Below are positions 1 to 64,000 of a DNA stretch of 64,000 nucleotides, piece after piece. Position numbers and translations under genes: made by a program. How positions within the stretch are numbered: the first letter of the stretch is position 1; each line of letters starts with the position of its first letter. A model generated the notes under the pieces. That model was not told the origin of the DNA, made no database searches, and was given only the letters and a program-made list of their open reading frames with translations. This DNA comes from Natronosalvus halobius (GTDB taxonomy: Archaea; Halobacteriota; Halobacteria; Halobacteriales; Natrialbaceae): positions 744,001 to 808,000 of the forward strand of contig NZ_CP099997.1 of NCBI RefSeq assembly GCF_024138145.1. Direction: 5' to 3'.

Positions 1-686
1 ACGGAGCCGGCGTGACCGAACTCGCCACTCACTTCGACCGTTCGAAGAGTACGATTCACAGCCACCTGCGGACGCTGGCTGTCGAGGGATATCTGGTCAA
101 CGAGGACGGGTTCTACACGGTCGGCCTTCGAGCCCTCCAGCTGGGCGGTCACGCCAGAGTCAAGCATCCTCTCTACAGGATGGCGAAAGACGAAGTGGAC
201 GAACTCGCGAAAGAGACGGGGGAAACGGCCAAGATCGTCGTCGAGGAGGGTGGCAAAGGCGTCTACCTCTATCAGTCCCGGTCGAAGCAGGCGGTTACGA
301 CCGACTCTCACGTGGGAACGCACGTGTTCTTGCACTCGACGGCGGTCGGAAAAGCGATTCTCGCTCACCTGGACGAATCGCGACGGGAAGCCATTCTAGA
401 CGAGTACGGACTCCCCAAAGTGACGCCGAACACGGTCACCGATCGAGGGGCGCTCACGGCTCGGCTCGAGGAAATCCGGGAGCGCGGCTTTGCGTTCGAT
501 GATGGCGAACGCATCGAAGGGCTGCGGTGCGTCGCCGCCCCGATTAAATCGGACGAAGCGGTGCTGGGGTCCATCAGTGTCTCCGGTCCGAAGAAACGAA
601 TCGACGACGAAACGTTTCGAACGACGCTCCCAGAGCTAGTACGAGATACCGCCCGTGTCATCGAAATTAACGTGACCTATTCGTAG
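1..686 (+). CDS. IclR-family transcriptional regulator, 5' end outside window
   Basis: This is the C-terminal part of a one-component regulator that binds a small molecule, often a sugar acid or aromatic acid, and controls neighbouring catabolic genes. The reading frame is open to base 3 (Gly-Ala-Gly-Val-Thr-Glu-Leu), so the GTG at 12 is an internal valine codon and the first part of the winged helix lies upstream. What is visible is the recognition-helix half of the HTH (SKSTIHSHLRTL), the beta-wing (GYLVNEDGFYTVG) and the whole GAF-like IclR effector domain, with the family pattern HVFLHSTAVGKAILAHL and the C-terminal stretch GLRCVAAPI. Downstream genes are for carbohydrate uptake and breakdown, so local control is plausible but inferred. 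The family call is secure; the ligand is unknown. Confidence 0.9.
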   Translation, partial: GAGVTELATHFDRSKSTIHSHLRTLAVEGYLVNEDGFYTVGLRALQLGGHARVKHPLYRMAKDEVDELAKETGETAKIVVEEGGKGVYLYQSRSKQAVTTDSHVGTHVFLHSTAVGKAILAHLDESRREAILDEYGLPKVTPNTVTDRGALTARLEEIRERGFAFDDGERIEGLRCVAAPIKSDEAVLGSISVSGPKKRIDDETFRTTLPELVRDTARVIEINVTYS

Positions 687-1264
687 GCATCGCCCTCTTC
701 GCCGGTCCGTCCCGCGTTCGAGCCCTGTCGTTGAATCTCGTGTACTCGAACGAAAGATTGTGTCGTTCTCTGGTGGTCACTATCGACCCACGACAACACC
801 GCCCGTTACTAACTTAGGTATGTAATGTTCTGGTCTCGTTCGTGACGATGATGCCAATTGGAACCCCATCTGTGGCTTTCGTTCTCCACAGAGGTGCGAC
901 CGTTCGGATAGAACGAACAATAGGCGCTGACGATGCGTTCGTCTCCAATTCGAATGGGGCCTCGTCTCCGCGGCCATCTTTCGGTGTGCTCGCTCGAGAT
1001 GGACGAAGAGCGGACCGAGTTCGTGGGGTTAGGCTGACTGTCGGTCGCCAAAAACCGGGAGAGTCGGAATAGGACGCAATCTTCGTTCGGTATCAGAGAA
1101 CGATCCACTCAGGAGGGAGAAGACTCGCGTTCGATCGAGACCATCCAGGAAACGACTGGACGGAGCGACGAACTGCCTGTTCAGTAGCCATCGATACGTG
1201 AGCGGTCAGTGATCGAGTTTCGACCTCGCCCAATTCGTGCTGTACGGTCGTCGTTTCGCTCGAG
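687..1264. other. 578-base gap between convergent genes, no supported gene
   Basis: The regulator and the DapA-family gene converge on this stretch. Open frames inside it are short, rich in Arg and Ser, and lack the acidic composition of haloarchaeal proteins. I see no tRNA, no clear terminator stem and no repeat. It could hold a decayed gene, but nothing in it is recognisable. Confidence 0.5.
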
Positions 1265-2212
1265 TTACGCCTCGAGAGAAGTCGATTCGTTCTGACTCTC
1301 GAGTCGCTCGAGGTACCGTTCGACGCGATCACGATCGTCGCTCGAGAGTTCGACGAGGGGTTCGCGGACGGGACCACCTGCCATTCCCTGTAGCTCCTGT
1401 CCGTACTTGACCACCGGCACGTTCTTCGCCGAACTGAACGCGGACCCGCCGCCGTGTTCTTCCCTGAACTCTTCGAACGGACGGAGCGCGTGTTTGATTC
1501 GTCTGGCGCGATCCCAGTCGCCGGCCGAGAGTGCCTCGTCGAGTGCGAGGACCGGCTTCGGGACGAAGTTCCCGATTCCGGTGGTGAACCCGTCCGCACC
1601 CTCGATGGCGTACGCGAGTGCGTATCGTTCGGCCACGCCATTGAGCCACTCGACGTCTCCCGAAACCGTCTGGACCAGTCGGGAGAATAGCTTGACGTCA
1701 TTGACGGCATACTTTACGGCGACGACGTTGTCGATCGTCGAGAGGTCGTCGAGCACCGTCTCGCTGAGCAGGTCGCCGCGCTTGTACAGGACGATTCCGA
1801 GGTCCGTGGCCGCAGCGAGCGTACGGTAGTACTCGATCAACCCCTGCTCGTGGATGTAGGTGTGTCTCGGATACATGACCATGACGGCGTCGACCCCGGC
1901 CGTATCGTACGCCTCGATCAGTTCGACGGCGTTCTTCGCACTCCCGCCGACCCCGCCGACGACCGTCGCGTCGTCGGGGAGGGCGTCAACCGTCGATTGG
2001 ATCACGTCGATCCGTTCGTCCTGGGATAGCGAGTAGTACTCGCCCGTGTTTCCACAGGGGATGAACGTCCGAGCGCCGGCGTCGTAGAGCGTTCGAGCGT
2101 TCTGCTCGATTTCTTCGTGGAGTACTCGGTCACGATCGGCGCTAAACGGCGTCGGTGTCGTGAACGCTACGCTTTGCAGACTCTCGCGTAAGTCACCGTA
2201 TGCGGTAGCCAT
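1265..2212 (-). CDS. DapA/NAL-family class I aldolase or dehydratase (sugar-acid type)
   Basis: TIM-barrel enzyme that forms a Schiff base with a 2-keto acid. The family includes dihydrodipicolinate synthase, N-acetylneuraminate lyase, 2-keto-3-deoxygluconate aldolase and 5-keto-4-deoxyglucarate dehydratase. Counting from the ATG at 2212, the substrate-loop motif GNTGE is near residues 54-58, the conserved barrel Tyr near 143 (IVLYKRG) and the Schiff-base Lys near 167 (VAVKYA). The GNTGEYYSL and GIVLYKRG context looks closer to the glucarate dehydratase/KDG aldolase branch than to DapA. An upstream in-frame ATG at 2236 would add eight residues. A TATA-like element at 2239-2244 lies about 29 bases from 2212, which favours 2212 as a leaderless start. 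In this catabolic setting the likely product is pyruvate or 2-oxoglutarate semialdehyde. The exact substrate is not resolvable here. Confidence 0.82.
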   Translation of the reverse strand: MATAYGDLRESLQSVAFTTPTPFSADRDRVLHEEIEQNARTLYDAGARTFIPCGNTGEYYSLSQDERIDVIQSTVDALPDDATVVGGVGGSAKNAVELIEAYDTAGVDAVMVMYPRHTYIHEQGLIEYYRTLAAATDLGIVLYKRGDLLSETVLDDLSTIDNVVAVKYAVNDVKLFSRLVQTVSGDVEWLNGVAERYALAYAIEGADGFTTGIGNFVPKPVLALDEALSAGDWDRARRIKHALRPFEEFREEHGGGSAFSSAKNVPVVKYGQELQGMAGGPVREPLVELSSDDRDRVERYLERLESQNESTSLEA

Positions 2213-2376
2213 AGCAGACGTATTAGAAACTCCCATTCATTATTGTTCCGGTCAGATCGATCTTCGAAGCGTGCGGGTTCTGTGGTGGACACGCATCGAG
2301 AATGATTTTCGCGCCCGAGCGCGTGCCTAGTCCGCGCCGCCAGCGTTACGAGCAGATCGCCGGCGTTCCGAGCAGC

Positions 2377-2386
2377 AATTATAAAT
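2377..2386 (+). promoter_or_regulatory. TATA box for leaderless HEAT-repeat gene
   Basis: AATTATAAAT is centred about 28 bases before the ATG at 2410. That is the spacing expected for a haloarchaeal leaderless transcript, and it argues for 2410 rather than the in-frame TTG at 2401. Confidence 0.6.
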
Positions 2387-2409
2387 CCAGATGGTCGTAA
2401 TTGGCTACC

Positions 2410-3561
2410 ATGTCGCCGAAAGATCGCAGGGAGCGCGCCGAGGCGATTCGCACCGCCGTCGAGTCGAACCCGGAGACGGTCGACGTGGACGAGCTCGCCG
2501 ACCTCCTGGTGTCCGAATCCAGGAAGGCCCGCCAGACTGCATTCGAGGCCTATCGGACCCTCGTCTCGGACCGCCCGGCGGTCGCCGACGACGTCGGTGC
2601 CCGACTCGAGTCCCACCTCACCGACGACGCGGCCGACGTTCGCGAGCGGGCGGCGTTGACGAGTGCTGCGTTCGCCGACAAACATCCTGACGTCGTCGAC
2701 GGGCTGGTCCATGCGCTCCGATCGATCGGCACCGACCCGGCTGAGCCTGGGCGAGAGGCGGCCATCGTCGCCATCGCAAAACTCGCACACGTACGGCCGG
2801 CATCGATCGTCCCCGCAGTCGACGCCCTCGTCGCCATCTGTGACGATCCGGTCTCCGCACCCACGACGGGTCGGGACGAACGCGGTGGCCCCGTCGGCAA
2901 ATCGGATGCGGCGGCACTACAGCCGGAACGAGAGCGGCGCGATCAGGCGCGCCTCCACGCGATCGCGGCGCTCACACTGCTTGCCGCCGACGATCCGGCA
3001 GCCGTTCGATCCGACGTCCCGTCGATCGCCTCCCTCCTCCAGGACGACCACCACCTGATTCGAGCCGGCGCCTGCGAGGTGCTCGAGGATCTCGCGACGG
3101 CGTATCCGACGTCCGTCGAGCCGTTCGCGTCAGAGCTGGCAGAGCGAGCCGCTACCGACACGAAACACCCGGTTCCGTGGCGGGCGGCGGATGCGCTCGT
3201 CGCCCTCGACGCCGAGCGACCCGAGTGCGTCGGTGAGGCGGTGGCCCCGTTCGCGAGCGACCTGTCCCGGTTTCTCGAGTCGTCGGATGTCGATCGGCGG
3301 CGGGCGGGCGTCGCGTTGGTCGCAGACGCGGCGTTGGCTCGGCCGGAATCGCTCGAGTCGATGCGCCCGACGCTTCGAGACCTGCTCTCGGACGACGACG
3401 CGTCCGTCCGGATGAACGCGGTTATTTCCCTCGGCGCCGCCGGTACCGAGAGCGATCGGTCGACCATCGCCGACCTCGCCGATTCGGATCCGGACGAACG
3501 GGTTCGGAAGACCGCTACCCGTGTCCATGGGCGGTTCGATGGGTCGCTCGACAGCGAGTAG
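2410..3561 (+). CDS. HEAT-repeat protein
   Basis: An all-helical repeat protein of 383 residues. Successive segments of roughly 35-40 residues follow the HEAT/PBS-lyase pattern (for example DVRERAALTSAAFADKHPD, HLIRAGACEVLEDLA, and near the C-terminus ASVRMNAVISLGAAG and DERVRKTATRVHGRF). It contains no signal peptide, membrane segment or catalytic motif, so it is probably a cytosolic scaffold or adaptor. It sits alone between the DapA-family gene and the ABC transporter, on its own promoter. Nothing in the sequence connects it to sugar metabolism. The family call is good; the partner is unknown. Confidence 0.8.
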   Translation: MSPKDRRERAEAIRTAVESNPETVDVDELADLLVSESRKARQTAFEAYRTLVSDRPAVADDVGARLESHLTDDAADVRERAALTSAAFADKHPDVVDGLVHALRSIGTDPAEPGREAAIVAIAKLAHVRPASIVPAVDALVAICDDPVSAPTTGRDERGGPVGKSDAAALQPERERRDQARLHAIAALTLLAADDPAAVRSDVPSIASLLQDDHHLIRAGACEVLEDLATAYPTSVEPFASELAERAATDTKHPVPWRAADALVALDAERPECVGEAVAPFASDLSRFLESSDVDRRRAGVALVADAALARPESLESMRPTLRDLLSDDDASVRMNAVISLGAAGTESDRSTIADLADSDPDERVRKTATRVHGRFDGSLDSE

Positions 3562-3624
3562 ATTCTCTCGTCATCGATCACCTGGGGAAGACCTAGCAGG
3601 GACCACGTTGCCACGCAGACAAAG

Positions 3625-3697
3625 TTTATATAGCTCATATTCAAACACGTACCTCAGGAAGACGAACGCAGTGAACACCGATAACACGCGACTTATC
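3625..3697 (+). promoter_or_regulatory. Promoter and inverted repeat before the transporter ATPase
   Basis: TTTATATA at 3625-3632 is a strong haloarchaeal TATA box. The ATG at 3727 is about 95 bases further on, so the mRNA would have an unusually long leader for a haloarchaeon. Within that leader, GATAA (3680-3684) and TTATC (3693-3697) form a 5-base inverted repeat with an 8-base gap. It could be an operator or a small hairpin; the arms are short and chance is possible. Confidence 0.45.
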
Positions 3698-3726
3698 ACG
3701 ACCGAAATCAGATCGATGGTAACGAA

Positions 3727-5901
3727 ATGACACAGTCTAAATCCGAACTCGAGTATCGAAACGCTACCGAGGAACCGATTCTGGAGGCACGCGACGTGTC
3801 CGTGACGTTCGACATGGATCGGGGAACGTCTCGCGTCCTCGATAACGTCAACTTCGACGTCCACCGCGACGAAATGCTCGGCATCATCGGCGAGAGTGGA
3901 AGCGGCAAGTCGATGTTCGCGTCGGCGTTGCTCAACGCGGTCGTCGAGCCGGGCGTCGCCACCGGCGAAATCACCTACCGTCCCCCTGGGGAAGAGCCCG
4001 TGGACGTCCTCTCGTTGACCGACGACCAGCTCGAGAAGTTCCGCTGGGAAGAGATCGCGATGGTGTTCCAGGGGGCCATGAGCTCGTTCAATCCGACCAT
4101 GAAAATCAGGGATCACTTCGAGGAAACGATCCACGCTCACCGGGCGGACATGGACGAGCAGATGGCCCACGCCCGGCAACTTCTCGCAGACCTCTATCTC
4201 GACCCGGATCGCGTGCTCGACTCCTACCCGCACGAACTCTCCGGCGGCATGAAACAGCGCGCGCTCATCGCACTGAGTCTCGTCCTCGAGCCGCAGGTGC
4301 TGGTCATGGACGAACCGACCGCCGCGCTCGACTTGCTCATGCAGCGGTCGATCATGAACCTCCTGGACACGCTCCAGAACGAGTACGATCTGACCATCGT
4401 CTTCATCACCCACGACTTACCGCTCGTCGCCGGATTGGCGGATCGACTGGCGGTGATGTATGCGTTCGAGTTCGTCGAATACGGCCCCAGCGAGCAGATT
4501 ATTCGCGAGGCGGCCCATCCGTATACGCGCGCCCTGCTGAAGTCTGTCCCGAGCGTCGACGCCCCGCTGGAGGAGATGCACCCGATCGAAGGCGAGAGCC
4601 CGGATCCGGTCGATACGCCGGCGGGGTGTTCGTACGCACCTCGCTGTCCGATCTCGACGCCGAAGTGTATCGACGAGGACCCGGGATATCACGACGTCGA
4701 CGACGAACAGAAGGCGACGTGTTTCCACTGGGAACAGTCGGCTGAAGCGATTCCCTACACGCTCGGGACCGAGAACGTCGATACCCAGCTAGATCAGGCG
4801 ACGGTCTCCGAGGAGGACGCCGTCGTCTCGTTGACCGACCTCGAGGTTCACTTCGACCAGTCCGGGTTCATCGACCGGCTCTTCGACAAGGACATGACGG
4901 TCCGTGCGGTCGACGACATCTCGCTCGACATCAGGGAAAACGAGGTCATCGCGCTCGTCGGCGAGTCCGGGTGCGGCAAAACGACGCTCGGGAAGACCGC
5001 CATCGGTCTCCAGGAGCCGACGGGCGGAACGGTCGCGTATCGGGGACAGGACATCTGGGAGGCCAGACGCGGCGACGGCGAGATCGACTTCGACGAGATT
5101 CGACGCTCGCTGCAGATCATCCACCAGGACCCGGGAAGCTCGCTCAACCCCAGTCGGACCGTCCGGACGAGTCTCTCGGCGCCGTTGAAGCGATGGCGAC
5201 CGGACCTCAACGCCACGGATCGAGAGACCGTGGTGTACAACCTGCTCGAGCGGGTCGGCATGAAGCCGGCGGAGGACTACGCTCTCCGCTATCCCCACCA
5301 GCTATCGGGTGGGGAGAAACAGCGTGTCGTCCTCCTGCGGGCGCTCCTGATGAGTCCGGACCTCATCTTGGCCGACGAGGCCGTTAGCGCGCTAGACGTT
5401 TCGCTCCGCGTGGAGATGATGGACCTGATGCTCAACCTGCAGGAGATGTTCGATACCTCCTACCTGTTTATCTCTCACGACTTCTCGAACGCGCGGTACC
5501 TCACCGAAAAGTCCGGCGGTCGAATTGGGATCATGTACCTGGGCAACCTCGTCGAGATTGGGCCGGCGGCGGAGATAATTCACGAGCCGAAGCACCCGTA
5601 CACGAAGGTGCTCCGGTGGGCGACGCCGCCCCTCGACCCGGACGCGGCGAAGAAGGCTCAGTCGACGAAACCGCCGGTTCGAGAGATCGACATCCCCGAT
5701 CCGACGGATCCGCCGAGTGGCTGTCAGTTCCACACGCGCTGTCCCGAGGCCCGCGAGGTCTGTCAGCGAGAGGAACCGGCGCTCCTCGAAACCGACGGCG
5801 CCTCGATCGCGGCCTGTTTCCGGGAGGACGAGAGTCACGAGTACTGGGAGAGCGACCCCCTGTACGACGACGAGTCAGTGTCGGTCGACGAGTTGAACTG
5901 A
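3727..5901 (+). CDS. Fused double ATPase of an Opp/Dpp-type ABC importer (DppD-DppF fusion)
   Basis: Energises import by hydrolysing ATP at the inner face of the membrane, serving the permeases at 6290-8486. Two complete nucleotide-binding domains sit in one 724-residue chain. The first has Walker A GESGSGKS (about 55-62), signature LSGGMKQR (about 168-175) and Walker B LVMDEP (about 192-197). The second has GESGCGKTT (about 412-420), LSGGEKQR (about 526-533) and a Walker B reading ILADEA (about 547-551), with Ala in place of the usual Pro after the catalytic Glu. Each half ends in the cysteine-bearing C-terminal region of the oligopeptide family (YAPRCP and FHTRCP). In bacteria these are usually two proteins. 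Opp/Dpp-family transporters import oligosaccharides as well as peptides in archaea, and the neighbours here favour sugar. Confidence 0.93.
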   Translation: MTQSKSELEYRNATEEPILEARDVSVTFDMDRGTSRVLDNVNFDVHRDEMLGIIGESGSGKSMFASALLNAVVEPGVATGEITYRPPGEEPVDVLSLTDDQLEKFRWEEIAMVFQGAMSSFNPTMKIRDHFEETIHAHRADMDEQMAHARQLLADLYLDPDRVLDSYPHELSGGMKQRALIALSLVLEPQVLVMDEPTAALDLLMQRSIMNLLDTLQNEYDLTIVFITHDLPLVAGLADRLAVMYAFEFVEYGPSEQIIREAAHPYTRALLKSVPSVDAPLEEMHPIEGESPDPVDTPAGCSYAPRCPISTPKCIDEDPGYHDVDDEQKATCFHWEQSAEAIPYTLGTENVDTQLDQATVSEEDAVVSLTDLEVHFDQSGFIDRLFDKDMTVRAVDDISLDIRENEVIALVGESGCGKTTLGKTAIGLQEPTGGTVAYRGQDIWEARRGDGEIDFDEIRRSLQIIHQDPGSSLNPSRTVRTSLSAPLKRWRPDLNATDRETVVYNLLERVGMKPAEDYALRYPHQLSGGEKQRVVLLRALLMSPDLILADEAVSALDVSLRVEMMDLMLNLQEMFDTSYLFISHDFSNARYLTEKSGGRIGIMYLGNLVEIGPAAEIIHEPKHPYTKVLRWATPPLDPDAAKKAQSTKPPVREIDIPDPTDPPSGCQFHTRCPEAREVCQREEPALLETDGASIAACFREDESHEYWESDPLYDDESVSVDELN

Positions 5902-5956
5902 GTTCGAGCCCGACGGCGGGGCAACTGTTTTCATGCCCCGACGAATCGTATGGCAC

Positions 5957-6178
5957 ATGGCCGGTAAATACGACAAAAGTTTCCTCGAGCACCTCTGTGA
6001 CTACGAGCAGGGCTGGCGCTTTCTGTTTACGTTCTCGGTTGGGTTTCTCGGCCTCTCGGTTATCTGGCTCTACGCTGCCGAGCCAGGAAGTCCAACCTAC
6101 GTCGTCACGGTGATGAACGTCGTCGGACTCTCGGTTCTCTCCCTGTTGAGCGGGTTCGTCCTGGCTCGTTGTCGGTGA
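5957..6178 (+). CDS. Small two-helix membrane protein in the transporter locus
   Basis: A 73-residue protein predicted to cross the membrane twice (about residues 18-38, FLFTFSVGFLGLSVIWLYA, and 46-66, VVTVMNVVGLSVLSLLSGFV). It has a short charged N-terminus and an arginine at the extreme end. I take the ATG at 5957 as start; an ATG at 5933 would add eight residues, and T-rich sequence about 27 bases before 5957 fits a leaderless start. It lies between the ATPase and first permease genes of one importer, so an accessory role in that transporter is suggested by position only. I do not recognise the family. Confidence 0.6.
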   Translation: MAGKYDKSFLEHLCDYEQGWRFLFTFSVGFLGLSVIWLYAAEPGSPTYVVTVMNVVGLSVLSLLSGFVLARCR

Positions 6179-6252
6179 CGCTGGGGAACGTGGACCAGTA
6201 GTGAATTTCACGAGAAGTCATCGATCGAACCAAAAATCCACCGGTGGGACAA

Positions 6253-6282
6253 ACTATATTAGTATCGAGACGACACTCGATA
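6253..6282 (+). promoter_or_regulatory. TATA box with overlapping-start operator before dppB-like gene
   Basis: ACTATATTA at 6253-6261 is followed directly by a perfect inverted repeat, TATCGAG (6263-6269) and CTCGATA (6276-6282), with a 6-base gap. The expected transcription start falls at about 6282 and the ATG is at 6290. A dyad between TATA and start codon is where archaeal repressors typically bind. The regulator is not known. Confidence 0.55.
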
Positions 6283-6289
6283 GCAGTAC

Positions 6290-7375
6290 ATGAGACAGCA
6301 TCTAGACCGTACCCGTAACGCGCTCGTCTCCCTCGTGGGCGTGCTCATCGGGTTGCGATACTACTGGGAACGCATCGCCCACGCGTTCGTGACGCTTCTC
6401 GCGGTGACGACGATCACGTTCGCCCTGTTTCGGCTGATGCCCGGTAGTCCGGCCGACGCAATGCGCGCGGACTTCGAGCGTCGGCTCGCCGGAAGTGGTC
6501 AGGCCGCCGATCCTGAAGTGATCGATCAGATGATTCGAGTCCACACGGGATTCGATCCGGACAAACCCATCTACATCCAGTACGTCGAGTATCTACGGGA
6601 CGTCATCATCTACCAGGACTTCGGCCAGTCGATCCAGTACGGCGACCCGGTGTTCGACATCCTGTTTGCGGCGATGCCGTGGTCCATCTTCATCAGCATC
6701 TACGGCCTGGCGTTCGGATACACCGCGAACATCCTCCTGGGAGCGGCGATGGCGTACAAGGAAGGGTCGCGTTTCGACAGCTACTCCACGGTACTCGCCA
6801 CCTTTCTCAACTCGATTCCGTACTACGTCGGCGCGTTCTTCTTCCTGGCGTTTTTCGCGTACGATCTCGGCTGGTTCCCTGGAAGCGGACGGTACAGCAG
6901 GGACGTCACTGCCGGACTCAATCCCGAGTTCATGTGGAGCATCGTTCACCACGGGACGCTCCCGATCATGTCGAGTTTCATCGTCGGCTTCGGCGGCGGT
7001 GCGCTCGCGATGCGCGGCAACTCTGTACGGATCCTGGGCGAAGACTACCTTCGGGTCGCCAGATTACGGGGGATTAGCTCGAGTCGGATCGCGACCCGGT
7101 ACGTCGCCCGGAACGCAATCTTGCCTCTCTACACCCAGATGATGATCGGCATCGCTGCCGTCTTCTCGAGCAGTGTCGTCCTGGAGTACATCTTCACGTA
7201 TCCAGGTGTCGGCTGGTACACCTACGACGCGATCATGCGGCGTGACTATCCGCTGCTCATGGGATCTTTCCTGTTCTTCACGATCGTCACGCTCATCGGC
7301 ATCCTCATCGCGGAGTTCACGTACGGAATCGTCGATCCACGAGCGGGTTCAGGTGATCAGAGTGAAGCATACTGA
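6290..7375 (+). CDS. Opp/Dpp-family ABC permease, DppB type
   Basis: One of the two membrane-spanning subunits of the importer. The 361-residue chain starts with a hydrophobic segment (about residues 29-46), then a long loop outside the membrane (about 50-120), then the five-helix BPD_transp_1 core. The cytoplasmic EAA coupling loop is visible as EDYLRVARLRGISSSRIATR (about 250-269), followed by NAILPL. The motif FTYPGVGWYTYDAI near 303-316 is a hallmark of DppB/OppB proteins. Its last codons overlap the start of the next permease gene, so the two are translationally coupled. The family is secure; the transported solute is inferred from context to be an oligosaccharide. Confidence 0.93.
   Translation: MRQHLDRTRNALVSLVGVLIGLRYYWERIAHAFVTLLAVTTITFALFRLMPGSPADAMRADFERRLAGSGQAADPEVIDQMIRVHTGFDPDKPIYIQYVEYLRDVIIYQDFGQSIQYGDPVFDILFAAMPWSIFISIYGLAFGYTANILLGAAMAYKEGSRFDSYSTVLATFLNSIPYYVGAFFFLAFFAYDLGWFPGSGRYSRDVTAGLNPEFMWSIVHHGTLPIMSSFIVGFGGGALAMRGNSVRILGEDYLRVARLRGISSSRIATRYVARNAILPLYTQMMIGIAAVFSSSVVLEYIFTYPGVGWYTYDAIMRRDYPLLMGSFLFFTIVTLIGILIAEFTYGIVDPRAGSGDQSEAY
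7351..7364 (+). promoter_or_regulatory. Shine-Dalgarno and GTG start overlapping the previous stop
   Basis: AGGTGATC at 7351-7358 is an eight-base match to the haloarchaeal anti-16S sequence. It lies just ahead of the GTG at 7362, while the upstream permease stops at 7373-7375. This fixes the start of the second permease at 7362 and shows translational coupling. A longer frame reaching upstream is only the shadow of the first permease. Confidence 0.8.
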
Positions 7376-8486
7376 AGAAACGGGAACGGACGGAGGCGAA
7401 CAGCTCAGCGACGACCAGTTATTCGGCCAGCTTGCCAAGGCCGACAGGGTGCAACTCTCACGGAGAGAACGGTTCGGATTGCTCCTGGACGCGTACGTGC
7501 TCACACCCGGCCGTGTCGCCTGGAGCGACTGGCGGACTCGTATCGGCATCCTCGTCATCTCGCTGTTCTTGCTTACCGGGGTAGCGGCGAAGGTATCGAC
7601 CTCGAACTGGTGGTTCCTGGAACACGTGACGATCATCGAGTCTCCCGCGACGAACCAGGCGCCGACGAATCACCAGCCGTTCGACGGCGGGTTCGCCGCG
7701 ATCACGGAAGAGGGCGGCTGGATCGATACGACCGCGTCGTTCCCGTGGGTCGAGTTCAACGCACCCCTGGGATCGACCAATTACGGCGAACCGATCGGCC
7801 GACAGCTGGTCCACTCGACGCCCGACATGGTCGAGATGGTCATCGCCGGCGCAGTGGTCTCCGTCGGGCTCGCGATCCTGATCGGCATCACGGCCGGCTA
7901 CAAGGGCGGCAAGGTCGACTCCGTGCTAATGTCGATCACCGACATCATGATGACCATGCCCGGCATCCCGCTGGTCATCGTCATCGCGGCGATCTACCCG
8001 CCCCGCCAGGCCTGGCTCGTGGGCGTCATCCTCGCCATCGACGCCTGGCCGGGACTCGCTCGAGCGCTTCGCTCGCAAGTGCTGACGCTCCGAGAGGAGT
8101 CTTACGTCGAGGCGTCCCGGACGATGGGGATTCCCTCGACGACGATCCTGAGCCGGGACATCACGCCGCAGTTGATGCCCTACATCCTGATCAACGCTGC
8201 ACAGGCGGGGCGCAGCGTCATCTTCGAGTCCGTGGCGCTGTACTTCCTCGGCGTGTTGCCGTTCACGACGGCGAACTGGGGGATCATGATGGACACGGCC
8301 TACAGCGAAGGGTTCGCCCTGGTCAACATGGCGAACTTCTACCAGATCTTCTGGCCAATGATGGCGGTCGTCATCGTCTCGTTCGGGTTGATCCTCTTCT
8401 CTCAGGGGATGGACCGCGTGTTCAACCCCCGGATCAGGGCGCGTCATTCGAAGAAAGTCGGCGGCGGCGAGGATCAAGAACACTGA
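7362..8486 (+). CDS. Opp/Dpp-family ABC permease, DppC type
   Basis: Second membrane subunit of the importer, 374 residues from the GTG at 7362. A cytosolic N-terminus (about 1-60) leads to a first helix (TRIGILVISLFLLTGVAA), then an extracellular insert of roughly 85 residues, then the BPD_transp_1 core. The EAA loop reads EESYVEASRTMGIPSTTILS and is followed by RDITPQLMPYILINA. The sequence SVALYFLGVLPFTTANWGIM corresponds to the DppC/OppC region that normally reads LSFLGLG. The insert after the first helix is longer than in typical DppC proteins. It overlaps the DppB-type gene by 14 bases and must form a heterodimer with it. Function as for the whole transporter; solute inferred. Confidence 0.92.
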   Translation: MKHTEETGTDGGEQLSDDQLFGQLAKADRVQLSRRERFGLLLDAYVLTPGRVAWSDWRTRIGILVISLFLLTGVAAKVSTSNWWFLEHVTIIESPATNQAPTNHQPFDGGFAAITEEGGWIDTTASFPWVEFNAPLGSTNYGEPIGRQLVHSTPDMVEMVIAGAVVSVGLAILIGITAGYKGGKVDSVLMSITDIMMTMPGIPLVIVIAAIYPPRQAWLVGVILAIDAWPGLARALRSQVLTLREESYVEASRTMGIPSTTILSRDITPQLMPYILINAAQAGRSVIFESVALYFLGVLPFTTANWGIMMDTAYSEGFALVNMANFYQIFWPMMAVVIVSFGLILFSQGMDRVFNPRIRARHSKKVGGGEDQEH

Positions 8487-8535
8487 CCACGTTCCTGCTT
8501 CAAAGCCCTGCCGTCGGTTTCGATGCCGAGACAAG

Positions 8536-8543
8536 ATTTATAT
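8536..8543 (+). promoter_or_regulatory. TATA box for small membrane protein gene
   Basis: ATTTATAT at 8536-8543 lies about 32 bases before the ATG at 8572, so the gene between permease and binding protein has its own promoter and a leader of only a few bases. Confidence 0.6.
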
Positions 8544-8571
8544 CGGCCTATTGTGAAACCCCTGGTACGAA

Positions 8572-8844
8572 ATGTCTACCCAAACGACCACGGACTCGAC
8601 TCCAACGACCGAGCACCTCTATCGGGGTCTCAAGGTCCTCCGAGGATCGCTCTTGCTGTCCACCATCGTGATAGGCGTCATCCTGTTTCTCATCGCGGTG
8701 TTCTTCGAGGTCGTCAACCAGAGCTACCTGATGCTGACCGGGCACGACGGCGTTTTCGCGGCGATGTTTGGCGTCTTCGGGATTTCAGCGGTCGTTGCTG
8801 GGAGTTTCTTTTACCTCGCGCTCAAAATCGTACAGCAACGGTAA
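8572..8844 (+). CDS. Second small membrane protein in the transporter locus
   Basis: A 90-residue protein with a hydrophilic Thr-rich N-terminus (about 1-24) and two predicted membrane helices (about 26-48, SLLLSTIVIGVILFLIAVFF, and 62-84, FAAMFGVFGISAVVAGSFFY). It ends in a short basic tail. It lies between the second permease and the binding-protein gene and has its own TATA box. It is not obviously homologous to the protein at 5957-6178 but has the same layout. An accessory or stabilising subunit of the importer is possible. No known family is recognised. Confidence 0.6.
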   Translation: MSTQTTTDSTPTTEHLYRGLKVLRGSLLLSTIVIGVILFLIAVFFEVVNQSYLMLTGHDGVFAAMFGVFGISAVVAGSFFYLALKIVQQR

Positions 8845-9011
8845 GCCTATTTTCTGTCCGAAGTGATTCTCCTCGCAGTTCGATTGGTTGTCCAGGACGT
8901 ACTAGCTGGCTTCCGTGCCGTCCGGCCGCTACACGACTCCGTGGGCCGAAAATCGATTGAAACACGTCGATCGCCCGTTGTCCTAAGACCGTAGTGTAAG
9001 TATCGTTATAG

Positions 9012-9022
9012 AAATATATTTA
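9012..9022 (+). promoter_or_regulatory. TATA box for the binding-protein gene
   Basis: AAATATATTTA lies about 30 bases before the ATG at 9050. Binding-protein genes are often transcribed more strongly than the rest of their transporter, and a separate strong promoter fits that. Confidence 0.6.
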
Positions 9023-9049
9023 GGGTACTGTTTGTAATGTAGGCACCGT

Positions 9050-10942
9050 ATGCCGCAAGGTAACAAAGATAAGACTATCTCTTCCGCGAAGGAGTACCTC
9101 ACTCGGCGGAAGATGATGGCAGCAACCTCAGCAATGGTCACCGGTAGCGTTGCTGGTTGTTTCAGCACCGAAGACGATGGTAACGGCAATGGTGGAAACG
9201 GTGGAAACGGTGGAAACGGTGGGAACGGCGGCGGTGATTCGGTCACGATCAGAACGTTCATGCAGTCCATCCCAACCCAGATGAACTGGAACACGTGGGC
9301 GCCGAGCTACCCGTGGACGCCCTCGTGGCTGCTCCTCGAACCCGTTCAGCGGTGGTACGCCGATGGATCGATGTCCCTCGACCTCATCGATGACTGGGAC
9401 TACGACGCCGACACTCAGGAACTGACGGTCCACCACAACGAAGAGTTCTCCTGGTGGAACGGTGACGTGGTCAACGCCGCCGACAAGTACTGGTACGGCG
9501 AGGTTGCGCGATTGCTCAGTCCCGACTCGAGCAATTACGAAACCCTCCATCTCGAGAACAACGGTGGGACGATCATCCGCGAGTACAAGGAGCCCCAGAA
9601 CCCCGAACTGGTCGGAAACTACCTCGGGGGCTACCTCGGCGAGATGATGCGCGGACACCGAGACAAGTACAAACCGTGGGCCGAGGAACTCCAGGACGCC
9701 ACGACCGACGACGAACGGCTCGAAATCGAAGAGCGGTTGGGCGAGGAGATGCCCATCAATATGGAGACCTTCATCGACGAAGGGCTCGGCCTTGGCGCGT
9801 TCCAGGCCGTCGACTACGACGAACAGGGCATCTACTGCGAACTGTTCGAAGGTCACCCGTACGCCGACCAGATCGAGATCGACGAACTCGACTACGTGCT
9901 CGCCTCCGGCGACGCCATCGCCCAGCAGATGGTCGGCGGCGACCTCGATTTCGGATTCGCACAGCTCTCGAACTGGCTCGGCGACCAGGAGGTGGATCAC
10001 CTGGAGACGATCGGGTCGTTCGAGAGCACGTTCATGCGGAAACTCGAGTTCATGATGGATGGACCTGGCTCCAAACACATCCGTCAAGTCGAGTTCCGCC
10101 GAGCCATCGCACACCTCCTCAGCATCGAGAACATCTCCGAGAACTTCGCGCCCCCGAACTCGGTCCGGACGGCACAGACGGGACTTCCCGAGGCGGTCAC
10201 CGAGCAGCGTCTGGGCGACTACGCCGACGACTTCATCGAGTACCCCGTCGGCGCGGACGAGGAGGGCGCAGCGGAGCTCCTCAATTCGATCGGCTACGAA
10301 CAGGACGGCAACAGCTGGGTCGACGACGAGGGCGAGTCCATCTCGCTCGAGATGGTCGTCCCCGACTGGGCCTCCAACCCCGCTCGAACGGCGGCGGACA
10401 AACTCTCGAACTTCGGGTTCGAGACTGATCTGCAAGTTCTCGAGGGTGCAGCGTACAACGACAGTACCGAAGACCACGTCGACTTCGACCTCTCGATGGG
10501 CAACCACGGTGCATTGATCGCTCACCCGTACGCGTACTTCCGACCGACGCACGCCGCCGGCAACGACCTGGGCGACGAGGCGCTCATCGAGGATGCGCTG
10601 GCAAACGGCGAGAGTCGTTCACCGTACAACGGCAAAGAACTCGTCGTCGAAATTCCGGAGGAAGTCGGCCAGGAAGACCTCTCGGGATCGACCCAGGAGG
10701 TCAATCTGTACGAGCTCTTCCAGGAGTGGATGACGACGGATACCGAAGAACGGAGCAAGGAGATCGCCGAGACGTTCACCTGGTTCTGGAATTTCTACCT
10801 CCCGGGAATCGACCTGTTCCAGCCGATGTCCGGCTCCTGGGGCAACGTCGAGAACTGGGAGTTCGCGACCGACAACAGCGACTGGGAGGCCTACCGTGGT
10901 TCGTTCCACGCCGCCATGCGTGGCCACATCTCCCCGAAGTAA
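9050..10942 (+). CDS. Solute-binding lipoprotein of the Opp/Dpp importer (SBP family 5)
   Basis: Captures the solute outside the cell and hands it to the permeases at 6290-8486. The N-terminus is a Tat signal with twin Arg at 19-20 (TRRKMM) and a lipobox ending SVAGC, so Cys37 is the predicted lipid anchor. A Gly/Asn linker (about 46-60) follows, as in many haloarchaeal binding lipoproteins. The rest of the 630-residue chain is a family 5 binding protein: the early FSWWNGDVVNAADKYW block and QVEFRRAIAHLLSIENISE match the typical pattern. Aromatic residues are abundant, which would suit sugar stacking. It is the last gene of the transporter cluster, with a T-rich stop signal downstream. The solute is inferred. 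Confidence 0.9.
   Translation: MPQGNKDKTISSAKEYLTRRKMMAATSAMVTGSVAGCFSTEDDGNGNGGNGGNGGNGGNGGGDSVTIRTFMQSIPTQMNWNTWAPSYPWTPSWLLLEPVQRWYADGSMSLDLIDDWDYDADTQELTVHHNEEFSWWNGDVVNAADKYWYGEVARLLSPDSSNYETLHLENNGGTIIREYKEPQNPELVGNYLGGYLGEMMRGHRDKYKPWAEELQDATTDDERLEIEERLGEEMPINMETFIDEGLGLGAFQAVDYDEQGIYCELFEGHPYADQIEIDELDYVLASGDAIAQQMVGGDLDFGFAQLSNWLGDQEVDHLETIGSFESTFMRKLEFMMDGPGSKHIRQVEFRRAIAHLLSIENISENFAPPNSVRTAQTGLPEAVTEQRLGDYADDFIEYPVGADEEGAAELLNSIGYEQDGNSWVDDEGESISLEMVVPDWASNPARTAADKLSNFGFETDLQVLEGAAYNDSTEDHVDFDLSMGNHGALIAHPYAYFRPTHAAGNDLGDEALIEDALANGESRSPYNGKELVVEIPEEVGQEDLSGSTQEVNLYELFQEWMTTDTEERSKEIAETFTWFWNFYLPGIDLFQPMSGSWGNVENWEFATDNSDWEAYRGSFHAAMRGHISPK
9182..9235 (+). repeat. Nine-base coding microsatellite in the lipoprotein linker
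   Basis: A GGTGGAAAC unit is repeated four times (fourth copy with one change) and is flanked by related units. It encodes the Gly-Gly-Asn linker between the lipid anchor and the binding domain. Copy number could vary between strains without breaking the frame. Confidence 0.8.
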
Positions 10943-10970
10943 CCGAAGTAACGACCGGACGAGCAATTCA

Positions 10971-10979
10971 TCTTTTTTG
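10971..10979 (+). terminator. T-run terminator after binding-protein gene
   Basis: A run of six T (10973-10978) lies about 30 bases after the stop codon of the binding protein. Archaeal termination commonly uses such T tracts. The rest of the gap to the converging GH3 gene shows nothing else. Confidence 0.45.
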
Positions 10980-11221
10980 ACGCGAATCGATGCAGACGAG
11001 ACTGCACGGTCCGTCTTCGAAACCGCCGTGTTCGAGTCGTCGTTCCAGTTTCGTCGAAGTCGGAGCGAAATCGCTGCCCTGAAATTGTCCGTCGTGCGTG
11101 TGGTAGCTAGCCCGTGTGATAGCCAGAGACGCACTCGAGAAGCGAGCCGAACGTTCACACGACCATTCGCGTATTCGCGTGGCAGAAACCACATCCGACC
11201 GAAACGACACCAATACGACGC

Positions 11222-12874
11222 CTACTCCACTGGAAGCGACTCGAGGACGTCGGGGTCCCGGGCGAGCACGTCGGCGAGTGCCGCCCCGGCCGTGTCCGGC
11301 AGCGGCGAGGGTAGACCGAGGCGGTCCTGGACGTAGGTTGCGACGTAGGCCACGCCCTCTGGCAGGTCACTGTGCTCGTTCGGGAGGCCGAGAGAGACGA
11401 GGACGACCGGCACCGTCGTCGCGAGTTCCTCGACGATCCGTCGCTGGCCCTCGGGGAACGCCTCGCGGGCGTACGTCGTGACGACAGCGACGTCGACGCT
11501 GTCGGCGACCGACCGGAGCGTCTCGAGGGATCGTTCCGTCGACTCGGGTTCCATCGTCGGCTTCGGGTCGTCGAGCGTACGAACGTCGCCGGGAGCGAGC
11601 GAGCAGGCGAGGACGTCACCGAATGCGGCGTCGAGGTGAGGCTCGAAGTCCTGGACACCTCTGATCCCGGTCAGGAGTACGGACGCGTCCGGCGAAAGCG
11701 GGAGGACGTCGCCGTTGCCCAAAACGGAGAACGACCGCTCGTAGGCCTCGCGAGCGATCGCTTCGTGCTCGGTGCTCGCCATCGACTCGATGGCTTCGAG
11801 CGGATCGACGTATCGGCGCTCACCGACGTCGTGGCGGTCTTTCAGCGCCAGGATGCGCTCGACGGACTCGTCGATGCGAGATTCGGAGAGGCGACCAGAC
11901 TCGACCGCCTCCAGGATCGCATCTCGCGTCTCCAGGAGGTCGTCGGCGGGGACGAATCCGGTGAGGACGAGGTCGGCGCCGGCCTCGATGGCCCGTACGG
12001 CGGCCTCACCGACGGGGTAGTTGTCGGCGATGGCGTCCATCATCATCGCGTCGGTGACGACGACGCCGTCGAAGCCGAGGTCGTCCCGGAGGAGGTCGGT
12101 GAGGATCGCCGGAGAGAGCGTCGCGGGAAGGCCCGGATCGAGACACTCGACGACGATGTGGGAGGTCATGATGCAGTCGACGCCCTCCTCGATCATCGTC
12201 TCGAACGGCGGCAGGTGGACCCGCTCGAGGGTTTCTCGGTCGTAAGTGACGTGCGGTAACTCCATGTGGGAGTCGAGTTCGGTGTCGCCGTGGCCCGGAA
12301 AGTGTTTGGCGACGGCCACCTGGTCTTCTGCGTGGATTCCCTCGAGCGCGGCCGTCGCATACGTAGCGACCGTCTCGGGCGTGGTGCCGGGAGAGCGAAC
12401 GCCGATGACGGGGTTGTCGGGGTTGGTGTTCACGTCGACAACGGGCTGGTGGTTCATATTGAGGCCCATCCCCAGCATGTCCTGGGCGATGGCCGCCGAG
12501 ACGTCCCTCGCGAGGTCGAGGTTGCCGGCGGCCGTCCGTCCCATGAGTGCTGGGTACGCGCGGGTCTCGTGTCTGACGATGTCGACGGTTCCGTACTCGC
12601 AGTCGGCGGAGATCAACAGCGCCAGTCCGGGGTCCACGTCGGCGGCCCACTCCTGTACCTGGTTCGTGTACTGGGCCATGAAGTGGGGCGTCACCCGGTG
12701 GTTTCCGTAGATCCGGAGTGCTCCCGGTCGGACTGTCTCGAGGACTGTCTTCATCTCTTCGGTGGGCCACCCGGTCTCGGTCTCGAAGTTCCCGAGTCCG
12801 ATTCCCGCGTGGATCAACTGCCCGACCTTTGCCTCTAGCGATAACGCTCCGATCGTCGTCGATGCGTCGGCCAT
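11222..12874 (-). CDS. Glycoside hydrolase family 3, beta-N-acetylhexosaminidase type
   Basis: Likely removes beta-linked N-acetylglucosamine from imported oligosaccharides in the cytosol. In the NagZ-like subgroup of GH3, hydrolysis uses a flexible loop carrying an Asp-His dyad. Here KHFPGHGDT (190-198) is followed by D201 and H203, matching that signature. The nucleophile Asp is D275 in VVVTDAMMMD. Residues about 1-340 form the TIM barrel; the C-terminal about 170 residues form the second domain. There is no signal peptide. It converges with the transporter operon and is divergent from the SDR gene. Classical beta-glucosidase-type GH3 enzymes lack the KHFPGHG loop, so hexosaminidase or phosphorylase-type activity is favoured. 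Confidence 0.88.
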   Translation of the reverse strand: MADASTTIGALSLEAKVGQLIHAGIGLGNFETETGWPTEEMKTVLETVRPGALRIYGNHRVTPHFMAQYTNQVQEWAADVDPGLALLISADCEYGTVDIVRHETRAYPALMGRTAAGNLDLARDVSAAIAQDMLGMGLNMNHQPVVDVNTNPDNPVIGVRSPGTTPETVATYATAALEGIHAEDQVAVAKHFPGHGDTELDSHMELPHVTYDRETLERVHLPPFETMIEEGVDCIMTSHIVVECLDPGLPATLSPAILTDLLRDDLGFDGVVVTDAMMMDAIADNYPVGEAAVRAIEAGADLVLTGFVPADDLLETRDAILEAVESGRLSESRIDESVERILALKDRHDVGERRYVDPLEAIESMASTEHEAIAREAYERSFSVLGNGDVLPLSPDASVLLTGIRGVQDFEPHLDAAFGDVLACSLAPGDVRTLDDPKPTMEPESTERSLETLRSVADSVDVAVVTTYAREAFPEGQRRIVEELATTVPVVLVSLGLPNEHSDLPEGVAYVATYVQDRLGLPSPLPDTAGAALADVLARDPDVLESLPVE

Positions 12875-13029
12875 ATACGCTCTCTCGAGCGATAACTCAA
12901 AGGTCTTTCTGGACCGGCTATCCGGATGACGTACGGTGGAACGGGGAGAGGGAGCGTAAACGCCGGTCCAGGACGACTTCTGACGTGACCCAATCGGTTA
13001 AGACGGTGGCATCGCATACCTCGAATACG

Positions 13030-13893
13030 ATGTCGGGACTACTCGCAGACGAGACGGTGATCGTCACCGGCGGAACCCGCGGAATCGGACGGGCCATCGT
13101 CGACCGATTCGCGGCAGAGGGAGCCAACCTGGTCGTCTCCTCGCGCAGCGACGACGACGTGACGACCGTCGCGGAGGAACTTCGCACGGAGCACGGCGTC
13201 GACGCCGTCGGCGTCCCCTGTGACGTCACGAACGCCGACGAGATCGAGGTGCTGGTCGACGCGACTCTCGAGCGATTCGGCGAAATCGACGCCCTCGTAA
13301 GCAACGCCGGTGGCTCGATCAACGACGACAACCTCCATCGAATCGACGAGGAGGCCTGGGATCGCACCGTCGAACTCAACCTGAAGTCGCTCTTCCTGGT
13401 CGCTCGGGAGGTGCTCCCCCCGATGGTCGAGAGCGGCGGCGGCTCGATCGTTCACATGTCCTCGGTCAACGGCCTGGACGGAATCGGTCAGATCGCCTAT
13501 TCCTCCGCCCGGAGCGGCGTCGTCGGCCTCTCGCGACTCATCGCGACGCAGTACGGCCGCCACGGCGTTCGATCGAACGTCGTCTGCCCAGGGACCATCG
13601 AGACCGACCGACGAAGCGGGCAGATGGACACAACCGGCGAGAGCCGCGCGTCGGACGAACACGACGGCGAGTGGACCCAACGCGACCAGTGGATCGACCA
13701 GTACCCGACCGGCCGATTCGGCCGGCCGGAGGAGGTTGCCGACGCGACCCTCTTTCTCGCTTCGGACATGTCTTCGTTCGTCAATGGCACGCACCTCGTC
13801 GTCGACGGCGGACTCACCGCCGGGCTGGACTGGAGCTTCCAGCAGCAAATCTTCGGGAGCGACGAAACGCCGACGCGACCGAGCAAGCGGTAG
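13030..13893 (+). CDS. SDR-family NAD(P)-dependent oxidoreductase with Arg at the catalytic Lys position
   Basis: A classical short-chain dehydrogenase of 287 residues; such enzymes oxidise or reduce sugar or hydroxy-acid groups. The start at 13030 is chosen because the glycine-rich TGGTRGIG (13-20) then falls at the usual place; a frame continuing upstream is not protein-like. Also visible are SNAG, the catalytic Ser (HMSS, 144-145), Tyr157, and a C-terminal end FVNGTHLVVDGG typical of the family. The residue four after Tyr157 is Arg161 (codon CGG) instead of the near-invariant Lys. This may alter or reduce activity. It is divergent from the GH3 gene. A role in hexosamine or uronate metabolism is inferred only from context. 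Confidence 0.85.
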   Translation: MSGLLADETVIVTGGTRGIGRAIVDRFAAEGANLVVSSRSDDDVTTVAEELRTEHGVDAVGVPCDVTNADEIEVLVDATLERFGEIDALVSNAGGSINDDNLHRIDEEAWDRTVELNLKSLFLVAREVLPPMVESGGGSIVHMSSVNGLDGIGQIAYSSARSGVVGLSRLIATQYGRHGVRSNVVCPGTIETDRRSGQMDTTGESRASDEHDGEWTQRDQWIDQYPTGRFGRPEEVADATLFLASDMSSFVNGTHLVVDGGLTAGLDWSFQQQIFGSDETPTRPSKR

Positions 13894-13968
13894 GCACGCC
13901 TCGAGGCGTTCTTTCCACCGAAAACTGAGTCCGACGTAGAACCCGTGTCGAGATAGAGGGGGAGACCG

Positions 13969-15210
13969 TCAGACGTGCTCGGACGCCCACACGAAGAATC
14001 TGAGCGGCAGGGCCGTCTCGAGCAGCGGATCGCCCGCTCGAAGGTGCGCACACCGATCGTGCATGCCGAACAGGAGCGACGACATCGTCGTTCGCTCGCA
14101 CTCGACGTCCGGCTCCAGCCCGTCGCTTCCGGGTTCGACCGACACCCCATCGGGACCGTAGACGATCCGGACCGACTGCTCGCCCGCGATAGCGAGTTCG
14201 ACGCTTCCCTCGTCGGATCGCCCGCTCTCGAGCCAGCGCTCCTCGAGTTGTCCCTCGAACGCCTCGAGCACGGCCTGCAGATCGTTGATGCGGAACTTGC
14301 GATGCGGGCGCGCCGTCCAGAATCGACTGTGGCCGGAGAAGACCGGCTCGAGTGGATGCCACGGCGGGACGCGCGCCGTCAGGTCGTTCAGATCGAGCAG
14401 CGCCAGGACGTGCGAGAGTAGCGTCTCGAGGCCGCGTTCAGACCCACCGAACTCCTCGACCGTGCGGCTCCGACTCGTTCGGGTGAGGCTCACGTACGCT
14501 GGATCTCCTGCGCCACCGTAGCCACCCTGGCCAACGTCTTCACCGCCGTAGCCCTCGTCGTCACTACCGTCACCACCATCGGTACCGTCGTCGCCGCCGT
14601 CACCAACGTAAACGAACGTCTCCAGGTCGCGCTGTCCGAGGACGGTTCGAGTCTCGTCCAGGTCGCGGACCACGCGGTACGGTTCGGCCTCGTGAATCTC
14701 GTGAAGCGTCTCGAGGTGGGCGTCGGCGTCGTAGCCGACGACGGCTTCCGAGGCGGTCACGTCGCCGTCGAACGATCGCTCGGTGAGTTTGTACTGGTAC
14801 TCGGTGCCGACGTTCTCGTAGCCGAAGTGGGCGTAGCGCTGGCGGTTGCCGCTCAGATCGGAGAGGGGAACGTCCTCGTCGGCCATCCGGTCGAACCAGA
14901 ACTCGAGCAACTCGCTCATGTAGCCGTTGCCGCGGTACCGTTTGTCGGTGGCGACGCCGCCGATTCCCCAGCACTCGACCGTCTCGCCGTCGACGCCGGT
15001 CGAGAGGGTCTGGGGGACCGCGCCGATGTGACTCACGATCCGGTCGTCCTGGACGATGATCGCGTGGTGGTCACTGTGATCCGGGTTGTACGCGAACGGG
15101 AGGCTGGCCTGCATCCCGCCGCGCTCGTAGGCGAAGTTGCGATCGAGGAGGCCCATCATCTCCGAGAACTCCTCCGGGGTCGCGAGTCGCGGGCCGTCGG
15201 CGTCAGTCAT
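13969..15210 (-). CDS. Eis-like GNAT acetyltransferase with SCP2-type C-terminus
   Basis: Acetyl-CoA dependent N-acetyltransferase of the three-part Eis organisation: an N-terminal GNAT fold with the CoA-binding stretch GGVATDKRYRGNGYMSELL, a middle GNAT-like region, and a sterol-carrier-like C-terminal domain (about the last 100 residues, ending FFVWASEHV). The substrate of such archaeal proteins is unknown. Between the first two parts lies a Gly/Asp-rich loop of about 30 residues (bases about 14510-14610) that looks inserted. I take the ATG at 15210 as start; a GTG at 15219 is possible. The next gene upstream ends 58 bases away on the same strand. In this locus it could acetylate an amino sugar, but that is speculative. 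Confidence 0.8.
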   Translation of the reverse strand: MTDADGPRLATPEEFSEMMGLLDRNFAYERGGMQASLPFAYNPDHSDHHAIIVQDDRIVSHIGAVPQTLSTGVDGETVECWGIGGVATDKRYRGNGYMSELLEFWFDRMADEDVPLSDLSGNRQRYAHFGYENVGTEYQYKLTERSFDGDVTASEAVVGYDADAHLETLHEIHEAEPYRVVRDLDETRTVLGQRDLETFVYVGDGGDDGTDGGDGSDDEGYGGEDVGQGGYGGAGDPAYVSLTRTSRSRTVEEFGGSERGLETLLSHVLALLDLNDLTARVPPWHPLEPVFSGHSRFWTARPHRKFRINDLQAVLEAFEGQLEERWLESGRSDEGSVELAIAGEQSVRIVYGPDGVSVEPGSDGLEPDVECERTTMSSLLFGMHDRCAHLRAGDPLLETALPLRFFVWASEHV

Positions 15211-15267
15211 CGGGACCACCGCTTCGTTGGTCGGTCGGTTTCGGTACGAGCGTCGGTCGTTAGGTTG

Positions 15268-16200
15268 TCAGTTGGCATTGTCGATGAGCGTCGTGAGTTG
15301 TTCGAGTTCGTGCGTTGCAATCGCGTCGTCGTCGGCGGGTTCGTCCTGGGGAACGCTACACTCGGCGGTGACGAACCCGTCGTATTCGGCCGCGACCAGC
15401 GCCTCGAACAGGGGCGCGTGATCGACCTCACCCTCGCCGAGTCGGCGGGGTCGATACGTCCGCAGGCCGTCGGCGGTCTCGAGGCGGAACGCGCCGTGGG
15501 CGTCCCCGTCTCCGTCCCCGTCTTCGTTCTCGTTCTCGTTCTCGTTCCCGTTCCCCCTGTTGTCCCCGTCGGCGATGAGTTGCTCGTCCTTGACGTGGAC
15601 GTGGCGCAGGTCGTCGCCCAGTCGGTCGACCGATTCGGCACCGTACGCCTCGCCGACGAGGAACATGTTTCCGGCGTCGTGGATGACGCCTACATTGTCC
15701 CGGTCGATGGCCGACAGCAGTTGCTCCGTACCCGAAATCGTCTCGGAGAGCCAGCGGGCGTGGATTTCGATCAAGAGAGTGACGCCGTGCGCTGCAGCCC
15801 GATCCGCGGCCCGCTGGTACCACGTCGCAGCCGTCTCGACATCCTGATCGGTCGCCTTCCACGGGGCCGGCCCGCCGGGATTGTGCCGAACGAAGTCGCA
15901 GTCGAGCAGGGTCGCGAACTCGAGGAATCGTTCGAGCGCTTCGACCTGGGCCTCACACTCGGATCGGGACGTGCCGACGTACGCACCCGTGTAGGTCGCG
16001 AGACACGGGACGTCGAGGTCGTGATCGTCGAGCCGTTCCCGGAGGTCAGCAACCTCGTCGGTCGACCGGTCGACGGCGAGGTGGGGGGCCCGGCACATCG
16101 GTTCGAACCCGTCGTAGCCGATTTCGGCCGTAAGATCGACGGCCTCCTCGAGGCTCCGGTCGCGCAGAACCTTGCTGAACAGGGCTGATTGGATCGCCAT
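15268..16200 (-). CDS. Xylose-isomerase-like TIM-barrel protein (sugar isomerase/epimerase family)
   Basis: A 310-residue AP_endonuc_2-type barrel. Metal-binding positions typical of the family are visible: a Glu in LLIEIHARW, Asp-His in GVIHDAGNM, the HVHVKDEQ motif, and Glu in FVTAEC near the end. Members isomerise or epimerise sugars, act as lyases on 3-keto-glycosides, or dehydrate inosose. A low-complexity acidic loop (GNGNENENENEDGDGDGD) interrupts the chain between HVHVKDE and the last strands. Its promoter (TATA at 16225-16233) drives a leaderless mRNA starting at the ATG at 16200, and the gene is divergent from the GH20 gene. The substrate cannot be told. Confidence 0.83.
   Translation of the reverse strand: MAIQSALFSKVLRDRSLEEAVDLTAEIGYDGFEPMCRAPHLAVDRSTDEVADLRERLDDHDLDVPCLATYTGAYVGTSRSECEAQVEALERFLEFATLLDCDFVRHNPGGPAPWKATDQDVETAATWYQRAADRAAAHGVTLLIEIHARWLSETISGTEQLLSAIDRDNVGVIHDAGNMFLVGEAYGAESVDRLGDDLRHVHVKDEQLIADGDNRGNGNENENENEDGDGDGDAHGAFRLETADGLRTYRPRRLGEGEVDHAPLFEALVAAEYDGFVTAECSVPQDEPADDDAIATHELEQLTTLIDNAN
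15501..15575 (-). repeat. Hexanucleotide microsatellite encoding an acidic loop
   Basis: Repeats related to GTTCTC and GTCCCC (plus strand) encode the alternating Asn/Glu then Asp/Gly loop in the isomerase-like protein. The unit length is a multiple of three, so length changes keep the frame. Confidence 0.75.
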
Positions 16201-16224
16201 CTGGTGTACGCTATTCCCGAGTCA

Positions 16225-16233
16225 CTATAAATA
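16225..16233 (-). promoter_or_regulatory. TATA box for the isomerase-like gene
   Basis: CTATAAATA (plus strand) reads as TATTTATAG toward the isomerase-like gene and is centred 29 bases from its ATG at 16200, the standard leaderless spacing. Confidence 0.65.
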
Positions 16234-16270
16234 CTGGTACGGTATCGATTTGCCGTCGGCGCCAAGAAGA

Positions 16271-16286
16271 ACACGACGCGTCGTGT
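16271..16286. promoter_or_regulatory. Perfect 16-base palindrome between divergent genes
   Basis: ACACGACGCGTCGTGT is identical to its own reverse complement over all 16 bases. It lies in the 197-base space between the isomerase-like gene and the GH20 gene, about 40 bases beyond the TATA box of the former. A dimeric regulator such as an IclR or TrmB-type protein could bind here. No second copy was spotted in the window. Confidence 0.55.
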
Positions 16287-16297
16287 CGCGACTCGAT

Positions 16298-16349
16298 CGA
16301 TTACGCGACGATCAGCGATCGTATTTAGTCGACCGATTGCGTAACGATC
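16298..16349. promoter_or_regulatory. Pair of 16-base imperfect direct repeats
   Basis: CGATTACGCGACGATC (16298-16313) and CGATTGCGTAACGATC (16334-16349) match at 13 of 16 positions, 36 bases apart, upstream of the GH20 start at 16398. They may be a second operator. The promoter of the GH20 gene is not clear; the best TATA-like match is GATTAAG near 16361. Confidence 0.4.
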
Positions 16350-16397
16350 GGCGGTACAAACGATTAAGACCCTCGCCTCCATCGGACCCGATAACAC

Positions 16398-18149
16398 ATG
16401 ACAGCGACCGAGCTCCGCGTCGTTCCTCGACCGCGTCGCGTCCAGGCGACGAGCGGAACCGTGCGATTCGAACCACCGTTTACGCTCGCCACGGGGGCGG
16501 ACGTCCCCCCTGCCATCGGGTCCCTGTTCGAGACGCTCCTCGAGCGGGAGACGAACGCCCCGGTACGGCGAGGCACTGACGACGCGGACGTCGAACTACG
16601 TCTCGAGGACGCGCCCACCAACACACCCGCCGAGGCGTTCGACGATCCGGAGGGATACGTCCTCAAGGCGGACGCAGACGCAGGGACGGTATCGATTCGA
16701 GCCGCGACCGCCGATGGCCTCCGACACGGCTGCCAGACGTTCGTGACCGGAATTTCACGAGGCGGTGAGGGCGACGGGTACGAGCAGTGGACCCTGCCCG
16801 CCTGTGAAATCCACGACTGGCCGGAGTCGTCCTGGCGCGAGTTCATGCTCGACCCGGCCCGCGGCTTTCTCCCGGTCGAGCAGGTGAAACGACGGATCGA
16901 CCAGGCCGCCCGGGCGAAGTACAACCGACTCCACCTCCACCTGATCAACGACGAGGGTTGTGCCCTCCAGTCCACGAACTACCCCAAACTGAACCAGGAT
17001 GCGGACGGCACACCCCTCCCCGCGTACTCGCCCGAGGACGTCGACGAACTCGTCGCGTACGCAGCCGACCGGGGAATCGACATCGTTCCCGAGATAGACG
17101 TTCCGGCCCACGCCGGCCACCTCCTCGAGCGGTACCCCAAACTCAGGTGTACCGTCCAGGACGGCGAGCCCGCCGACCGGACGATCTGTATCGGGTCCGA
17201 GGAGACCGTCGAGTTCGTCGAGACGCTATTCGAGGAGGTAATCGAGCGGTTCCCATTCGAGTACGTCCACGTCGGCGGCGACGAGTGGGAGATGCAGGGG
17301 TACTCCTGGAACGAGTGCGTCGATTGCCAGGCGAAGATGGCCGCGGACGGCTCAGAGACGGACACCGAACACTTCTACGCGTTCGTTCGTCACCTCCACG
17401 ACTTCCTCGCCCAGCACGATCGCCGGACGATCGTCTGGAACGACCAGATCGACATCTCGGCGTCGCCCGACCTCCCCCGGGACCTGCTGATTCACTTCTG
17501 GCGCGTCGCAGCGCCCGACCGGGGTCCGGTCGAGGGGTGTAGCCTGGAACGGTTCCTCGAGGAGGGGTTCGACGTGATCAACTCGTACGTCCACGCGGCC
17601 TACGTTCGGGGATGGATCACGGAGGACTACGTGCTCGGGTGGGCGCCCAGGCGTCGACCGACGGTGCCCGAGGAGCGAGCCCACCAGATCCGTGGCGGCG
17701 GACTGCTCGCGTGGGAACCGTCCGACGAGACGGAACGGGCGTACTTCGAGCGGGCGCTCCCGTCGGCGATGCCGATCTTCGCGGATCGACTCTGGAACTC
17801 GACGAGCGTCGACGACCGGGATGCGTACTCGCGGACTGTAACCCGACACGCGCTGGGTCCGTTCGTCCCGTCGGACTTCGACGTCTATAGCGAACTCGGC
17901 GGATTGATTCTGCCAACGTGGTGGAAACGTCCGTCCGGAACGCTGCTCGCGCACGTGAACAGTTCGCTCGGAGACCGAACGCCCGAACGAGCGAAAGCGA
18001 ACTACCGATCAGCGGTCGAAACGCTCGCTGAACTGCGGGCGGCCGATCAGACGGTCTACCCCGAAACTGCATCGACGTACGAATCGTCACTCGGGTGGCT
18101 GATAGAGGTCGCCGAGCGAGATGGTCGGGGCGTCATCGATCGGCCTTGA
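16398..18149 (+). CDS. Glycoside hydrolase family 20 beta-N-acetylhexosaminidase
   Basis: Removes terminal beta-linked N-acetylglucosamine or N-acetylgalactosamine by substrate-assisted catalysis. The 583-residue chain has the small N-terminal GH20b domain (about 1-140) and the TIM barrel from about 145. The substrate-binding Arg lies in MLDPARGFLPVEQVKRRID. The catalytic Asp-Glu pair is D295-E296 in VGGDEWEMQ. A conserved Trp-rich region (LLAWEPSDE, RLWNS) completes the pocket. There is no signal peptide, so it acts in the cytosol on imported sugars, like the GH3 enzyme at 11222-12874. The gene is divergent from the isomerase-like gene across a palindrome-bearing promoter region. Confidence 0.93.
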   Translation: MTATELRVVPRPRRVQATSGTVRFEPPFTLATGADVPPAIGSLFETLLERETNAPVRRGTDDADVELRLEDAPTNTPAEAFDDPEGYVLKADADAGTVSIRAATADGLRHGCQTFVTGISRGGEGDGYEQWTLPACEIHDWPESSWREFMLDPARGFLPVEQVKRRIDQAARAKYNRLHLHLINDEGCALQSTNYPKLNQDADGTPLPAYSPEDVDELVAYAADRGIDIVPEIDVPAHAGHLLERYPKLRCTVQDGEPADRTICIGSEETVEFVETLFEEVIERFPFEYVHVGGDEWEMQGYSWNECVDCQAKMAADGSETDTEHFYAFVRHLHDFLAQHDRRTIVWNDQIDISASPDLPRDLLIHFWRVAAPDRGPVEGCSLERFLEEGFDVINSYVHAAYVRGWITEDYVLGWAPRRRPTVPEERAHQIRGGGLLAWEPSDETERAYFERALPSAMPIFADRLWNSTSVDDRDAYSRTVTRHALGPFVPSDFDVYSELGGLILPTWWKRPSGTLLAHVNSSLGDRTPERAKANYRSAVETLAELRAADQTVYPETASTYESSLGWLIEVAERDGRGVIDRP

Positions 18150-18265
18150 GCGCCTTTCGAGACCTCATCGGGGCTCGTCGATCGAATTTAGCCGTTGCGA
18201 TAGAAGTCCCTGGTAAACGGGCTCAAGTTTGAAATGGTCGGCACACAGCGGACTGATCAGATCGA

Positions 18266-18283
18266 GTTCTAGCGAGTTAGAAC
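18266..18283. promoter_or_regulatory. Inverted repeat upstream of first lyase gene
   Basis: GTTCTA (18266-18271) and TAGAAC (18278-18283) form a 6-base inverted repeat with a 6-base gap, about 120 bases before the lyase start. A possible operator; short arms make chance plausible. Confidence 0.3.
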
Positions 18284-18370
18284 AGGAAGGAATTGTAAAA
18301 CTATTAGACGGGAATGGCTCCTGTTTTATAGTATGTTCATATGTGATAACGATACAATAGTTTGCGAAAA

Positions 18371-18376
18371 TTATAT
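18371..18376 (+). promoter_or_regulatory. TATA box for first lyase gene
   Basis: TTATAT is about 29 bases before the ATG at 18403, supporting that codon as a leaderless start and arguing against the in-frame TTG at 18376, which overlaps the box. Confidence 0.55.
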
Positions 18377-18402
18377 TGTGTTGTGAAGTAACGTGTGGGT
18401 GG

Positions 18403-21400
18403 ATGTCGTATGATAAGCACTACCGAGACCGTAGCGAGTGGTCTCGACCGGAACTGGATGCAGTAAGCGACCGTTCGAGCGACTTCGACGTCTCGCGGCG
18501 ATCGATGCTGGCGACGACGGGCGCTGGCATTCTCGGCGCGCTCTTCTCGAGCACCGGGACGGTCGGCGCCGCAGAGTCCGACGCGCTCAACGCGAAGACC
18601 CGGACTACGATCTGGACCGACGAGATGCGAGCAAACGCCCAACGGAACATCAAACGGTACGACTGGGCCGCGAGTCAACGGGACACCGCCGTCGCGGAAG
18701 CCGACGCTCGGTTGGAACAGCTGGGGCCCGACCTCGAGAGCCTCTGGAGCCTGGTCACCGCCCAGGGAATCCCCCGCGGCGGCGGACTGGTGAACCAGCG
18801 CGAGATCCTCGGCGGCTACCACGATTCGGGCGACGACCGTCTCTGGAAGATGCAGACGGAAGTCGACAATCCGCACGGCGACGGGAAACTCACCGTGCCG
18901 ACGAACGACTTCGGTGCCTACCGCGAGAGCGGCCTGAACGACCGGGGAATGTTCGACCCTGACCTGGCCGACGATTCCCTGCTGGTTAACGAAGAACACC
19001 CCGAGATGGGGGAGGGATGGGGCGTCGACGACGGCTGGGGATGGGTCGACGAGAACGACGACCTGGGCGGCGGCACCGGCACCAGGTGGAACTTCGTCGC
19101 GTACTACAACCACTGGCACATCTGGCGGCCCGGGGGCATTCTCGGGCTTATTCGCCGCCTCACCGACGCCTACCTCTACACCGGCGACCAGAAGTACTCG
19201 AGGGCGGGTGCCGTCCTCCTCGACCGGATCGCTGACGTCTACCCCGAGATGGACCTCACTGAGTATACGTTCACGCTCGACGGGTTCTGGAACAGCCACG
19301 GTGGCCGCCAGACGGGGAAGGTGGTCGGCGCGTTCTGGGAGTCGAACCTCATGCGGCCGATCGTCCGCTCCTACGACGCGTTCTTCCCCGGCATGGAGGG
19401 CGACGACGAACTCATCGCGTTCCTCGACGCCAGGACCGACGAGTACCCCGGCCTGGAGGACAAGGATTCGATCGAGAAGATCAGAAAGAACATTGAGGAC
19501 GGTATTCACCGCGAGATTCTGCCAGCGAATAAGAACTCGAACATGATCGTCGAGAGTGGCGGGGGCAGCGCGCTCGTGCAGGCCGCTCGCACACTCGACG
19601 AACCCGATGGCTACACACGAGAAGCGATCGAGTGGGTCTTCCAGCCCGGAGACGAGTACTTCGACGGCGACGTCTGGAACGAAGAGCCCGAGAACTGGTT
19701 CACCACAGGCGGAAACATTCTCACCCCGCTCGTAGACCGAGCCGACCGCGACGGCTACTTCGACATCGAGGCGCCCCACTACAACCGCATTCCTCACAGC
19801 TCGGTACGACAGGTGGCCGACTACCTCCGGGGTTACGATGCGTTCGACGGCGCGGACCTCTATCAGCACCCCAAACTCCAGCAGTCGCTCCTGCAGAATA
19901 CGCACCTGCTGTTGATTGACGAGTTCACCCCACAACTCGGCGACGCACACGGACCGTCCGCCGTCGAGTGGAGCCAGACTTCGGTCGAAGAGGGATTCAA
20001 GCTGACGGGCGAGCCGATTTTCGCTCAGTTGTGGCACTACCAGAACGGGTACTCGACGGCGGGAATCAACGGCTCCATCTTCGACACTGAACCCGAGAAC
20101 CTCAGCGACGACGTGCAGGGCATCATCGACGCCGAAGGCCCCCTCGACCTACCCAGCCAGAATCTCGCGGGCTACGGCTTCGCCGTACTCCGAGACGGCG
20201 AGAACTATCTGAACCAGTCGTTCGGGACGACCTACGACACCTCGGAACTGTTCGCTGACGCTAGTACCGAAGTCAACGATAGCTTCGACGAAGCCATCCA
20301 GTTCCAGTGCTACGAACCCGGCGAGTGGTGGACCTTCGAGTTCGATGCCGACGAAGCTGGCGAGTACGACCTCGACATCGAGGCGCTGTTCGTCGGTTCC
20401 TACGGTATCTACGACCTGTACCTCAACGGAGAGCAAGTCGACACTGTCGACTTCTACAGCCCTTCGTTCACCCGCGACACGATCACGTACACAGTCGATC
20501 TCGAGGCCGGCACTAACGAACTCCGCTTCGAGTGCGTCGGCAAGAACGACGAGTCGAGCAACTACCTGATGGCGCTTTACTACCTCACGCTGATCGGCGA
20601 GGACGAGCGCGAGGACTGGGAGAACGCCGCCGAACTCGGTAACGCCAAGCGCGCGTTCTGGATGTACTACGGCCGTACCGGCATCGACGCGGGCGGCAGC
20701 ACCCACAATCACGGCGACGCGCTCAACCTCGGGGTGGCAGCTCACCGCCTCGAACTCTCGCCCGACCTCGGCTACCCGGAACGGACCGGCAACTGGCCGA
20801 AACACGACTTCACGAAGGGGACGATCAGCCACAACACCGTGACGGTCGACCGATCGCGCCAGGAGCAGCGGTGGGTCGCCACGCCGCGGCACTTCGAGGC
20901 CGAGGACGAGCGGGTGAACCTGATCGACGTCGATGCCTACCGGGCCTACGAGCAGTGCGACGAGTACCGCCGAACGACCGCGATGATCACCGTTGACGAG
21001 GAACACTCCTACGCTGTGGACTTCTTCCGCGTCGCCGGCGGCGACGATCACGTGTTCAGCTTCCACGGACAGGTCGGCGAGGCGACGGCCGAGGGCCTTG
21101 ACCTCGTCCCCCAGGACGGCGGCACTTACGCAGGCGAGGATATCCGGAAGCCGGACTACGGCGAGGAAACCGACTACACCCGCGAGGTCGGGAGCGGCTT
21201 CAACTACCTCACGAACGTCGAACGCGACACCGATCCCGGTTCCAGCGTGGCCGTCGACTGGGACGTCGAGGACTACTGGAACCATCGCGACGACGACGCC
21301 GACGGCGTCCACCTGCGGCTGACGTCCTTCGGTGACTTCGACGAGGTCGCCCTCGCTGACGGCCACCCGCCCGACCGCAGCGGAAATCCCGACTCCCTGC

Positions 21401-22128
21401 GCTACGTACTCCTGCGTCGACAGGGGAACGACATCGAGAGCGACTTCGTCTCGACGATCGAGCACTACGAGGGCGAGCGCGCCGTCGACAACGTCGAGAA
21501 GGTAGCCGTCGACGGCGGCGAGGGTCACGCCGTCAGAGTCGATCTGACGAACGGGCGCACCGACTACGTCGTCTGTTCGTTCGAGGAGACCGACACGCTG
21601 ACGATCGACGACACCTTCGAATTCAAGGGATTCTTCGGGCTCTACTCGATCGAAGACGGCGAACCCGAGTACGCCTACGTCCAGGACGGCACGCGGCTCA
21701 AGGCCCTCGACGAGCCCGCGCTCGTCCAGGAATCGGTCGGTCGCGTGCAGGGCATCGTCGAGGACTTCACCCGCGAGATATCTCTCGAGAACGAGTTGAC
21801 GATCCGTGTCGGCGGTAACGGAAGCCACCTCGAGCGACACGCCGGCTTCGTCTACGTCGACAACGATGACTCCGATCCGTGGCGAGGCGAACCGGACCCG
21901 ACGAACCCCATCGAAGGCCGCGGCCAGCGCGGCCAGGGTAACGGCGCCTACCCGATCGAAGGACTCGGGGGCAGCAACGGGAATCTGGTGACGCTCGATA
22001 CCGGTCGCCAGACGTTTACCCGGGACTTCGTCGATCCCGACCAGCTCGAGGACACCGGCTACAACTACATCATCGACGACAACGACGACGTTCGGATTCC
22101 GTTGACGTCGACCTGGTCGGCAGAGTAA
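18403..22128 (+). CDS. Tat-secreted heparinase II/III-type polysaccharide lyase with inserted beta-sandwich (copy 1)
   Basis: Predicted extracellular lyase that cleaves uronate-containing polysaccharide by beta-elimination, 1241 residues. Twin-arginine signal SRRSML at 31-36 with processing expected near GAAES (about 57). Residues about 60-600 form the alpha/alpha toroid. The heparinase II/III beta-sheet domain then begins (AVLRDGENY), is interrupted by an approximately 95-residue module with CBM-like features (about 635-732, GEWWTFEFD through YLTLIGED), and resumes with FWMYYGRTG (752-760), HNHGDAL (768-774) and SHNTVTVD (from 809), the usual catalytic Tyr and His region. A close paralogue lies at 31125-34898. 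The exact PL family and polymer cannot be fixed by eye; heparin-like, alginate-like or other glycuronans are possible. Confidence 0.8.
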   Translation: MSYDKHYRDRSEWSRPELDAVSDRSSDFDVSRRSMLATTGAGILGALFSSTGTVGAAESDALNAKTRTTIWTDEMRANAQRNIKRYDWAASQRDTAVAEADARLEQLGPDLESLWSLVTAQGIPRGGGLVNQREILGGYHDSGDDRLWKMQTEVDNPHGDGKLTVPTNDFGAYRESGLNDRGMFDPDLADDSLLVNEEHPEMGEGWGVDDGWGWVDENDDLGGGTGTRWNFVAYYNHWHIWRPGGILGLIRRLTDAYLYTGDQKYSRAGAVLLDRIADVYPEMDLTEYTFTLDGFWNSHGGRQTGKVVGAFWESNLMRPIVRSYDAFFPGMEGDDELIAFLDARTDEYPGLEDKDSIEKIRKNIEDGIHREILPANKNSNMIVESGGGSALVQAARTLDEPDGYTREAIEWVFQPGDEYFDGDVWNEEPENWFTTGGNILTPLVDRADRDGYFDIEAPHYNRIPHSSVRQVADYLRGYDAFDGADLYQHPKLQQSLLQNTHLLLIDEFTPQLGDAHGPSAVEWSQTSVEEGFKLTGEPIFAQLWHYQNGYSTAGINGSIFDTEPENLSDDVQGIIDAEGPLDLPSQNLAGYGFAVLRDGENYLNQSFGTTYDTSELFADASTEVNDSFDEAIQFQCYEPGEWWTFEFDADEAGEYDLDIEALFVGSYGIYDLYLNGEQVDTVDFYSPSFTRDTITYTVDLEAGTNELRFECVGKNDESSNYLMALYYLTLIGEDEREDWENAAELGNAKRAFWMYYGRTGIDAGGSTHNHGDALNLGVAAHRLELSPDLGYPERTGNWPKHDFTKGTISHNTVTVDRSRQEQRWVATPRHFEAEDERVNLIDVDAYRAYEQCDEYRRTTAMITVDEEHSYAVDFFRVAGGDDHVFSFHGQVGEATAEGLDLVPQDGGTYAGEDIRKPDYGEETDYTREVGSGFNYLTNVERDTDPGSSVAVDWDVEDYWNHRDDDADGVHLRLTSFGDFDEVALADGHPPDRSGNPDSLRYVLLRRQGNDIESDFVSTIEHYEGERAVDNVEKVAVDGGEGHAVRVDLTNGRTDYVVCSFEETDTLTIDDTFEFKGFFGLYSIEDGEPEYAYVQDGTRLKALDEPALVQESVGRVQGIVEDFTREISLENELTIRVGGNGSHLERHAGFVYVDNDDSDPWRGEPDPTNPIEGRGQRGQGNGAYPIEGLGGSNGNLVTLDTGRQTFTRDFVDPDQLEDTGYNYIIDDNDDVRIPLTSTWSAE

Positions 22129-22178
22129 TCGCCATCTGCTCGATCACCGATGGGCCGATTTCGTCGCTGTCGGCCATC

Positions 22179-23405
22179 TTACCGCTCACGGAGTTCGTCG
22201 GCGTGGGCTTTCACCTTTCGAATCGCAGCAGGGATCGTCCGGATGCCCTCCTCGTCGGCGAGCAACACCGGATGGCTGAAGGCGACGTTCTCCCTGCACA
22301 GTCGCTCCGCACCGGGAAGGTGTAAGTTCCAGTAGTCCGGGACGTCCGTTCCGGGCGGGAGAAGCCGCCGAACCTGATCCCGGAAGAACGCCGGTTGCTT
22401 GTAGATTGGGACTTCGTAGCCGTCGTAGACCGGCACGCCCTCGGCGCGCACGGCCGCGATGAATCGGTCGCGGCTGAGCCCACCAAACGCCTCGGCGTCG
22501 TAGCGAACGTTCTCGAGACAGTAGCCGCGAGCGGTGATGCGGTCGTCTCGGGGTTTCGTGTGTATTCCGCCGATCTCCTCGAGTTCGGCGAGGAGCAGTT
22601 CCTCGTTCGCTTCGCGGCGGTCGTTCTCCTCTGGTAGCTTCTCGAGTTGGCCGATCGCGACGGCGGCCTGGAACGCGGACATCCGGGAGTTCGAAGCGAG
22701 TTTGTAGTGACGATATCCCGTCTCACCTTGCGAACGGCCGATGTTCTGCATGACTCGGGCTCGTTCCGCGAGCACGTCGTTGTCGGTGACGACGATGCCG
22801 CCTTCGCCGCTAGGTAGTGACTTCGACTCCTGAAACGAGAACGTCCCGAAGTCCCCGAAGGTGCCGACCTTCTGGCCGCGCCACTCCGATCCCTGCGCGT
22901 GGGCCGCGTCCTCGATCAGGAAGAGGTCGTGTTCCTCGACGATCGGCAGCAATTCGTCCATGTCCATCGGATATCCCGCGAAGTGGACGCCGATGATCCC
23001 GACCGTGTCGTCGGTGATCTGCTCGCGTACCGAATTGGGATCGATATTGAACGTTTCCGGGTCGGTATCGGCGAATCGCGGGATCGCCCCCACGGCGGGG
23101 ACGACGCTTGCACTCGCGATGAAGGAGTAGGAGGGAACGATCACCTCGTCGCCGGGCTCGACGCCGACGGCTCGTAGCGCCAGTTCGATCGCGACGGTCC
23201 CGTTACTGACGGCGATCGCATGTTCAGCGTCGTGATACGCGGCAAATTCGTCCTCGAGGCGTTCGATCCACGGTCCGCGACACCAGTTGCCGCCCTCGAA
23301 CGCCTCGAGGAGATACGCTCGACACGCATCCGTTGGCTGTGGCCACTCCGGAATCGAGAGTGCTTCGGCTGCTTTCGGTCCGCCGTCGATGGCAAGTTCG
23401 CCCAT
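22179..23405 (-). CDS. DegT/DnrJ/EryC1-family PLP-dependent sugar aminotransferase
   Basis: Family members transfer an amino group to a keto-sugar, or in related catabolic forms act on amino-cyclitols and keto-inositols. The PLP-binding Lys is in FSFQESKSLPSGEGG and the cofactor Asp in LIEDAAHAQGS. The C-terminal half carries NSRMSAFQAAVAIGQLEKL, a strong family marker. I choose the ATG at 23405 because the TATTTATG-like box at 23428-23440 (minus strand) is about 28 bases upstream; an ATG at 23420 would add five residues. It converges with the first lyase gene and is divergent from an unrecognised gene that shares a mirrored promoter. In a degradative locus the direction of the reaction is uncertain. 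Confidence 0.85.
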   Translation of the reverse strand: MGELAIDGGPKAAEALSIPEWPQPTDACRAYLLEAFEGGNWCRGPWIERLEDEFAAYHDAEHAIAVSNGTVAIELALRAVGVEPGDEVIVPSYSFIASASVVPAVGAIPRFADTDPETFNIDPNSVREQITDDTVGIIGVHFAGYPMDMDELLPIVEEHDLFLIEDAAHAQGSEWRGQKVGTFGDFGTFSFQESKSLPSGEGGIVVTDNDVLAERARVMQNIGRSQGETGYRHYKLASNSRMSAFQAAVAIGQLEKLPEENDRREANEELLLAELEEIGGIHTKPRDDRITARGYCLENVRYDAEAFGGLSRDRFIAAVRAEGVPVYDGYEVPIYKQPAFFRDQVRRLLPPGTDVPDYWNLHLPGAERLCRENVAFSHPVLLADEEGIRTIPAAIRKVKAHADELRER

Positions 23406-23427
23406 AGGTAGCCCTCTCATTTCTGTT

Positions 23428-23440
23428 CCGGCATAAAGAT
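23428..23440 (-). promoter_or_regulatory. Mirrored promoter element, left copy
   Basis: Read on the minus strand this is ATCTTTATGCCGG, containing the TATA element for the DegT aminotransferase start at 23405. It is a perfect inverted copy of the element at 23504-23516. Confidence 0.65.
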
Positions 23441-23503
23441 ACCGCGACCCCGTGCGACTCTCGGGCCCGAGGACTCCCCGTCCCTTCGACCGCCGGGGTG
23501 CCC

Positions 23504-23516
23504 ATCTTTATGCCGG
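23504..23516 (+). promoter_or_regulatory. Mirrored promoter element, right copy
   Basis: ATCTTTATGCCGG lies about 27 bases before the ATG at 23537 and supplies the TATA element for the divergent gene. The two identical 13-base elements face away from each other 63 bases apart, so both genes probably respond to the same factor. Confidence 0.65.
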
Positions 23517-23536
23517 CCCCCTTCGACGTTTCCGAC

Positions 23537-24700
23537 ATGCCAGCACTGTGGACCTATCCCTGGACGCTCGAGCGCGAGGGACTCGAGACGGCCTGTGAAC
23601 GGCTTCGCGATCATGGTATCGACGCCCTGAACGTCGCCAGCCACTACCACTCCGTTCGGTCGATGCAGCCCCGATTTCCCGACGACCTGTTTCGCGCCTA
23701 CGGCGGCGGCTGTTACTTCGAGCCTGGTGAACGGTTCGACGACCTGCCAATCGAGCCGCCGGTCAATCGTGTCGGCTCCTGGAGTGATCCGCTCGCAGAA
23801 ATCGTCGACGGGGCACACGATCACGGAATAGCCGCCAACGCGTGGACAGTCTGCCTGCACAACACGCGACTGGGGTCGAGGAACCCCGACTACCGGATCG
23901 AGAGCGCGTTCGGCGACGCCCACGACCACTCACTGTGCCCATCTCACCCCGCGGTCCAGGACTACTTCGCCGCGGTCGTCGGATCGATCCGTGACCGTGG
24001 CGTCGACGAGGTTCAGCTCGAATCGATCGGCTTCCCAGGCGCGTTTCACGACCACGGATCGCAGTACGGCCACGACAAGCGCCAGACGGTGACGAGCGAC
24101 GCCGAGGCGGTACTCCTCTCGCAGTGTTTCTGCGACGGCTGTCGATCGGCGGCCGCGTCACACCGGGTCGACCTCGAACGAGCACGAGCGCGCGTCCAGG
24201 ACCTCATTCGCCCCTCGCTCGCCGACCCGAACGCCTCGCTGGCACCTATCGAGGACCTTCGCGAGCGGGAACCGCTCGTGGACGACCTGTTCGAGTTTCG
24301 GGCGACCGTGATCGAAGCGTTACTCGAGCGACTTGCCGCGGCGTCCGGATCGACGCCGCTCAACTACTACGCGATGGAGGCCTACGGCCAGGCGCCGTCG
24401 ACGCTCCCCGCGGCGGGCGTCGAACCGGAGCGCCTCGAAGCCCACATCGATAGGGTGACGGCGCTGTGTTACGTCGCCGAGGCTGAAACGGCCCGTGAGC
24501 ACATCGTGGGGCTCGAGCGCGTCGTCGACTGTCCGATCGACGCCGGCATCACGCTCGATCCAGCCGTCGTCGACGGGCCCGAACAGGTGACCGATCTCGT
24601 AGAGGGGATCAGGTCAGCGACCGACGGCCGACTCTCGATCTATCACCACTCCCTGCTGACGGAGGCGCACCTCGAGTGGATCGGAAACGCGCTCGCGTAG
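23537..24700 (+). CDS. Uncharacterised TIM-barrel-like protein, possible glycosidase
   Basis: A 387-residue cytosolic protein that I do not recognise at family level. The early section (LERLRDHGIDALNVASHYHS) and the central sections (GVDEVQLESIGFPGAFHDHG and INYYAME-type strand ends) read like a (beta/alpha)8 barrel of the hypothetical-glycosidase kind. A cysteine cluster QCFCDGCR near residue 195-202 resembles the CxC..C motif that many uncharacterised barrel glycosidases carry after the fourth strand. Acidic residues at strand ends (VQLESIG; YAMEAYG) are candidate catalytic groups. The start at 23537 is set by the TATA box at 23504-23516. It shares a mirrored promoter with the DegT aminotransferase and precedes a PIG-L deacetylase, suggesting a role in hexosamine sugar metabolism. 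Confidence 0.6.
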   Translation: MPALWTYPWTLEREGLETACERLRDHGIDALNVASHYHSVRSMQPRFPDDLFRAYGGGCYFEPGERFDDLPIEPPVNRVGSWSDPLAEIVDGAHDHGIAANAWTVCLHNTRLGSRNPDYRIESAFGDAHDHSLCPSHPAVQDYFAAVVGSIRDRGVDEVQLESIGFPGAFHDHGSQYGHDKRQTVTSDAEAVLLSQCFCDGCRSAAASHRVDLERARARVQDLIRPSLADPNASLAPIEDLREREPLVDDLFEFRATVIEALLERLAAASGSTPLNYYAMEAYGQAPSTLPAAGVEPERLEAHIDRVTALCYVAEAETAREHIVGLERVVDCPIDAGITLDPAVVDGPEQVTDLVEGIRSATDGRLSIYHHSLLTEAHLEWIGNALA

Positions 24701-24716
24701 GGGGACGCGTTCGTCG

Positions 24717-24763
24717 CCGTCCAGGACCTCGACCGCTCACTCGGCTCCGTCCAGGACCTCGAC
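24717..24763. repeat. 30-base imperfect tandem repeat, about 1.6 copies
   Basis: The stretch beginning CCGTCCAGGACCTCGAC at 24717 recurs 30 bases later. It lies in the 122-base gap between the unrecognised gene and the PIG-L gene. Confidence 0.6.
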
Positions 24764-24822
24764 TTCGACCTCGACCTCGAGCGACCGGAACGTTTTCGTC
24801 ACCCACCGGCCGTACTGTAGCC

Positions 24823-25644
24823 ATGTCCAGACGACTGCTGGTGATCGGCGCTCACCCCGACGACCCCGACATTCGCGCCGGCGGGCTGGCCTGTTCGTGG
24901 GCGGACGCCGGCCACGATGTCCGGTTCGTCTCGATGACCGACGGCCGCAGCGGCCACCACGAACAGGGTGGGAACGAACTCGCCGAGCGACGTCGACGAG
25001 AGGCCGCTGCGGCTGCCGTCACCGCCGGAATCGAGTACCATGTCCTCGAGAACCCGGATGGCCGGCTCGAGCCGACCCTCGAGAACCGCGAGACGGTCAT
25101 CGAGTTGATCCGCGAATACGACCCCGACCTCGTGTTGACCCACCGGACGAACGACTATCACCCAGATCACCGGTACACCTCCCAACTGGTCCGGGATGCG
25201 GCCTACATGGTCACCGTTCCGAACGTCTGTCCGGAGACGCCAGCGCTCCATGACAACCCCGTGTTTGCGTACCTACTCGACACGTTCGAGCGGCCGTACC
25301 CGTTTACGCCGGACGTGATCGTCCCGATTGACGACGAACACGTCGAGTGCAAGTACGACGCGCTCGACTGCCACGAGTCCCAGATGTACGAGTGGTTGCC
25401 GTACAACAAGGGCGAACTCGAGGCCGTTCCCGACGACCCCGACGACCGTCGCGAGTGGCTCGAGACGGACCCGATTCCGGGACTCGCTGAGATGCGCGCG
25501 ACGGCTGATCGGTTCCGAGACGATCTGATCGAACAGTGCGGGCCCGAACGCGGCCGGCAGGTCGAGTACGCCGAGGCATTCGAGGTGTCGGAGTACGGTG
25601 GGAATCTCACGTCGGCTCTCGCCTCGGATCTCGTGTCTCCCTGA
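24823..25644 (+). CDS. PIG-L/LmbE-family zinc deacetylase
   Basis: Removes the N-acetyl group from N-acetylglucosamine-containing compounds or related amides; the family includes MshB and bacterial chitooligosaccharide or diacetylchitobiose deacetylases, the latter also known in archaea. The metal site is visible as AHPDDPD (residues 9-15; His and Asp ligands) and HPDHR near 112-116, and the catalytic Asp is within the first motif. The 273-residue length is normal. I chose the ATG at 24823 since AHPDD then begins at residue 9; a frame reaching further upstream is an Arg/Pro repeat artefact. There is no signal peptide, so it acts on imported saccharides or on metabolites in the cytosol. The gene converges with the sulfatase gene. 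Confidence 0.87.
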   Translation: MSRRLLVIGAHPDDPDIRAGGLACSWADAGHDVRFVSMTDGRSGHHEQGGNELAERRRREAAAAAVTAGIEYHVLENPDGRLEPTLENRETVIELIREYDPDLVLTHRTNDYHPDHRYTSQLVRDAAYMVTVPNVCPETPALHDNPVFAYLLDTFERPYPFTPDVIVPIDDEHVECKYDALDCHESQMYEWLPYNKGELEAVPDDPDDRREWLETDPIPGLAEMRATADRFRDDLIEQCGPERGRQVEYAEAFEVSEYGGNLTSALASDLVSP

Positions 25645-25696
25645 TTTCGGCGTCGCGAAGGAGTCGTGCTGATGCGCCGTGGACGTCTGCGAGCGG

Positions 25697-27184
25697 TCAG
25701 CCGTGGCGCTCGAGCAGCGCCGCCGCGTGCTCGCCCCGACCCGTCCGTCGAAGGTGCTCGGCGTAGTCCTCGAGTGCGTCCCACGTATAGTACGGTCCCT
25801 TGCCGCGGAGGACCTGCCACATCGGATCGGTGACGGCGTTTTCGGCGCCGGGGTTGCCGCCCCGCTCGCCGCGAGCGGCCTCGAGCAGGCGGTCGTCGAT
25901 CCACTCCTGGAGCGTACTCAATCCGTCGCGGACGACGTCGGGATGCTCGTCGGCGAGATTCGTCGTCTCGTGCGGGTCGTGGGCCAGGTCGAACAGCATA
26001 AGATCATCGAGGTCGCTCTTGAGCGCGTCGTGGTAGGTCTTGATCAACAGCCAGTCGTCCCAGCGAACGGCCCGCTGACAGGCCCAGGTTCCCTGGCTGA
26101 GAACGAGGCGTTCGCGGCCACTTCCATCGTCCATTCCGCCGCCGGTGACCGATCCGGCGAACGACCGCCCGTCCCAGCCCTCGGGTACGTCACCGCCGAC
26201 GATGTCGACGAGCGTCGGTGGGAAGTCGAGCTGGTACCGAAACTCGTCGTCGACGCCAGGCTCGACATCGGGGCCGCGGACGATCAGCGGCACGTTACAG
26301 GTCGGCTCGTCGGCCGTCTGGTGGTCGCCGTAGACGTTGAGTTCGCCCAGGTTCTCCCCGTGGTCGGCGCTCACGACGACGAGCGTGTCCTCGAAGACGC
26401 CGGCGTCGCGCAGGAAGTCGAACAGCTTCCCGACGTGGTGATCCATGTAGTGGACGCCCACGTCGTAGCCGTCGACCATGGTCTCGAAGTCCTCGCGTGA
26501 GGCGACGTCCGGGGGCATCCTGGGCGCGTCTCGCTTGTCGCCCCAGCTACACAGGTCCTGTGCGCTCTGGGCGCCGGTGCCCTGGTAGTGGCGCTCGATC
26601 ACGTTCTCGGGCGGCCAGTCCGGGGCGGGGTCGTCCGCGAACGGATGGCCGTACTCGAGTGGCGTCGTGTACTCGGTGTGGGGGTCCCAGAAGTTGACGT
26701 GGAGGTACCAGTCGTCCTCGGCGGCGTGCTCGGCGAGCCAGTCGCGGGCGTATGGGTAGACTTCGTCGGCCCGCTCCGAACCGTTGCCGCCCGTGTCGTA
26801 GAGTTCGTCGAACCCCTCGACGACCTGCCAGGCGTCGTGGCGGGCGGGAAACGGGCTGATCATCGCCGTGTCCAGTCCCTGCTCGCCGAGAATCGAGGCG
26901 AGCGTTCGGAAGCGTCGCGGATAGCGTTCGCCGCGTGCGGGACCGTGCCGGCGTGGATCGGCGTTTAACCCGCCGTGATTGATCACGCCGGTGTGAATGC
27001 CGAATCGGCCGGTGTAGAACGCCGTTCTCGAGGGGAGACACGGTGCGTCGGACGCGTAGACGTTCGTGAACCGGCGCCCGTCGGCGGCGAGTTCGTCGAT
27101 GTTCGGTGACGTCTTCCGGTGGTAGCCGTAACACCCGAGGTGGTCGGGTCGCAGCGAATCGACGTCGATGTACAGTATCCGCAT
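25697..27184 (-). CDS. Type I (formylglycine) sulfatase, cytosolic
   Basis: Hydrolyses a sulfate ester, most likely on a sulfated sugar. Metal-binding Asp residues are in IDVDSLRPD (6-14) and the active-site motif CLPSR begins at Cys49 in DAPCLPSRTAFYTGR; this Cys must be converted to formylglycine. A further metal-site motif SADHGENLGE lies near the middle. The 495-residue chain ends in the usual C-terminal subdomain. No signal peptide is present, so desulfation would occur after import, unlike in Bacteroides glycosaminoglycan loci where sulfatases are exported. No formylglycine-generating enzyme is in the window. It is the last gene of a four-gene reverse-strand operon, 111 bases after the PLP enzyme. 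Confidence 0.92.
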   Translation of the reverse strand: MRILYIDVDSLRPDHLGCYGYHRKTSPNIDELAADGRRFTNVYASDAPCLPSRTAFYTGRFGIHTGVINHGGLNADPRRHGPARGERYPRRFRTLASILGEQGLDTAMISPFPARHDAWQVVEGFDELYDTGGNGSERADEVYPYARDWLAEHAAEDDWYLHVNFWDPHTEYTTPLEYGHPFADDPAPDWPPENVIERHYQGTGAQSAQDLCSWGDKRDAPRMPPDVASREDFETMVDGYDVGVHYMDHHVGKLFDFLRDAGVFEDTLVVVSADHGENLGELNVYGDHQTADEPTCNVPLIVRGPDVEPGVDDEFRYQLDFPPTLVDIVGGDVPEGWDGRSFAGSVTGGGMDDGSGRERLVLSQGTWACQRAVRWDDWLLIKTYHDALKSDLDDLMLFDLAHDPHETTNLADEHPDVVRDGLSTLQEWIDDRLLEAARGERGGNPGAENAVTDPMWQVLRGKGPYYTWDALEDYAEHLRRTGRGEHAAALLERHG

Positions 27185-27295
27185 GGGGAGAAATTCTCGT
27201 CCAGGAGAATAGGTGTTGTCGTCTGTGTTCGGATTGTCGTCCCCACGATAGCCATCTCGAGATCCCGACGAACGGTACCGTCCTCGAGACGGCGC

Positions 27296-28522
27296 CTACT
27301 CGCCCCCGGAACCGACGTGTGCGGCGATTCGCTCGATGACGTACTCTGCCTGGTCGTCCGGGAGACACCGCGGGTTGATCGTGAACTGGGACTGGTGGAC
27401 GTCGTCGGCGCCGACGAAGATTCGTGGGTTCTCCGCCCGAAGCCCCCCGACCAGCGACACGGTGTCGACCGGCGACCGCTCCTCGTCGACCGTCACGACG
27501 ACGCTCGTGACGGCGTCGGTCTTCCCGGCGTTGGCAAGAACGGCGTCGAGACAGTCGATCCCCTCGAGTTGGCCGGTGATCCGTTCGGCGCGGTCGTGCC
27601 ATTCGTCGAGTACCGCCTGGTCGTCCTGGTCGATGAACGCGTCCAGGGCGGCGATCAGTCCGGCCAGTTCCTCTTTGCCGACCTTCATCGATCGGCCGAT
27701 CCCCTGTCGGGGGACGCCAGGGAGGTCGTCGACGTCGACGAGGCTCTCGGGCGGGTCGTACACGGGCTCCGAGGCGTGCATGTCGAGGTGCTGGCGGGCG
27801 ACGGATGTGATCAGGTCCTCGCGGCCGGCGAGGATGCCCGACGACTGCGGCCCGCGGATCGCCTTCCCGCCGCTGAAAGCGACGAGGTCGGCGCCCTGTT
27901 CGACGAATTTCGAGAGGTTCTCGGTTGGCGGTAACTCGGCCGCTGCGTCGACGATGACTGGCACGTCGTGGTCGTGGGCGATCTCGACGACCGTCTCTAG
28001 CGGCGGTCGCGTATAGGGTTTCTCCATGTAGGCCACCGCGACCGTCTCGTCGGTGATCGCCGCCTCGATCTCCCACGGCTCGGTGTTTTCAGAGCCAGTT
28101 CCGAGGGTGTAGTCGTTCGCCCCCACGTCGACGATCTCGGCGCCGGCGACGCGTAGGGCGTGATCGTAGCCGTTTCGATGGGTCCGGGGCATCACGATCT
28201 CGCTCGGTACGCCCTCGGTGTCGGGCAACTGCGCCATGACCTCGAGGTCGTCGCCGGCGATGCACGCGGCCGCCGCCAGCGTGAGCGCGGAACTCGCGCC
28301 GTTGGTGACGTAGCCGGCGTCAGCCCCGGTCGCCTCCGCGATACGCTCGGAGGCGGCCGCCTGCAGGTCAGAGAGGCGGACGAACGCCTCCGCTGCGCGG
28401 TTCATCGCTTCGAGGGCTTCCTCCCGGATGAGCGTGCCGCCGATTCGCGTCTTGGTTCCGGTCGCGTTGACCACCGGCGGGACGCCGAGGTCGTCGTAGA
28501 TCGTATTCCCTTCGAGCGTCAT
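27296..28522 (-). CDS. SelA/DgaE-like PLP-dependent enzyme, candidate aminosugar-acid ammonia-lyase
   Basis: A fold-type I PLP enzyme of the branch containing selenocysteine synthase SelA and D-glucosaminate-6-phosphate ammonia-lyase DgaE. The cofactor Lys is K220 in FSGGKAIRGPQ and the ring-binding Asp is D192 in VIVDAAAELPP. The N-terminal VVNATGTKTRIGG is typical of the branch. Archaea make selenocysteine by the SepSecS route, so a SelA role is unlikely. DgaE-type chemistry would convert an amino-sugar acid into a 2-keto-3-deoxy acid and ammonia. The start codon overlaps the stop of the FAH-family gene (ATGA, 28519-28522), so the two are translationally coupled. The substrate is inferred from the operon. 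Confidence 0.82.
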   Translation of the reverse strand: MTLEGNTIYDDLGVPPVVNATGTKTRIGGTLIREEALEAMNRAAEAFVRLSDLQAAASERIAEATGADAGYVTNGASSALTLAAAACIAGDDLEVMAQLPDTEGVPSEIVMPRTHRNGYDHALRVAGAEIVDVGANDYTLGTGSENTEPWEIEAAITDETVAVAYMEKPYTRPPLETVVEIAHDHDVPVIVDAAAELPPTENLSKFVEQGADLVAFSGGKAIRGPQSSGILAGREDLITSVARQHLDMHASEPVYDPPESLVDVDDLPGVPRQGIGRSMKVGKEELAGLIAALDAFIDQDDQAVLDEWHDRAERITGQLEGIDCLDAVLANAGKTDAVTSVVVTVDEERSPVDTVSLVGGLRAENPRIFVGADDVHQSQFTINPRCLPDDQAEYVIERIAAHVGSGGE

Positions 28523-29253
28523 CGGGCGATCACCCGGTTCTCGAGGACGCCGACGCCCTCGAACTCGACCTCGACGACGTCGCCCTCGCTCAGTTCGTCT
28601 GGTCCGAAGGGCGTCCCGGTCGCGATCACGTCGCCTGGCTCGAGGGTGATGAGTTCGGAGATGTCTGAGACTAACTCCGGCACCGTGAAGATGAGGTGTT
28701 CACGCGTGCTCTCCTGTTTCGTCTCGCCGTTCAGGCGCAACTCGAGGGTGGCGTCGTCGGGCACTTCGTCCGGTGTGGCCACCACGGGCCCCATCGGGAG
28801 CGAGGCGTCGAAGGCCTTCCCGCGAACCCAGTTGCGCTCCTCGGCCTGGTCGTCCCGGTTCGAGACGTCGTTGAGGCAGGTGAAGCCCTCGACGACGTCC
28901 ATCGCCTCCTCGACTGAGACGTCGCGACACTGCTCGGCGATGACGACACCGAACTCGGCCTCGAACTCGACGCTCTCGCGTCCAGGAGGGAGTTCGATGG
29001 CGTCGCCGTGGGCAACGACGCAGTTGGGCGTCTTCAGGAAGAGTTCCGGGCGTTCCGGTCGGTCGTCGAAGCCGGACTCCCGGCGATGGTCCATGTACCC
29101 GCCAGCCTGGCAGATAATCTTCGTCGGTTCCGACGGCGGGAGGACGTCCACCTCGCCGGGGTCGTAGGTCTTGCCGTCGGCGACGATGCCGTCGTCGGTC
29201 CACTCGCCGCGTCGCGCGTAGCCAGTCTGGTCGCTGAATCGTACCGTTCGCAT
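28519..29253 (-). CDS. Fumarylacetoacetate hydrolase (FAH)-family protein
   Basis: FAH-family enzymes cleave, dehydrate or decarboxylate 2-keto or 2,4-diketo acids using a bound divalent metal. The metal-binding acidic residues lie in FEAEFGVVIAEQCRDV and in CLNDVSNRDDQ; the later W..GKAFDASLPMGP block is a family hallmark. The N-terminus SDQTGYARRGEW and length of 244 residues match the FAHD1/HpcE-type single-domain forms. Haloarchaea use FAH-family dehydratases in non-phosphorylating sugar-acid pathways, which fits this operon, but the present protein looks closer to the FAHD1 branch. Start taken at the ATG at 29253 (ten residues shorter than the longest frame). It follows the amidohydrolase by 73 bases and overlaps the PLP enzyme. 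Confidence 0.87.
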   Translation of the reverse strand: MRTVRFSDQTGYARRGEWTDDGIVADGKTYDPGEVDVLPPSEPTKIICQAGGYMDHRRESGFDDRPERPELFLKTPNCVVAHGDAIELPPGRESVEFEAEFGVVIAEQCRDVSVEEAMDVVEGFTCLNDVSNRDDQAEERNWVRGKAFDASLPMGPVVATPDEVPDDATLELRLNGETKQESTREHLIFTVPELVSDISELITLEPGDVIATGTPFGPDELSEGDVVEVEFEGVGVLENRVIAR

Positions 29254-29326
29254 TGTTACTCGAGCATTCCCGCGGACCACCAACGTTCTTTCGATCCCGC
29301 CAGTAATCGGCCGGTCGAACCAGTAC

Positions 29327-30925
29327 TCAGGCCCGAATCGCGCCGCCGGGGCGGGCGCCGGTGTCCTCGCCCTCGCGAACGATCGGCGTCCCGTCGACCA
29401 CGACGTGCTCGATCCCGAGCGGGTACTGCTCCGGATCGTCGAACGTCGCGCGGTCGTCGACCACCGCCGGATCGAAGACGACCAGGTCCGCGTCGAGGCC
29501 CGGACGGAGCACGCCCTTCGAATCGAGTCCCATCGCTCGAGCGGGGAGCGACGTCATCGATCGGACGGCTTCCTCGAGCGACAGGAGGTTCTCCTGGCGG
29601 ACGTATTTCGCCAAGATTCGGGGAAAGGAGCCGTAGACCCGGGGGTGGGGACGGGCCCCGAACAGGCCGTCAGTGCCAACCATGACGCGCTCGCTCTGCA
29701 TGATCGTTCGGACGTCCTCCTCGATCAGCCCATGGGCGATCATCGACGCCTCGAAGTCCTCCGCGAGCAGGACGTCACAGAGGACGTCGATCGGCGTGCT
29801 GTCGCGCTCGGTCGCGATGGTCGCGATGTCGCGTCCACCCTCCTCGCCGAACGCCTCGGAGGTGAGGTTCGTCACCTCGATGCGGTCCCAGCCGGTCTTG
29901 CCGCCGACGTTCTCCCAGCCGTCGATGCGCCACTCCTCGATGTCACGCCGAATCTCCTCGCGCTGGTCGGGATCCGAGAGCGTCTCGCGAAGGGCGTCGG
30001 CGTCGCCCGATTGCACCCACGGCGGCAACAGCGACGTCAGCATGCTGCTCCCCGCGGTGTAGGGGTACTGGTCTGCGGTGACGTCGATACCGCGCTCGCG
30101 GGCGATTTCGACCTGTGCGAGCAGGCGATCGGCCTTTCCCTGCTGTTCGCTGCCGGTAACTTTGAAGTGCGAAATATGGAGCGGAATGCCGTGTTCGGCG
30201 CCGATGTCGACGAACTCGTCGAGCGCCTCCCAGATCCAGCGGCCCTCGCTGCGGATGTGGGCGACGAACGGCCGCCCGTAGGGGGCGAGTTCGGCCGCGA
30301 GTCGGGACACCTCCTCGGTCTCCGAGTACACCTGGGGCGTGTACACGAGCCCCGTCGAGAAGCCGATAGCCCCGTCCTCGAGTCCCTCGCGGACGAGCGA
30401 CGCCATCTCCTCGAGTTCGTCGTCAGTCGGCTGGACGTCGTCCATGCCGAGTACGTCGTAGCGGGCGGTACCGTGGCCGACCAGCGTCGCGACGTTCGGC
30501 GCAATGTTCGCGTCGTCGACCGCGTCGAGGTACTCGCCGAGGGAGTTCCACGACCACTCGCGCTCGAGTCTCCCCGCGAGGCCGCTGAGGTACTCCTGCC
30601 ACGGACCGATCCCCTCCTCGCGGTAGAGCGGGGCCATCGAGAACCCGTCCTGGCCGAGGATCTCGGTGGTGATTCCCTGCCGGGTCTTCGGGGCAAGAGA
30701 GGGGTCGGCGAATAGCTCGAGGTCGGAGTGGGAGTGGGCGTCGATGAAACCCGGGCAGACGACGCTCCCGTCGGCGTCGAGACGCGTGTCGGCGTCGAGG
30801 CCGTGGTCGGGGGCCGTCGCGATTCGGTCGATGCGACCGTCGACGACGCCGACCGCGCCGCGGATCCAGGGCGCACCAGTGCCGTCGACGATCCGGGCGT
30901 TCTCGACGAGTAAATCGAGGGTCAT
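29327..30925 (-). CDS. N-acyl-D-amino-acid deacylase-family amidohydrolase, candidate N-acetyl-aminosugar-acid deacetylase
   Basis: A metal-dependent amidohydrolase of the D-aminoacylase subgroup, 532 residues from the ATG at 30925 (a GTG two codons upstream is possible). The metal-site HxH is H64 and H66 in FIDAHSHSDLE. The later blocks FVAHIRSEG, GIPLHISHFKVTG, YPYTAGSSML and MVGTDGLFG with PRVYGSFPRIL are strong family markers. Where characterised D-aminoacylases have a metal-binding Cys (GxCGxS), this protein has Asp in ILGQDGFSMAP. It is the first gene of the operon followed by FAH-family, PLP and sulfatase genes. That suggests an N-acyl amino-sugar acid rather than a D-amino acid as substrate; this is inference. 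Confidence 0.85.
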   Translation of the reverse strand: MTLDLLVENARIVDGTGAPWIRGAVGVVDGRIDRIATAPDHGLDADTRLDADGSVVCPGFIDAHSHSDLELFADPSLAPKTRQGITTEILGQDGFSMAPLYREEGIGPWQEYLSGLAGRLEREWSWNSLGEYLDAVDDANIAPNVATLVGHGTARYDVLGMDDVQPTDDELEEMASLVREGLEDGAIGFSTGLVYTPQVYSETEEVSRLAAELAPYGRPFVAHIRSEGRWIWEALDEFVDIGAEHGIPLHISHFKVTGSEQQGKADRLLAQVEIARERGIDVTADQYPYTAGSSMLTSLLPPWVQSGDADALRETLSDPDQREEIRRDIEEWRIDGWENVGGKTGWDRIEVTNLTSEAFGEEGGRDIATIATERDSTPIDVLCDVLLAEDFEASMIAHGLIEEDVRTIMQSERVMVGTDGLFGARPHPRVYGSFPRILAKYVRQENLLSLEEAVRSMTSLPARAMGLDSKGVLRPGLDADLVVFDPAVVDDRATFDDPEQYPLGIEHVVVDGTPIVREGEDTGARPGGAIRA

Positions 30926-31093
30926 GCTCACCCAATTCGCGGCCCGTGTCCTAAATCCACCGCTCGAGGTGGCTCCCTGGCGTACTGAACTGCGATCGGC
31001 GAGTCCGTTGATTTCGTCGTCGAGCCGATAAGTTCACCGAATTCGCGTCTACGTTTTCGTAATCACGGAGAAATGTATGCTCGACACGAAAAT

Positions 31094-31100
31094 CTATTTA
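31094..31100 (+). promoter_or_regulatory. TATA box for second lyase gene
   Basis: CTATTTA centred about 28 bases before the ATG at 31125 supports that codon as leaderless start of the second lyase. Confidence 0.6.
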
Positions 31101-31124
31101 TCCTGTGAGTGGGAGTGTTATTTG

Positions 31125-34100
31125 ATGCCACAGCGCAAGCAACGCGAGCGCGGCGATAGTCGTACGGAAGACGACCAGCACTGGCGGGTCGGCGACCTGA
31201 GTGTGGTTCGTGACTTCTCGACGAATCCAAACCTTTCGCGGCGATCCGTGCTGGCCGCGACCGGCGCGGGACTGCTCGCCGGGATGTCCACGACGGGCGG
31301 CGCCGCCGCGGCGGAAGACGACGAGCGATACCACCTCAAAACGCGACCAACGATGTGGACCGAGGTGATGCGGGCGAACGCACAGCGAAACATCGACCGC
31401 TACGACTGGGCGGCGGGCCAGCGCGACAACGCCGTCGAGTCGGCCGACAGCTACCTCGAGAAGTACGGCCCCGACCTCGATAGTTTCTGGAACCTCGTTA
31501 CGTCCCAGCAGGTCCCTCGCGGTGGCGGACTCTCGAACGAGCGACACATTCTCGGCGGCGACAGCGACCCCGGCACCGACCGCCTCTGGAAGATAGAGAC
31601 GAACGTCGACGACCCCCACGGCGACGGGACGTTGACGGTGCCGACGAACGACTTCGGCGCCTACCGCGAGAGCGGCCTGAACGACCGGGGAATGTTCGAC
31701 CCCGATCTCGCCGACGACTCGTTGCTGGTCAACGAGGAACACCCCGAGATGGGCGAGGGCTGGGGCGTCGACGACGGCTGGGGATGGATCGACGAGAACG
31801 ACGACCTCGGGATGGGCGAGGGCAATCGGTGGAACTTCGTCGCCTACTACAACCACTGGTTCGTCTGGCGCCCCGGCGGAATTCGTCGGATTCTTGACGC
31901 GCTGGTCGACGCCTATCTGCTCACTGAGGAATCGGAGTACGCGGTCGCGGGACTGGTACTCATGGATCGGATCGCGGACGTCTACCCCGAGATGACGATC
32001 GCGGACTACCAGCAGAACGCACACGGCTTCTGGAACAGCCACGGCGGCCGTCAGACCGGGCGCATCATCGGTTCACACTGGGAGGGGAACCTCGCCCGGA
32101 ACCTGTTGGTCGCCTACGACGCGTTCTTCCCCGCGCTCGACGATCCAGCGGTCGCGGACGAAGTCGTGAGCTTCCTGGACGGGAAGACCGACGAGTACCC
32201 CGGACTGGACGACAAGGATGCGGTCGCGCGCATCCGGGAAAACATCGAGGAGAACTACGTCAAGGAGATCTTTCCGGCCGCGAAGGCCTCCCAGATCGCG
32301 CCTGCACGCGGTCAATTGTCGGCACTCGCGATTTCGGCCCGGGTGCTCGACGATACGCGCGAGAACGGCTATACGCGTGAGGCCATCGAGTGGATCTTCC
32401 AGCCCGGGAACGAGTACTTCGACGGCGACGTCTGGAACGAAGAACCCGAGAACTGGTACACGACGGGTGGAAACGTGCTCGCCCCGATCGTCGACCAGTG
32501 TGACCGCGACGGCTACTGGCACGAGGGCTCACTCGGCTACAACCGGATCCAGATGTCCTCGATCCTGCAGGTCGCCCAGAACTTACAGGGGTACGACGGG
32601 TTCGACGGCGCGGACCTCTACCAGCATCCGAAGTTCCAGAGCGCGCTCAAGATCAACTCTGACCTCCTCCTCCTGGACGAGTTTTCACCAGCGCTCGGGG
32701 ACACCCACCACCCGGCAGGTAACGAGATGAGCCAGAGTGGCATCTCAGACGGCTACGAGGTGACGGACGATTCCCGCTTTGCGCAGCTGTGGCACTACTC
32801 GAACGGCTACTCGACGGCCGGAATCAGGGGTTCCATCTACGATGCCGATCCCGAGGGACTCGCCGAGGAGATCCAGTCGATCGTCGACGCCGAGGGGCCA
32901 CTCGACCTGCCGAGCCAGAACCTCGCTGGCTTTGGCTTCGCGGCGCTCCGGGATGGTGAGAACTACACGACCGAATCCTTCGGGGTGACCTACGACACAT
33001 CCGACCTGTTCGCCGAGGCCTCCGCGCCGATCAACGACAGCTTCGATGAGGCGATTCAGTTCGAAGCCAGCCAGGCGGGCGAGTGGTGGACCTTCGAGTT
33101 CGACGTCGCAGACGCCGACGAGTACGAACTCGAGCTCGAGACGCTGTTCGTGAGTACCTACGGTATCTACGACCTGTCCGTCAACGGCGAGTACGTCGAC
33201 ACCATCGACTTCATGGCCGACGGCGGCGGTCGAGACACTATCTCGTACTTGCTCGAATTACCCGCGGGAACCAATACGATGCGCTTCGAGTGTGTCGGCC
33301 AGAACGACGACTCGGGCGGGTACAAGATGGCGTTGTACTACCTGACGTTGCTCGATGAGGCGGATCGAGAGCGCCGAGACGCGGCCGAACTGGGGAATGC
33401 GAAGCGCGCGTTCTGGATGTATTACGGCCGCAACGGAATCGGCGGCGGTGGAACCCCCCACGCCCACCGCGACACGCTACAGATCGGCGTCGCGGCCCAC
33501 GAGATGGAACTCTCGCGCGACCTCGGCTACCCCGAGAATACTGGCTCCCACCCGCCCCGGCAGTTCTTCACGGACAACACGATCAGCCACAACACGGTCG
33601 TGGTCAACGAGCGCGGCCAGGATCACCACTGGGTCGGCACCCCTCGACACTTCGAGGGTGAGGACGAGCGGGTGAACCTGATCGACGTCGAGGCGCCCCA
33701 CGTCTACGAGGAAGCCGACGAGTACCGACGAACGACCGCGTCGATCACCGTCGACGAGGAACACTCCTACGCCGTGGACTTCTTCCGCGTCACCGGCGGC
33801 GACGACCACCGCTACGGCTTCCACACGACGAAAGCCGACCTCGCCACCGAGGGTCTCGACCTCGAGGCCCAGGACGGCGGGACGTTAGCCGGCGAGGGCG
33901 TGCCGTACGCCGACTCGGCGTACGACGGGGCGCGGTCGCCGGACTCGCGGGGGTCCGGGCTCAACTACTTCGACCAGGTCGAGCGCGACGACGACCCCGC
34001 GAGCCGGGTCGTCCTGGACTGGGACGTCGAGGACCACTTCAACCAGCGCGACGACGACGCCGACGGTGTCCACCTCCGACTCACGTCGTTCGGTGACTTC

Positions 34101-34898
34101 GACGACGTCGAACTGGCCAACGGCTATCCACCGAACAGCTCCGGCGGCGCCGCGCCAGAGGACAGCCTCAGATACGCCTTCCTCAACCGGCGTGGATCGA
34201 ACCTCGAGACGACGTACACCTCCGTAATCGAACACTACGACGGCGACCGGGTCGTCGAGTCGATCGAGGAAGTTCCGGTCTCGGGCGGGCCGGGCCACGC
34301 CGTCAAGATCGACCTCGTAAACGGGCGCACCGACTACGCCGTCTGTTCGTTCGAGAAAACCGACACGCTGACTGTCGACGACACGTTCGAGTTCAAGGGC
34401 TTCTTCGGCCTTTACTCGGTCGAAGACGGCGAACCCGAGTACGCCTACGTCCAGGACGGGACGCGGCTCGAGCCTCTCGACGACTCGCCGTTGATCCAGG
34501 AGGCCGAGGGGTTCGTCCGGGGCTCCGTCGAGGACTTCACCCGGGAGATGAGTCTCGAGAACGAGCTCACGATCCGAATTGCCGCCGATACGGGCCTCCT
34601 CGAGCGCCACACCGGGTTCGTCTACGTCGACAACGACCAGCGCGACCCCTGGCGGGGCGAACCCGACCCGGAGAACCCGATCCTCGGTCGTGACCAGCGT
34701 GGCCGAGGGAACGGTTCCTACCCGATTGAGGCCCTGGAGGACGGGCGCGGAAACCTGATGACGGTCGACGTCGGCGAGAAGACCTTCACCCGTGATTTCG
34801 TCGACCCAGACCAGCTCGAGGACGGCGGGTACAACTACATTATCGAGGAAGGCGACGACGTTCGGATTCCGCTGACGTCGGTGTGGTCGCGGGAGTAG
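31125..34898 (+). CDS. Tat-secreted heparinase II/III-type polysaccharide lyase with inserted beta-sandwich (copy 2)
   Basis: Paralogue of the lyase at 18403-22128 with the same organisation over 1257 residues: twin-arginine signal (SRRSVLAATGAG, about 41-52), alpha/alpha toroid, start of the beta-sheet domain (AALRDGENY), inserted CBM-like module (GEWWTFEFDVADADEYELEL region through YLTLLDEAD), then FWMYYGRNG, HAHRDTL (His779, His781) and SHNTVVVN. The catalytic-loop residues differ between copies (HAHRD here, HNHGD in copy 1), so substrate or linkage preference may differ. Compared with copy 1 the protein is similar along its whole length, with a nearly identical nucleotide tract at 31638-31702. 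Downstream are two tandem repeat arrays. Extracellular endo- or exolyase is inferred; polymer unknown. Confidence 0.8.
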   Translation: MPQRKQRERGDSRTEDDQHWRVGDLSVVRDFSTNPNLSRRSVLAATGAGLLAGMSTTGGAAAAEDDERYHLKTRPTMWTEVMRANAQRNIDRYDWAAGQRDNAVESADSYLEKYGPDLDSFWNLVTSQQVPRGGGLSNERHILGGDSDPGTDRLWKIETNVDDPHGDGTLTVPTNDFGAYRESGLNDRGMFDPDLADDSLLVNEEHPEMGEGWGVDDGWGWIDENDDLGMGEGNRWNFVAYYNHWFVWRPGGIRRILDALVDAYLLTEESEYAVAGLVLMDRIADVYPEMTIADYQQNAHGFWNSHGGRQTGRIIGSHWEGNLARNLLVAYDAFFPALDDPAVADEVVSFLDGKTDEYPGLDDKDAVARIRENIEENYVKEIFPAAKASQIAPARGQLSALAISARVLDDTRENGYTREAIEWIFQPGNEYFDGDVWNEEPENWYTTGGNVLAPIVDQCDRDGYWHEGSLGYNRIQMSSILQVAQNLQGYDGFDGADLYQHPKFQSALKINSDLLLLDEFSPALGDTHHPAGNEMSQSGISDGYEVTDDSRFAQLWHYSNGYSTAGIRGSIYDADPEGLAEEIQSIVDAEGPLDLPSQNLAGFGFAALRDGENYTTESFGVTYDTSDLFAEASAPINDSFDEAIQFEASQAGEWWTFEFDVADADEYELELETLFVSTYGIYDLSVNGEYVDTIDFMADGGGRDTISYLLELPAGTNTMRFECVGQNDDSGGYKMALYYLTLLDEADRERRDAAELGNAKRAFWMYYGRNGIGGGGTPHAHRDTLQIGVAAHEMELSRDLGYPENTGSHPPRQFFTDNTISHNTVVVNERGQDHHWVGTPRHFEGEDERVNLIDVEAPHVYEEADEYRRTTASITVDEEHSYAVDFFRVTGGDDHRYGFHTTKADLATEGLDLEAQDGGTLAGEGVPYADSAYDGARSPDSRGSGLNYFDQVERDDDPASRVVLDWDVEDHFNQRDDDADGVHLRLTSFGDFDDVELANGYPPNSSGGAAPEDSLRYAFLNRRGSNLETTYTSVIEHYDGDRVVESIEEVPVSGGPGHAVKIDLVNGRTDYAVCSFEKTDTLTVDDTFEFKGFFGLYSVEDGEPEYAYVQDGTRLEPLDDSPLIQEAEGFVRGSVEDFTREMSLENELTIRIAADTGLLERHTGFVYVDNDQRDPWRGEPDPENPILGRDQRGRGNGSYPIEALEDGRGNLMTVDVGEKTFTRDFVDPDQLEDGGYNYIIEEGDDVRIPLTSVWSRE

Positions 34899-34913
34899 GC
34901 GGTCGCAGTACCC

Positions 34914-34998
34914 GTTTTTCTGTCCTCGCGTTCACGGTCTCGGTTTTCTCTTCTCACGTTCGTAGTCCCGATTTTCTTCCCTCGCGTTCGTGATCCCG
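34914..34998. repeat. 28-base tandem repeat, three diverged copies, T-rich
   Basis: Copies at 34914-34942, 34943-34970 and 34971-34998 share a T-rich start followed by CTCGCGTTCG-like and TCCCG-like ends. They lie just after the stop of the second lyase gene, and the T tracts could act as repeated transcription stop signals. Confidence 0.65.
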
Positions 34999-35100
34999 CC
35001 CTTCGTCGAGCGCCTCCCGACCCCCAGTCGGCGCACCTGACTCGCACGTCGTCGCGTGTTCCGACGAGCGAGCGAGTGAGATTTGGTCGAAACATTACGG

Positions 35101-35190
35101 CGCTCGAGCGGTTAGGTTGGACCGGCGGAGTACTCGAGCGGTTAGGTTGGACCGGCGGAGTACTCGAGCGGTTGGGTTGGACCGGTAGAG
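35101..35190. repeat. 30-base tandem repeat, three near-identical copies
   Basis: Copies at 35101-35130, 35131-35160 and 35161-35190 share a core of CTCGAGCGGTT followed by GGTTGGACCGG; copies one and two differ only at their first bases, and copy three has two further changes. A further partial copy follows. The array ends 15 bases before the stop codon of the amidotransferase gene. There are no spacers, so it is not CRISPR. Confidence 0.85.
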
Positions 35191-35204
35191 TACTCGAAAA
35201 ACGA

Positions 35205-35912
35205 TCAGGCTCGCGATTCGTTCGTCGGCCGCTCGGCCGACAGCGCCTCGACGTACCCGAGGAAATTGTCGAACAGCACTTTGGCGTCGGCCGCCGTGAC
35301 GACGTTCTCTTCGGTAATTCCGTCGAGGACTGCGGCGATTCGTTCCTCGGGCAGGTCCTTCTCGCGGGTAATCCGTTCGGCGGTCGCGCGGTCGTACTCG
35401 GGGTGGAACTGGACGCCGAAGACGTGGCCGGCGCGGAAGCCGTGTATCGAGTAGTCGTTCTCGGCCGTGAGTTCGGCTCCAGGCGGGAGTTTCGTCACCT
35501 CGTCGGAGTGGGTCGTGAACGCCAGGAACCGGTCGGGGAGACTCGACAGCAACTGCGAGTCGCCGACGCGTTCGATCTCCCGGTAGCCGATCTCGTACTC
35601 GCCCATCGGTTCGACCCGGCCGCCGAGGACGTGTGCGAGCAACTGGTGGCCGAAACAGACGCCGAGCACGGGAAGGTCGCGATCTATCGCCTCGTCCACC
35701 CACTCGAGCAGTGGCGGAATCCACGGTTCGTCGCCGTAGACCGACGCGCCAGACCCGCTGACGATCACGGCGTCGTAGTCGTAGGTCTCGGGGAGGTCGC
35801 CTTCGTCCACCGCGAACGAGTGGACCTCGGCTCGTACGTCTCGATCGAAGTTCCGCGCCGTCGCCTCGTCGTTGTACGAGGCGTTCAACAGCGCTACTCG
35901 GAGTGCGTGCAT
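35205..35912 (-). CDS. Class I glutamine amidotransferase-like protein
   Basis: A stand-alone 235-residue GATase1 domain. The nucleophile Cys86 is in GVCFGHQLL and the His-Glu of the triad is in QFHPEYD (His170, Glu172). Such proteins hydrolyse glutamine or gamma-glutamyl bonds; related stand-alone forms are annotated as GMP synthase-like amidotransferases, but the ATP-pyrophosphatase partner is absent here. It is the last gene of a five-gene reverse-strand run with three Gfo/Idh/MocA dehydrogenases and an isomerase-like protein, 39 bases after the latter. The link to sugar metabolism is positional only. Confidence 0.82.
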   Translation of the reverse strand: MHALRVALLNASYNDEATARNFDRDVRAEVHSFAVDEGDLPETYDYDAVIVSGSGASVYGDEPWIPPLLEWVDEAIDRDLPVLGVCFGHQLLAHVLGGRVEPMGEYEIGYREIERVGDSQLLSSLPDRFLAFTTHSDEVTKLPPGAELTAENDYSIHGFRAGHVFGVQFHPEYDRATAERITREKDLPEERIAAVLDGITEENVVTAADAKVLFDNFLGYVEALSAERPTNESRA

Positions 35913-35951
35913 AGTTGGTGGCCGGTACGAATCACCGGAGAGTGAAATACG

Positions 35952-36731
35952 TTACCGTCCCGTCGAGACGAAGGATCGGACGGTCTCCAGGTCGGCCTCG
36001 ATCGCTTCCCGGTAGGGACGCTCGTCGGTCACGAACTCCACGTTCGCGAAGCCGTCGAATTTGTCCTCGAGGAACGGCTCCAGGATCGCCTCGAGGTCGT
36101 AGTACGCCTCTGCGAGCGGGGCGCGAGCGCGTTCGGTTCGCTCACGCGTCGTCTGGAGGTGGAGCTGATTCGAGAGCGGCGCGAGTTCCCGGGCCTCGCG
36201 CTCGAGTTCGGGTGCTGGAATCGAAAAGCCCGGCTGGTAGTTCAAGCGACAGCGCTCGTCGTCGATCGCCTCGATCAGCCGTCTGGCTCCTTCGCGGGTG
36301 TGCGTGACCGTGTTGTTGTGCTTCTCGACGGTGATCTCGACGTCGTAGTCGGCGGCGCGCTCGGTCAGTCGCTCGAGGTCGGCGACGACCCGATCCCAGT
36401 GGTCCTCGTCGTGATCGCCGTACTCCTGGCTGCCGGCCCAGACCCGGATAATGTCTGTGTCGAGGCTATCAGTCACCGCGAGTTCGTGTTCCAGGTCGTC
36501 GTCGAAGTCGTCGCTGCCACAGCGCAGGTACGAGCCGTACGAGGCAATCTCGAGGCCGCGAGCGCTCGCCACCTCGTTGATCCGCTCGCAGGTCTCCTCG
36601 GAGCCGTCAGCGACGTGATCGCGGCCCCAGATTTCGACGCCATCGTACCCGGCGTCGCTGGCCAGATCGAGGACCTCCTCGAGGGGACGCTCTTTGTCCG
36701 AAATCGTACATAGTCCGACGCGGATCGTCAT
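35952..36731 (-). CDS. Xylose-isomerase-like TIM-barrel protein (sugar isomerase/epimerase family), second copy
   Basis: A 259-residue AP_endonuc_2-type barrel. The opening VGLCTISDKERPLEEVLDLA and GYDGVEIWGRDH are typical. Family metal ligands appear as Glu in ITVEKHNNT, a region around LNYQPGFS where most members have Asp-His, the LHLQTT segment where most have HxKD/HVK, and Glu in FANVEFV near the end. The replacements in the second and third positions suggest an altered metal site or none. It lies between the Gfo/Idh/MocA genes and the amidotransferase. Family members next to such dehydrogenases can act on 3-keto-sugars. The substrate is unknown. Confidence 0.78.
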   Translation of the reverse strand: MTIRVGLCTISDKERPLEEVLDLASDAGYDGVEIWGRDHVADGSEETCERINEVASARGLEIASYGSYLRCGSDDFDDDLEHELAVTDSLDTDIIRVWAGSQEYGDHDEDHWDRVVADLERLTERAADYDVEITVEKHNNTVTHTREGARRLIEAIDDERCRLNYQPGFSIPAPELEREARELAPLSNQLHLQTTRERTERARAPLAEAYYDLEAILEPFLEDKFDGFANVEFVTDERPYREAIEADLETVRSFVSTGR

Positions 36732-36899
36732 GCTTGTCCTCCGCTCCCGAGGACCACGTTCGATTTGGTGTCGAGTCGCCAGGGACCGAAAGGTGGCGGC
36801 GACGTGACCGGTCCGATCGGTTCCAGTGATCGTTTCTCCATGTATCGCTACTGTGAGCCCGTCACCAAAGAGGTAGGGGATTAGTAGTCCTTGTGGTCG

Positions 36900-37904
36900 T
36901 CATCGCTCGAGGGGCATCGCTCGTCCTCGCTCGCTCGACTCGTAGATGGCGTCGATCACGCGCTGGACGAGGAGCGCTTCCTCGACCGTTCCCGCGGTGG
37001 GGTCGGCGTCCCCGGCGACCGCATCGAGAAAAGCCCGATCCTCCGCGAGGTGCATGTCCGCGGTGCCGACCTCGATAGTGTCGACGGGTTCGTCGGCGTC
37101 GGCGCTGACGACGGTCAGTTCAGATCCCGACACCTCGAACGCGAGCCCGCCCTCCGTCCCGCGAACCACGCACTCCCTCGAGGGGGTCGCCGTACCGTGC
37201 CAGGACGTCTCGACGGAAATCGTCCGTCCATCGGCACACCGGAGCAAGGCAGTCGCGGAGTCGTCGACCGCGTACTCGCCGAACTCCGAGCGCGCCCGTC
37301 CGCTCACCTCGACCACGGCCGGATAGTCGAGCAGGTACAGGGCGAGGTCGATGACGTGGACGCCCAGATCCATCAGTACGCCGCCACCGGCGAGCGATTC
37401 GTTCGTGAACCAGCCGCGACCGCCACCGGGGACGCCGCCTCGCCTGAGGTACTCGACGCTCACGTGCGAGAGCGAGCCGAGCCGTCCCGCCTCTCGCAGT
37501 TCGACTGCTCGCTTCGTCGCGTTCGCGTACCGCATGGTGAACCCGACCGTACAGAATCCCTCCGCGCTCCGGGCTGCTGTCGCAATCTGCTCGGCGCTCT
37601 CGAGGGAATGAGCCAGCGGTTTCTCGAGGAGGACGTCTGCGCCAGCCTCGAGCGCGTCGACTGCGACCTCCTCGTGGGCGCAGTTCGGGACGCCGACGAT
37701 TACCGCGTCTACGTCGGACTCGAGCAGGACCTCGTGATCCCCGTACGTCGGTGCGTCGAACTCGTCGGCGAAGGCCGACCGAGCGTCGGCGTCGAGGTCG
37801 GCGCCCGCCAGGTCGGCACCGAGGTCGTCGAGCCGGGTGGCGTGGATTCGACCGATCGTCCCGAGGCCGACGATCCCAATGCGGGGAGCTCGTTCGTCGT
37901 TCAT
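36900..37904 (-). CDS. Gfo/Idh/MocA-family NAD(P)-dependent oxidoreductase, first of three
   Basis: Oxidises or reduces a sugar or cyclitol hydroxyl group. The Rossmann start GIVGLGTIGRIHA and the family EKP motif (LLEKPLAHS, about residues 93-101) are clear. The C-terminal substrate domain has GGGVLMDLGVHVIDLALYLL, with the Asp and His that usually make up the catalytic site. A 334-residue length is normal. The ATG at 37904 is preferred to a TTG two codons upstream. Downstream is the isomerase-like gene, upstream two more dehydrogenases of the same superfamily on the same strand. Function is likely sugar or inositol oxidation; the exact substrate is not deducible. Confidence 0.88.
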   Translation of the reverse strand: MNDERAPRIGIVGLGTIGRIHATRLDDLGADLAGADLDADARSAFADEFDAPTYGDHEVLLESDVDAVIVGVPNCAHEEVAVDALEAGADVLLEKPLAHSLESAEQIATAARSAEGFCTVGFTMRYANATKRAVELREAGRLGSLSHVSVEYLRRGGVPGGGRGWFTNESLAGGGVLMDLGVHVIDLALYLLDYPAVVEVSGRARSEFGEYAVDDSATALLRCADGRTISVETSWHGTATPSRECVVRGTEGGLAFEVSGSELTVVSADADEPVDTIEVGTADMHLAEDRAFLDAVAGDADPTAGTVEEALLVQRVIDAIYESSERGRAMPLER

Positions 37905-38028
37905 TGACAACGGACTCTTTCTACGAGCACTAAAATGTACGTGCTCTCGGGTATCGATCCGTGGGGACGATTCTCGAGACGTGGTGTAGTTGCCGACACG
38001 GGTGGGATCTCCCCCAGGTCGTCACTCG

Positions 38029-38116
38029 CTCGACGGTAACTCGCTCGAGTCGCTCACTCCTCCGGCGGTAACTCGCTCGAGTCGCTCACTCCTCCGGCGG
38101 TAACTCTCCCGACTCG
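38029..38116. repeat. 32-base tandem duplication of a gene's 3' end
   Basis: The last codons and stop of the dehydrogenase gene ending at 38086 lie within a unit at 38085-38116 that is repeated immediately downstream at 38053-38084, with a more diverged third copy at 38029-38052. The duplicated unit carries the same CTCACTCCTCCGGCGGTAAC core, so the stop codon itself has been copied. It lies in the gap before the next dehydrogenase gene. Confidence 0.8.
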
Positions 38117-39132
38117 ATGAGCGCAGCCAGCGGATTGTCCTCGATATCCAGCGGGAGACTGACGCGCCCCCGTTTGCGCGCCGACTCCCAGATGCCGAAG
38201 ACGACCTCCGTCGATCCGAGCGCTCGTCGGCCGCTGATAATCGGCTCCTCGTCGGTCTCGAGCGCTTCGATGAGCGTCACGATGGCCGCGTCCTGGGCGG
38301 CGTCGCCGCCGACCTCGACGGTCCTCCACTTGCCGTCGGTTCGGATGCGATACCCGTCGCCGAGTTGAAACTCGACCTCACCATCGGTCCCGATGAAGCG
38401 ATTGGTGTGGGGGCCGACGGCCTCGGCGCCCGCGCCCGTCGAGCAGAGCGCGTGAACGCCGGATTCGTACGCCCACATACCGAGTCCCTGGCGTTCGGAC
38501 GGCATGTTCGTGTACCAGACGTGCTCGTCCGGGTAGTCGATCTGCCCGAGCACCCACGCCACTGGTTCGTCACCGAGGACGTAGTTCGCGAGGTCGACGT
38601 GGTGGAGCCCCGTCTGGAGCAGGTCCTGGCGACCGATCTCGACGCGCTCGAGGTCGCCGATCGCCCCGTCCTCAATGACCCGCTTGATCTCGCCAGCGGC
38701 GTCGCTGCACCGGTTCTGGAGGTTGATCGTCAGCTGAACGCCGGCGTGTTCACAGACTTCGACGAGACGCCGACTCTCCCCGACCGTCTCGGCCATCGGC
38801 TTCTCGCAGTGGACCGCCTGCACCGACTCGTGGCGGGCACACGTTTCGACCAGCTCCCCGTGCGTCGACGGCGGGGTGCAGATACTGACGACGTCGGGAG
38901 TCGCCCCGTCGAGCATCTCCTGGACGTCCGTAAAGACACGTTCATCGTCGAGGCCGAACTCGTCTCCGAACGCGGCCGCGTGATCGGCGACGATGTCCGC
39001 ACAGGCGGCCACCTGACAGCCGTTGGCCCGTCGAAAACTCCGCGCGTGGCGGTGGCCCATGGAGTAGCCGTCGTGATCCGAGTCCTCGGGATGTGGCCCG
39101 GTTCCGACGATTCCAACCGTGTAGTCGCTCAT
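38086..39132 (-). CDS. Gfo/Idh/MocA-family NAD(P)-dependent oxidoreductase, second of three
   Basis: A 348-residue dehydrogenase-type protein. The start at 39132 puts the Rossmann motif TVGIVGTGPHP at the N-terminus; an upstream continuation is not protein-like. The sequence EKP occurs in VHCEKPMAETVG. The usual catalytic block is altered: the region reads QDLLQTGLHHVDLANYVLGDEPV. A loop with HPEDSDHDGYSMGHRHA inserted after the first strand resembles forms that act on bulky sugar substrates. It is 61 bases downstream of the third dehydrogenase gene and 181 bases upstream of the first, with tandem repeats after its stop. Substrate unknown. Confidence 0.86.
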   Translation of the reverse strand: MSDYTVGIVGTGPHPEDSDHDGYSMGHRHARSFRRANGCQVAACADIVADHAAAFGDEFGLDDERVFTDVQEMLDGATPDVVSICTPPSTHGELVETCARHESVQAVHCEKPMAETVGESRRLVEVCEHAGVQLTINLQNRCSDAAGEIKRVIEDGAIGDLERVEIGRQDLLQTGLHHVDLANYVLGDEPVAWVLGQIDYPDEHVWYTNMPSERQGLGMWAYESGVHALCSTGAGAEAVGPHTNRFIGTDGEVEFQLGDGYRIRTDGKWRTVEVGGDAAQDAAIVTLIEALETDEEPIISGRRALGSTEVVFGIWESARKRGRVSLPLDIEDNPLAALIESGELPPEE

Positions 39133-39193
39133 GGTGTAACGGATCGTAGTTCCGGCGACCGTCCTATAAGCGTGCCGGTGGCCTCCAGGACGG

Positions 39194-40267
39194 CTACGCT
39201 GCGGAAACGTCAGTGTCGACGTCGACCCACTCCCCCGTCTCCGCGGACTCGTAGGCGGCGTCGAGAATGCGAAGAACTGCGGCGGCGTCCTGGAGCGTGA
39301 CCGGCGGGTCGCGCTTTCCATCACAGGCCTCGAAGAACGCCTCGACGAAGGCTTTGCCCCACGACCCGCCGTAGCCCGGTGCCGGGTCGTACTCGTGGGT
39401 GATCGTCCGATGGGGCGTGCTGGCCCACTCGCCGCTCGCGTCGTCGAGTTCGAGCGTCGTCTCGCCCTCGAACCCGAACTCCCGTCCCATCGGGTCCCAG
39501 CTACTCCGACCGTCGCTTCCGTACAGGTCGATTCTGGTGTCGTAGAGGCCTTCACCGAGGTGGTAGCCGCAGTGGAGCGTACCGACCGCTCCCTCGGATG
39601 TCTCGAGTTGGAGCGTCGCGACGTCCTCGACAGCGACCCCCTCGGTTCCCGAAGCCATGTTCGCGTTGACGCGTACGATCGGTTCCTCCAGAAGCCAGTC
39701 GATCAGCTGGAGCCAGTGAATGCCGAGCCACTGGAGGATGCCACCGCGACTGGCGTCCTGGTCGAAAATGAAGTGGTCGGTATCCCGGACCGACAACTGC
39801 GACGCGACGTAGCGCGCCTCGAACGCGCGGAGGTCGCCGAAGAATCCGTCCTGGACCAGCCCACGGAGGTCTCGAGCGATCGGGTGTGATTGCCACGGGT
39901 ACGACACGCAGACGGTTTCGTCGGCGGTCGCGACCCGCTCCAGCACGGGCTCGAGTTCAGTGACCTGGCGGGCCGCCGGCTTCTCCGTGTAGACGTCGAC
40001 CCCGGCGTCGAGCGCTCGTTCGATGGCGTCGGGCGTGTCGCGATTTGGAAGCGTGAGGAAAACCGTATCGACCGACTCGGCGGCCAACATTGCCTCGATG
40101 GAGTCGTAGACCGGGACCTCGCCGAGAGAATCGACGGCGGACGGATCGAAAGCCGGATTCGGTTCGCACGCGCACGTCACCGTCGCCTGAAGCGCGTCGA
40201 GGGTCTGCAGGTAGGGCTCTGCGTGATGGTGGTCGAGGCCGACGTAGCCGACGGCTCGCTCCGTCAT
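39194..40267 (-). CDS. Gfo/Idh/MocA-family NAD(P)-dependent oxidoreductase, third of three
   Basis: First gene of the reverse-strand operon, 357 residues. The N-terminal AVGYVGLDHHHAEPY lacks the full glycine-rich loop of most Rossmann folds (GLDHHH instead of GxGxxG). The EKP motif is present (VYTEKPAARQV), as is ILQWLGIHWLQLIDWLLEEP in place of the usual DxGxHxID block, so the catalytic His is kept. A ribosome binding site GGAGG lies about 10 bases before the ATG at 40267, showing that the transcript starts well upstream. The altered nucleotide loop may mean a changed cofactor mode. Substrate unknown. Confidence 0.84.
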   Translation of the reverse strand: MTERAVGYVGLDHHHAEPYLQTLDALQATVTCACEPNPAFDPSAVDSLGEVPVYDSIEAMLAAESVDTVFLTLPNRDTPDAIERALDAGVDVYTEKPAARQVTELEPVLERVATADETVCVSYPWQSHPIARDLRGLVQDGFFGDLRAFEARYVASQLSVRDTDHFIFDQDASRGGILQWLGIHWLQLIDWLLEEPIVRVNANMASGTEGVAVEDVATLQLETSEGAVGTLHCGYHLGEGLYDTRIDLYGSDGRSSWDPMGREFGFEGETTLELDDASGEWASTPHRTITHEYDPAPGYGGSWGKAFVEAFFEACDGKRDPPVTLQDAAAVLRILDAAYESAETGEWVDVDTDVSAA

Positions 40268-41351
40268 TTCGTTGCCTCCAGGTCGTCGTCAGTTCGTTCG
40301 AACGCGCGAGCGACGCGGTGACGGCCCTCCTTCCTGTTGCACCGGGTCGTTCGCCACCGGTGGCGGTCGGCGGTCGTCGGCACCGCTGTCTGCCTGCCGA
40401 CGGTGCTCGATTCGAACGGTCCGGTGACGTGTCGGGTTCGGTGACCGACAGCGATCACGTCAGGCTCACCTGCGGGGGATCCGATTCGCATAGCTGCATC
40501 GTTACCAATCGGTTCATGGTGGCAAGTTGTAATGTACGTTGTGGTGAGAGGGGTGGCACGTACCAATACTCGGGTGCTTTCGATGTCCCAAAATCGAACA
40601 TCCATTCACCACAAGCGGCGGGCGGGGTTGATCGCGCTAGTACTATACTCGAGCGAGGGCGGCCGGAGACACCGTCACGTCCGGACAGCGAACGTGTGGA
40701 AATCCAGATGGCGTTCACTACACCTAAACGGCCATTCACACTCGAGAGCGAACATCCTTACTGCCTTCTTCCGTCATTATATCGGGAATGACTGCCACAG
40801 AGAGCCATAACGTGACTCTCATACGCTTGTAACACTTTGTGACAGCATCTCACCCCTTCGTTTTGCGATGTAAAACAGCAGGTCGGACAATCTTCGAAAG
40901 GTCCGTCCCGATACGGTACTCGTTCGTCAGCGTCGTCAACTTCGCCAGTTCTGCTGCGAATCCGATGCACCCGTCGACGCTGCTTGTCGACGCTGTCCCC
41001 GTCGACGGCCACCTCGAGGCAAATTCGAGCCGACTCGGACCGTTTCAGGTGCCACGACGTGGTATCGCTCGCTCAGAGACGCGCGGTCCCAGGCGACCGG
41101 ACGTTGCCGTGTGGCCGGTCCAGGAGCGCAGGATGCGGCCGTCGTCTCGGACGGGACGAGGAAAGGTGTGTTTAGCGGTCGAAAACGACTCGACGAGAAC
41201 CGATGTCGGTGGCCGGTGACCGACGTCGATGGCCAGTGACGGACGACCGGTGGACGGTGACAGACGTCGATGGCCAGTGACGGACGACCGGTGGGCGGTA
41301 ACCGGCGACCGGTGGCTTGATACACAGACGCTCCCTGGTTTCGAGCGACCA
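40268..41351. other. 1.08-kb gap between divergent operons, no supported gene
   Basis: The third dehydrogenase (minus) and the GATase1-like gene (plus) face away from this stretch. Short frames inside it are Arg/Ser-rich or Cys-rich and look non-coding. There is AT-richer sequence around 40770-40870 that could hold promoters. An imperfect tandem repeat lies at 41218-41299. It may contain an untranslated RNA or a degenerate gene, but nothing is recognisable. Confidence 0.5.
41218..41299. repeat. 41-base tandem repeat, two copies
   Basis: Two copies (41218-41258 and 41259-41299) share GACGTCGATGGCCAGTGACG followed by GACGACCGGTGG, with only a few differences; related fragments (CGACCGGTGGC) continue to about 41315. 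It lies just upstream of the GATase1-like gene. Confidence 0.75.
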
Positions 41352-42083
41352 ATGACGAACGTACTCCTCGCCGGTGAGTCCTGGCAAATGCTCACCTTCG
41401 AGATCAAGGGACAGGACGTCCTCACCGGGGCGTCCTACGACGAAGCGCCGGATCACCTCGTCGCAGCCCTCGAGGTCGCGGGCGCGTCGGTGACCTACCA
41501 GCCCTGTCACGTCGCGACCCGCGAATTCCCTCGGACGCGGGCTGAACTCGAGACGTACGACCTCGTGATTCTGAGCGACATCGGCGCGGACACCCTCCAG
41601 CTCACGCCGCAGGTCCGACGGGGCGAAGTCGACGTCGATCGGTGTGAACTGCTGGCGTCGTACGTCGAAGACGGCGGCGGACTGGGAATGATCGGCGGCT
41701 ACATGAGCTTCGCGGGCGTCAACGGCCAGGCGCGGTACGATCGCACCGCGCTCGCCGACGTACTGCCGGTCTCGATCGGTCCCGGCGACGACCGGGTGGA
41801 GGCGCCGGCCGGCGTGCGCCCGACGAACGAAGGGGTTCCAGGAGCGACCCTCGACGACGAGTGGCCCGCTGTCCTCGGCTACAACCGGGTCGTCGCCGAC
41901 GCCGACGCAGACGTCTGGGCGACGGTCGGCGACGATCCCCTGCTCGCCGTCGGCTCGTACGGGGACGGACGAACGTTCGCGTTCACTACCGACTGTGCGC
42001 CCCACTGGGCACCGCCAGCGTTCCTCGAGTGGGACGGCCTTCCCACCCTCTGGGAGGCACTGCTCGAGGACGTCACCGGCTGA
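41352..42083 (+). CDS. Glutamine amidotransferase-like domain protein (GATase1_like)
   Basis: A 243-residue protein matching the GATase1_like group, seen often beside sugar-catabolic genes. Typical features are LILSDIGADTLQLTP, the conserved GGGLGMIGGYMSFAGVNGQARY block, LADVLPVSI and DDRVEAPAGV. The usual nucleophile Cys of true amidotransferases is replaced in this block (MIGGY), so glutaminase activity is doubtful. It opens the forward operon with a small protein, a ceramidase-like hydrolase, the CE15 fusion and CapA-like protein, and sits divergent to the dehydrogenase operon. It may bind or modify a sugar; the function is not established. Confidence 0.82.
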   Translation: MTNVLLAGESWQMLTFEIKGQDVLTGASYDEAPDHLVAALEVAGASVTYQPCHVATREFPRTRAELETYDLVILSDIGADTLQLTPQVRRGEVDVDRCELLASYVEDGGGLGMIGGYMSFAGVNGQARYDRTALADVLPVSIGPGDDRVEAPAGVRPTNEGVPGATLDDEWPAVLGYNRVVADADADVWATVGDDPLLAVGSYGDGRTFAFTTDCAPHWAPPAFLEWDGLPTLWEALLEDVTG

Positions 42084-42188
42084 CCAGAATGTCGGGAACG
42101 GTCGCCCGATCCACAGATCCAGAAGAAGATCGGTCACACGACCTGGCGACCCAAACGTACTTTTGCGTGACTCACGCTACGCCAACGT

Positions 42189-42548
42189 ATGAAACGCTAC
42201 GAAACGCGCGTCGAGGGCGAAACGGTCTACCTCGAGACCGACGAGGGAGACCTCGAGATCGGTGATCTCGATACCATCGTGAACGTGATCGGCAACGAGA
42301 CGTACACGATCTCCTACGACGAGAAGCAACGAACCCAGGCGTGGCTCGAGACCGACGAGGACGGGAGGGTAACGTTCGACGTTCGTGAGACCATCGTCGA
42401 CCTGGACCACCGGCGTGAGTTCGTCGACAAGATGCGGGCGATCGATCGCTCCGAGGAGAAGTACGGACTGCCAGAGCGGACCGTCGAATTTGCCGAGGAG
42501 ATCGCGTCGATCTTCGAGCAGCAGGGTGCCTCCACGCAGTCGGAGTAG
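42189..42548 (+). CDS. Small acidic protein of unknown function
   Basis: A 119-residue acidic protein (many Glu, Asp) with no membrane segment, Cys pair or nucleotide-binding motif. The N-terminal half is predicted beta-strand (KRYETRVEGETVYLETDEGDL), the C-terminal half helical (REFVDKMRAIDRSEEKYGL, RTVEFAEEIASIF). Codon usage and acidity are like those of its neighbours, so it is likely real. Its start is the ATG at 42189, 105 bases after the GATase1-like gene. I do not recognise a family. Operon membership suggests but does not prove a role in the same process. Confidence 0.7.
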   Translation: MKRYETRVEGETVYLETDEGDLEIGDLDTIVNVIGNETYTISYDEKQRTQAWLETDEDGRVTFDVRETIVDLDHRREFVDKMRAIDRSEEKYGLPERTVEFAEEIASIFEQQGASTQSE

Positions 42549-42667
42549 CAGTCGCTCAAGTCTGGCCCCCGAATTGAGCGCTCTCCGAAAGTCGGTAACT
42601 GGTGCTCGAGTGCTCCGACGCTTCGAGCACCTCGAGCGCTTCGGGCACGAAACGCCGCCACATCCAT

Positions 42668-44059
42668 ATGGGATCGGACCGAACCGAGAACCGATCTTCG
42701 ATGCCACGGGACGCACACGATACGTCTTCGAGCGGCTACGAGTGGCGGGCCGGCACCGCTACCCGCGTCATTACGCCCGAGAAACCGATGTGGATGGCGG
42801 GCTTCGCGAAGCGCGAAGACCCCGCCACGGGCGTCGAACACGACCTCGAGGCGACGGCACTGGCGCTCGAGGACGAGTCGGGAACGCTCGCGGCCATCGT
42901 CTCCGCAGACGTGTTGTTCATCCCGAGAGCGATCCGAGACGCCGTCACGCAGCGCTGTGAGGCGAATTTCGGTATCGATCCCGATTCTATCGTACTTGCG
43001 GCGACGCACACCCACTGCGGACCGGAATTCCGGGATTTCAAGGTGCGAATGTACGCCGACGACGTCGAGCGGTATCGAACGAACGCGGATGAGTATCGCG
43101 AACGACTCGAGGACGAACTTGTCACCGTAATCGGCGAGGCACTCGACGGCCGAGCGCCGGTGCGTCTCAGCTACAGTCACGCCCGGTGTGGGTTCGCGAT
43201 GAATCGACGACTGCCGGTCGAGGACGGGATCGCCCACGAGCAAAACCCCGACGGGCCGGTCGATCACGAGGTTCCGGTTCTCGTCGTCGAACCCGACGAA
43301 GGGGGCAATCGAACCGACGGAATGGCGCCTTCGGCCATCGTGTTCGGCTACGCGTGCCACACGACGACTCTCTCGTTCACGGAGTACTGCGGCGACTGGG
43401 CCGGGTTCGCCCGCCAGTACCTCGAGGAGCGCTATTCAGGGGTCACCGCCCTCTGTCTCCTGGGCTGTGCCGGCGACCAGAATCCGTATCCACGCGGTGA
43501 CGTCGACCTGGCGAAACACCACGGATGCACGATGGCCACGACCGTCCGGGCGGCGATCGAATCCCGAAGACGGCCGATTCGAGGACCGCTCAGGACCGGC
43601 TTCGAGGACTGTGCACTCAAGTTCGAGAACCCACCGAGCAGGGACGAACTCGAGGCGATGCGGAAAGGCGACGTGCGACACCTGCGTGTCCGCGCGGAGG
43701 CGCTCCTCGACGAACTCGACGAGACCGGCACGATTCGAACGGAACACCCGTATCCGATACAGGCGTTCGGCTTCGGCGACGACCTCACGCTGGTGGCTCT
43801 CGGCGGCGAAGTTCTCGTCGAGTACGGGATTCAACTGAAGGATCGCCTCGAGGGACCGGTCTGGGTGGCCGGGTACGCGAACGACGAGTTCACGTACGTG
43901 CCAACGGCCAGAGTGAGAGCCGAGGGTGGCTACGAGAGCGAGGGAGCGATCCGCCGGTCGGCGTTTTCGGGGCCACTCGATTCGAACGCCGAGGAACGGA
44001 TCCTACAGCACGCGCAGGCGCTCGGCGAGCGGGTACGCAGCTCGAGGACAATACAATAG
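42668..44059 (+). CDS. Neutral ceramidase-like hydrolase (alkaline non-lysosomal family)
   Basis: Resembles the zinc-dependent neutral/alkaline ceramidase superfamily (PF04734), which hydrolyses amide bonds. A possible zinc site is in AATHTHCGPEF (His114 and His116 from this start) and in GYACHTTTLSF, followed by GDWAGFARQYLE. The domain begins at WRAGTATRVITPEKPMWMAGF. Archaea have no sphingolipids, so a different N-acyl substrate is likely, perhaps an N-acyl amino sugar; that is inferred. There is no signal peptide, so cytosolic. Start choice is uncertain: ATG at 42668 or 42701. The gene lies 91 bases before the CE15 fusion. Relatives in haloarchaea are uncharacterised. Confidence 0.78.
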   Translation: MGSDRTENRSSMPRDAHDTSSSGYEWRAGTATRVITPEKPMWMAGFAKREDPATGVEHDLEATALALEDESGTLAAIVSADVLFIPRAIRDAVTQRCEANFGIDPDSIVLAATHTHCGPEFRDFKVRMYADDVERYRTNADEYRERLEDELVTVIGEALDGRAPVRLSYSHARCGFAMNRRLPVEDGIAHEQNPDGPVDHEVPVLVVEPDEGGNRTDGMAPSAIVFGYACHTTTLSFTEYCGDWAGFARQYLEERYSGVTALCLLGCAGDQNPYPRGDVDLAKHHGCTMATTVRAAIESRRRPIRGPLRTGFEDCALKFENPPSRDELEAMRKGDVRHLRVRAEALLDELDETGTIRTEHPYPIQAFGFGDDLTLVALGGEVLVEYGIQLKDRLEGPVWVAGYANDEFTYVPTARVRAEGGYESEGAIRRSAFSGPLDSNAEERILQHAQALGERVRSSRTIQ

Positions 44060-44149
44060 GTTCGATAGATGCAATAGGTGCAATAGAATGAATCGACCCA
44101 ATGACTTTAGTCTCGAGCCCGACCAGTACCCAGCGAACCCAGACGACCC

Positions 44150-46570
44150 ATGCCCGCAGACACACCTGCCGACGACTATCCACTCCACCCCGAACGGATC
44201 CACGGACAGCCATCGTCTGCCCAGGAGAGACAGCGACGACGGGACTCCCTCGAGGAACTGCGCCCCCTGCTCGCGCCCGAGGCCGACGAGTACGGCTCCG
44301 ATCCACGCCTCTCTCACCGGGACGACAGCTGGCTCGCGTGGCAGGAACGAACGGGCGAACTTCCGCCCGACTTCGAGCGGTTGCCGGCACTCGCCGAGCT
44401 TCCCGACCCCCTCGTTCAGTACGGTCCTGGAGCGGAACGTCGCGCCGAGATCACGACCAGCGAGGAGTGGGAACAGCAGCGAGATCGATACAGGAACCAG
44501 CTCGAGTACTGGCTTTACGGACGGATGCCCCCCGCGCCGGGAAACGTTCGGGCGAGCGAACTCGACTCTCGGACCGTGGAGGGAGCGACGATACGCGACG
44601 TCCGACTCGAATTCGGCCCGGGCCACGACCTGACGCTCGACCTCGAACTCATGGTTCCGGACGGGACAGGGCCGTTTCCGGTGTTCATGACCCAGTGGAA
44701 CCACCGCAAGTGGGCGCTGCTGGCCCTCCAGCGGGGCTACGCGGCCGTCGTCTACGCGGCGGCTGACGCCCGGGACGACGCGGCCGACTACGGCGAGTAC
44801 TACCCCGACTACGACTTCCAGTTGCTCGCCAGGCGAGCGTGGGCCGCCCATCGCGTCGTCGACTACCTCGAGACGGTACCCGAGGCGGACGACGATCGGA
44901 TCGCGATCACGGGTGCGTCGCGAAACGGCAAGCAGTCGCTGATCGCCGCGGCGTTCGACGAACGAATCGACGCGGTCGCCCCCTGTAGCGCCGGGAGCGG
45001 CGCCGTCGTTCCAGCACGATTCGATCGGGACGACTGTTACGCCGGGGACATGTCGGTCCACGCGCGCCTTCGGCGCAGCTGGTTTCACCCGCGCTGGCGC
45101 TTCTTCGTGGGCCGGGAGAATCGCCTCCCTGTCGACGCCAACCACCTCGTCTCGCTCGTCGCGCCGCGCCCTTGTCTGCTCCACACGGCGCTGAACGAGC
45201 GGACGACGAGCGCGTGGGCCGTCGCGCAGGTGTACCAATCTGCCAACTCAGTCTACGACCTCCTGGACGCCGGCGACCGACTCGCCCTGCAGTATCGCCA
45301 GGGTCGTCACGCCAGGACCACGCGAGATCTTCACCAGATCCTGGACTTCTTCGACGACACGTTCGGACTCGGCGAGTACGACGACCCGGCGCGGCTCTAC
45401 CACGACTTTTCGTTCGAGGAGTGGCGTCGGACGGCGGTCGATGACGTCGACGTTGCCGAATTCCCCGAACGCGGACTCGAGGACCCCCTGATAGACGACG
45501 ATGGTAACCGAGCCGAGACGGTCGAGGCGTGGGTCGATCGAAAACCCATTCTTCGAGAGCGACTCCGCTGGAGTCTCGGCGAGCGACCGCCGCGCGCGTC
45601 GGACCCGCCTACGTCCTCGCTCGAGGAGGCGGGTCGAGGCGGGAAACCGGACTACCTCGCGGACGTCATCGGCCGACCCGACCCGCCGGATGGCGTCGAG
45701 AAACAGTGGCTGTCACCGTCGCGTACCTACGGCGAACGCGTCGAGGGCGACCTCTACTATCCGCAGTCGACCGATAGTGACCGCCCGGACGAACAGTTGC
45801 CCGCGATCGTCTGGCTGCATCCCTACGCCTACAACACCGGGTACGGAGCGGACGGGCGCGGGCAGGTCCCGGTCGAGGGAGCCACCGACCGCGGGTTCGC
45901 GCTGTACGCGTACGACCAGCTCGGCTTCGGCACACGGATCGAGGAGGGCGAGCACTTCTACGAGCGTCACCCGAACTGGTCGAAGATGGGCAAACTGGTC
46001 GACGACGCGCTGGCGGCCGTCGAGACGCTCTCGGCGCTCGAGTGCATCGACGACGACCGAATCTTCGTCCTGGGGTACTCGCTCGGGGCCACCGTCGGCC
46101 TGTACGCGGCAGCCCTCGACGAGCGCATCGCCGGCGTCGCCTCGGTCAGTGGGTTCGCGCCGTTCCGGACGAGCGATTCCGAAACCGAACGCGCCAACGC
46201 GGTGATTGGACGGCTGTCTCACATGCACGGGCTGCAACCCCGCCTCGGGCTGTTTCGGGACGACCCCGAGCGCGTCCCGTTCGACTTCCACGAGGTGCTC
46301 GGACTGATCGCACCCCGACCGACGCTCGCGGTGGCCCCGTCGCTCGACTGGACCCACCCCCAGGCGGACGTCCTTCGATGCGTCTCCGAAGCCCGGTCCG
46401 TCTACGACCTCTACGGGGTGCCCGAGGCGCTCCAGATTCGAGCACCGGACGACCTATTGAGCTTCGATTACCACGAAGCCCGTCTCGGCGACGGACCGGA
46501 GGAGTCGCCCGAGGCGTTCTCTACGGACCGACGAGACGCCGTCTTCGACTGGATCACCGACCAGGCCTGA
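44150..46570 (+). CDS. Fusion of glucuronoyl-esterase-like (CE15) and acetyl-esterase-like domains
   Basis: An 806-residue cytosolic protein with two alpha/beta-hydrolase domains. The first (about 60-440) has TGASRNGKQ with Ser257, the GxSRxGK motif of CE15 glucuronoyl esterases, followed by FDERIDAVAPCSAGSGA and a His region RQGRHARTTRDLHQI. The second (about 500-800) has GYSLG with Ser644, Asp733 in SLDWTHPQ and His775 in DYHEARLG, like acetyl-xylan-esterase or dienelactone-hydrolase-type enzymes. CE15 removes methyl or aryl esters of glucuronate; the second domain may remove acetyl groups. Together they would strip ester groups from imported uronate sugars. Such a fusion is not familiar to me. 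It lies between the ceramidase-like and CapA-like genes. Confidence 0.82.
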   Translation: MPADTPADDYPLHPERIHGQPSSAQERQRRRDSLEELRPLLAPEADEYGSDPRLSHRDDSWLAWQERTGELPPDFERLPALAELPDPLVQYGPGAERRAEITTSEEWEQQRDRYRNQLEYWLYGRMPPAPGNVRASELDSRTVEGATIRDVRLEFGPGHDLTLDLELMVPDGTGPFPVFMTQWNHRKWALLALQRGYAAVVYAAADARDDAADYGEYYPDYDFQLLARRAWAAHRVVDYLETVPEADDDRIAITGASRNGKQSLIAAAFDERIDAVAPCSAGSGAVVPARFDRDDCYAGDMSVHARLRRSWFHPRWRFFVGRENRLPVDANHLVSLVAPRPCLLHTALNERTTSAWAVAQVYQSANSVYDLLDAGDRLALQYRQGRHARTTRDLHQILDFFDDTFGLGEYDDPARLYHDFSFEEWRRTAVDDVDVAEFPERGLEDPLIDDDGNRAETVEAWVDRKPILRERLRWSLGERPPRASDPPTSSLEEAGRGGKPDYLADVIGRPDPPDGVEKQWLSPSRTYGERVEGDLYYPQSTDSDRPDEQLPAIVWLHPYAYNTGYGADGRGQVPVEGATDRGFALYAYDQLGFGTRIEEGEHFYERHPNWSKMGKLVDDALAAVETLSALECIDDDRIFVLGYSLGATVGLYAAALDERIAGVASVSGFAPFRTSDSETERANAVIGRLSHMHGLQPRLGLFRDDPERVPFDFHEVLGLIAPRPTLAVAPSLDWTHPQADVLRCVSEARSVYDLYGVPEALQIRAPDDLLSFDYHEARLGDGPEESPEAFSTDRRDAVFDWITDQA

Positions 46571-46697
46571 GCTTCCCGCGCTCGAGCAAAGGTATATGGT
46601 CGAGCCGAAAAAACCGGTGGGCCGATGGACGTCCGATCGCTCGAGAGCTGGTTCCGAATCGATCCCGAAACCGCTGGCCAGGGAAGCGAGGAAGCCG

Positions 46698-48047
46698 ATG
46701 AGTGACGAAGCCTCGAGTGGCACGAGTGACGACCGCTCGAAGGACTCGAGTGTCGAAGGCTCGACCGTCGTGAGCGACGACCTCGCCACGGTAGTCGACC
46801 TCGGAACGGGTCGCGACCGACGGGGTGGTGACCTCTGGTCGATGGTCGTCGCCGGCGACTGCGCGCTCAATCGAGACGCCAGGCCGACCGCCGAACGAAC
46901 GGTGTCGTCGCCCCTTCGAGAACGGATCGGCGTGGCCGACGTCTCGATCCTCAACGTCGAAGCCCCCATCGTCTCAGATGAGGCGACGCCGATCGACAAG
47001 AGCGGGCCGTGCGTCGAGAACCCGGACGGGACGGCCGAGACAGTGGCGGACGTCGGTTTCGACGTCTGCACGCTCGCGAACAACCACGTCCGCGACTACG
47101 GACCCGAGGGCGTCGTGACGACACTCGAGGCGCTTCACGACGCAAACCTCGCGACCGTGGGCGTTGGCTCGACGCCCGATGAAGCGTATGAACCGCTCGC
47201 GGTCGGGCCCGACGAGTCGGTCGCGATCGTCAACGTCTGCGAACGGGAGTTCAACCTCGTCGACGAACGGGGCCACGGAGCGGCGTGGTTCTCCGATCGT
47301 CGCGCTCGAGAGGCCATCCGGGCGGCCGATCGGGAGTACGACAGCGTGATCGTCGTCGCCCACAGCGGCGTGGAGTACGTCCCGTTCCCGGCTCCTCAAC
47401 TCCAGGGACTCCTGCGGGAGTTCGTCGACATCGGGGCCGACCTCGTCGTCGGGCACCACCCGCACGTCCCTCAGGGCTGGGAACGGTACGGCGACGGCAC
47501 GATCTTCTACAGCCTCGGTAACTTCCTGTTCGACAGCATGGCCGACGAGGAGAACACCTCCTGGGGACTCGTCCTGGAGGTCGAATTCGACGGAGCGACG
47601 CCGGTCGCCGTCGAAATCGTGCCGACCGAAACCGTCGACGGGGTCGTCCACCCGCTCGGGCTTACTCGAGATTGCGAGGACTACCTGTCGTACCTCAACC
47701 GGCTCGCCGAGATCACCACAGACGCGGCGACGCTCGAGGCCTACTGGCAAGAAATTGCCGTTCAGGTATTCTACGAGCGGTACTCCAACTGGCTCCACAC
47801 CGGCGTCGGGGCGAACCTCTCGCGTGCGCGCTCGGCGCCGAACGACCTGCGACTGCAGCGATCGATCTGGGATCCCGAAACCCGACGGGCGGAACTCTTC
47901 GTCCTGTTGAACGTCATCCGGGCGGAGTCCCACCGGTGGCTCACGACCACGGCGCTTGAGGTGCTCTCCGGCGAAGGTATCGACAGGCGGACCCCGGAGA
48001 TCCGCGACGAAGCGCAGCGATTGCTGGCTCGAACCGCCCGCGAGTGA
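46698..48047 (+). CDS. CapA-family metallophosphatase-fold protein
   Basis: A protein of the CapA/PgsA superfamily, which has the calcineurin-like metallophosphoesterase fold. Motifs seen: VVAGDCALNRDA, NVEAPIV, ANNHVRDYGPEG, VVAHSGVEY and GHHPHVPQGWERYGDGTIFYSLGNF. CapA is named for its role in poly-gamma-glutamate export in Bacillus, but no CapB or CapC is present here, and the superfamily is also used for unknown phosphoesterases. No signal peptide or membrane anchor is visible. Start uncertain: ATG at 46596 would add a basic N-terminal stretch unlike haloarchaeal proteins, so I prefer 46698. It is the last gene of the forward operon. Confidence 0.8.
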   Translation: MSDEASSGTSDDRSKDSSVEGSTVVSDDLATVVDLGTGRDRRGGDLWSMVVAGDCALNRDARPTAERTVSSPLRERIGVADVSILNVEAPIVSDEATPIDKSGPCVENPDGTAETVADVGFDVCTLANNHVRDYGPEGVVTTLEALHDANLATVGVGSTPDEAYEPLAVGPDESVAIVNVCEREFNLVDERGHGAAWFSDRRAREAIRAADREYDSVIVVAHSGVEYVPFPAPQLQGLLREFVDIGADLVVGHHPHVPQGWERYGDGTIFYSLGNFLFDSMADEENTSWGLVLEVEFDGATPVAVEIVPTETVDGVVHPLGLTRDCEDYLSYLNRLAEITTDAATLEAYWQEIAVQVFYERYSNWLHTGVGANLSRARSAPNDLRLQRSIWDPETRRAELFVLLNVIRAESHRWLTTTALEVLSGEGIDRRTPEIRDEAQRLLARTARE

Positions 48048-48475
48048 AGTCGCCGACTGTCGGACGATATGGGGCGATGCTGGCAGCCATAGTCGAATGA
48101 GGTAGAGGCCTCTAATATCAAATAGCTCTCATAGATTGTACGATGATAGTTCGATTCGATCCCGGCACAGTAGGAACATCTCGAGGACACCACTCCGACC
48201 GGCGTTCGGACGGTAAAACCCTCGCTGATACACGCCCATTGGTCCGGTTACGGTTCGAATGCTGGATGCGGCGAACGGGATACGATGTGGCAGGTCGTCG
48301 TGGACCATTCCCTATATCTATCGTCAGAATCCGTTCATGGACGGTTCAGACAATCGCCGTATTCCTCGGATCATCACGTTCGGCTGGAGCGAATCAGCGA
48401 CACGCCGCTCGTCGATAACGTTCCCTCTGTCCAATTGACCTCTCGTTGTCTCGAGTCTCGAGTCGGATGAGAAAT

Positions 48476-48501
48476 CCTATCTCAAAATACGGAGAGATAG
48501 G
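48476..48501. terminator. Stem-loop with perfect 8-base arms
   Basis: CCTATCTC (48476-48483) and GAGATAGG (48494-48501) are perfectly complementary with a 10-base loop. It lies in the gap between convergent genes, so it may end transcription from either side or be an RNA element. Confidence 0.4.
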
Positions 48502-48819
48502 TGCAAATCATAGAACACATATACTTCTCCAGTAATCCGTTCTCGAAGAGCGACGGACCCACCACGCCGATAGCAGAAACACGTTAGCGTACGAACTGGA
48601 TTCGTCGTCCTGAAGGGAATGCATCGTCCGAGTGGGTTACCGAAAGACCGTCGGCAATTGCCTCGAACGGATCTGGCCAGATATCGAGCGAGCAGCCGCG
48701 TTTCCGCGCGAACGTGGGGCGAACACGCTCCAATGCACAGGGAACGACAAAACCGCGCCGTCGTCGGGGCCAACGAGCGACTGGGTGTCGGCACCAACGG
48801 AGACTACCGTAGACTGCGG

Positions 48820-48873
48820 TTCGACTGAGGTCACCGCGGTGATTCGTTCGATTGGAGTCACCGCAGTGACCCG
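48820..48873. repeat. 27-base tandem repeat, two copies
   Basis: Copies at 48820-48846 and 48847-48873 share TTCGA, GTCACCGC and GTGA segments. It lies just downstream of the subtilase stop codon (48887). Confidence 0.65.
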
Positions 48874-48886
48874 TTTAATCGGGTGC

Positions 48887-51800
48887 TCAGTCGTCGGTAG
48901 CGACCGGCCGTCCAATTCCTGAGAGCGTCGAACCCCCGCGGTCGTCCGCGTGTGACTCCACGGTCCGATCAGCGGTCGTATCGTCACCTTCCTCGTCGAG
49001 GAACTCGCCCTGGATCAGCGTCTGGACGGCCCGCTCGGCCGCGAGATCCGTCGCTTCCGCCACGAGGTCGGCGTGCGCCGACGGCGCCTCGGCGGCCGTC
49101 GCCTCCGCCGTCGTCGAGAACTCCTCGAGTACGTCGTCCAGGTCGGCGTCCAGGTCGACGGTCGCGAGCCGTTCCGTGACGAAGGCGGCTACCCGCTCGA
49201 CGGCAGTCTCCTCGTCGCCGGGGGCCTCGAGGACGCTCTCGAGCGTCCGATCCATCCCACGGGCATCAGTCGAGGGGCCGGGATTTGCGTGAATCTGCGG
49301 GTCGAGACCGAGACCTTCGTAGAGTTCCGTCATCGTCGGGTCGTACGCCGTGATCCCGGCGTCCAGCCAGTGGTCGTCCGTCGCCTCGACCAGGTAGCCG
49401 GTGAAGGCTGTCTTCTGGCCGTTGCCGATTTGCCCACCGGGTGCGTGCAGCGAGTCGTCGATCGAGTCGACGACGTCCATCTCAAAGACGTCTCCCTCGT
49501 CGCCATACGTCGGCGCGGCGACGAAATTCCAGCCCTCCTGGAGGTGGGATTTCCCGAGGTCGGAATCGCGGTGACCCGGCGGCGTCCCGTCCGGTCCGAC
49601 CGGCGGGTCGTCCGCCCGCTGGAAGTGGACCTCGGCGCGTACACCTTCTGCCGGCGTCACCCTGAACGCGTAGAGCGTGTCGGCGTACTGCAGGTTCCCG
49701 TCGCCGGTGACCGACTTCCACTTGCCGGCGTCGTGGTTCCACATCTCGATTTCGCCGGCGAACTCGCCGTACCCGTCGACGCCGAGGACGTCGTAGATTG
49801 TCTGATCGGTCGGCCCCGGGAAGCCGACAGCGTACGAGCCACCCGGATCGAGGGACAGGTCTGTCGCGATTTCCGTCGGTTCGAGTGCGTCGACGGCGAG
49901 GGCTCCTGCATCCGCGTCCACGTCTGTGGACTCGAGTTCCACCGGCGGAACGGTCAGGTAGGGATCGTACGCGACGTCGCCATCTACGATCGTATCGCCG
50001 TAACTTCGGTCGCCGAGGTAGTTCTCGCGACAGTCGAACGGTCCTTCGGGTGCGTTCCACCCGTCGCCGGGCTCGCCGCGGAACGGCAGGTTGGTGGCAG
50101 AGAGGTCGTTGTACCGCGCCAGGACTGCGTCGGCGTCGAGGCCGAAGTAGCCGGGTCCGAGGTCGAGACCGGTCGCTGCCTCGACGTCGTTGAACGCGAA
50201 CAGGGCCGTGTCGCCGAACTGCCGGAAGCCGATTCCAGCGTTTTCGATGGTGTTCCGTTCGATGCTGACTGCTGGCGGATCGATGCCGAACCCGTACTGG
50301 GCAACGCGAATCCCCGTGTGGGAGTCGACGACGTGATTGTCCTCAACCGCGACGTCGACGCCGTCGACGTAGATGCCGTTGTTCCGGTCGTCCGAGTAGG
50401 GTTCCTCGTCGGGGCCGACGATCGTGTTGTTCGCGATACGGCAGTCCTCGCCGCCGTCGAAGGGACCAAAGAGCGCCACACCGGCCCGATCGCCGTCCTC
50501 GTGCTCGAGGTGACAGTCAGTGACGGTGACGCGGGTCGCGCCGTTAACGATGACGCCGCCCTGGAAGGAGTAGTCGGGGCTGTCGGTCACGGTGACGTTC
50601 CGGATCGTTGCGCCGTTGACGGTGCCGAAGAACCCGGAGTCGGTGCCGACGCCGACGACCGTCCCGAACGCGGTGACGTCCTCGACGAGCGCATCGGCCG
50701 TCTCGCGGAGCTGGACGCCGAACGTCCCGGCCGCGGTGACGTTCCTGATGGTCACGTTGCTGGTGCCATCACCGGCGAGCACGCCGGTTCCGATGGCGTT
50801 CTTCGAATCGACCTCCCCGTCGATCACGTTCGCCTCGACGTTCTCGAGCGTAACGTCGTCGGCGCCGATGTGGATAATCCGCGGCCCTGGCAGGTCCCGT
50901 TCGTGGACAATCGAGGGCGTCGCACCGCCGACGCCCCGGATCGTGATTCCGGGGGTGCCGACGTACAGACCGGTCTGGAAGCCGCGGTCCGGTGCGTCGA
51001 CCTCGTAGACGCCGTCGGCGAGTTCGACGGTGTCGCCCTCGCGAACGAAGTCCACCGCCGCCTGCAGGTCGTCGACCTGCTCCGGGACGCGCAGCGGCGA
51101 CTCGTAGACGGTCGTCGGTCTGAACGTCGCCGCCGTCTCGATCGTCTGACCACGCTCGCCGAGCGTGACGAATCGGGTACTGATCGCGAACTCGCCGATC
51201 CGTTGGGACGTGTCGACCGTTATCTCGACCGTCCCGTCGTAGGCGTCGTACTCGAGCGTGTCGTCGAAGGCGACGCTCTCTCCATCGATCGAGAGCGAGA
51301 GGTCACCCTCGTCCAGGAACTGCAATCCAGTAACGCCGACTTCCAGTTCCTCGAGGTTCTCGACGGCGACCTCGAGGGTAACCGACTCGCCGGGAGCCAC
51401 CCGTTCGGCCGGCGCGGTGACGACGTCGATCGGCGGCGTCGTGGCGGCGTGAGCGACGAGATTGCCCAGGAGCGATTGTCCAGCGTCGGTGACGGCGTCT
51501 CGGTCGACGAACGTCCCGAGGCCGAGCGACGACGCGTGGACGACTCGAGAGAGGTCGTCGATTGCGAGGCCATCGCCCGTCTCGGTGGACGCGACGGCCG
51601 TCGAGGCGACCGTCGAGCCGGCGACGCCACCACTGTACCCCTCGAAGTAGCTGTGGAACCCGCTGTAGTACACGCCGATTCCGACCGAGACCGGATCGGG
51701 TTCGGTGATGGTGACGCTCTCGCCTTCGGCGGCGATTCCCTCGAACACGGGGTGTGCTGCCGAAATGTCGTACTCGATCGGATACGCGATCGGATACGGC

Positions 51801-54040
51801 ACCTGGGCGGCGACCTCGTTCGTCTCGCGCGGGTCGCCGATCGCATCGGACACCTGGGAGACGGCATCGCTCGCGTCGCCGAACTGGTCGAGGTACACCG
51901 TACCGATTTCGGGCGCCGAAGCCACGTTGACAAAGTCGGCGACGAGGTTCGCGTCGTCGCCTAAGTTTTGCACGACGTACCCCTCGTGTTCGCGACTCTC
52001 GGCTGCGTCCAGGGCGGCCGCTGGCTCGAGGCGGTCGAACTGGTACCGAGGGTGCATCGCCTCGGCGAGAATCGTCTCGATGTCGGCCGCGTAGCCGCTC
52101 CCGGCGTCGACGATGCCGATCGGAACAGGCTCGTCGTAGACGAACGTCGGCCCCGTCGAGACGGTGACGGAGTCGCCGAGCCCCGAGAAGGTGTACTCGA
52201 GTTCGAGGTTGCCGACGCCGTCGGATTCGGTCCCGACGGTGATCGTTATTTCGTCCGAGCGGGCGGATTCGAAGTCGACGCGTTCGCCGAACGTGGTCTC
52301 CTCACCGTCGACCTCGAGCCAGGCCTGGCCGACGTAGTCTCCGACCTGTTCGACGGTGACCGATTCGACGTGAGCGACGTTCGCGGTCACGTCGAACGAC
52401 TCGCCGGCCTCGAGGCCCTCGGGTTGGCCGTCGACGACGGCGATGGCGAGGCTGTCGCCGAGCGTGAAATCGACCGAGTGAAAGCCGTCGTCGACCTCGA
52501 CGGTGACGGTGTCGGCGGTGTAGCCGAACGCGTTGGCAGTTAGCTCGTACGTACCGGGAATTGCCCGGACCTGGAACTCCCCGTCGGCGTTCGTCTCGAC
52601 CGGGAAGCCGTCGAGTGTGACGGTTGCGTCGTCGATGGGGGCGCCGTCGGAGTCGGTGACGGTCCCGGTGACACCGCTATCGGCGGCGACGCGACCGACG
52701 GAAGCGAAGGCGTCGACGATTCCGCGTCCGTACCGAATATCGGGGTCGTCCGACTCGCCCTCGGGTTTCCAGGCAGTGGCGGCGAGGGCGCGTTTCACCC
52801 GCTCCGGCGTGGCTTCCTCGAGGGCTGCCGATCTGATGAGACCGACGACGCCCGCGACGTGGGGCGACGCCATCGACGTCCCGGAGATGGCGTGATACGG
52901 CCCGTTCGAGTGGTCGATCGGGAACGCGCTGGTTACGTCCACGCCCGGCGCCGACACGTCCGGGACGACGTAGCTATCGGGCCAGTCGTCGGGCGCGAGG
53001 TGCCCCCAGTCGTTCGCCGTCGAGATCGTTTCACCGCTCGAGAATTCGGCGATGGCCTCGTCTTCGTCTGAGGCCCCGATTGCGAAGGCGTCGTAGACGT
53101 TGGCGGGCGACCCGGACGTTCCGACCCTGCTGTTGCCCGACGAAGAGACGACGACCGTACCAGCCTGGTCTGCGTTCCGGACCGGTTCGATCATCTCGCC
53201 CACGTAGCCGTCGATCCCGAGGCTCATGTTGATCGCGTCGGCGTCTTCCTCGACCGCCCACTGCATACCGCCGATGATCTGCGCGAACGACCCGCCCCCA
53301 TCCGGGAGGACGAGTCCACCGAGCAACGTCGCGTCCGGGGCGACGCCGATTGCGGTGCCGGAATCGTCGCCACCCGCGACCGTCCCGCTCACGTGCGTGC
53401 CGTGATAGTGTGAATCGTGGGGCTCCGAGTCGACCTGCTCGCCGTCGCCGTCGAACTCGGCGAAGTTGTCGGACTCGAGGTCGATGTCCGGGTGGGTCGG
53501 GTCGACGCCGGTGTCGAGCACCGCGATTCGGGCGCCCTCGCCGCGCGAGTCGTACGCGTCCCACGCCCCGGGCGCGTCGATCTGCTCGAGGCCGTACGTG
53601 ACGTTACCCGTTTCCTCACTAACGGTTCCGACGTCCGGTTCTGGGATCTCGTAGCGGAAGTTGGGGTGGACCTCCGAGACGCCCTCCTGGGCGGTCACCT
53701 GCTCGAGGTCGACGACGCTGGTATCGACCTCGAGGAGGAGCGCGTTCGCGAGCCAGAAGCGTTTCTTCACCGCGAGGCCGTCCGTTTCGTCGACGTACTC
53801 GACGATGGGGGCCTGGCTCTTTTGGGCCGTCGCCTTGAGTTCGTCGACGACGGAATCGGATGCGACGAGTGGAACGTCCACGTCCTCGGCGCGGACGACG
53901 ACTTCAGTCGTCTCGTCGACAGTACCACTCGCCGTCGGGAAGAGTGCGAGTAGACCGGCACCCGCCGTTCCCTGGAGAACTTGCCGCCTCGAAACGACGG
54001 ATGGCGATTCGTCTGCTCCTTTGGGGGGATGCTCTGTCAT
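48887..54040 (-). CDS. Giant Tat-exported subtilase fused to a parallel beta-helix region
   Basis: A 1717-residue secreted protein. Twin-arginine signal SRRQVL at 17-22. Propeptide-like region about 45-135. Subtilisin-type S8 protease with the triad Asp176 (VLDTGVD), His213 (HYHGTHVSG) and Ser389 (GTSMASPH), plus oxyanion Asn303. A carboxypeptidase-regulatory-type beta domain follows (about 457-530). The middle carries several all-beta segments. From about 1070 to 1400 there is a NosD/pectin-lyase-like right-handed beta-helix (repeated NVTIRNVT, DCHLEHED and ERNTIENAGIG patterns). The last 300 residues are an acidic C-terminal domain. The protein probably matures outside the cell and its helix region may hold a glycan or cell surface. 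Haloarchaeal halolysins are about 400-500 residues; this length is unusual. Confidence 0.9.
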   Translation of the reverse strand: MTEHPPKGADESPSVVSRRQVLQGTAGAGLLALFPTASGTVDETTEVVVRAEDVDVPLVASDSVVDELKATAQKSQAPIVEYVDETDGLAVKKRFWLANALLLEVDTSVVDLEQVTAQEGVSEVHPNFRYEIPEPDVGTVSEETGNVTYGLEQIDAPGAWDAYDSRGEGARIAVLDTGVDPTHPDIDLESDNFAEFDGDGEQVDSEPHDSHYHGTHVSGTVAGGDDSGTAIGVAPDATLLGGLVLPDGGGSFAQIIGGMQWAVEEDADAINMSLGIDGYVGEMIEPVRNADQAGTVVVSSSGNSRVGTSGSPANVYDAFAIGASDEDEAIAEFSSGETISTANDWGHLAPDDWPDSYVVPDVSAPGVDVTSAFPIDHSNGPYHAISGTSMASPHVAGVVGLIRSAALEEATPERVKRALAATAWKPEGESDDPDIRYGRGIVDAFASVGRVAADSGVTGTVTDSDGAPIDDATVTLDGFPVETNADGEFQVRAIPGTYELTANAFGYTADTVTVEVDDGFHSVDFTLGDSLAIAVVDGQPEGLEAGESFDVTANVAHVESVTVEQVGDYVGQAWLEVDGEETTFGERVDFESARSDEITITVGTESDGVGNLELEYTFSGLGDSVTVSTGPTFVYDEPVPIGIVDAGSGYAADIETILAEAMHPRYQFDRLEPAAALDAAESREHEGYVVQNLGDDANLVADFVNVASAPEIGTVYLDQFGDASDAVSQVSDAIGDPRETNEVAAQVPYPIAYPIEYDISAAHPVFEGIAAEGESVTITEPDPVSVGIGVYYSGFHSYFEGYSGGVAGSTVASTAVASTETGDGLAIDDLSRVVHASSLGLGTFVDRDAVTDAGQSLLGNLVAHAATTPPIDVVTAPAERVAPGESVTLEVAVENLEELEVGVTGLQFLDEGDLSLSIDGESVAFDDTLEYDAYDGTVEITVDTSQRIGEFAISTRFVTLGERGQTIETAATFRPTTVYESPLRVPEQVDDLQAAVDFVREGDTVELADGVYEVDAPDRGFQTGLYVGTPGITIRGVGGATPSIVHERDLPGPRIIHIGADDVTLENVEANVIDGEVDSKNAIGTGVLAGDGTSNVTIRNVTAAGTFGVQLRETADALVEDVTAFGTVVGVGTDSGFFGTVNGATIRNVTVTDSPDYSFQGGVIVNGATRVTVTDCHLEHEDGDRAGVALFGPFDGGEDCRIANNTIVGPDEEPYSDDRNNGIYVDGVDVAVEDNHVVDSHTGIRVAQYGFGIDPPAVSIERNTIENAGIGFRQFGDTALFAFNDVEAATGLDLGPGYFGLDADAVLARYNDLSATNLPFRGEPGDGWNAPEGPFDCRENYLGDRSYGDTIVDGDVAYDPYLTVPPVELESTDVDADAGALAVDALEPTEIATDLSLDPGGSYAVGFPGPTDQTIYDVLGVDGYGEFAGEIEMWNHDAGKWKSVTGDGNLQYADTLYAFRVTPAEGVRAEVHFQRADDPPVGPDGTPPGHRDSDLGKSHLQEGWNFVAAPTYGDEGDVFEMDVVDSIDDSLHAPGGQIGNGQKTAFTGYLVEATDDHWLDAGITAYDPTMTELYEGLGLDPQIHANPGPSTDARGMDRTLESVLEAPGDEETAVERVAAFVTERLATVDLDADLDDVLEEFSTTAEATAAEAPSAHADLVAEATDLAAERAVQTLIQGEFLDEEGDDTTADRTVESHADDRGGSTLSGIGRPVATDD

Positions 54041-54245
54041 CTGTTATCGACTGGTCTGGGAACCATACGAACCCCGCCTCACCCGATAATAGTAAAGAGA
54101 CGTACAGTCGTCGTTTTATGAAAGTCACCAAAAATAATATGTGTATGAGTGATGTATTTAGGAAATTATCTCCGCCTACAGTCGAGGCGATTCCCGCGTA
54201 GGGTCGGACACGTATAGACCCCGAGTAAAGCACCCTATCGACGCG

Positions 54246-54251
54246 CTATTA
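54246..54251 (+). promoter_or_regulatory. TATA-like box for the Lrp/TRASH regulator
   Basis: CTATTA at 54246-54251 lies about 26 bases before the ATG at 54275, consistent with a leaderless transcript. Confidence 0.5.
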
Positions 54252-54274
54252 GGGAACGAATCACTAGACGAAGT

Positions 54275-54862
54275 ATGCACACGATCGACGAAATCGACGT
54301 GGAGATTCTGTCCCTCCTGGGGGAAGACGCTCGTCGTCCGTTCAGCGACATCGCAGAGACGGTCGGACTATCGGGACCCGCCGTTTCTGACCGCGTCGCC
54401 CGCCTCCAGGACGCCGGCGTCATCAACCGGTTCACGATCGACGTGGACCGGTCGACGATCCAGGGAGGCGTTCCCGTCTTCGTCCAGGTCGAGGTTGTGG
54501 GTGCGGACGTCGACGCGCTCAGAGAGCGGATCGGCGACGCCGACGCGGTCGAGCACGTCTTCGTGACCGCCGAAGGTGACGTCTGGTTTTACGCCCGTGC
54601 AGAGGGGCGAAACGTTCGTCGCTGGCTCGAGGAGTTGCTCGAAAACGGCGACCTGGAGTATCGCGTTACGCTTATGGACGACGTCGAGTGGCGCCCGTCG
54701 CTCGGCGGAACCGCGTTCGCGCTGACCTGTGCGGAGTGCGGGAATACCGTCGACAGCGAGGGCGAATCGGCGACTATCGGTGGGGACGCCTACCACTTCT
54801 GCTGTTCGTCCTGTCGGGACCGATTCGAAACGCGGTACGCCCGACTCGAGGAAGGCGCCTAA
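54275..54862 (+). CDS. Lrp/AsnC-type regulator with C-terminal TRASH metal-binding domain
   Basis: A 195-residue regulator. The N-terminus is an AsnC-type HTH (EIDVEILSLLGEDARRPFSDIAETVGLS...AVSDRVARLQDAG, about 6-50) followed by an Lrp-like ligand domain. The C-terminus is a TRASH zinc- or copper-binding module with Cys152, Cys155 and a second cluster Cys176, Cys177, Cys180. In haloarchaea, regulators of this layout (CopR-like) control copper-export ATPases. No such ATPase is in the window, and the divergent gene is the subtilase, so the target is unclear. A metal-sensing role is expected from the family, not seen directly. Confidence 0.87.
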   Translation: MHTIDEIDVEILSLLGEDARRPFSDIAETVGLSGPAVSDRVARLQDAGVINRFTIDVDRSTIQGGVPVFVQVEVVGADVDALRERIGDADAVEHVFVTAEGDVWFYARAEGRNVRRWLEELLENGDLEYRVTLMDDVEWRPSLGGTAFALTCAECGNTVDSEGESATIGGDAYHFCCSSCRDRFETRYARLEEGA

Positions 54863-54974
54863 GTAGACCGGAGGTGCGCCTCGGCTCGAATCGATAGGCG
54901 TCGCTCCGTGACGACGTAGCCGAAGGATTGTTGCGAGGGAAGATCACTGCCGCAGGACCTTCCGCATCTTACGA

Positions 54975-55057
54975 TGCGAGGGGAGGGAATTGAACCCACG
55001 AACTCCTACGAGAGCGGATCTTGAGTCCGCCGCCGTTGGCCGCTTGGCTACCCTCGC
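54975..55057 (-). tRNA. tRNA-Leu (anticodon CAA)
   Basis: On the minus strand from 55057 to 54975, 83 bases. The acceptor arm GCGAGGG pairs with CCCTCGC, followed by the discriminator A (CCA is not encoded). D arm with AGCCAAGCGGCCAACGGC; anticodon stem GCGGA/TCCGC with loop CTCAAGA, giving CAA. The long variable arm is typical of leucine. The T arm GTGGG TTCAATT CCCTC has one T-T mismatch. No intron is seen. The gene lies between the Lrp/TRASH regulator and the LLM oxidoreductase; its 3' end faces the accessory side of the window. Confidence 0.95.
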
Positions 55058-55105
55058 ACGCGCTAGCGAGTAAGAAGGTGGCCTTTGAATACTCTACGGT
55101 TTCGT

Positions 55106-56071
55106 TCACCCCTCGTCCTCGAGCGCCGGAAGCACGTGCTCCCCGAAGTCCTCGACGAACGCCGTCTGGTTCGTAGTGACGTTGTGCAGGTACACCCGGT
55201 CGACCTCGAGGTCGAAATCGGCCTCGAGCCACGCGACGTGCTCGTCGATGTCGGCCGAGACGCGGACGTTCTCCTCCACCTGCTCCCTGTCGACGCCTTC
55301 GGCCAGTTCGTCGAAGTCGCCGGGCGTCCGGAGTTGCTGGGTCACCGGCCCCGGCACGCAGTTGGTTCGCCACTGGTCGTAGGCGCCCTCGAGAGCGGCC
55401 TCGTCCGTCTCGTCGTAGGCGAGCTGGACTTTGAGGTAGACAGGCTTGTCCGGTGCCCGCTCTTTGAACGCCCGGACGCGCTCGGCATCAGCGTCGTGAT
55501 CGGGCGTCCCGAGCGTGAGCAGGCCGTCGGCCCACTCCGCGAGCCACGCGGCGGTCTCGGGCGAGAGGGCGGCACCGACGAGCGGCGGCGGGGTCTCGGG
55601 GCGCGAGTAGAGTTTCGCCGCCTCGACCGTCACCCGGCCCTGGTGGGTCACCTCCTCGCCGTCCCAGAGCCGTCGCATCACGTCGGCACACTCCTGGAGG
55701 CGGGCGTTGCGCTCGTCCTTGACCGGCCAGTCGACGCCAGTGATACCCTCGTTGAGCAGCTGCCCGCTGCCGACGGTCAGCCAGAAGCGTTCCGGGTGAA
55801 GTTCGCGGAGGGTGGCCGCTGCCTGGGCGATCACTGCGGGGTGGTACCGGTAGCCCGGTGCGTTGACCGTCCCGAAGGTCATCGACGTCGCCTGTGCGGC
55901 GGCGCCGAGCCAGGACCAGACGTGCCCGGATTCCCCCTGTCGCTCGCTCCAGGGGTGGAAGTGGTCCGAGGCCAGACAGTGGTCGAGGCCGCGCGCTTCG
56001 GCGCGTTGCACGTACTCGAGCAACTCGCTCGGGGCGAACTGCTCGTGAGAGGCGTGGTAGCCGATAGTCAT
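55106..56071 (-). CDS. Probable flavin-dependent LLM-class oxidoreductase (non-F420 type)
   Basis: A bacterial-luciferase-like barrel, 321 residues. It resembles the luciferase-like subgroup annotated as probable non-F420 flavinoid oxidoreductases. The beginning TIGYHASHEQFAPSELLEYV and ASDHFHPWSERQGESGHVW are characteristic, and the C-terminal LHNVTTNQTAFVEDFGEHVLP also. Substrate unknown. The start is the ATG at 56071 rather than a GTG three codons upstream. It precedes the tRNA gene on the same strand. No clear operon partner; a housekeeping or redox role is possible. Confidence 0.85.
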   Translation of the reverse strand: MTIGYHASHEQFAPSELLEYVQRAEARGLDHCLASDHFHPWSERQGESGHVWSWLGAAAQATSMTFGTVNAPGYRYHPAVIAQAAATLRELHPERFWLTVGSGQLLNEGITGVDWPVKDERNARLQECADVMRRLWDGEEVTHQGRVTVEAAKLYSRPETPPPLVGAALSPETAAWLAEWADGLLTLGTPDHDADAERVRAFKERAPDKPVYLKVQLAYDETDEAALEGAYDQWRTNCVPGPVTQQLRTPGDFDELAEGVDREQVEENVRVSADIDEHVAWLEADFDLEVDRVYLHNVTTNQTAFVEDFGEHVLPALEDEG

Positions 56072-56280
56072 GTGGATCACTCTGGAGACGCGAACCGTCT
56101 CGAGACGGGTGCGGTTTCAACGAGGGTGACCGTATAAGTCGGGGACGCATTCGACGGCCGGGGCCGTTCCAGTCGTGTGGGTGGGCGGGCAGACATTTCA
56201 GGAGCCACGTTTATCCAAGACGTCGTGGAACGGGTCGGGTAGATGCGACGGCTTCGAAGAACGACCGATACAGGGACCAG

Positions 56281-58251
56281 ATGAGCATGGGATATACGCC
56301 ACTCACCGAGTACGGAATCATCGGCAACGACGACCGGATGGCTCTCGTCGATCGATCGGGGTCGATTGACTGGTGCTGCTTCCCCCACGCCGCGGGACCG
56401 AGCGTGTTCGCCCGCCTGCTCGACGACGAACGCGGCGGTCACTTCGCCGTCAGGCCGACGGACAGCTACGAGGTCGAACGAACCTACCGCGACCGGACGA
56501 ACGTCCTGGAGACCACGTTTTCGACGCGCTCGGGGGAACTCGAGGTGACGGACTTCATGCCGGTCTGGGGTGACGACGACCGCGAACACGATGGCAATCA
56601 GAACCACGACGACCGCGACCAGCTCGCGATCTACCGACGCGTCTGGTGTACGAACGGGACGCTCACAGTCGAACTCGAGTTCGAGCCGCGGTTCGAGTAC
56701 GGCCAGGCGCCGACGACCGTCTCCCGGACGGAGACAGGCTACCTGGCGACCGGCGATTCGAGGGCGAGCCCCGACTGGATCGAGCGCCAGGACGACCTCG
56801 TCCTCGAGGTCTGTGGCGAGTTCGAACCGAACGCGCTCGAGGATCGCGTCGTCGGCACGCGAACGCTGGTCGCGGGCGACGAGGTCTGGTTCTGTCTCCG
56901 GTACGGGATGGGCGAGCGCGACGGCGAAGGGGAACGGGAACCGGAGCCGGAACCGGAGTCGGAGCCGGAACCGGAACCAGCGTCGATCGCATCGTGTCGA
57001 AACGCGCTCGCCTCGACTGTCGACTACTGGCAATCCTGGACGGACTCGCTGATCGACGACGCGGCTCCGCTCGTCGACGACACCCCTTGGGGCGAGTACA
57101 TCCTCCGGTCGGGACTGGTGCTCAAACTCCTGATCAACGAGGAGACGGGCGGCATCTACGCTGCAGCGACGACGTCGCTCCCGGAGAAGTACGGCACCGA
57201 TCGCAACTGGGACTACCGGTACAACTGGATCCGGGACGCGAAGTTCACGATACAGGCCCTGCACAACCTGGGTCGAGACGAGGAAGCCCGGGACTACTTC
57301 GAGTGGTTCCGGGACATCGTCACCGAGCCACCGGGTGAGATGCAACCCGTCTACGGCGTCCACGGCGAGACGGACCTCACCGAACACGAACTCGAGGGGC
57401 TCTCGGGCTATCGCCACTCGACGCCGATTCGAGTCGGGAACGCGGCCGCGATGCAGAACCAGCACGACATCTACGGCGCCATCGTGCAGGCGATTTACGA
57501 GACGCTCGTCCACGACGGCGACCTCGACGACGACGAGTGGGCGGCGATCGAAGCGCTGGTCGATCACGTGTGCTCCGTCTGGTCGGAGCCCGATCACGGC
57601 ATCTGGGAGTACCGTGACGAACAGCGTCACTACGTCCACTCGAAGCTCCTCTGCTGGGTCGCCCTCGAGCGGGGGATCACGCTCGCCGAGGATCACGACG
57701 TCGAGGCGCCCCTCGAGCGGTGGCGATCGGAGCGCCAGGCAGTCCGCGAGGCGATCCTCGAGCACGGCTACAGCGAGCGCGCGGGGTCGTTCGTCCAGCA
57801 CTTCGATACGGAGACCGCACTCGACGCGTCCTGTCTCCTGATCCCGCTGTACGGGTTCCTCCCGCCGGACGACCCCCGGGTGACGTCGACGCTCGACACC
57901 GTCCTGGATGAGCTCGCGACCGACGAGGGCCTGGTCTACCGAACGAAGGGGAGCGAGGCCGTCCCCGACGTCCACGGAACGTTCGTCTTCTGCACCTGCT
58001 GGCTCGTCGACGCGCTCGTGCTGGCCGGCCGGGTCGACGCGGCGGAGGACATCTTCCACACCGTGCTCGAGCACGCCTCGCCGCTCGGGTTGCTGTCGGA
58101 GCGAATCGAACCCGAGACCGGCGAGCTCTTCGGCAATTTCCCGCAGGCGTTCAGCCACATCGGCCTCGTCAACAGCGCGATCTACCTGGCGAGCGCTCAC
58201 GGCGATGCCGACGAGTTGAACCACGATCCGCGGAGAGACGATCGACGGTGA
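56281..58251 (+). CDS. GH15 glucoamylase/trehalase-like glycoside hydrolase
   Basis: A cytosolic glycoside hydrolase of 656 residues. The N-terminal super-beta-sandwich begins YTPLTEYGIIGNDDRMALVDRSGSIDW and leads into the alpha/alpha barrel. Catalytic glutamates are expected in VWSEPDHGIWEYRDEQRHYV (Glu436 in WSEP) and in SERIEPETGELFGNFPQAFSHIGL near the end. The loop at about 216-236 is a run of Glu/Pro repeats (REPEPEPESEPEPEPAS), encoded by a DNA microsatellite. Haloarchaea use such enzymes on glycogen- or trehalose-like alpha-glucans. An ATG two codons downstream is possible. It is divergent from the LLM gene. Confidence 0.9.
   Translation: MSMGYTPLTEYGIIGNDDRMALVDRSGSIDWCCFPHAAGPSVFARLLDDERGGHFAVRPTDSYEVERTYRDRTNVLETTFSTRSGELEVTDFMPVWGDDDREHDGNQNHDDRDQLAIYRRVWCTNGTLTVELEFEPRFEYGQAPTTVSRTETGYLATGDSRASPDWIERQDDLVLEVCGEFEPNALEDRVVGTRTLVAGDEVWFCLRYGMGERDGEGEREPEPEPESEPEPEPASIASCRNALASTVDYWQSWTDSLIDDAAPLVDDTPWGEYILRSGLVLKLLINEETGGIYAAATTSLPEKYGTDRNWDYRYNWIRDAKFTIQALHNLGRDEEARDYFEWFRDIVTEPPGEMQPVYGVHGETDLTEHELEGLSGYRHSTPIRVGNAAAMQNQHDIYGAIVQAIYETLVHDGDLDDDEWAAIEALVDHVCSVWSEPDHGIWEYRDEQRHYVHSKLLCWVALERGITLAEDHDVEAPLERWRSERQAVREAILEHGYSERAGSFVQHFDTETALDASCLLIPLYGFLPPDDPRVTSTLDTVLDELATDEGLVYRTKGSEAVPDVHGTFVFCTCWLVDALVLAGRVDAAEDIFHTVLEHASPLGLLSERIEPETGELFGNFPQAFSHIGLVNSAIYLASAHGDADELNHDPRRDDRR
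56930..56985 (+). repeat. Coding microsatellite for a Glu-Pro linker
   Basis: Repeats of CCGGAG, CCGGAA type encode alternating Glu-Pro between the beta-sandwich and catalytic domain of the GH15 enzyme. Length is likely variable between strains. Confidence 0.8.
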
Positions 58252-58372
58252 CAGTGACGGCAGTACGTCGCGGGAATCGGCCGGCGTCGACAGCAATGTA
58301 TCGTCGAACAGAACGATACGTACGGCAGAAGACGAGTGCGGCACCCCGCCTCGCGCGGAACCCGGGAACGAC

Positions 58373-58675
58373 TCAGGACGACGGCGTCTCGAGGAGAATC
58401 GGCGTCGCTGGGCGGCGACGTTCGTCGTCCCGTTCGTGAGCGCGCTCGGCCGGTTCGGGTGGGTCGATGTGCGAGACGGCCTGGACGACGAGTTCCGTCT
58501 CGCTCGTCCGGGAACCGCCGGAGTCGGGGGAGGAGGGACCGTCCGAGGACTCGCCCCGTCCGTCGGAATCGTCCTGGTCGTACCGGGCCCCGCAATTGTG
58601 ACACACGACCCCGCCGTCGACGTGGGCGAACAGCCGTTCGCCACACGCCACACATCGTTGCGACGGATAGATCAT
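58373..58675 (-). CDS. Small zinc-ribbon protein
   Basis: A 100-residue protein with one zinc ribbon at the N-terminus: CVACGE (Cys pair near residues 8-11) and CHNCGA (near 24-27). The rest is Ser/Gly/Asp-rich and looks disordered. Such small haloarchaeal zinc-ribbon proteins are widespread and of unknown role. A TATA-like CTATAAG at 58699-58705 (plus strand; read as CTTATAG on the minus strand) lies about 27 bases from the ATG at 58675, supporting this leaderless start over an ATG at 58684. It converges with the GH15 gene. Confidence 0.75.
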   Translation of the reverse strand: MIYPSQRCVACGERLFAHVDGGVVCHNCGARYDQDDSDGRGESSDGPSSPDSGGSRTSETELVVQAVSHIDPPEPAERAHERDDERRRPATPILLETPSS

Positions 58676-58794
58676 TACTTCCATTCGTCAATCGAATCCT
58701 ATAAGCGCTCCGGCCAATCTACGACCCCGGGAACGGCTCGGCGGTTCGCACGGAGGCACCAAGACGTTTTACCCTGCCTCTCCTCTATCCGCTC

Positions 58795-59283
58795 GTGGAC
58801 GAACACACACGAGCCCCCGACGTGGACCCACCGTCGGACTCGAGCGCGCCGACGGGCTGGCGGCCCGAACTCGACCGCTGGGAGCACGGAACGCTCCGGC
58901 GAGCGACGGTTCACGGCGTCAGACTGTTCAACGCCGGCGACTATCACGCGAGTCACGACTGTTTCGAGGACGAGTGGTACAACTACGGTCGCGGAACAGT
59001 CGAGAGCCAGTTCCTCCACGGCATGGTACAGGTCGCCGCCGGCGTCTACAAGCACGTCGACTTCGAGGACGACGACGGGATGCGAAGCCTGTTCGCCACC
59101 GCCCTGCAGTACCTCCACGAGGTCCCAAACGACTTCTACGGCGTCGACCTGCTCGAAGTCCGGACCACGTTGACGAACGCCCGAAACGACCCGTCGGTGC
59201 TCGACGGGTGGAAACTCCCGCTCGACGGTCGGCACCCGGAGGCGACCGAGGCCGACGTCGTCTACGCCGAGGGACTCGAGTAG
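58795..59283 (+). CDS. DUF309 family protein
   Basis: A 162-residue protein with the DUF309 signature: [25 protein letters not shown] and [20 protein letters not shown]. The fold is a small all-alpha bundle; function is unknown. The start is a GTG at 58795. It is divergent from the zinc-ribbon gene and precedes the prenyl synthase gene on the same strand. Nothing seen ties it to a pathway. Confidence 0.85.
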
Positions 59284-59442
59284 GGGGTGTGTCGGCATCG
59301 GCCTCGCGACTGTCGTCACACGAGCAACTGACGCCACGCGAGTGCGAGTCGCCGAACTCGTACGAGCGACCAACACCCCTTCCCGGCTCCCCTCCCCCGC
59401 GCACACCGCCCGGACGGCGATCATTTCATCAGAAACTGAAGC

Positions 59443-59450
59443 TTTTTATC
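59443..59450 (+). promoter_or_regulatory. TATA box for prenyl synthase gene
   Basis: TTTTTATC at 59443-59450 is about 27 bases before the ATG at 59474, supporting the leaderless start and the choice of the shorter protein. Confidence 0.65.
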
Positions 59451-59473
59451 GCCGCCCGGCGAGCGTGAGACGT

Positions 59474-60544
59474 ATGCGAGAGGCGCTTGCCGAGTGGCGG
59501 CCGGTGATCGACGACGCCATCGCCGAGATACTCCCACGGGAGGTCGACGGCGACGACCTGGAGGCGTTCTTCGGTGAGCCAACGTTCGCGTACGATCCGG
59601 AAGGGGTCCAGCGCGCGCTCGCCGATCCGCTCTGGGACCTCCTGGACCGCGGCGGCAAACGATGGCGGGCCGTCCTGTTTCTGGTGTTCGTCGACGCGCT
59701 CGGCGAGGATCCCGAGGCGTACCTCCCCTACGCCTGCATTCCCGAGATCCTTCACAACGGGACGATCATCGTCGACGACGTCGAGGACGGAGCGTCGATT
59801 CGACGCGGCGAACCGGCGATCCACCACGTTCACGGCGAAGACGTCGCCCTGAACGCCGGCAACGCGATGTACTTTCTCCCGCTGAAGATCCTGACGCACG
59901 ATCCGGGCGACCTCGGTGCAGAAACACGGCTTCGAGCCTACGAGATGCTGCTGTACGAACTCAACCGGACCCACCTCGGCCAGGGGATGGACATCTGCTG
60001 GCACAACGAGCGCGGCGTTCGCATCTCGACCGAGCAGTACCTCGAGATGTGCGCCTGCAAGACCGGGTGTCTGAGCCGGATCGTCGCTCGGCTGGCAGCG
60101 ATCGTCACCGATCAGTCGACGACCGTCGAGGAAGGGCTGGCCCAGTACGCGGAACTGACGGCCATCGCGTTCCAGATCGGCGACGACATCCTGGACATCG
60201 AGCATTCGCTGGGACGGGCCGGCGAGTTCGGCAAGGAGTTTGGCAACGACATACGGGAGGGGAAGACGACGCTGCTGGTCTTACACGCCATTGAAACCGC
60301 AAGCCCCGACCGAGCGGGTCGACTCGAGGAGATACTCGGAATGGAGGCCAATACTGACGAAGAGATTGCTGAAGCGCTCGCGATCCTGGAGGACGCGGGG
60401 AGCATCGAGTACGCCCGCGACCGCGCGCTCGAGTTCTCGGAACAGGCACGGGGGGCGCTCGAGGACCTGCCGATCGAGCTGGCACCGGGACCGAGAGCGC
60501 AGTTACTCGAGTTTACCGAGTTCGTCGTCGATCGGGACGTCTGA
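59474..60544 (+). CDS. Polyprenyl (geranylgeranyl-type) diphosphate synthase
   Basis: Condenses isopentenyl diphosphate with allylic diphosphates to make the isoprenoid chains of archaeal lipids or quinones. The 356-residue chain has the first aspartate-rich motif Asp101-Asp102-x-x-Asp105 (IIVDDVED), the second motif Asp237-Asp238-x-x-Asp241 (IGDDILD), and GGKRWR at 60-65. The residues before the first motif (EILHNGTIIVDD) would set product length, but C20 versus C25 cannot be judged by eye. The start at 59474 is supported by the TATA box; a longer frame upstream is not protein-like. Haloarchaea also have other paralogues of this family. The family call is secure; the product chain length is not. 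Confidence 0.9.
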   Translation: MREALAEWRPVIDDAIAEILPREVDGDDLEAFFGEPTFAYDPEGVQRALADPLWDLLDRGGKRWRAVLFLVFVDALGEDPEAYLPYACIPEILHNGTIIVDDVEDGASIRRGEPAIHHVHGEDVALNAGNAMYFLPLKILTHDPGDLGAETRLRAYEMLLYELNRTHLGQGMDICWHNERGVRISTEQYLEMCACKTGCLSRIVARLAAIVTDQSTTVEEGLAQYAELTAIAFQIGDDILDIEHSLGRAGEFGKEFGNDIREGKTTLLVLHAIETASPDRAGRLEEILGMEANTDEEIAEALAILEDAGSIEYARDRALEFSEQARGALEDLPIELAPGPRAQLLEFTEFVVDRDV

Positions 60545-60576
60545 GGCCCATTTGCCGATTTCTCCGAGGTCAGGCG

Positions 60577-61515
60577 TTATCGCTCGTCGTTCTTGGCTGT
60601 CTCGATGTACGGTCGACAGACCCGCTCGACGCCTTCCTCGAAGTCGATCTCGGGGTTCCACCCGGTCGCGTCCCTGAACGTCGAACTGTCGGCGCAGGTG
60701 TCGTGGACGTAGTTGGTCAGCGGGATGGGTTCGTAGACCGGTTCGACGTCGGTCCCGAGGGCGTCGTTGAGCAGGTCGACCACCTCGTTGAACGAGTACG
60801 ACTCCCCGGTCCCGAGGTTGTAGACGCCGTCGAGTCGGTGTTCGGCAGCGAGTTCGAGTCCCCGGACGACGTCCTGGACGTGCGTGAAGTCCCGGGTCTG
60901 GCTGCCGTCGCCCCACAGGACCGGCGGGGTGCCGTCGGCAATCTTCCCGGCGAACTGCGAGACGGTGTTCGCGAAGGTCCCCTTGTGGCTCTCCGCTCCG
61001 CCGTACCCCTGGTACACCGAGAAGAATCGCATGCCTGCCAGGGCGAGATCGTCGTAGAAGTCGTTGTAGTACTCCGCGTAGCGCTCCCTGGCGAGCATCG
61101 ACGCGTCGTAGCCGGTCGAGGCGTCCACGGGGACGTCCTCGGGGGTCGGTTCGGTCCGGTCGCCGTAGATCGAGGAGGTCGACGCGTACACGACCGTCTC
61201 ACAGCCGTCGGCCATCGCCTGCTCGACGACGTTGACGAACCCCTCGACGTTCACTCGCGTCCCCTCTCGTGGGTGGTCCTCGAGCAATTGTCGACTCGAG
61301 AGCGCCGCCAGGTGGTAGACGACGTCGACGTCGGTCGGGAGGTCGTCGTCCAGGACGTCCGCCTCGACGTACGTGACCGCGTCCTCGAGGTTGTCGACCG
61401 TGCCGAGAAAGCCATTGTCGAGGGCGACGACGTCGTTGTCCGCGGCGAGCGCGTTCGCGAGGTTCGAGCCGATGAACCCCGTGCCGCCGGTGACGAGGAC
61501 TCGCTTTCCGTCCAT
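60577..61515 (-). CDS. NAD-dependent nucleotide-sugar epimerase/dehydratase-like protein
   Basis: An extended SDR of 312 residues, related to UDP-glucose 4-epimerase and dTDP-glucose dehydratases. The Rossmann motif GGTGFIGS (10-17), VYHLAALSS, and the Ser-rich YASTSSIYG are in place. The active-site Tyr is Tyr136 (TGYDASM), but the residue four later is Met140 instead of the usual Lys. Downstream segments RDFTHVQDVVRGL and YNLGTGESYSFNEVVDLL are typical. It is followed on the same strand upstream by two glycosyltransferases, so it probably supplies or modifies a sugar nucleotide for an envelope glycan or glycolipid. The gene is convergent with the prenyl synthase. Confidence 0.85.
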   Translation of the reverse strand: MDGKRVLVTGGTGFIGSNLANALAADNDVVALDNGFLGTVDNLEDAVTYVEADVLDDDLPTDVDVVYHLAALSSRQLLEDHPREGTRVNVEGFVNVVEQAMADGCETVVYASTSSIYGDRTEPTPEDVPVDASTGYDASMLARERYAEYYNDFYDDLALAGMRFFSVYQGYGGAESHKGTFANTVSQFAGKIADGTPPVLWGDGSQTRDFTHVQDVVRGLELAAEHRLDGVYNLGTGESYSFNEVVDLLNDALGTDVEPVYEPIPLTNYVHDTCADSSTFRDATGWNPEIDFEEGVERVCRPYIETAKNDER

Positions 61516-61715
61516 AGCGAATCGTTCCGACCTTCGTCATATAGGGGTACTGATTGCTGATTGCCCGGGTCGTCGCGTGCGGACCGCGCACAGACCGTGT
61601 CGAACTGTGCTCGGGACGCCGACGGTCGGTGAGCGAGCGGCACTCGGGACGCTGAGGATCGACCGCCGCCGTAACCAACTGAGAGTCCGACGATCAGCCG
61701 TCGAACAACCGTCGA

Positions 61716-62813
61716 TCAGTCCTCGTGAGACGGCTGCCACTGCAAATCCTCGAGCGCGGACGCCGCCGGCGTCGTCAGCGGCACGTTGTGGTACAGTTGC
61801 TCGAGGTGGACCAGCGTCCGGTCGATGGCGTAGCGTTCGACGGCCGCTCGGGTATCGCGGTCGGTCTCGAGACAGGACTCGATTCCCTCGGCCATCGCCT
61901 CGAGGTCACCGAGGGCGAACCGGTCGCCGTTCTCGGGCTGGATCGTCTCGTCGAACGGCGGGACGTCAGCGGCCGCGACCGGCGTCCCGCAGGCGTTCGC
62001 CTCGAGCGTCGACAGACCCAGGGTGTCGCCCGTCGAGGCCGTCACGAAGACGTCGATGGAGGAGTAGAAGGTGGGGACGTCCTCGCGCGGGAGGAAGTCC
62101 CGCAGGGTGACGTTCTCGGGTGCCTGCGCCTCGAGCGGTTCGCGATACGGCCCCTCGCCGACGACGACGAACTCGTACTCGGGCAGTTTGGCGGCGACGC
62201 GCAGGACCTCGTCGACGTTCTTCTCCATGCTCAACCGGCCGCTGTACCCGACGACCGTCTGGTCCGGATCGGGGTACCAGTCCTCGTCGGTCGGCTGGAA
62301 GAACTCCATGTCGATGCCGACCGGGAGTTCGATGTACTCGACGGCACGGTTGATTCGACTCGTCGAGGCCGTGACCACGTCGAAACTCCCGAGCAAGGAG
62401 TTCTCCCAGGGGACGTACAACTTGCTCAGGCCCCGAGCGACCGTTCTCGACTTCACGCTCTGGTGGAAGTACTCCTCGAGCGGCGTGTGGTGGGTGTAAA
62501 TCGACGGCACGTCGTGCTTCCAGGCGTAGTATCGCCCGAGGATGCCCACCGGAGCGGGACCGTGGCAGTGGACGATGTCGAGATCCGGCAGTTTCGAGGT
62601 TCGCTTGAACAGCGGAATCCGATACCCTCGGTAGAACGGATTCGGCAGGGAACGGACCGGAATCTCGTTCTCGTCCGGTTCGTAGTCGCCGTCCGGATAC
62701 ACGACGTACACCTCGTGTCCCTTCGCCTCGAGTTCCGCCCGCCAGAGGTCGATCGTGTAGGTGACGCCGTCGATGCCGGGGAAGTAGCTGTCGGTGAAGA
62801 AGCCGATCTTCAT
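61716..62813 (-). CDS. GT4-family glycosyltransferase, second of pair
   Basis: A retaining glycosyltransferase of 365 residues. The N-terminal domain starts KIGFFTDSYFPGIDGVTYTI, an opening typical of GT4 enzymes that add sugars to lipids or polysaccharides. VVGYSGRLSMEKNVDEVL is the nucleotide-binding start of the C-terminal domain, and the sugar-nucleotide block GDTLGLSTLEANACGTPVAA has Asp where the usual E-x7-E motif has its first Glu. The gene starts directly after the stop of the preceding glycosyltransferase (stop at 62814-62816, ATG at 62813), so the two are co-translated. Likely substrate: a sugar nucleotide and a lipid or glycan acceptor in the membrane. Confidence 0.87.
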   Translation of the reverse strand: MKIGFFTDSYFPGIDGVTYTIDLWRAELEAKGHEVYVVYPDGDYEPDENEIPVRSLPNPFYRGYRIPLFKRTSKLPDLDIVHCHGPAPVGILGRYYAWKHDVPSIYTHHTPLEEYFHQSVKSRTVARGLSKLYVPWENSLLGSFDVVTASTSRINRAVEYIELPVGIDMEFFQPTDEDWYPDPDQTVVGYSGRLSMEKNVDEVLRVAAKLPEYEFVVVGEGPYREPLEAQAPENVTLRDFLPREDVPTFYSSIDVFVTASTGDTLGLSTLEANACGTPVAAADVPPFDETIQPENGDRFALGDLEAMAEGIESCLETDRDTRAAVERYAIDRTLVHLEQLYHNVPLTTPAASALEDLQWQPSHED

Positions 62814-63797
62814 TCAGGCCACCTCCGCGTACAGGGTCTCGTAGCGACCGGCGACCGCCGAGAGCGAGAACGCCTCGCTTCGGTTCGCGGCGTTTTCGCC
62901 CAGCCGCTGACGGACGTCGGGATCGCGAAGCCGCTCGATCGCCGCCTCGAACCCCTCGGTGCCGTCCGCGTCGACTTTCAGGCAGTCCTCGCCGTCCTGG
63001 AGCCAGGAGAACGTCTCGATGTCGCGGACGACGACGGGTTTGCCGGCCGCCATCGCCTCAAGCAGGGCGATGCCCTCGTTCTCCTCGTGGGTCGGGAAGA
63101 AGAAGACGTCACCCGCCGCGAACGCGCCGCGGATGTCCTCGACGTAGCCGGTGAACGTGCAGTTCGACGGGGCGTCGTCGACGAGACGGAGCGTCTCCCG
63201 ACCCTTCAGTGAGCGATCCACGGGGCCGAACCAGACGAAGTCGACGTCCGGAAGCCGCCGCGCCGTCTCGACGAACGTCTCGAGTCCCTTGCGCTTGATG
63301 ACGTGGCCGACGAGGAAGACGACGGGGGACTCGAGGTCGTAGCGCTCCCGGTAGGTCTCTTCGAGCGACTCGAATCCCTCGAGTTTCTCGACGTCGACGC
63401 CGTTGGAGATGACGGTCGTCGGTACGTCGGCGTACGACTCGATCAGAGCCTGGTTGTACGCCGAGGGGCAGACGAGGGCGTCGGCCAGGCCGTAGGCCCG
63501 CTCGAGGTACGGCCGCAGTGGCTTCGCCAGCGCGTTGGTGAACCGGAAGCTGTCGCCGAAATCTTCGGCGGTGACGTGAGTGTTGGCGACGACCGGAACC
63601 CCCCTCGAGCGAGCGCGCCGGGCGTACCAGACCGACCGCGGCCCCATGAGGTTGCAGTGAAACACGTCGACGTCGAGTCGGGGCTCGGTCGTGTACGCGA
63701 CGTCGAGTCGATCCAGCATCTTGCGCTGGTGGGCGACCGACTCCCGGATGCCGCCCGTAACGTGCTCTTCGAACTCGAAGTAGTGGGAAACCTTCAC
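62814..63797 (-). CDS. GT4-family glycosyltransferase, first of pair
   Basis: A 327-residue GT4-type enzyme. The N-terminus KVSHYFEFEEHVTGGIRESV has the GGI motif of the acceptor-binding domain. The C-terminal domain has VVFLVGHVIKRKGLETFVE and EENEGIALLEAMAAGKPVVV, containing the normal E-x7-E. It lies next to a second glycosyltransferase and an epimerase on the same strand, with a sulfatase-like gene upstream. Together they may build a sulfated glycolipid or a surface glycan; the sequence does not say which. Confidence 0.87.
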   Translation of the reverse strand: MKVSHYFEFEEHVTGGIRESVAHQRKMLDRLDVAYTTEPRLDVDVFHCNLMGPRSVWYARRARSRGVPVVANTHVTAEDFGDSFRFTNALAKPLRPYLERAYGLADALVCPSAYNQALIESYADVPTTVISNGVDVEKLEGFESLEETYRERYDLESPVVFLVGHVIKRKGLETFVETARRLPDVDFVWFGPVDRSLKGRETLRLVDDAPSNCTFTGYVEDIRGAFAAGDVFFFPTHEENEGIALLEAMAAGKPVVVRDIETFSWLQDGEDCLKVDADGTEGFEAAIERLRDPDVRQRLGENAANRSEAFSLSAVAGRYETLYAEVA

Positions 63798-63870
63798 GCG
63801 ACGTCACCTCTCGTTGCCAATCCGTTTGGTAGCAACTGATTCGTGCCCGCCGACGGACCGCCCCACCGAC

Positions 63871-64000
63871 TCACTCGAGGACGAGCCACGGTACCTCCAC
63901 GAGCGCCGGAATGTGCGTTTCGATGTGATGCTCCCAGACGCCCTCTTCACCGAACGCCTCGCCGTGATCGGCGGTGACGACGACTCGGCCCTCGAGTTCC
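63871..64000 (-). CDS. Sulfatase-family protein, C-terminal end only (cut by window)
   Basis: Reading from the window edge on the minus strand gives ELEGRVVVTADHGEAFGEEG, then VWEHHIETHIPALVEVPWLV ending LE and a TGA stop at 63871-63873. The TADHGEAFGE block is the metal-site motif near the end of arylsulfatase-type enzymes, followed by the HIP.LVEVPWLV pattern common to haloarchaeal sulfatase-like proteins. The rest of the gene, including the Cys or Ser active-site motif, lies beyond 64000. It is upstream of the two glycosyltransferases and probably in their operon. Whether it hydrolyses or transfers sulfate cannot be seen. Confidence 0.8.
   Translation of the reverse strand, partial: ELEGRVVVTADHGEAFGEEGVWEHHIETHIPALVEVPWLVLE

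Follow-up and report, generated by a model that had tools for sequence, protein, structure and literature searches.

A tandem CE15-fold protein of Natronosalvus halobius: a probable CE15-type serine esterase with a degenerate CE15-fold partner in one chain

Results

A single chain with two CE15-fold halves

In the haloarchaeon Natronosalvus halobius, one open frame encodes a protein of 806 residues that consists of a CE15-type domain and a second, degenerate domain of the same fold. We regard it as probable that this protein is a CE15-type serine esterase whose chain also contains, as a fixed partner, a degenerate domain of the CE15 fold, and that it is cytosolic in this organism. The gene lies in a window of 64,000 nucleotides (contig NZ_CP099997.1, positions 744,001 to 808,000), by which we mean the whole stretch of DNA that was analyzed. 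The chain and its first half have the following features:

44150-46570, forward strand: tandem CE15-fold protein, 806 aa, without an export signal (one open frame; full-length relatives exist)
44387-45409, forward strand: first half (about residues 80-420), CE15-type, predicted to be catalytic (PF22244, PDB sequence search, fold)
44918-44920, forward strand: Ser257, predicted nucleophile in GASRNGK, followed by Arg258 and Lys261 (conserved columns)
45197-45199, forward strand: Glu350, predicted catalytic acid at the position of OtCE15A Asp356 and MZ0003 Asp332 (alignment)
45308-45310, forward strand: His387, predicted catalytic histidine, equivalent to OtCE15A His408 (conserved column)

A previous sequence-only reading had noted GASRNGK, had singled out Ser257 and Ser644, and had placed the protein in the cytosol. 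The sequence bears out the first points, with Ser257 in GASRNGK and Ser644 in GYSLG in one open frame, and our export-signal check supports a probably cytosolic protein, as neither a hydrophobic nor a Tat-type start was detected with a simple hydropathy rule. Within the genome of 3.85 Mb, the Pfam model GCE_fung (PF22244) matched twice, both times inside this frame, and the sole other similarity elsewhere was a weak match to the second half (E 7e-5). The whole chain was modeled as two domains with a pLDDT of 85 and a pTM of 0.88.

The first half is a CE15-type domain with a predicted catalytic triad

GCE_fung matched the protein with an E value of 8e-46 in Pfam, and a phmmer comparison with CkGE15A (Caldicellulosiruptor kristjansonii CkXyn10C-GE15A, PDB 7nn3) gave 7e-26. 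The same structure headed the fold matches for the first half in the VIA-align comparison (Z 38.8, 321 aligned residues, rmsd 2.2, 27% identity), with OtCE15A of Opitutus terrae (Z 38.4) and the marine metagenome enzyme MZ0003 (Z 35.9) also matching, and ranks 1-32 of the fold list for the protein were CE15 entries. Pfam, structures found by sequence, and the fold thus all confirm the earlier assignment of the first domain to CE15, and the structure prediction that had been suggested as a check places its fold inside this family and not outside.

The CE15 nucleophile motif G-x-S-R-x-G, in which an arginine follows the serine, is present as GASRNGK, and all three columns of the Ser-His-acid triad (S257, H387, and E350), in which CE15 enzymes may have the acid at one of two positions, are filled. 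Conservation was analyzed in 50 full-length rows, which were all longer than 650 aa; L076, L078, and L079 were left out, as were identical or contained copies. S257 and R258 are found in all 50 rows and K261 in 49, a Ser/Arg count that is biased for the 16 rows that were chosen by the pattern G.SR.[GA]. Position 350 is Glu in 39 rows and Asp in 11, and H387 is invariant (50/50). An unfiltered set gave S257, R258, and H387 in 34 of 34 rows and E350 in 33, with Asp in the remaining one, and L067, which lies outside the pattern filter, has S257, R258, E350, and H387 together with Ala644. Of the 34 long rows, 32 entered the fold alignment A1 and 30 entered A2.

In the profile alignment, along which the OtCE15A residue numbers were counted from Ser267, Ser257, Arg258, Lys261, and His387 correspond to OtCE15A Ser267, Arg268, Lys271, and His408, and the acid at the Asp356 position is likewise shared. 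Based on this equivalence, Arg258 would be part of the oxyanion hole, and Lys261 and Trp311 would line the uronate pocket. The fungal-type Glu position is occupied by Ser280, and the acid Glu350 is found at the MZ0003-type position instead. According to the accessible part of its description, MZ0003 also has an acid only at the Asp332 position and none of the fungal type, and this Asp332 has been demonstrated to be required in MZ0003 (PMC5722869). The architectures differ, as MZ0003 is a single domain with three large loops and the protein described here is a tandem, and the first half is about 50 residues shorter between two aligned blocks than either MZ0003 or OtCE15A.

The available text on OtCE15A names Trp358, Glu305, and Lys271 as glucuronate contacts (PMC6937553), and Trp317 is a pocket residue of the same enzyme in the part that we could access of a further study (PMC11096219). 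The Lys271 and Trp317 equivalents are kept in the window protein, whereas OtCE15A Glu290, Glu305, and Trp358 are aligned with Ser280, Gly299, and Thr352. By analogy, the glycine at the Glu305 equivalent may weaken glucuronate binding. None of the 50 rows has a Trp at the Trp358 column, and W356, which is located four residues further on and is a Trp in 39 of 50 rows, might stand in for it.

These exchanges bear on an alternative in which the first half, as an esterase of the CE15 fold, hydrolyzes something other than a uronate ester, such as an acetylated or aryl ester, like promiscuous bacterial members of the family. The absence of two residues that touch glucuronate in OtCE15A would be in line with such an activity, as would the scope of MZ0003, which is described as broader in the accessible part of the report (PMC5722869). 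However, Arg258, Lys261, Trp311, and Glu323 are each kept in 49 to 50 of the 50 rows, with Trp311, the Trp317 equivalent, in all of them, and position 299, which is Gly in the window, is a Glu in 40 of 50 rows. We therefore consider this alternative unlikely.

The second half shares the fold of the first but has a decayed active site

The second half contributes four further features:

45443-46567, forward strand: second half (residues 432-806), degenerate CE15-fold domain (Pfam, fold, self-alignment)
46079-46081, forward strand: Ser644, nucleophile-elbow position in GYSLG (S 26, A 14, T 6, G 2, N 1, and H 1 of 50 rows)
46346-46348, forward strand: Asp733, at the acid position of this half and in the alignment column of Glu350 (D in 47/50 rows)
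46472-46474, forward strand: His775 in the haloarchaeal insert FDYHEARL, a low-confidence loop (6/50 rows; pLDDT under 50)

A BLASTP comparison of the two halves gave 30% identity over 215 residues (E 1e-13), and GCE_fung matched the second half in 30 of 30 members. When modeled alone (pLDDT 84.8), the second half also had OtCE15A as its best fold match (7b7h, Z 31.2, 318 aligned residues, 21% identity). The next fold neighbors were the pectin methylesterase BT1017, which we take to be a CE19 enzyme, and BF1801/BVU_4111, with Z values of 25 versus 31 for CE15, and CE7-type structures reached about 20. The BT1017 structure 6goc gave Z 25.4, which is below the CE15 matches, and the position of its serine is variable among the second halves. 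The Ser-Asp-His triad of BT1017 was confirmed by mutation in the accessible part of that study (PMC7939467), and BT1017 is thus catalytic, unlike most of the second halves here. An AXE1 profile matched the second half alone with E 6.5e-6, and GCE_fung with E 2e-14. The whole-protein fold list had placed 3g8y, 6goc, and 3nuz (Z 26-27) on the second half because the CE15 entries were already spent on the first half. As the second half modeled alone finds CE15 first, an AXE1/CE7 or BT1017-like type is disfavored. The second half had been thought to be a different type of esterase, but one Pfam model recognizes both halves, the two align with each other, and the second half folds as CE15.

The catalytic positions are not maintained. 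Position 644 has changed at least 10 times on the tree, and the relative L036, which is from the same genus and 92% identical, has an alanine at this position and has retained the FDYHEARL insert. Position 645, equivalent to Arg258, is a Leu in the window and an Arg in none of the 50 rows, and position 768, which is aligned with His387, is an Asp in the window and a His in none of the 50 rows. His775 is located seven residues beyond this column. The insert with His775 is present in all six haloarchaeal rows and also in Halomontanus rarus (L082), and it is unplaced in the whole-chain as well as in the second-half model (pLDDT under 50). Ser644, Asp733, and His775 occur together in five of the six haloarchaeal rows, the window protein included, and Ser644 is combined with some His in the last loop in 10 of the 50 rows. 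Among the 44 non-haloarchaeal rows, 20 have the Ser plus the acid, and 5 of these also have a His at columns 768-771; the closest bacterial relative, L051, has kept Ser and Asp and has no His in the last loop. The scaffold is conserved, with D589, R596, and D712 in 50/50 rows and H557 in 49/50.

As nucleophile, oxyanion Arg, and His have decayed while the scaffold is kept and the two-domain model is confident, the second half is most plausibly non-catalytic, that is, a degenerate relative of the first half that would be retained for a structural or glycan-binding role. The more far-reaching idea of a widespread tandem design, in which the pseudo-CE15 half of a CE15 esterase serves to hold the glycan, appears distinctly unlikely to us.

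The decay also bears on the original proposal that one cytosolic chain combines two esterases of different types, both active, which would remove different esters from the same imported oligosaccharide. The Ser-Asp-His triad that it postulated for the second half is present in the window as Ser644, Asp733, and His775, and these residues are correctly ordered after beta-strands in the model; moreover, the insert recurs in the six haloarchaeal rows and L082, and Asp733 is near-constant. The triad as such is not conserved, though, and its His lies in a poorly predicted loop. In addition, the second half shares fold and Pfam family with the first, the nucleophile is not a Ser in 24 of 50 rows, the 92%-identical relative included, and L051 has no His in that loop. 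Two esterases that take off two ester groups are thus very improbable.

Similarly, the second half could have been dead already in bacteria and then re-armed in haloarchaea, with the His of FDYHEARL restoring catalysis and creating a new activity exclusive to this group. The insert indeed marks exactly the haloarchaeal clade among the 50 rows and is missing from the nearest bacterial relative, but L036 has Ala644 despite the insert, and neither model places the loop, so that we strongly doubt a re-arming.

The tandem protein is a widespread and mostly exported bacterial design

A search for related loci resulted in 32 loci that were mostly from Bacteroidota, with some from Balneolota and Planctomycetota and two from haloarchaea. 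Among 100 relatives of the window genome, its own counted, 6 matched; the fusion was present in five of these (the window's own genome, G002, G007 with two copies, G033, and G052), and G072 matched with the first half only. In a class-wide sample, at least 3 of 341 genomes matched (own genome counted, two candidates scored per genome). At a threshold of E 1e-60 and with the seed counted, at least 6 of 345 genomes matched in the phylum sample of L009 (three candidates scored per genome) and at least 9 of 246 in that of L032 (four candidates per genome), some of the latter with the first half only. A 76% copy is encoded on a plasmid of Halomontanus rarus and annotated as 'alpha/beta fold hydrolase'.

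In a 52-row tree, the six haloarchaeal rows formed one clade (SH-aLRT 100) that adjoined two Pirellulaceae pieces. According to the simple hydropathy rule, 42 of the 50 rows have a signal-like start; the eight rows without one are five haloarchaeal rows and three from the planctomycete sample, and the haloarchaeal paralogue L040 has retained a Tat motif. The fusion had been described as archaeal, but full-length relatives, usually with an export signal, exist in Bacteroidota, Balneolota, and Planctomycetota. Together with the tree, their occurrence rules out an archaeal invention. The gene probably reached the haloarchaea in a single event, and its source was then a planctomycete-like lineage or close to one. 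The accessible part of a published tree of the CE15 entries in CAZy already contains archaeal sequences (PMC11096219).

The second halves grouped as one clade, outside the first halves and most single CE15 domains, in a tree of 40 rows. As this tree has long branches and was midpoint-rooted, it does not distinguish an early duplication within the gene from the joining of two separate genes with the CE15 fold.

The surrounding genes point to a glycan with hexosamine and uronic acid

The following neighbors and further genes of the window are relevant:

42602-44059, forward strand: neutral-ceramidase-like neighbor (PF04734, Pfam), true start possibly inside the frame
46596-48047, forward strand: CapA/PGA_cap-like neighbor (Pfam)
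18403-22128 and 31077-34898, forward strand: two large Tat-type proteins with heparinase II/III similarity at the C-terminus (Pfam)

A neutral-ceramidase-like gene was nearby in 7 of 7 haloarchaeal loci examined, the window counted, and in 3 of 29 bacterial loci (L009, L014, and L017 of L004-L033 without L026). CapA-like homologues were found near the CE15 gene in L041, L042, L044, and L082, and Gfo/Idh/MocA genes were, like CapA-like genes, recurrent neighbors. The two heparinase II/III-like proteins matched with E 5e-8, which passes the cut-off, and 1.3e-4, which does not, and in L041 and L042 a homologue with 39-40% identity lies immediately after the CE15 gene. Like these two, a GH20, a sulfatase, a PIG-L deacetylase, SBP_bac_5, and components of ABC transporters are encoded upstream in the window; the protein is thus set in a carbohydrate cluster with an ABC importer, in agreement with the imported oligosaccharide of the earlier reading. 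The same upstream region encodes a GH3 that is closest to beta-N-acetylhexosaminidase, under the NCBIfam cut-off, and a DgaE-like protein that is below its cut-off. SusD families matched 7 and sulfatases 4 of 90 bacterial neighbors (93 minus three paralogous CE15 fusions).

Based on these genes, the glycan likely contains hexosamine and uronic acid. Glucuronoxylan is an unlikely substrate: there was no xylanase among the window proteins scanned, and xylan degradation as the role of the protein is therefore unsupported. Haloarchaea can grow on glycosaminoglycans with an exported PL8 lyase and cytoplasmic glycosidases, as stated in the accessible part of a recent report (PMC13260240), the main text of which contains no occurrence of 'CE15'. 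The cluster could serve such a GAG-lyase route, which it fits in outline; as GH88 is absent from the genome, the route would be incomplete or served by other families.

Three side observations concern these regions. A 1717-aa Tat-type protein at 48887-54040 on the reverse strand joins a subtilase to a right-handed beta-helix region. A short tandem repeat of about 21/41 bases lies at 41207-41316, at the upstream end of a GATase1-like open frame. In L041, an additional open frame (6859-8127, forward strand) separates the ceramidase-like and CE15 genes; by eye we presume that it resembles an IS605-type OrfB transposase.

Discussion

In the mechanism that we propose, exported lyases or hydrolases would cut the glycan outside the cell, and the oligosaccharides would enter via the ABC importer. 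As most haloarchaeal copies have no export signal, the enzyme presumably acts on imported oligosaccharides in the cytosol. There, the first half would cleave a uronic-acid (glucuronoyl-type) ester in a two-step mechanism with Ser257, Glu350, and His387 and with Arg258 in the oxyanion hole, and would thereby free the uronic acid of its ester so that glycosidases could proceed. The second half may hold the chain in place or stabilize the first half.

To our knowledge, CE15 has been studied almost only as a secreted family for plant biomass. The decayed CE15-fold half, the lack of a Trp at the usual xylan-contact site, the probable location in the haloarchaeal cytosol, and the neighboring hexosamine/uronate genes suggest a non-xylan role for this chemistry. 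A uronate methylation step is known in Haloferax, and the esterase would be the degradative counterpart of this step should it act on a methyl-esterified uronic acid in archaeal surface glycans. We thus see the protein as an unusual variant within a known enzyme family, and a two-activity archaeal invention is unlikely.

Other CE15 domains are also joined to further modules. The enzyme that contains CkGE15A has a xylanase domain and five CBMs, and a second CE15-fold half is not mentioned in the accessible part of its description (PMC8280721). The partner is a glycosidase, and no degenerate CE15-fold copy, both in the CE15-GH8 protein of Bacteroides eggerthii (PMC8417218) and in OtCE15C with GH106 (PMC10807430), as far as the available text of these articles goes, and, judging from its chain name, the multidomain esterase 8tse of R. 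flavefaciens joins CE15 to another module. In open PMC text, we found no description of a tandem CE15 design with a pseudo half and no match for a haloarchaeal glucuronoyl esterase or CE15 polysaccharide esterase. Among the bacterial tandem CE15 proteins, L064 and L065 are larger, at about 1200 aa, and contain about 400 additional residues.
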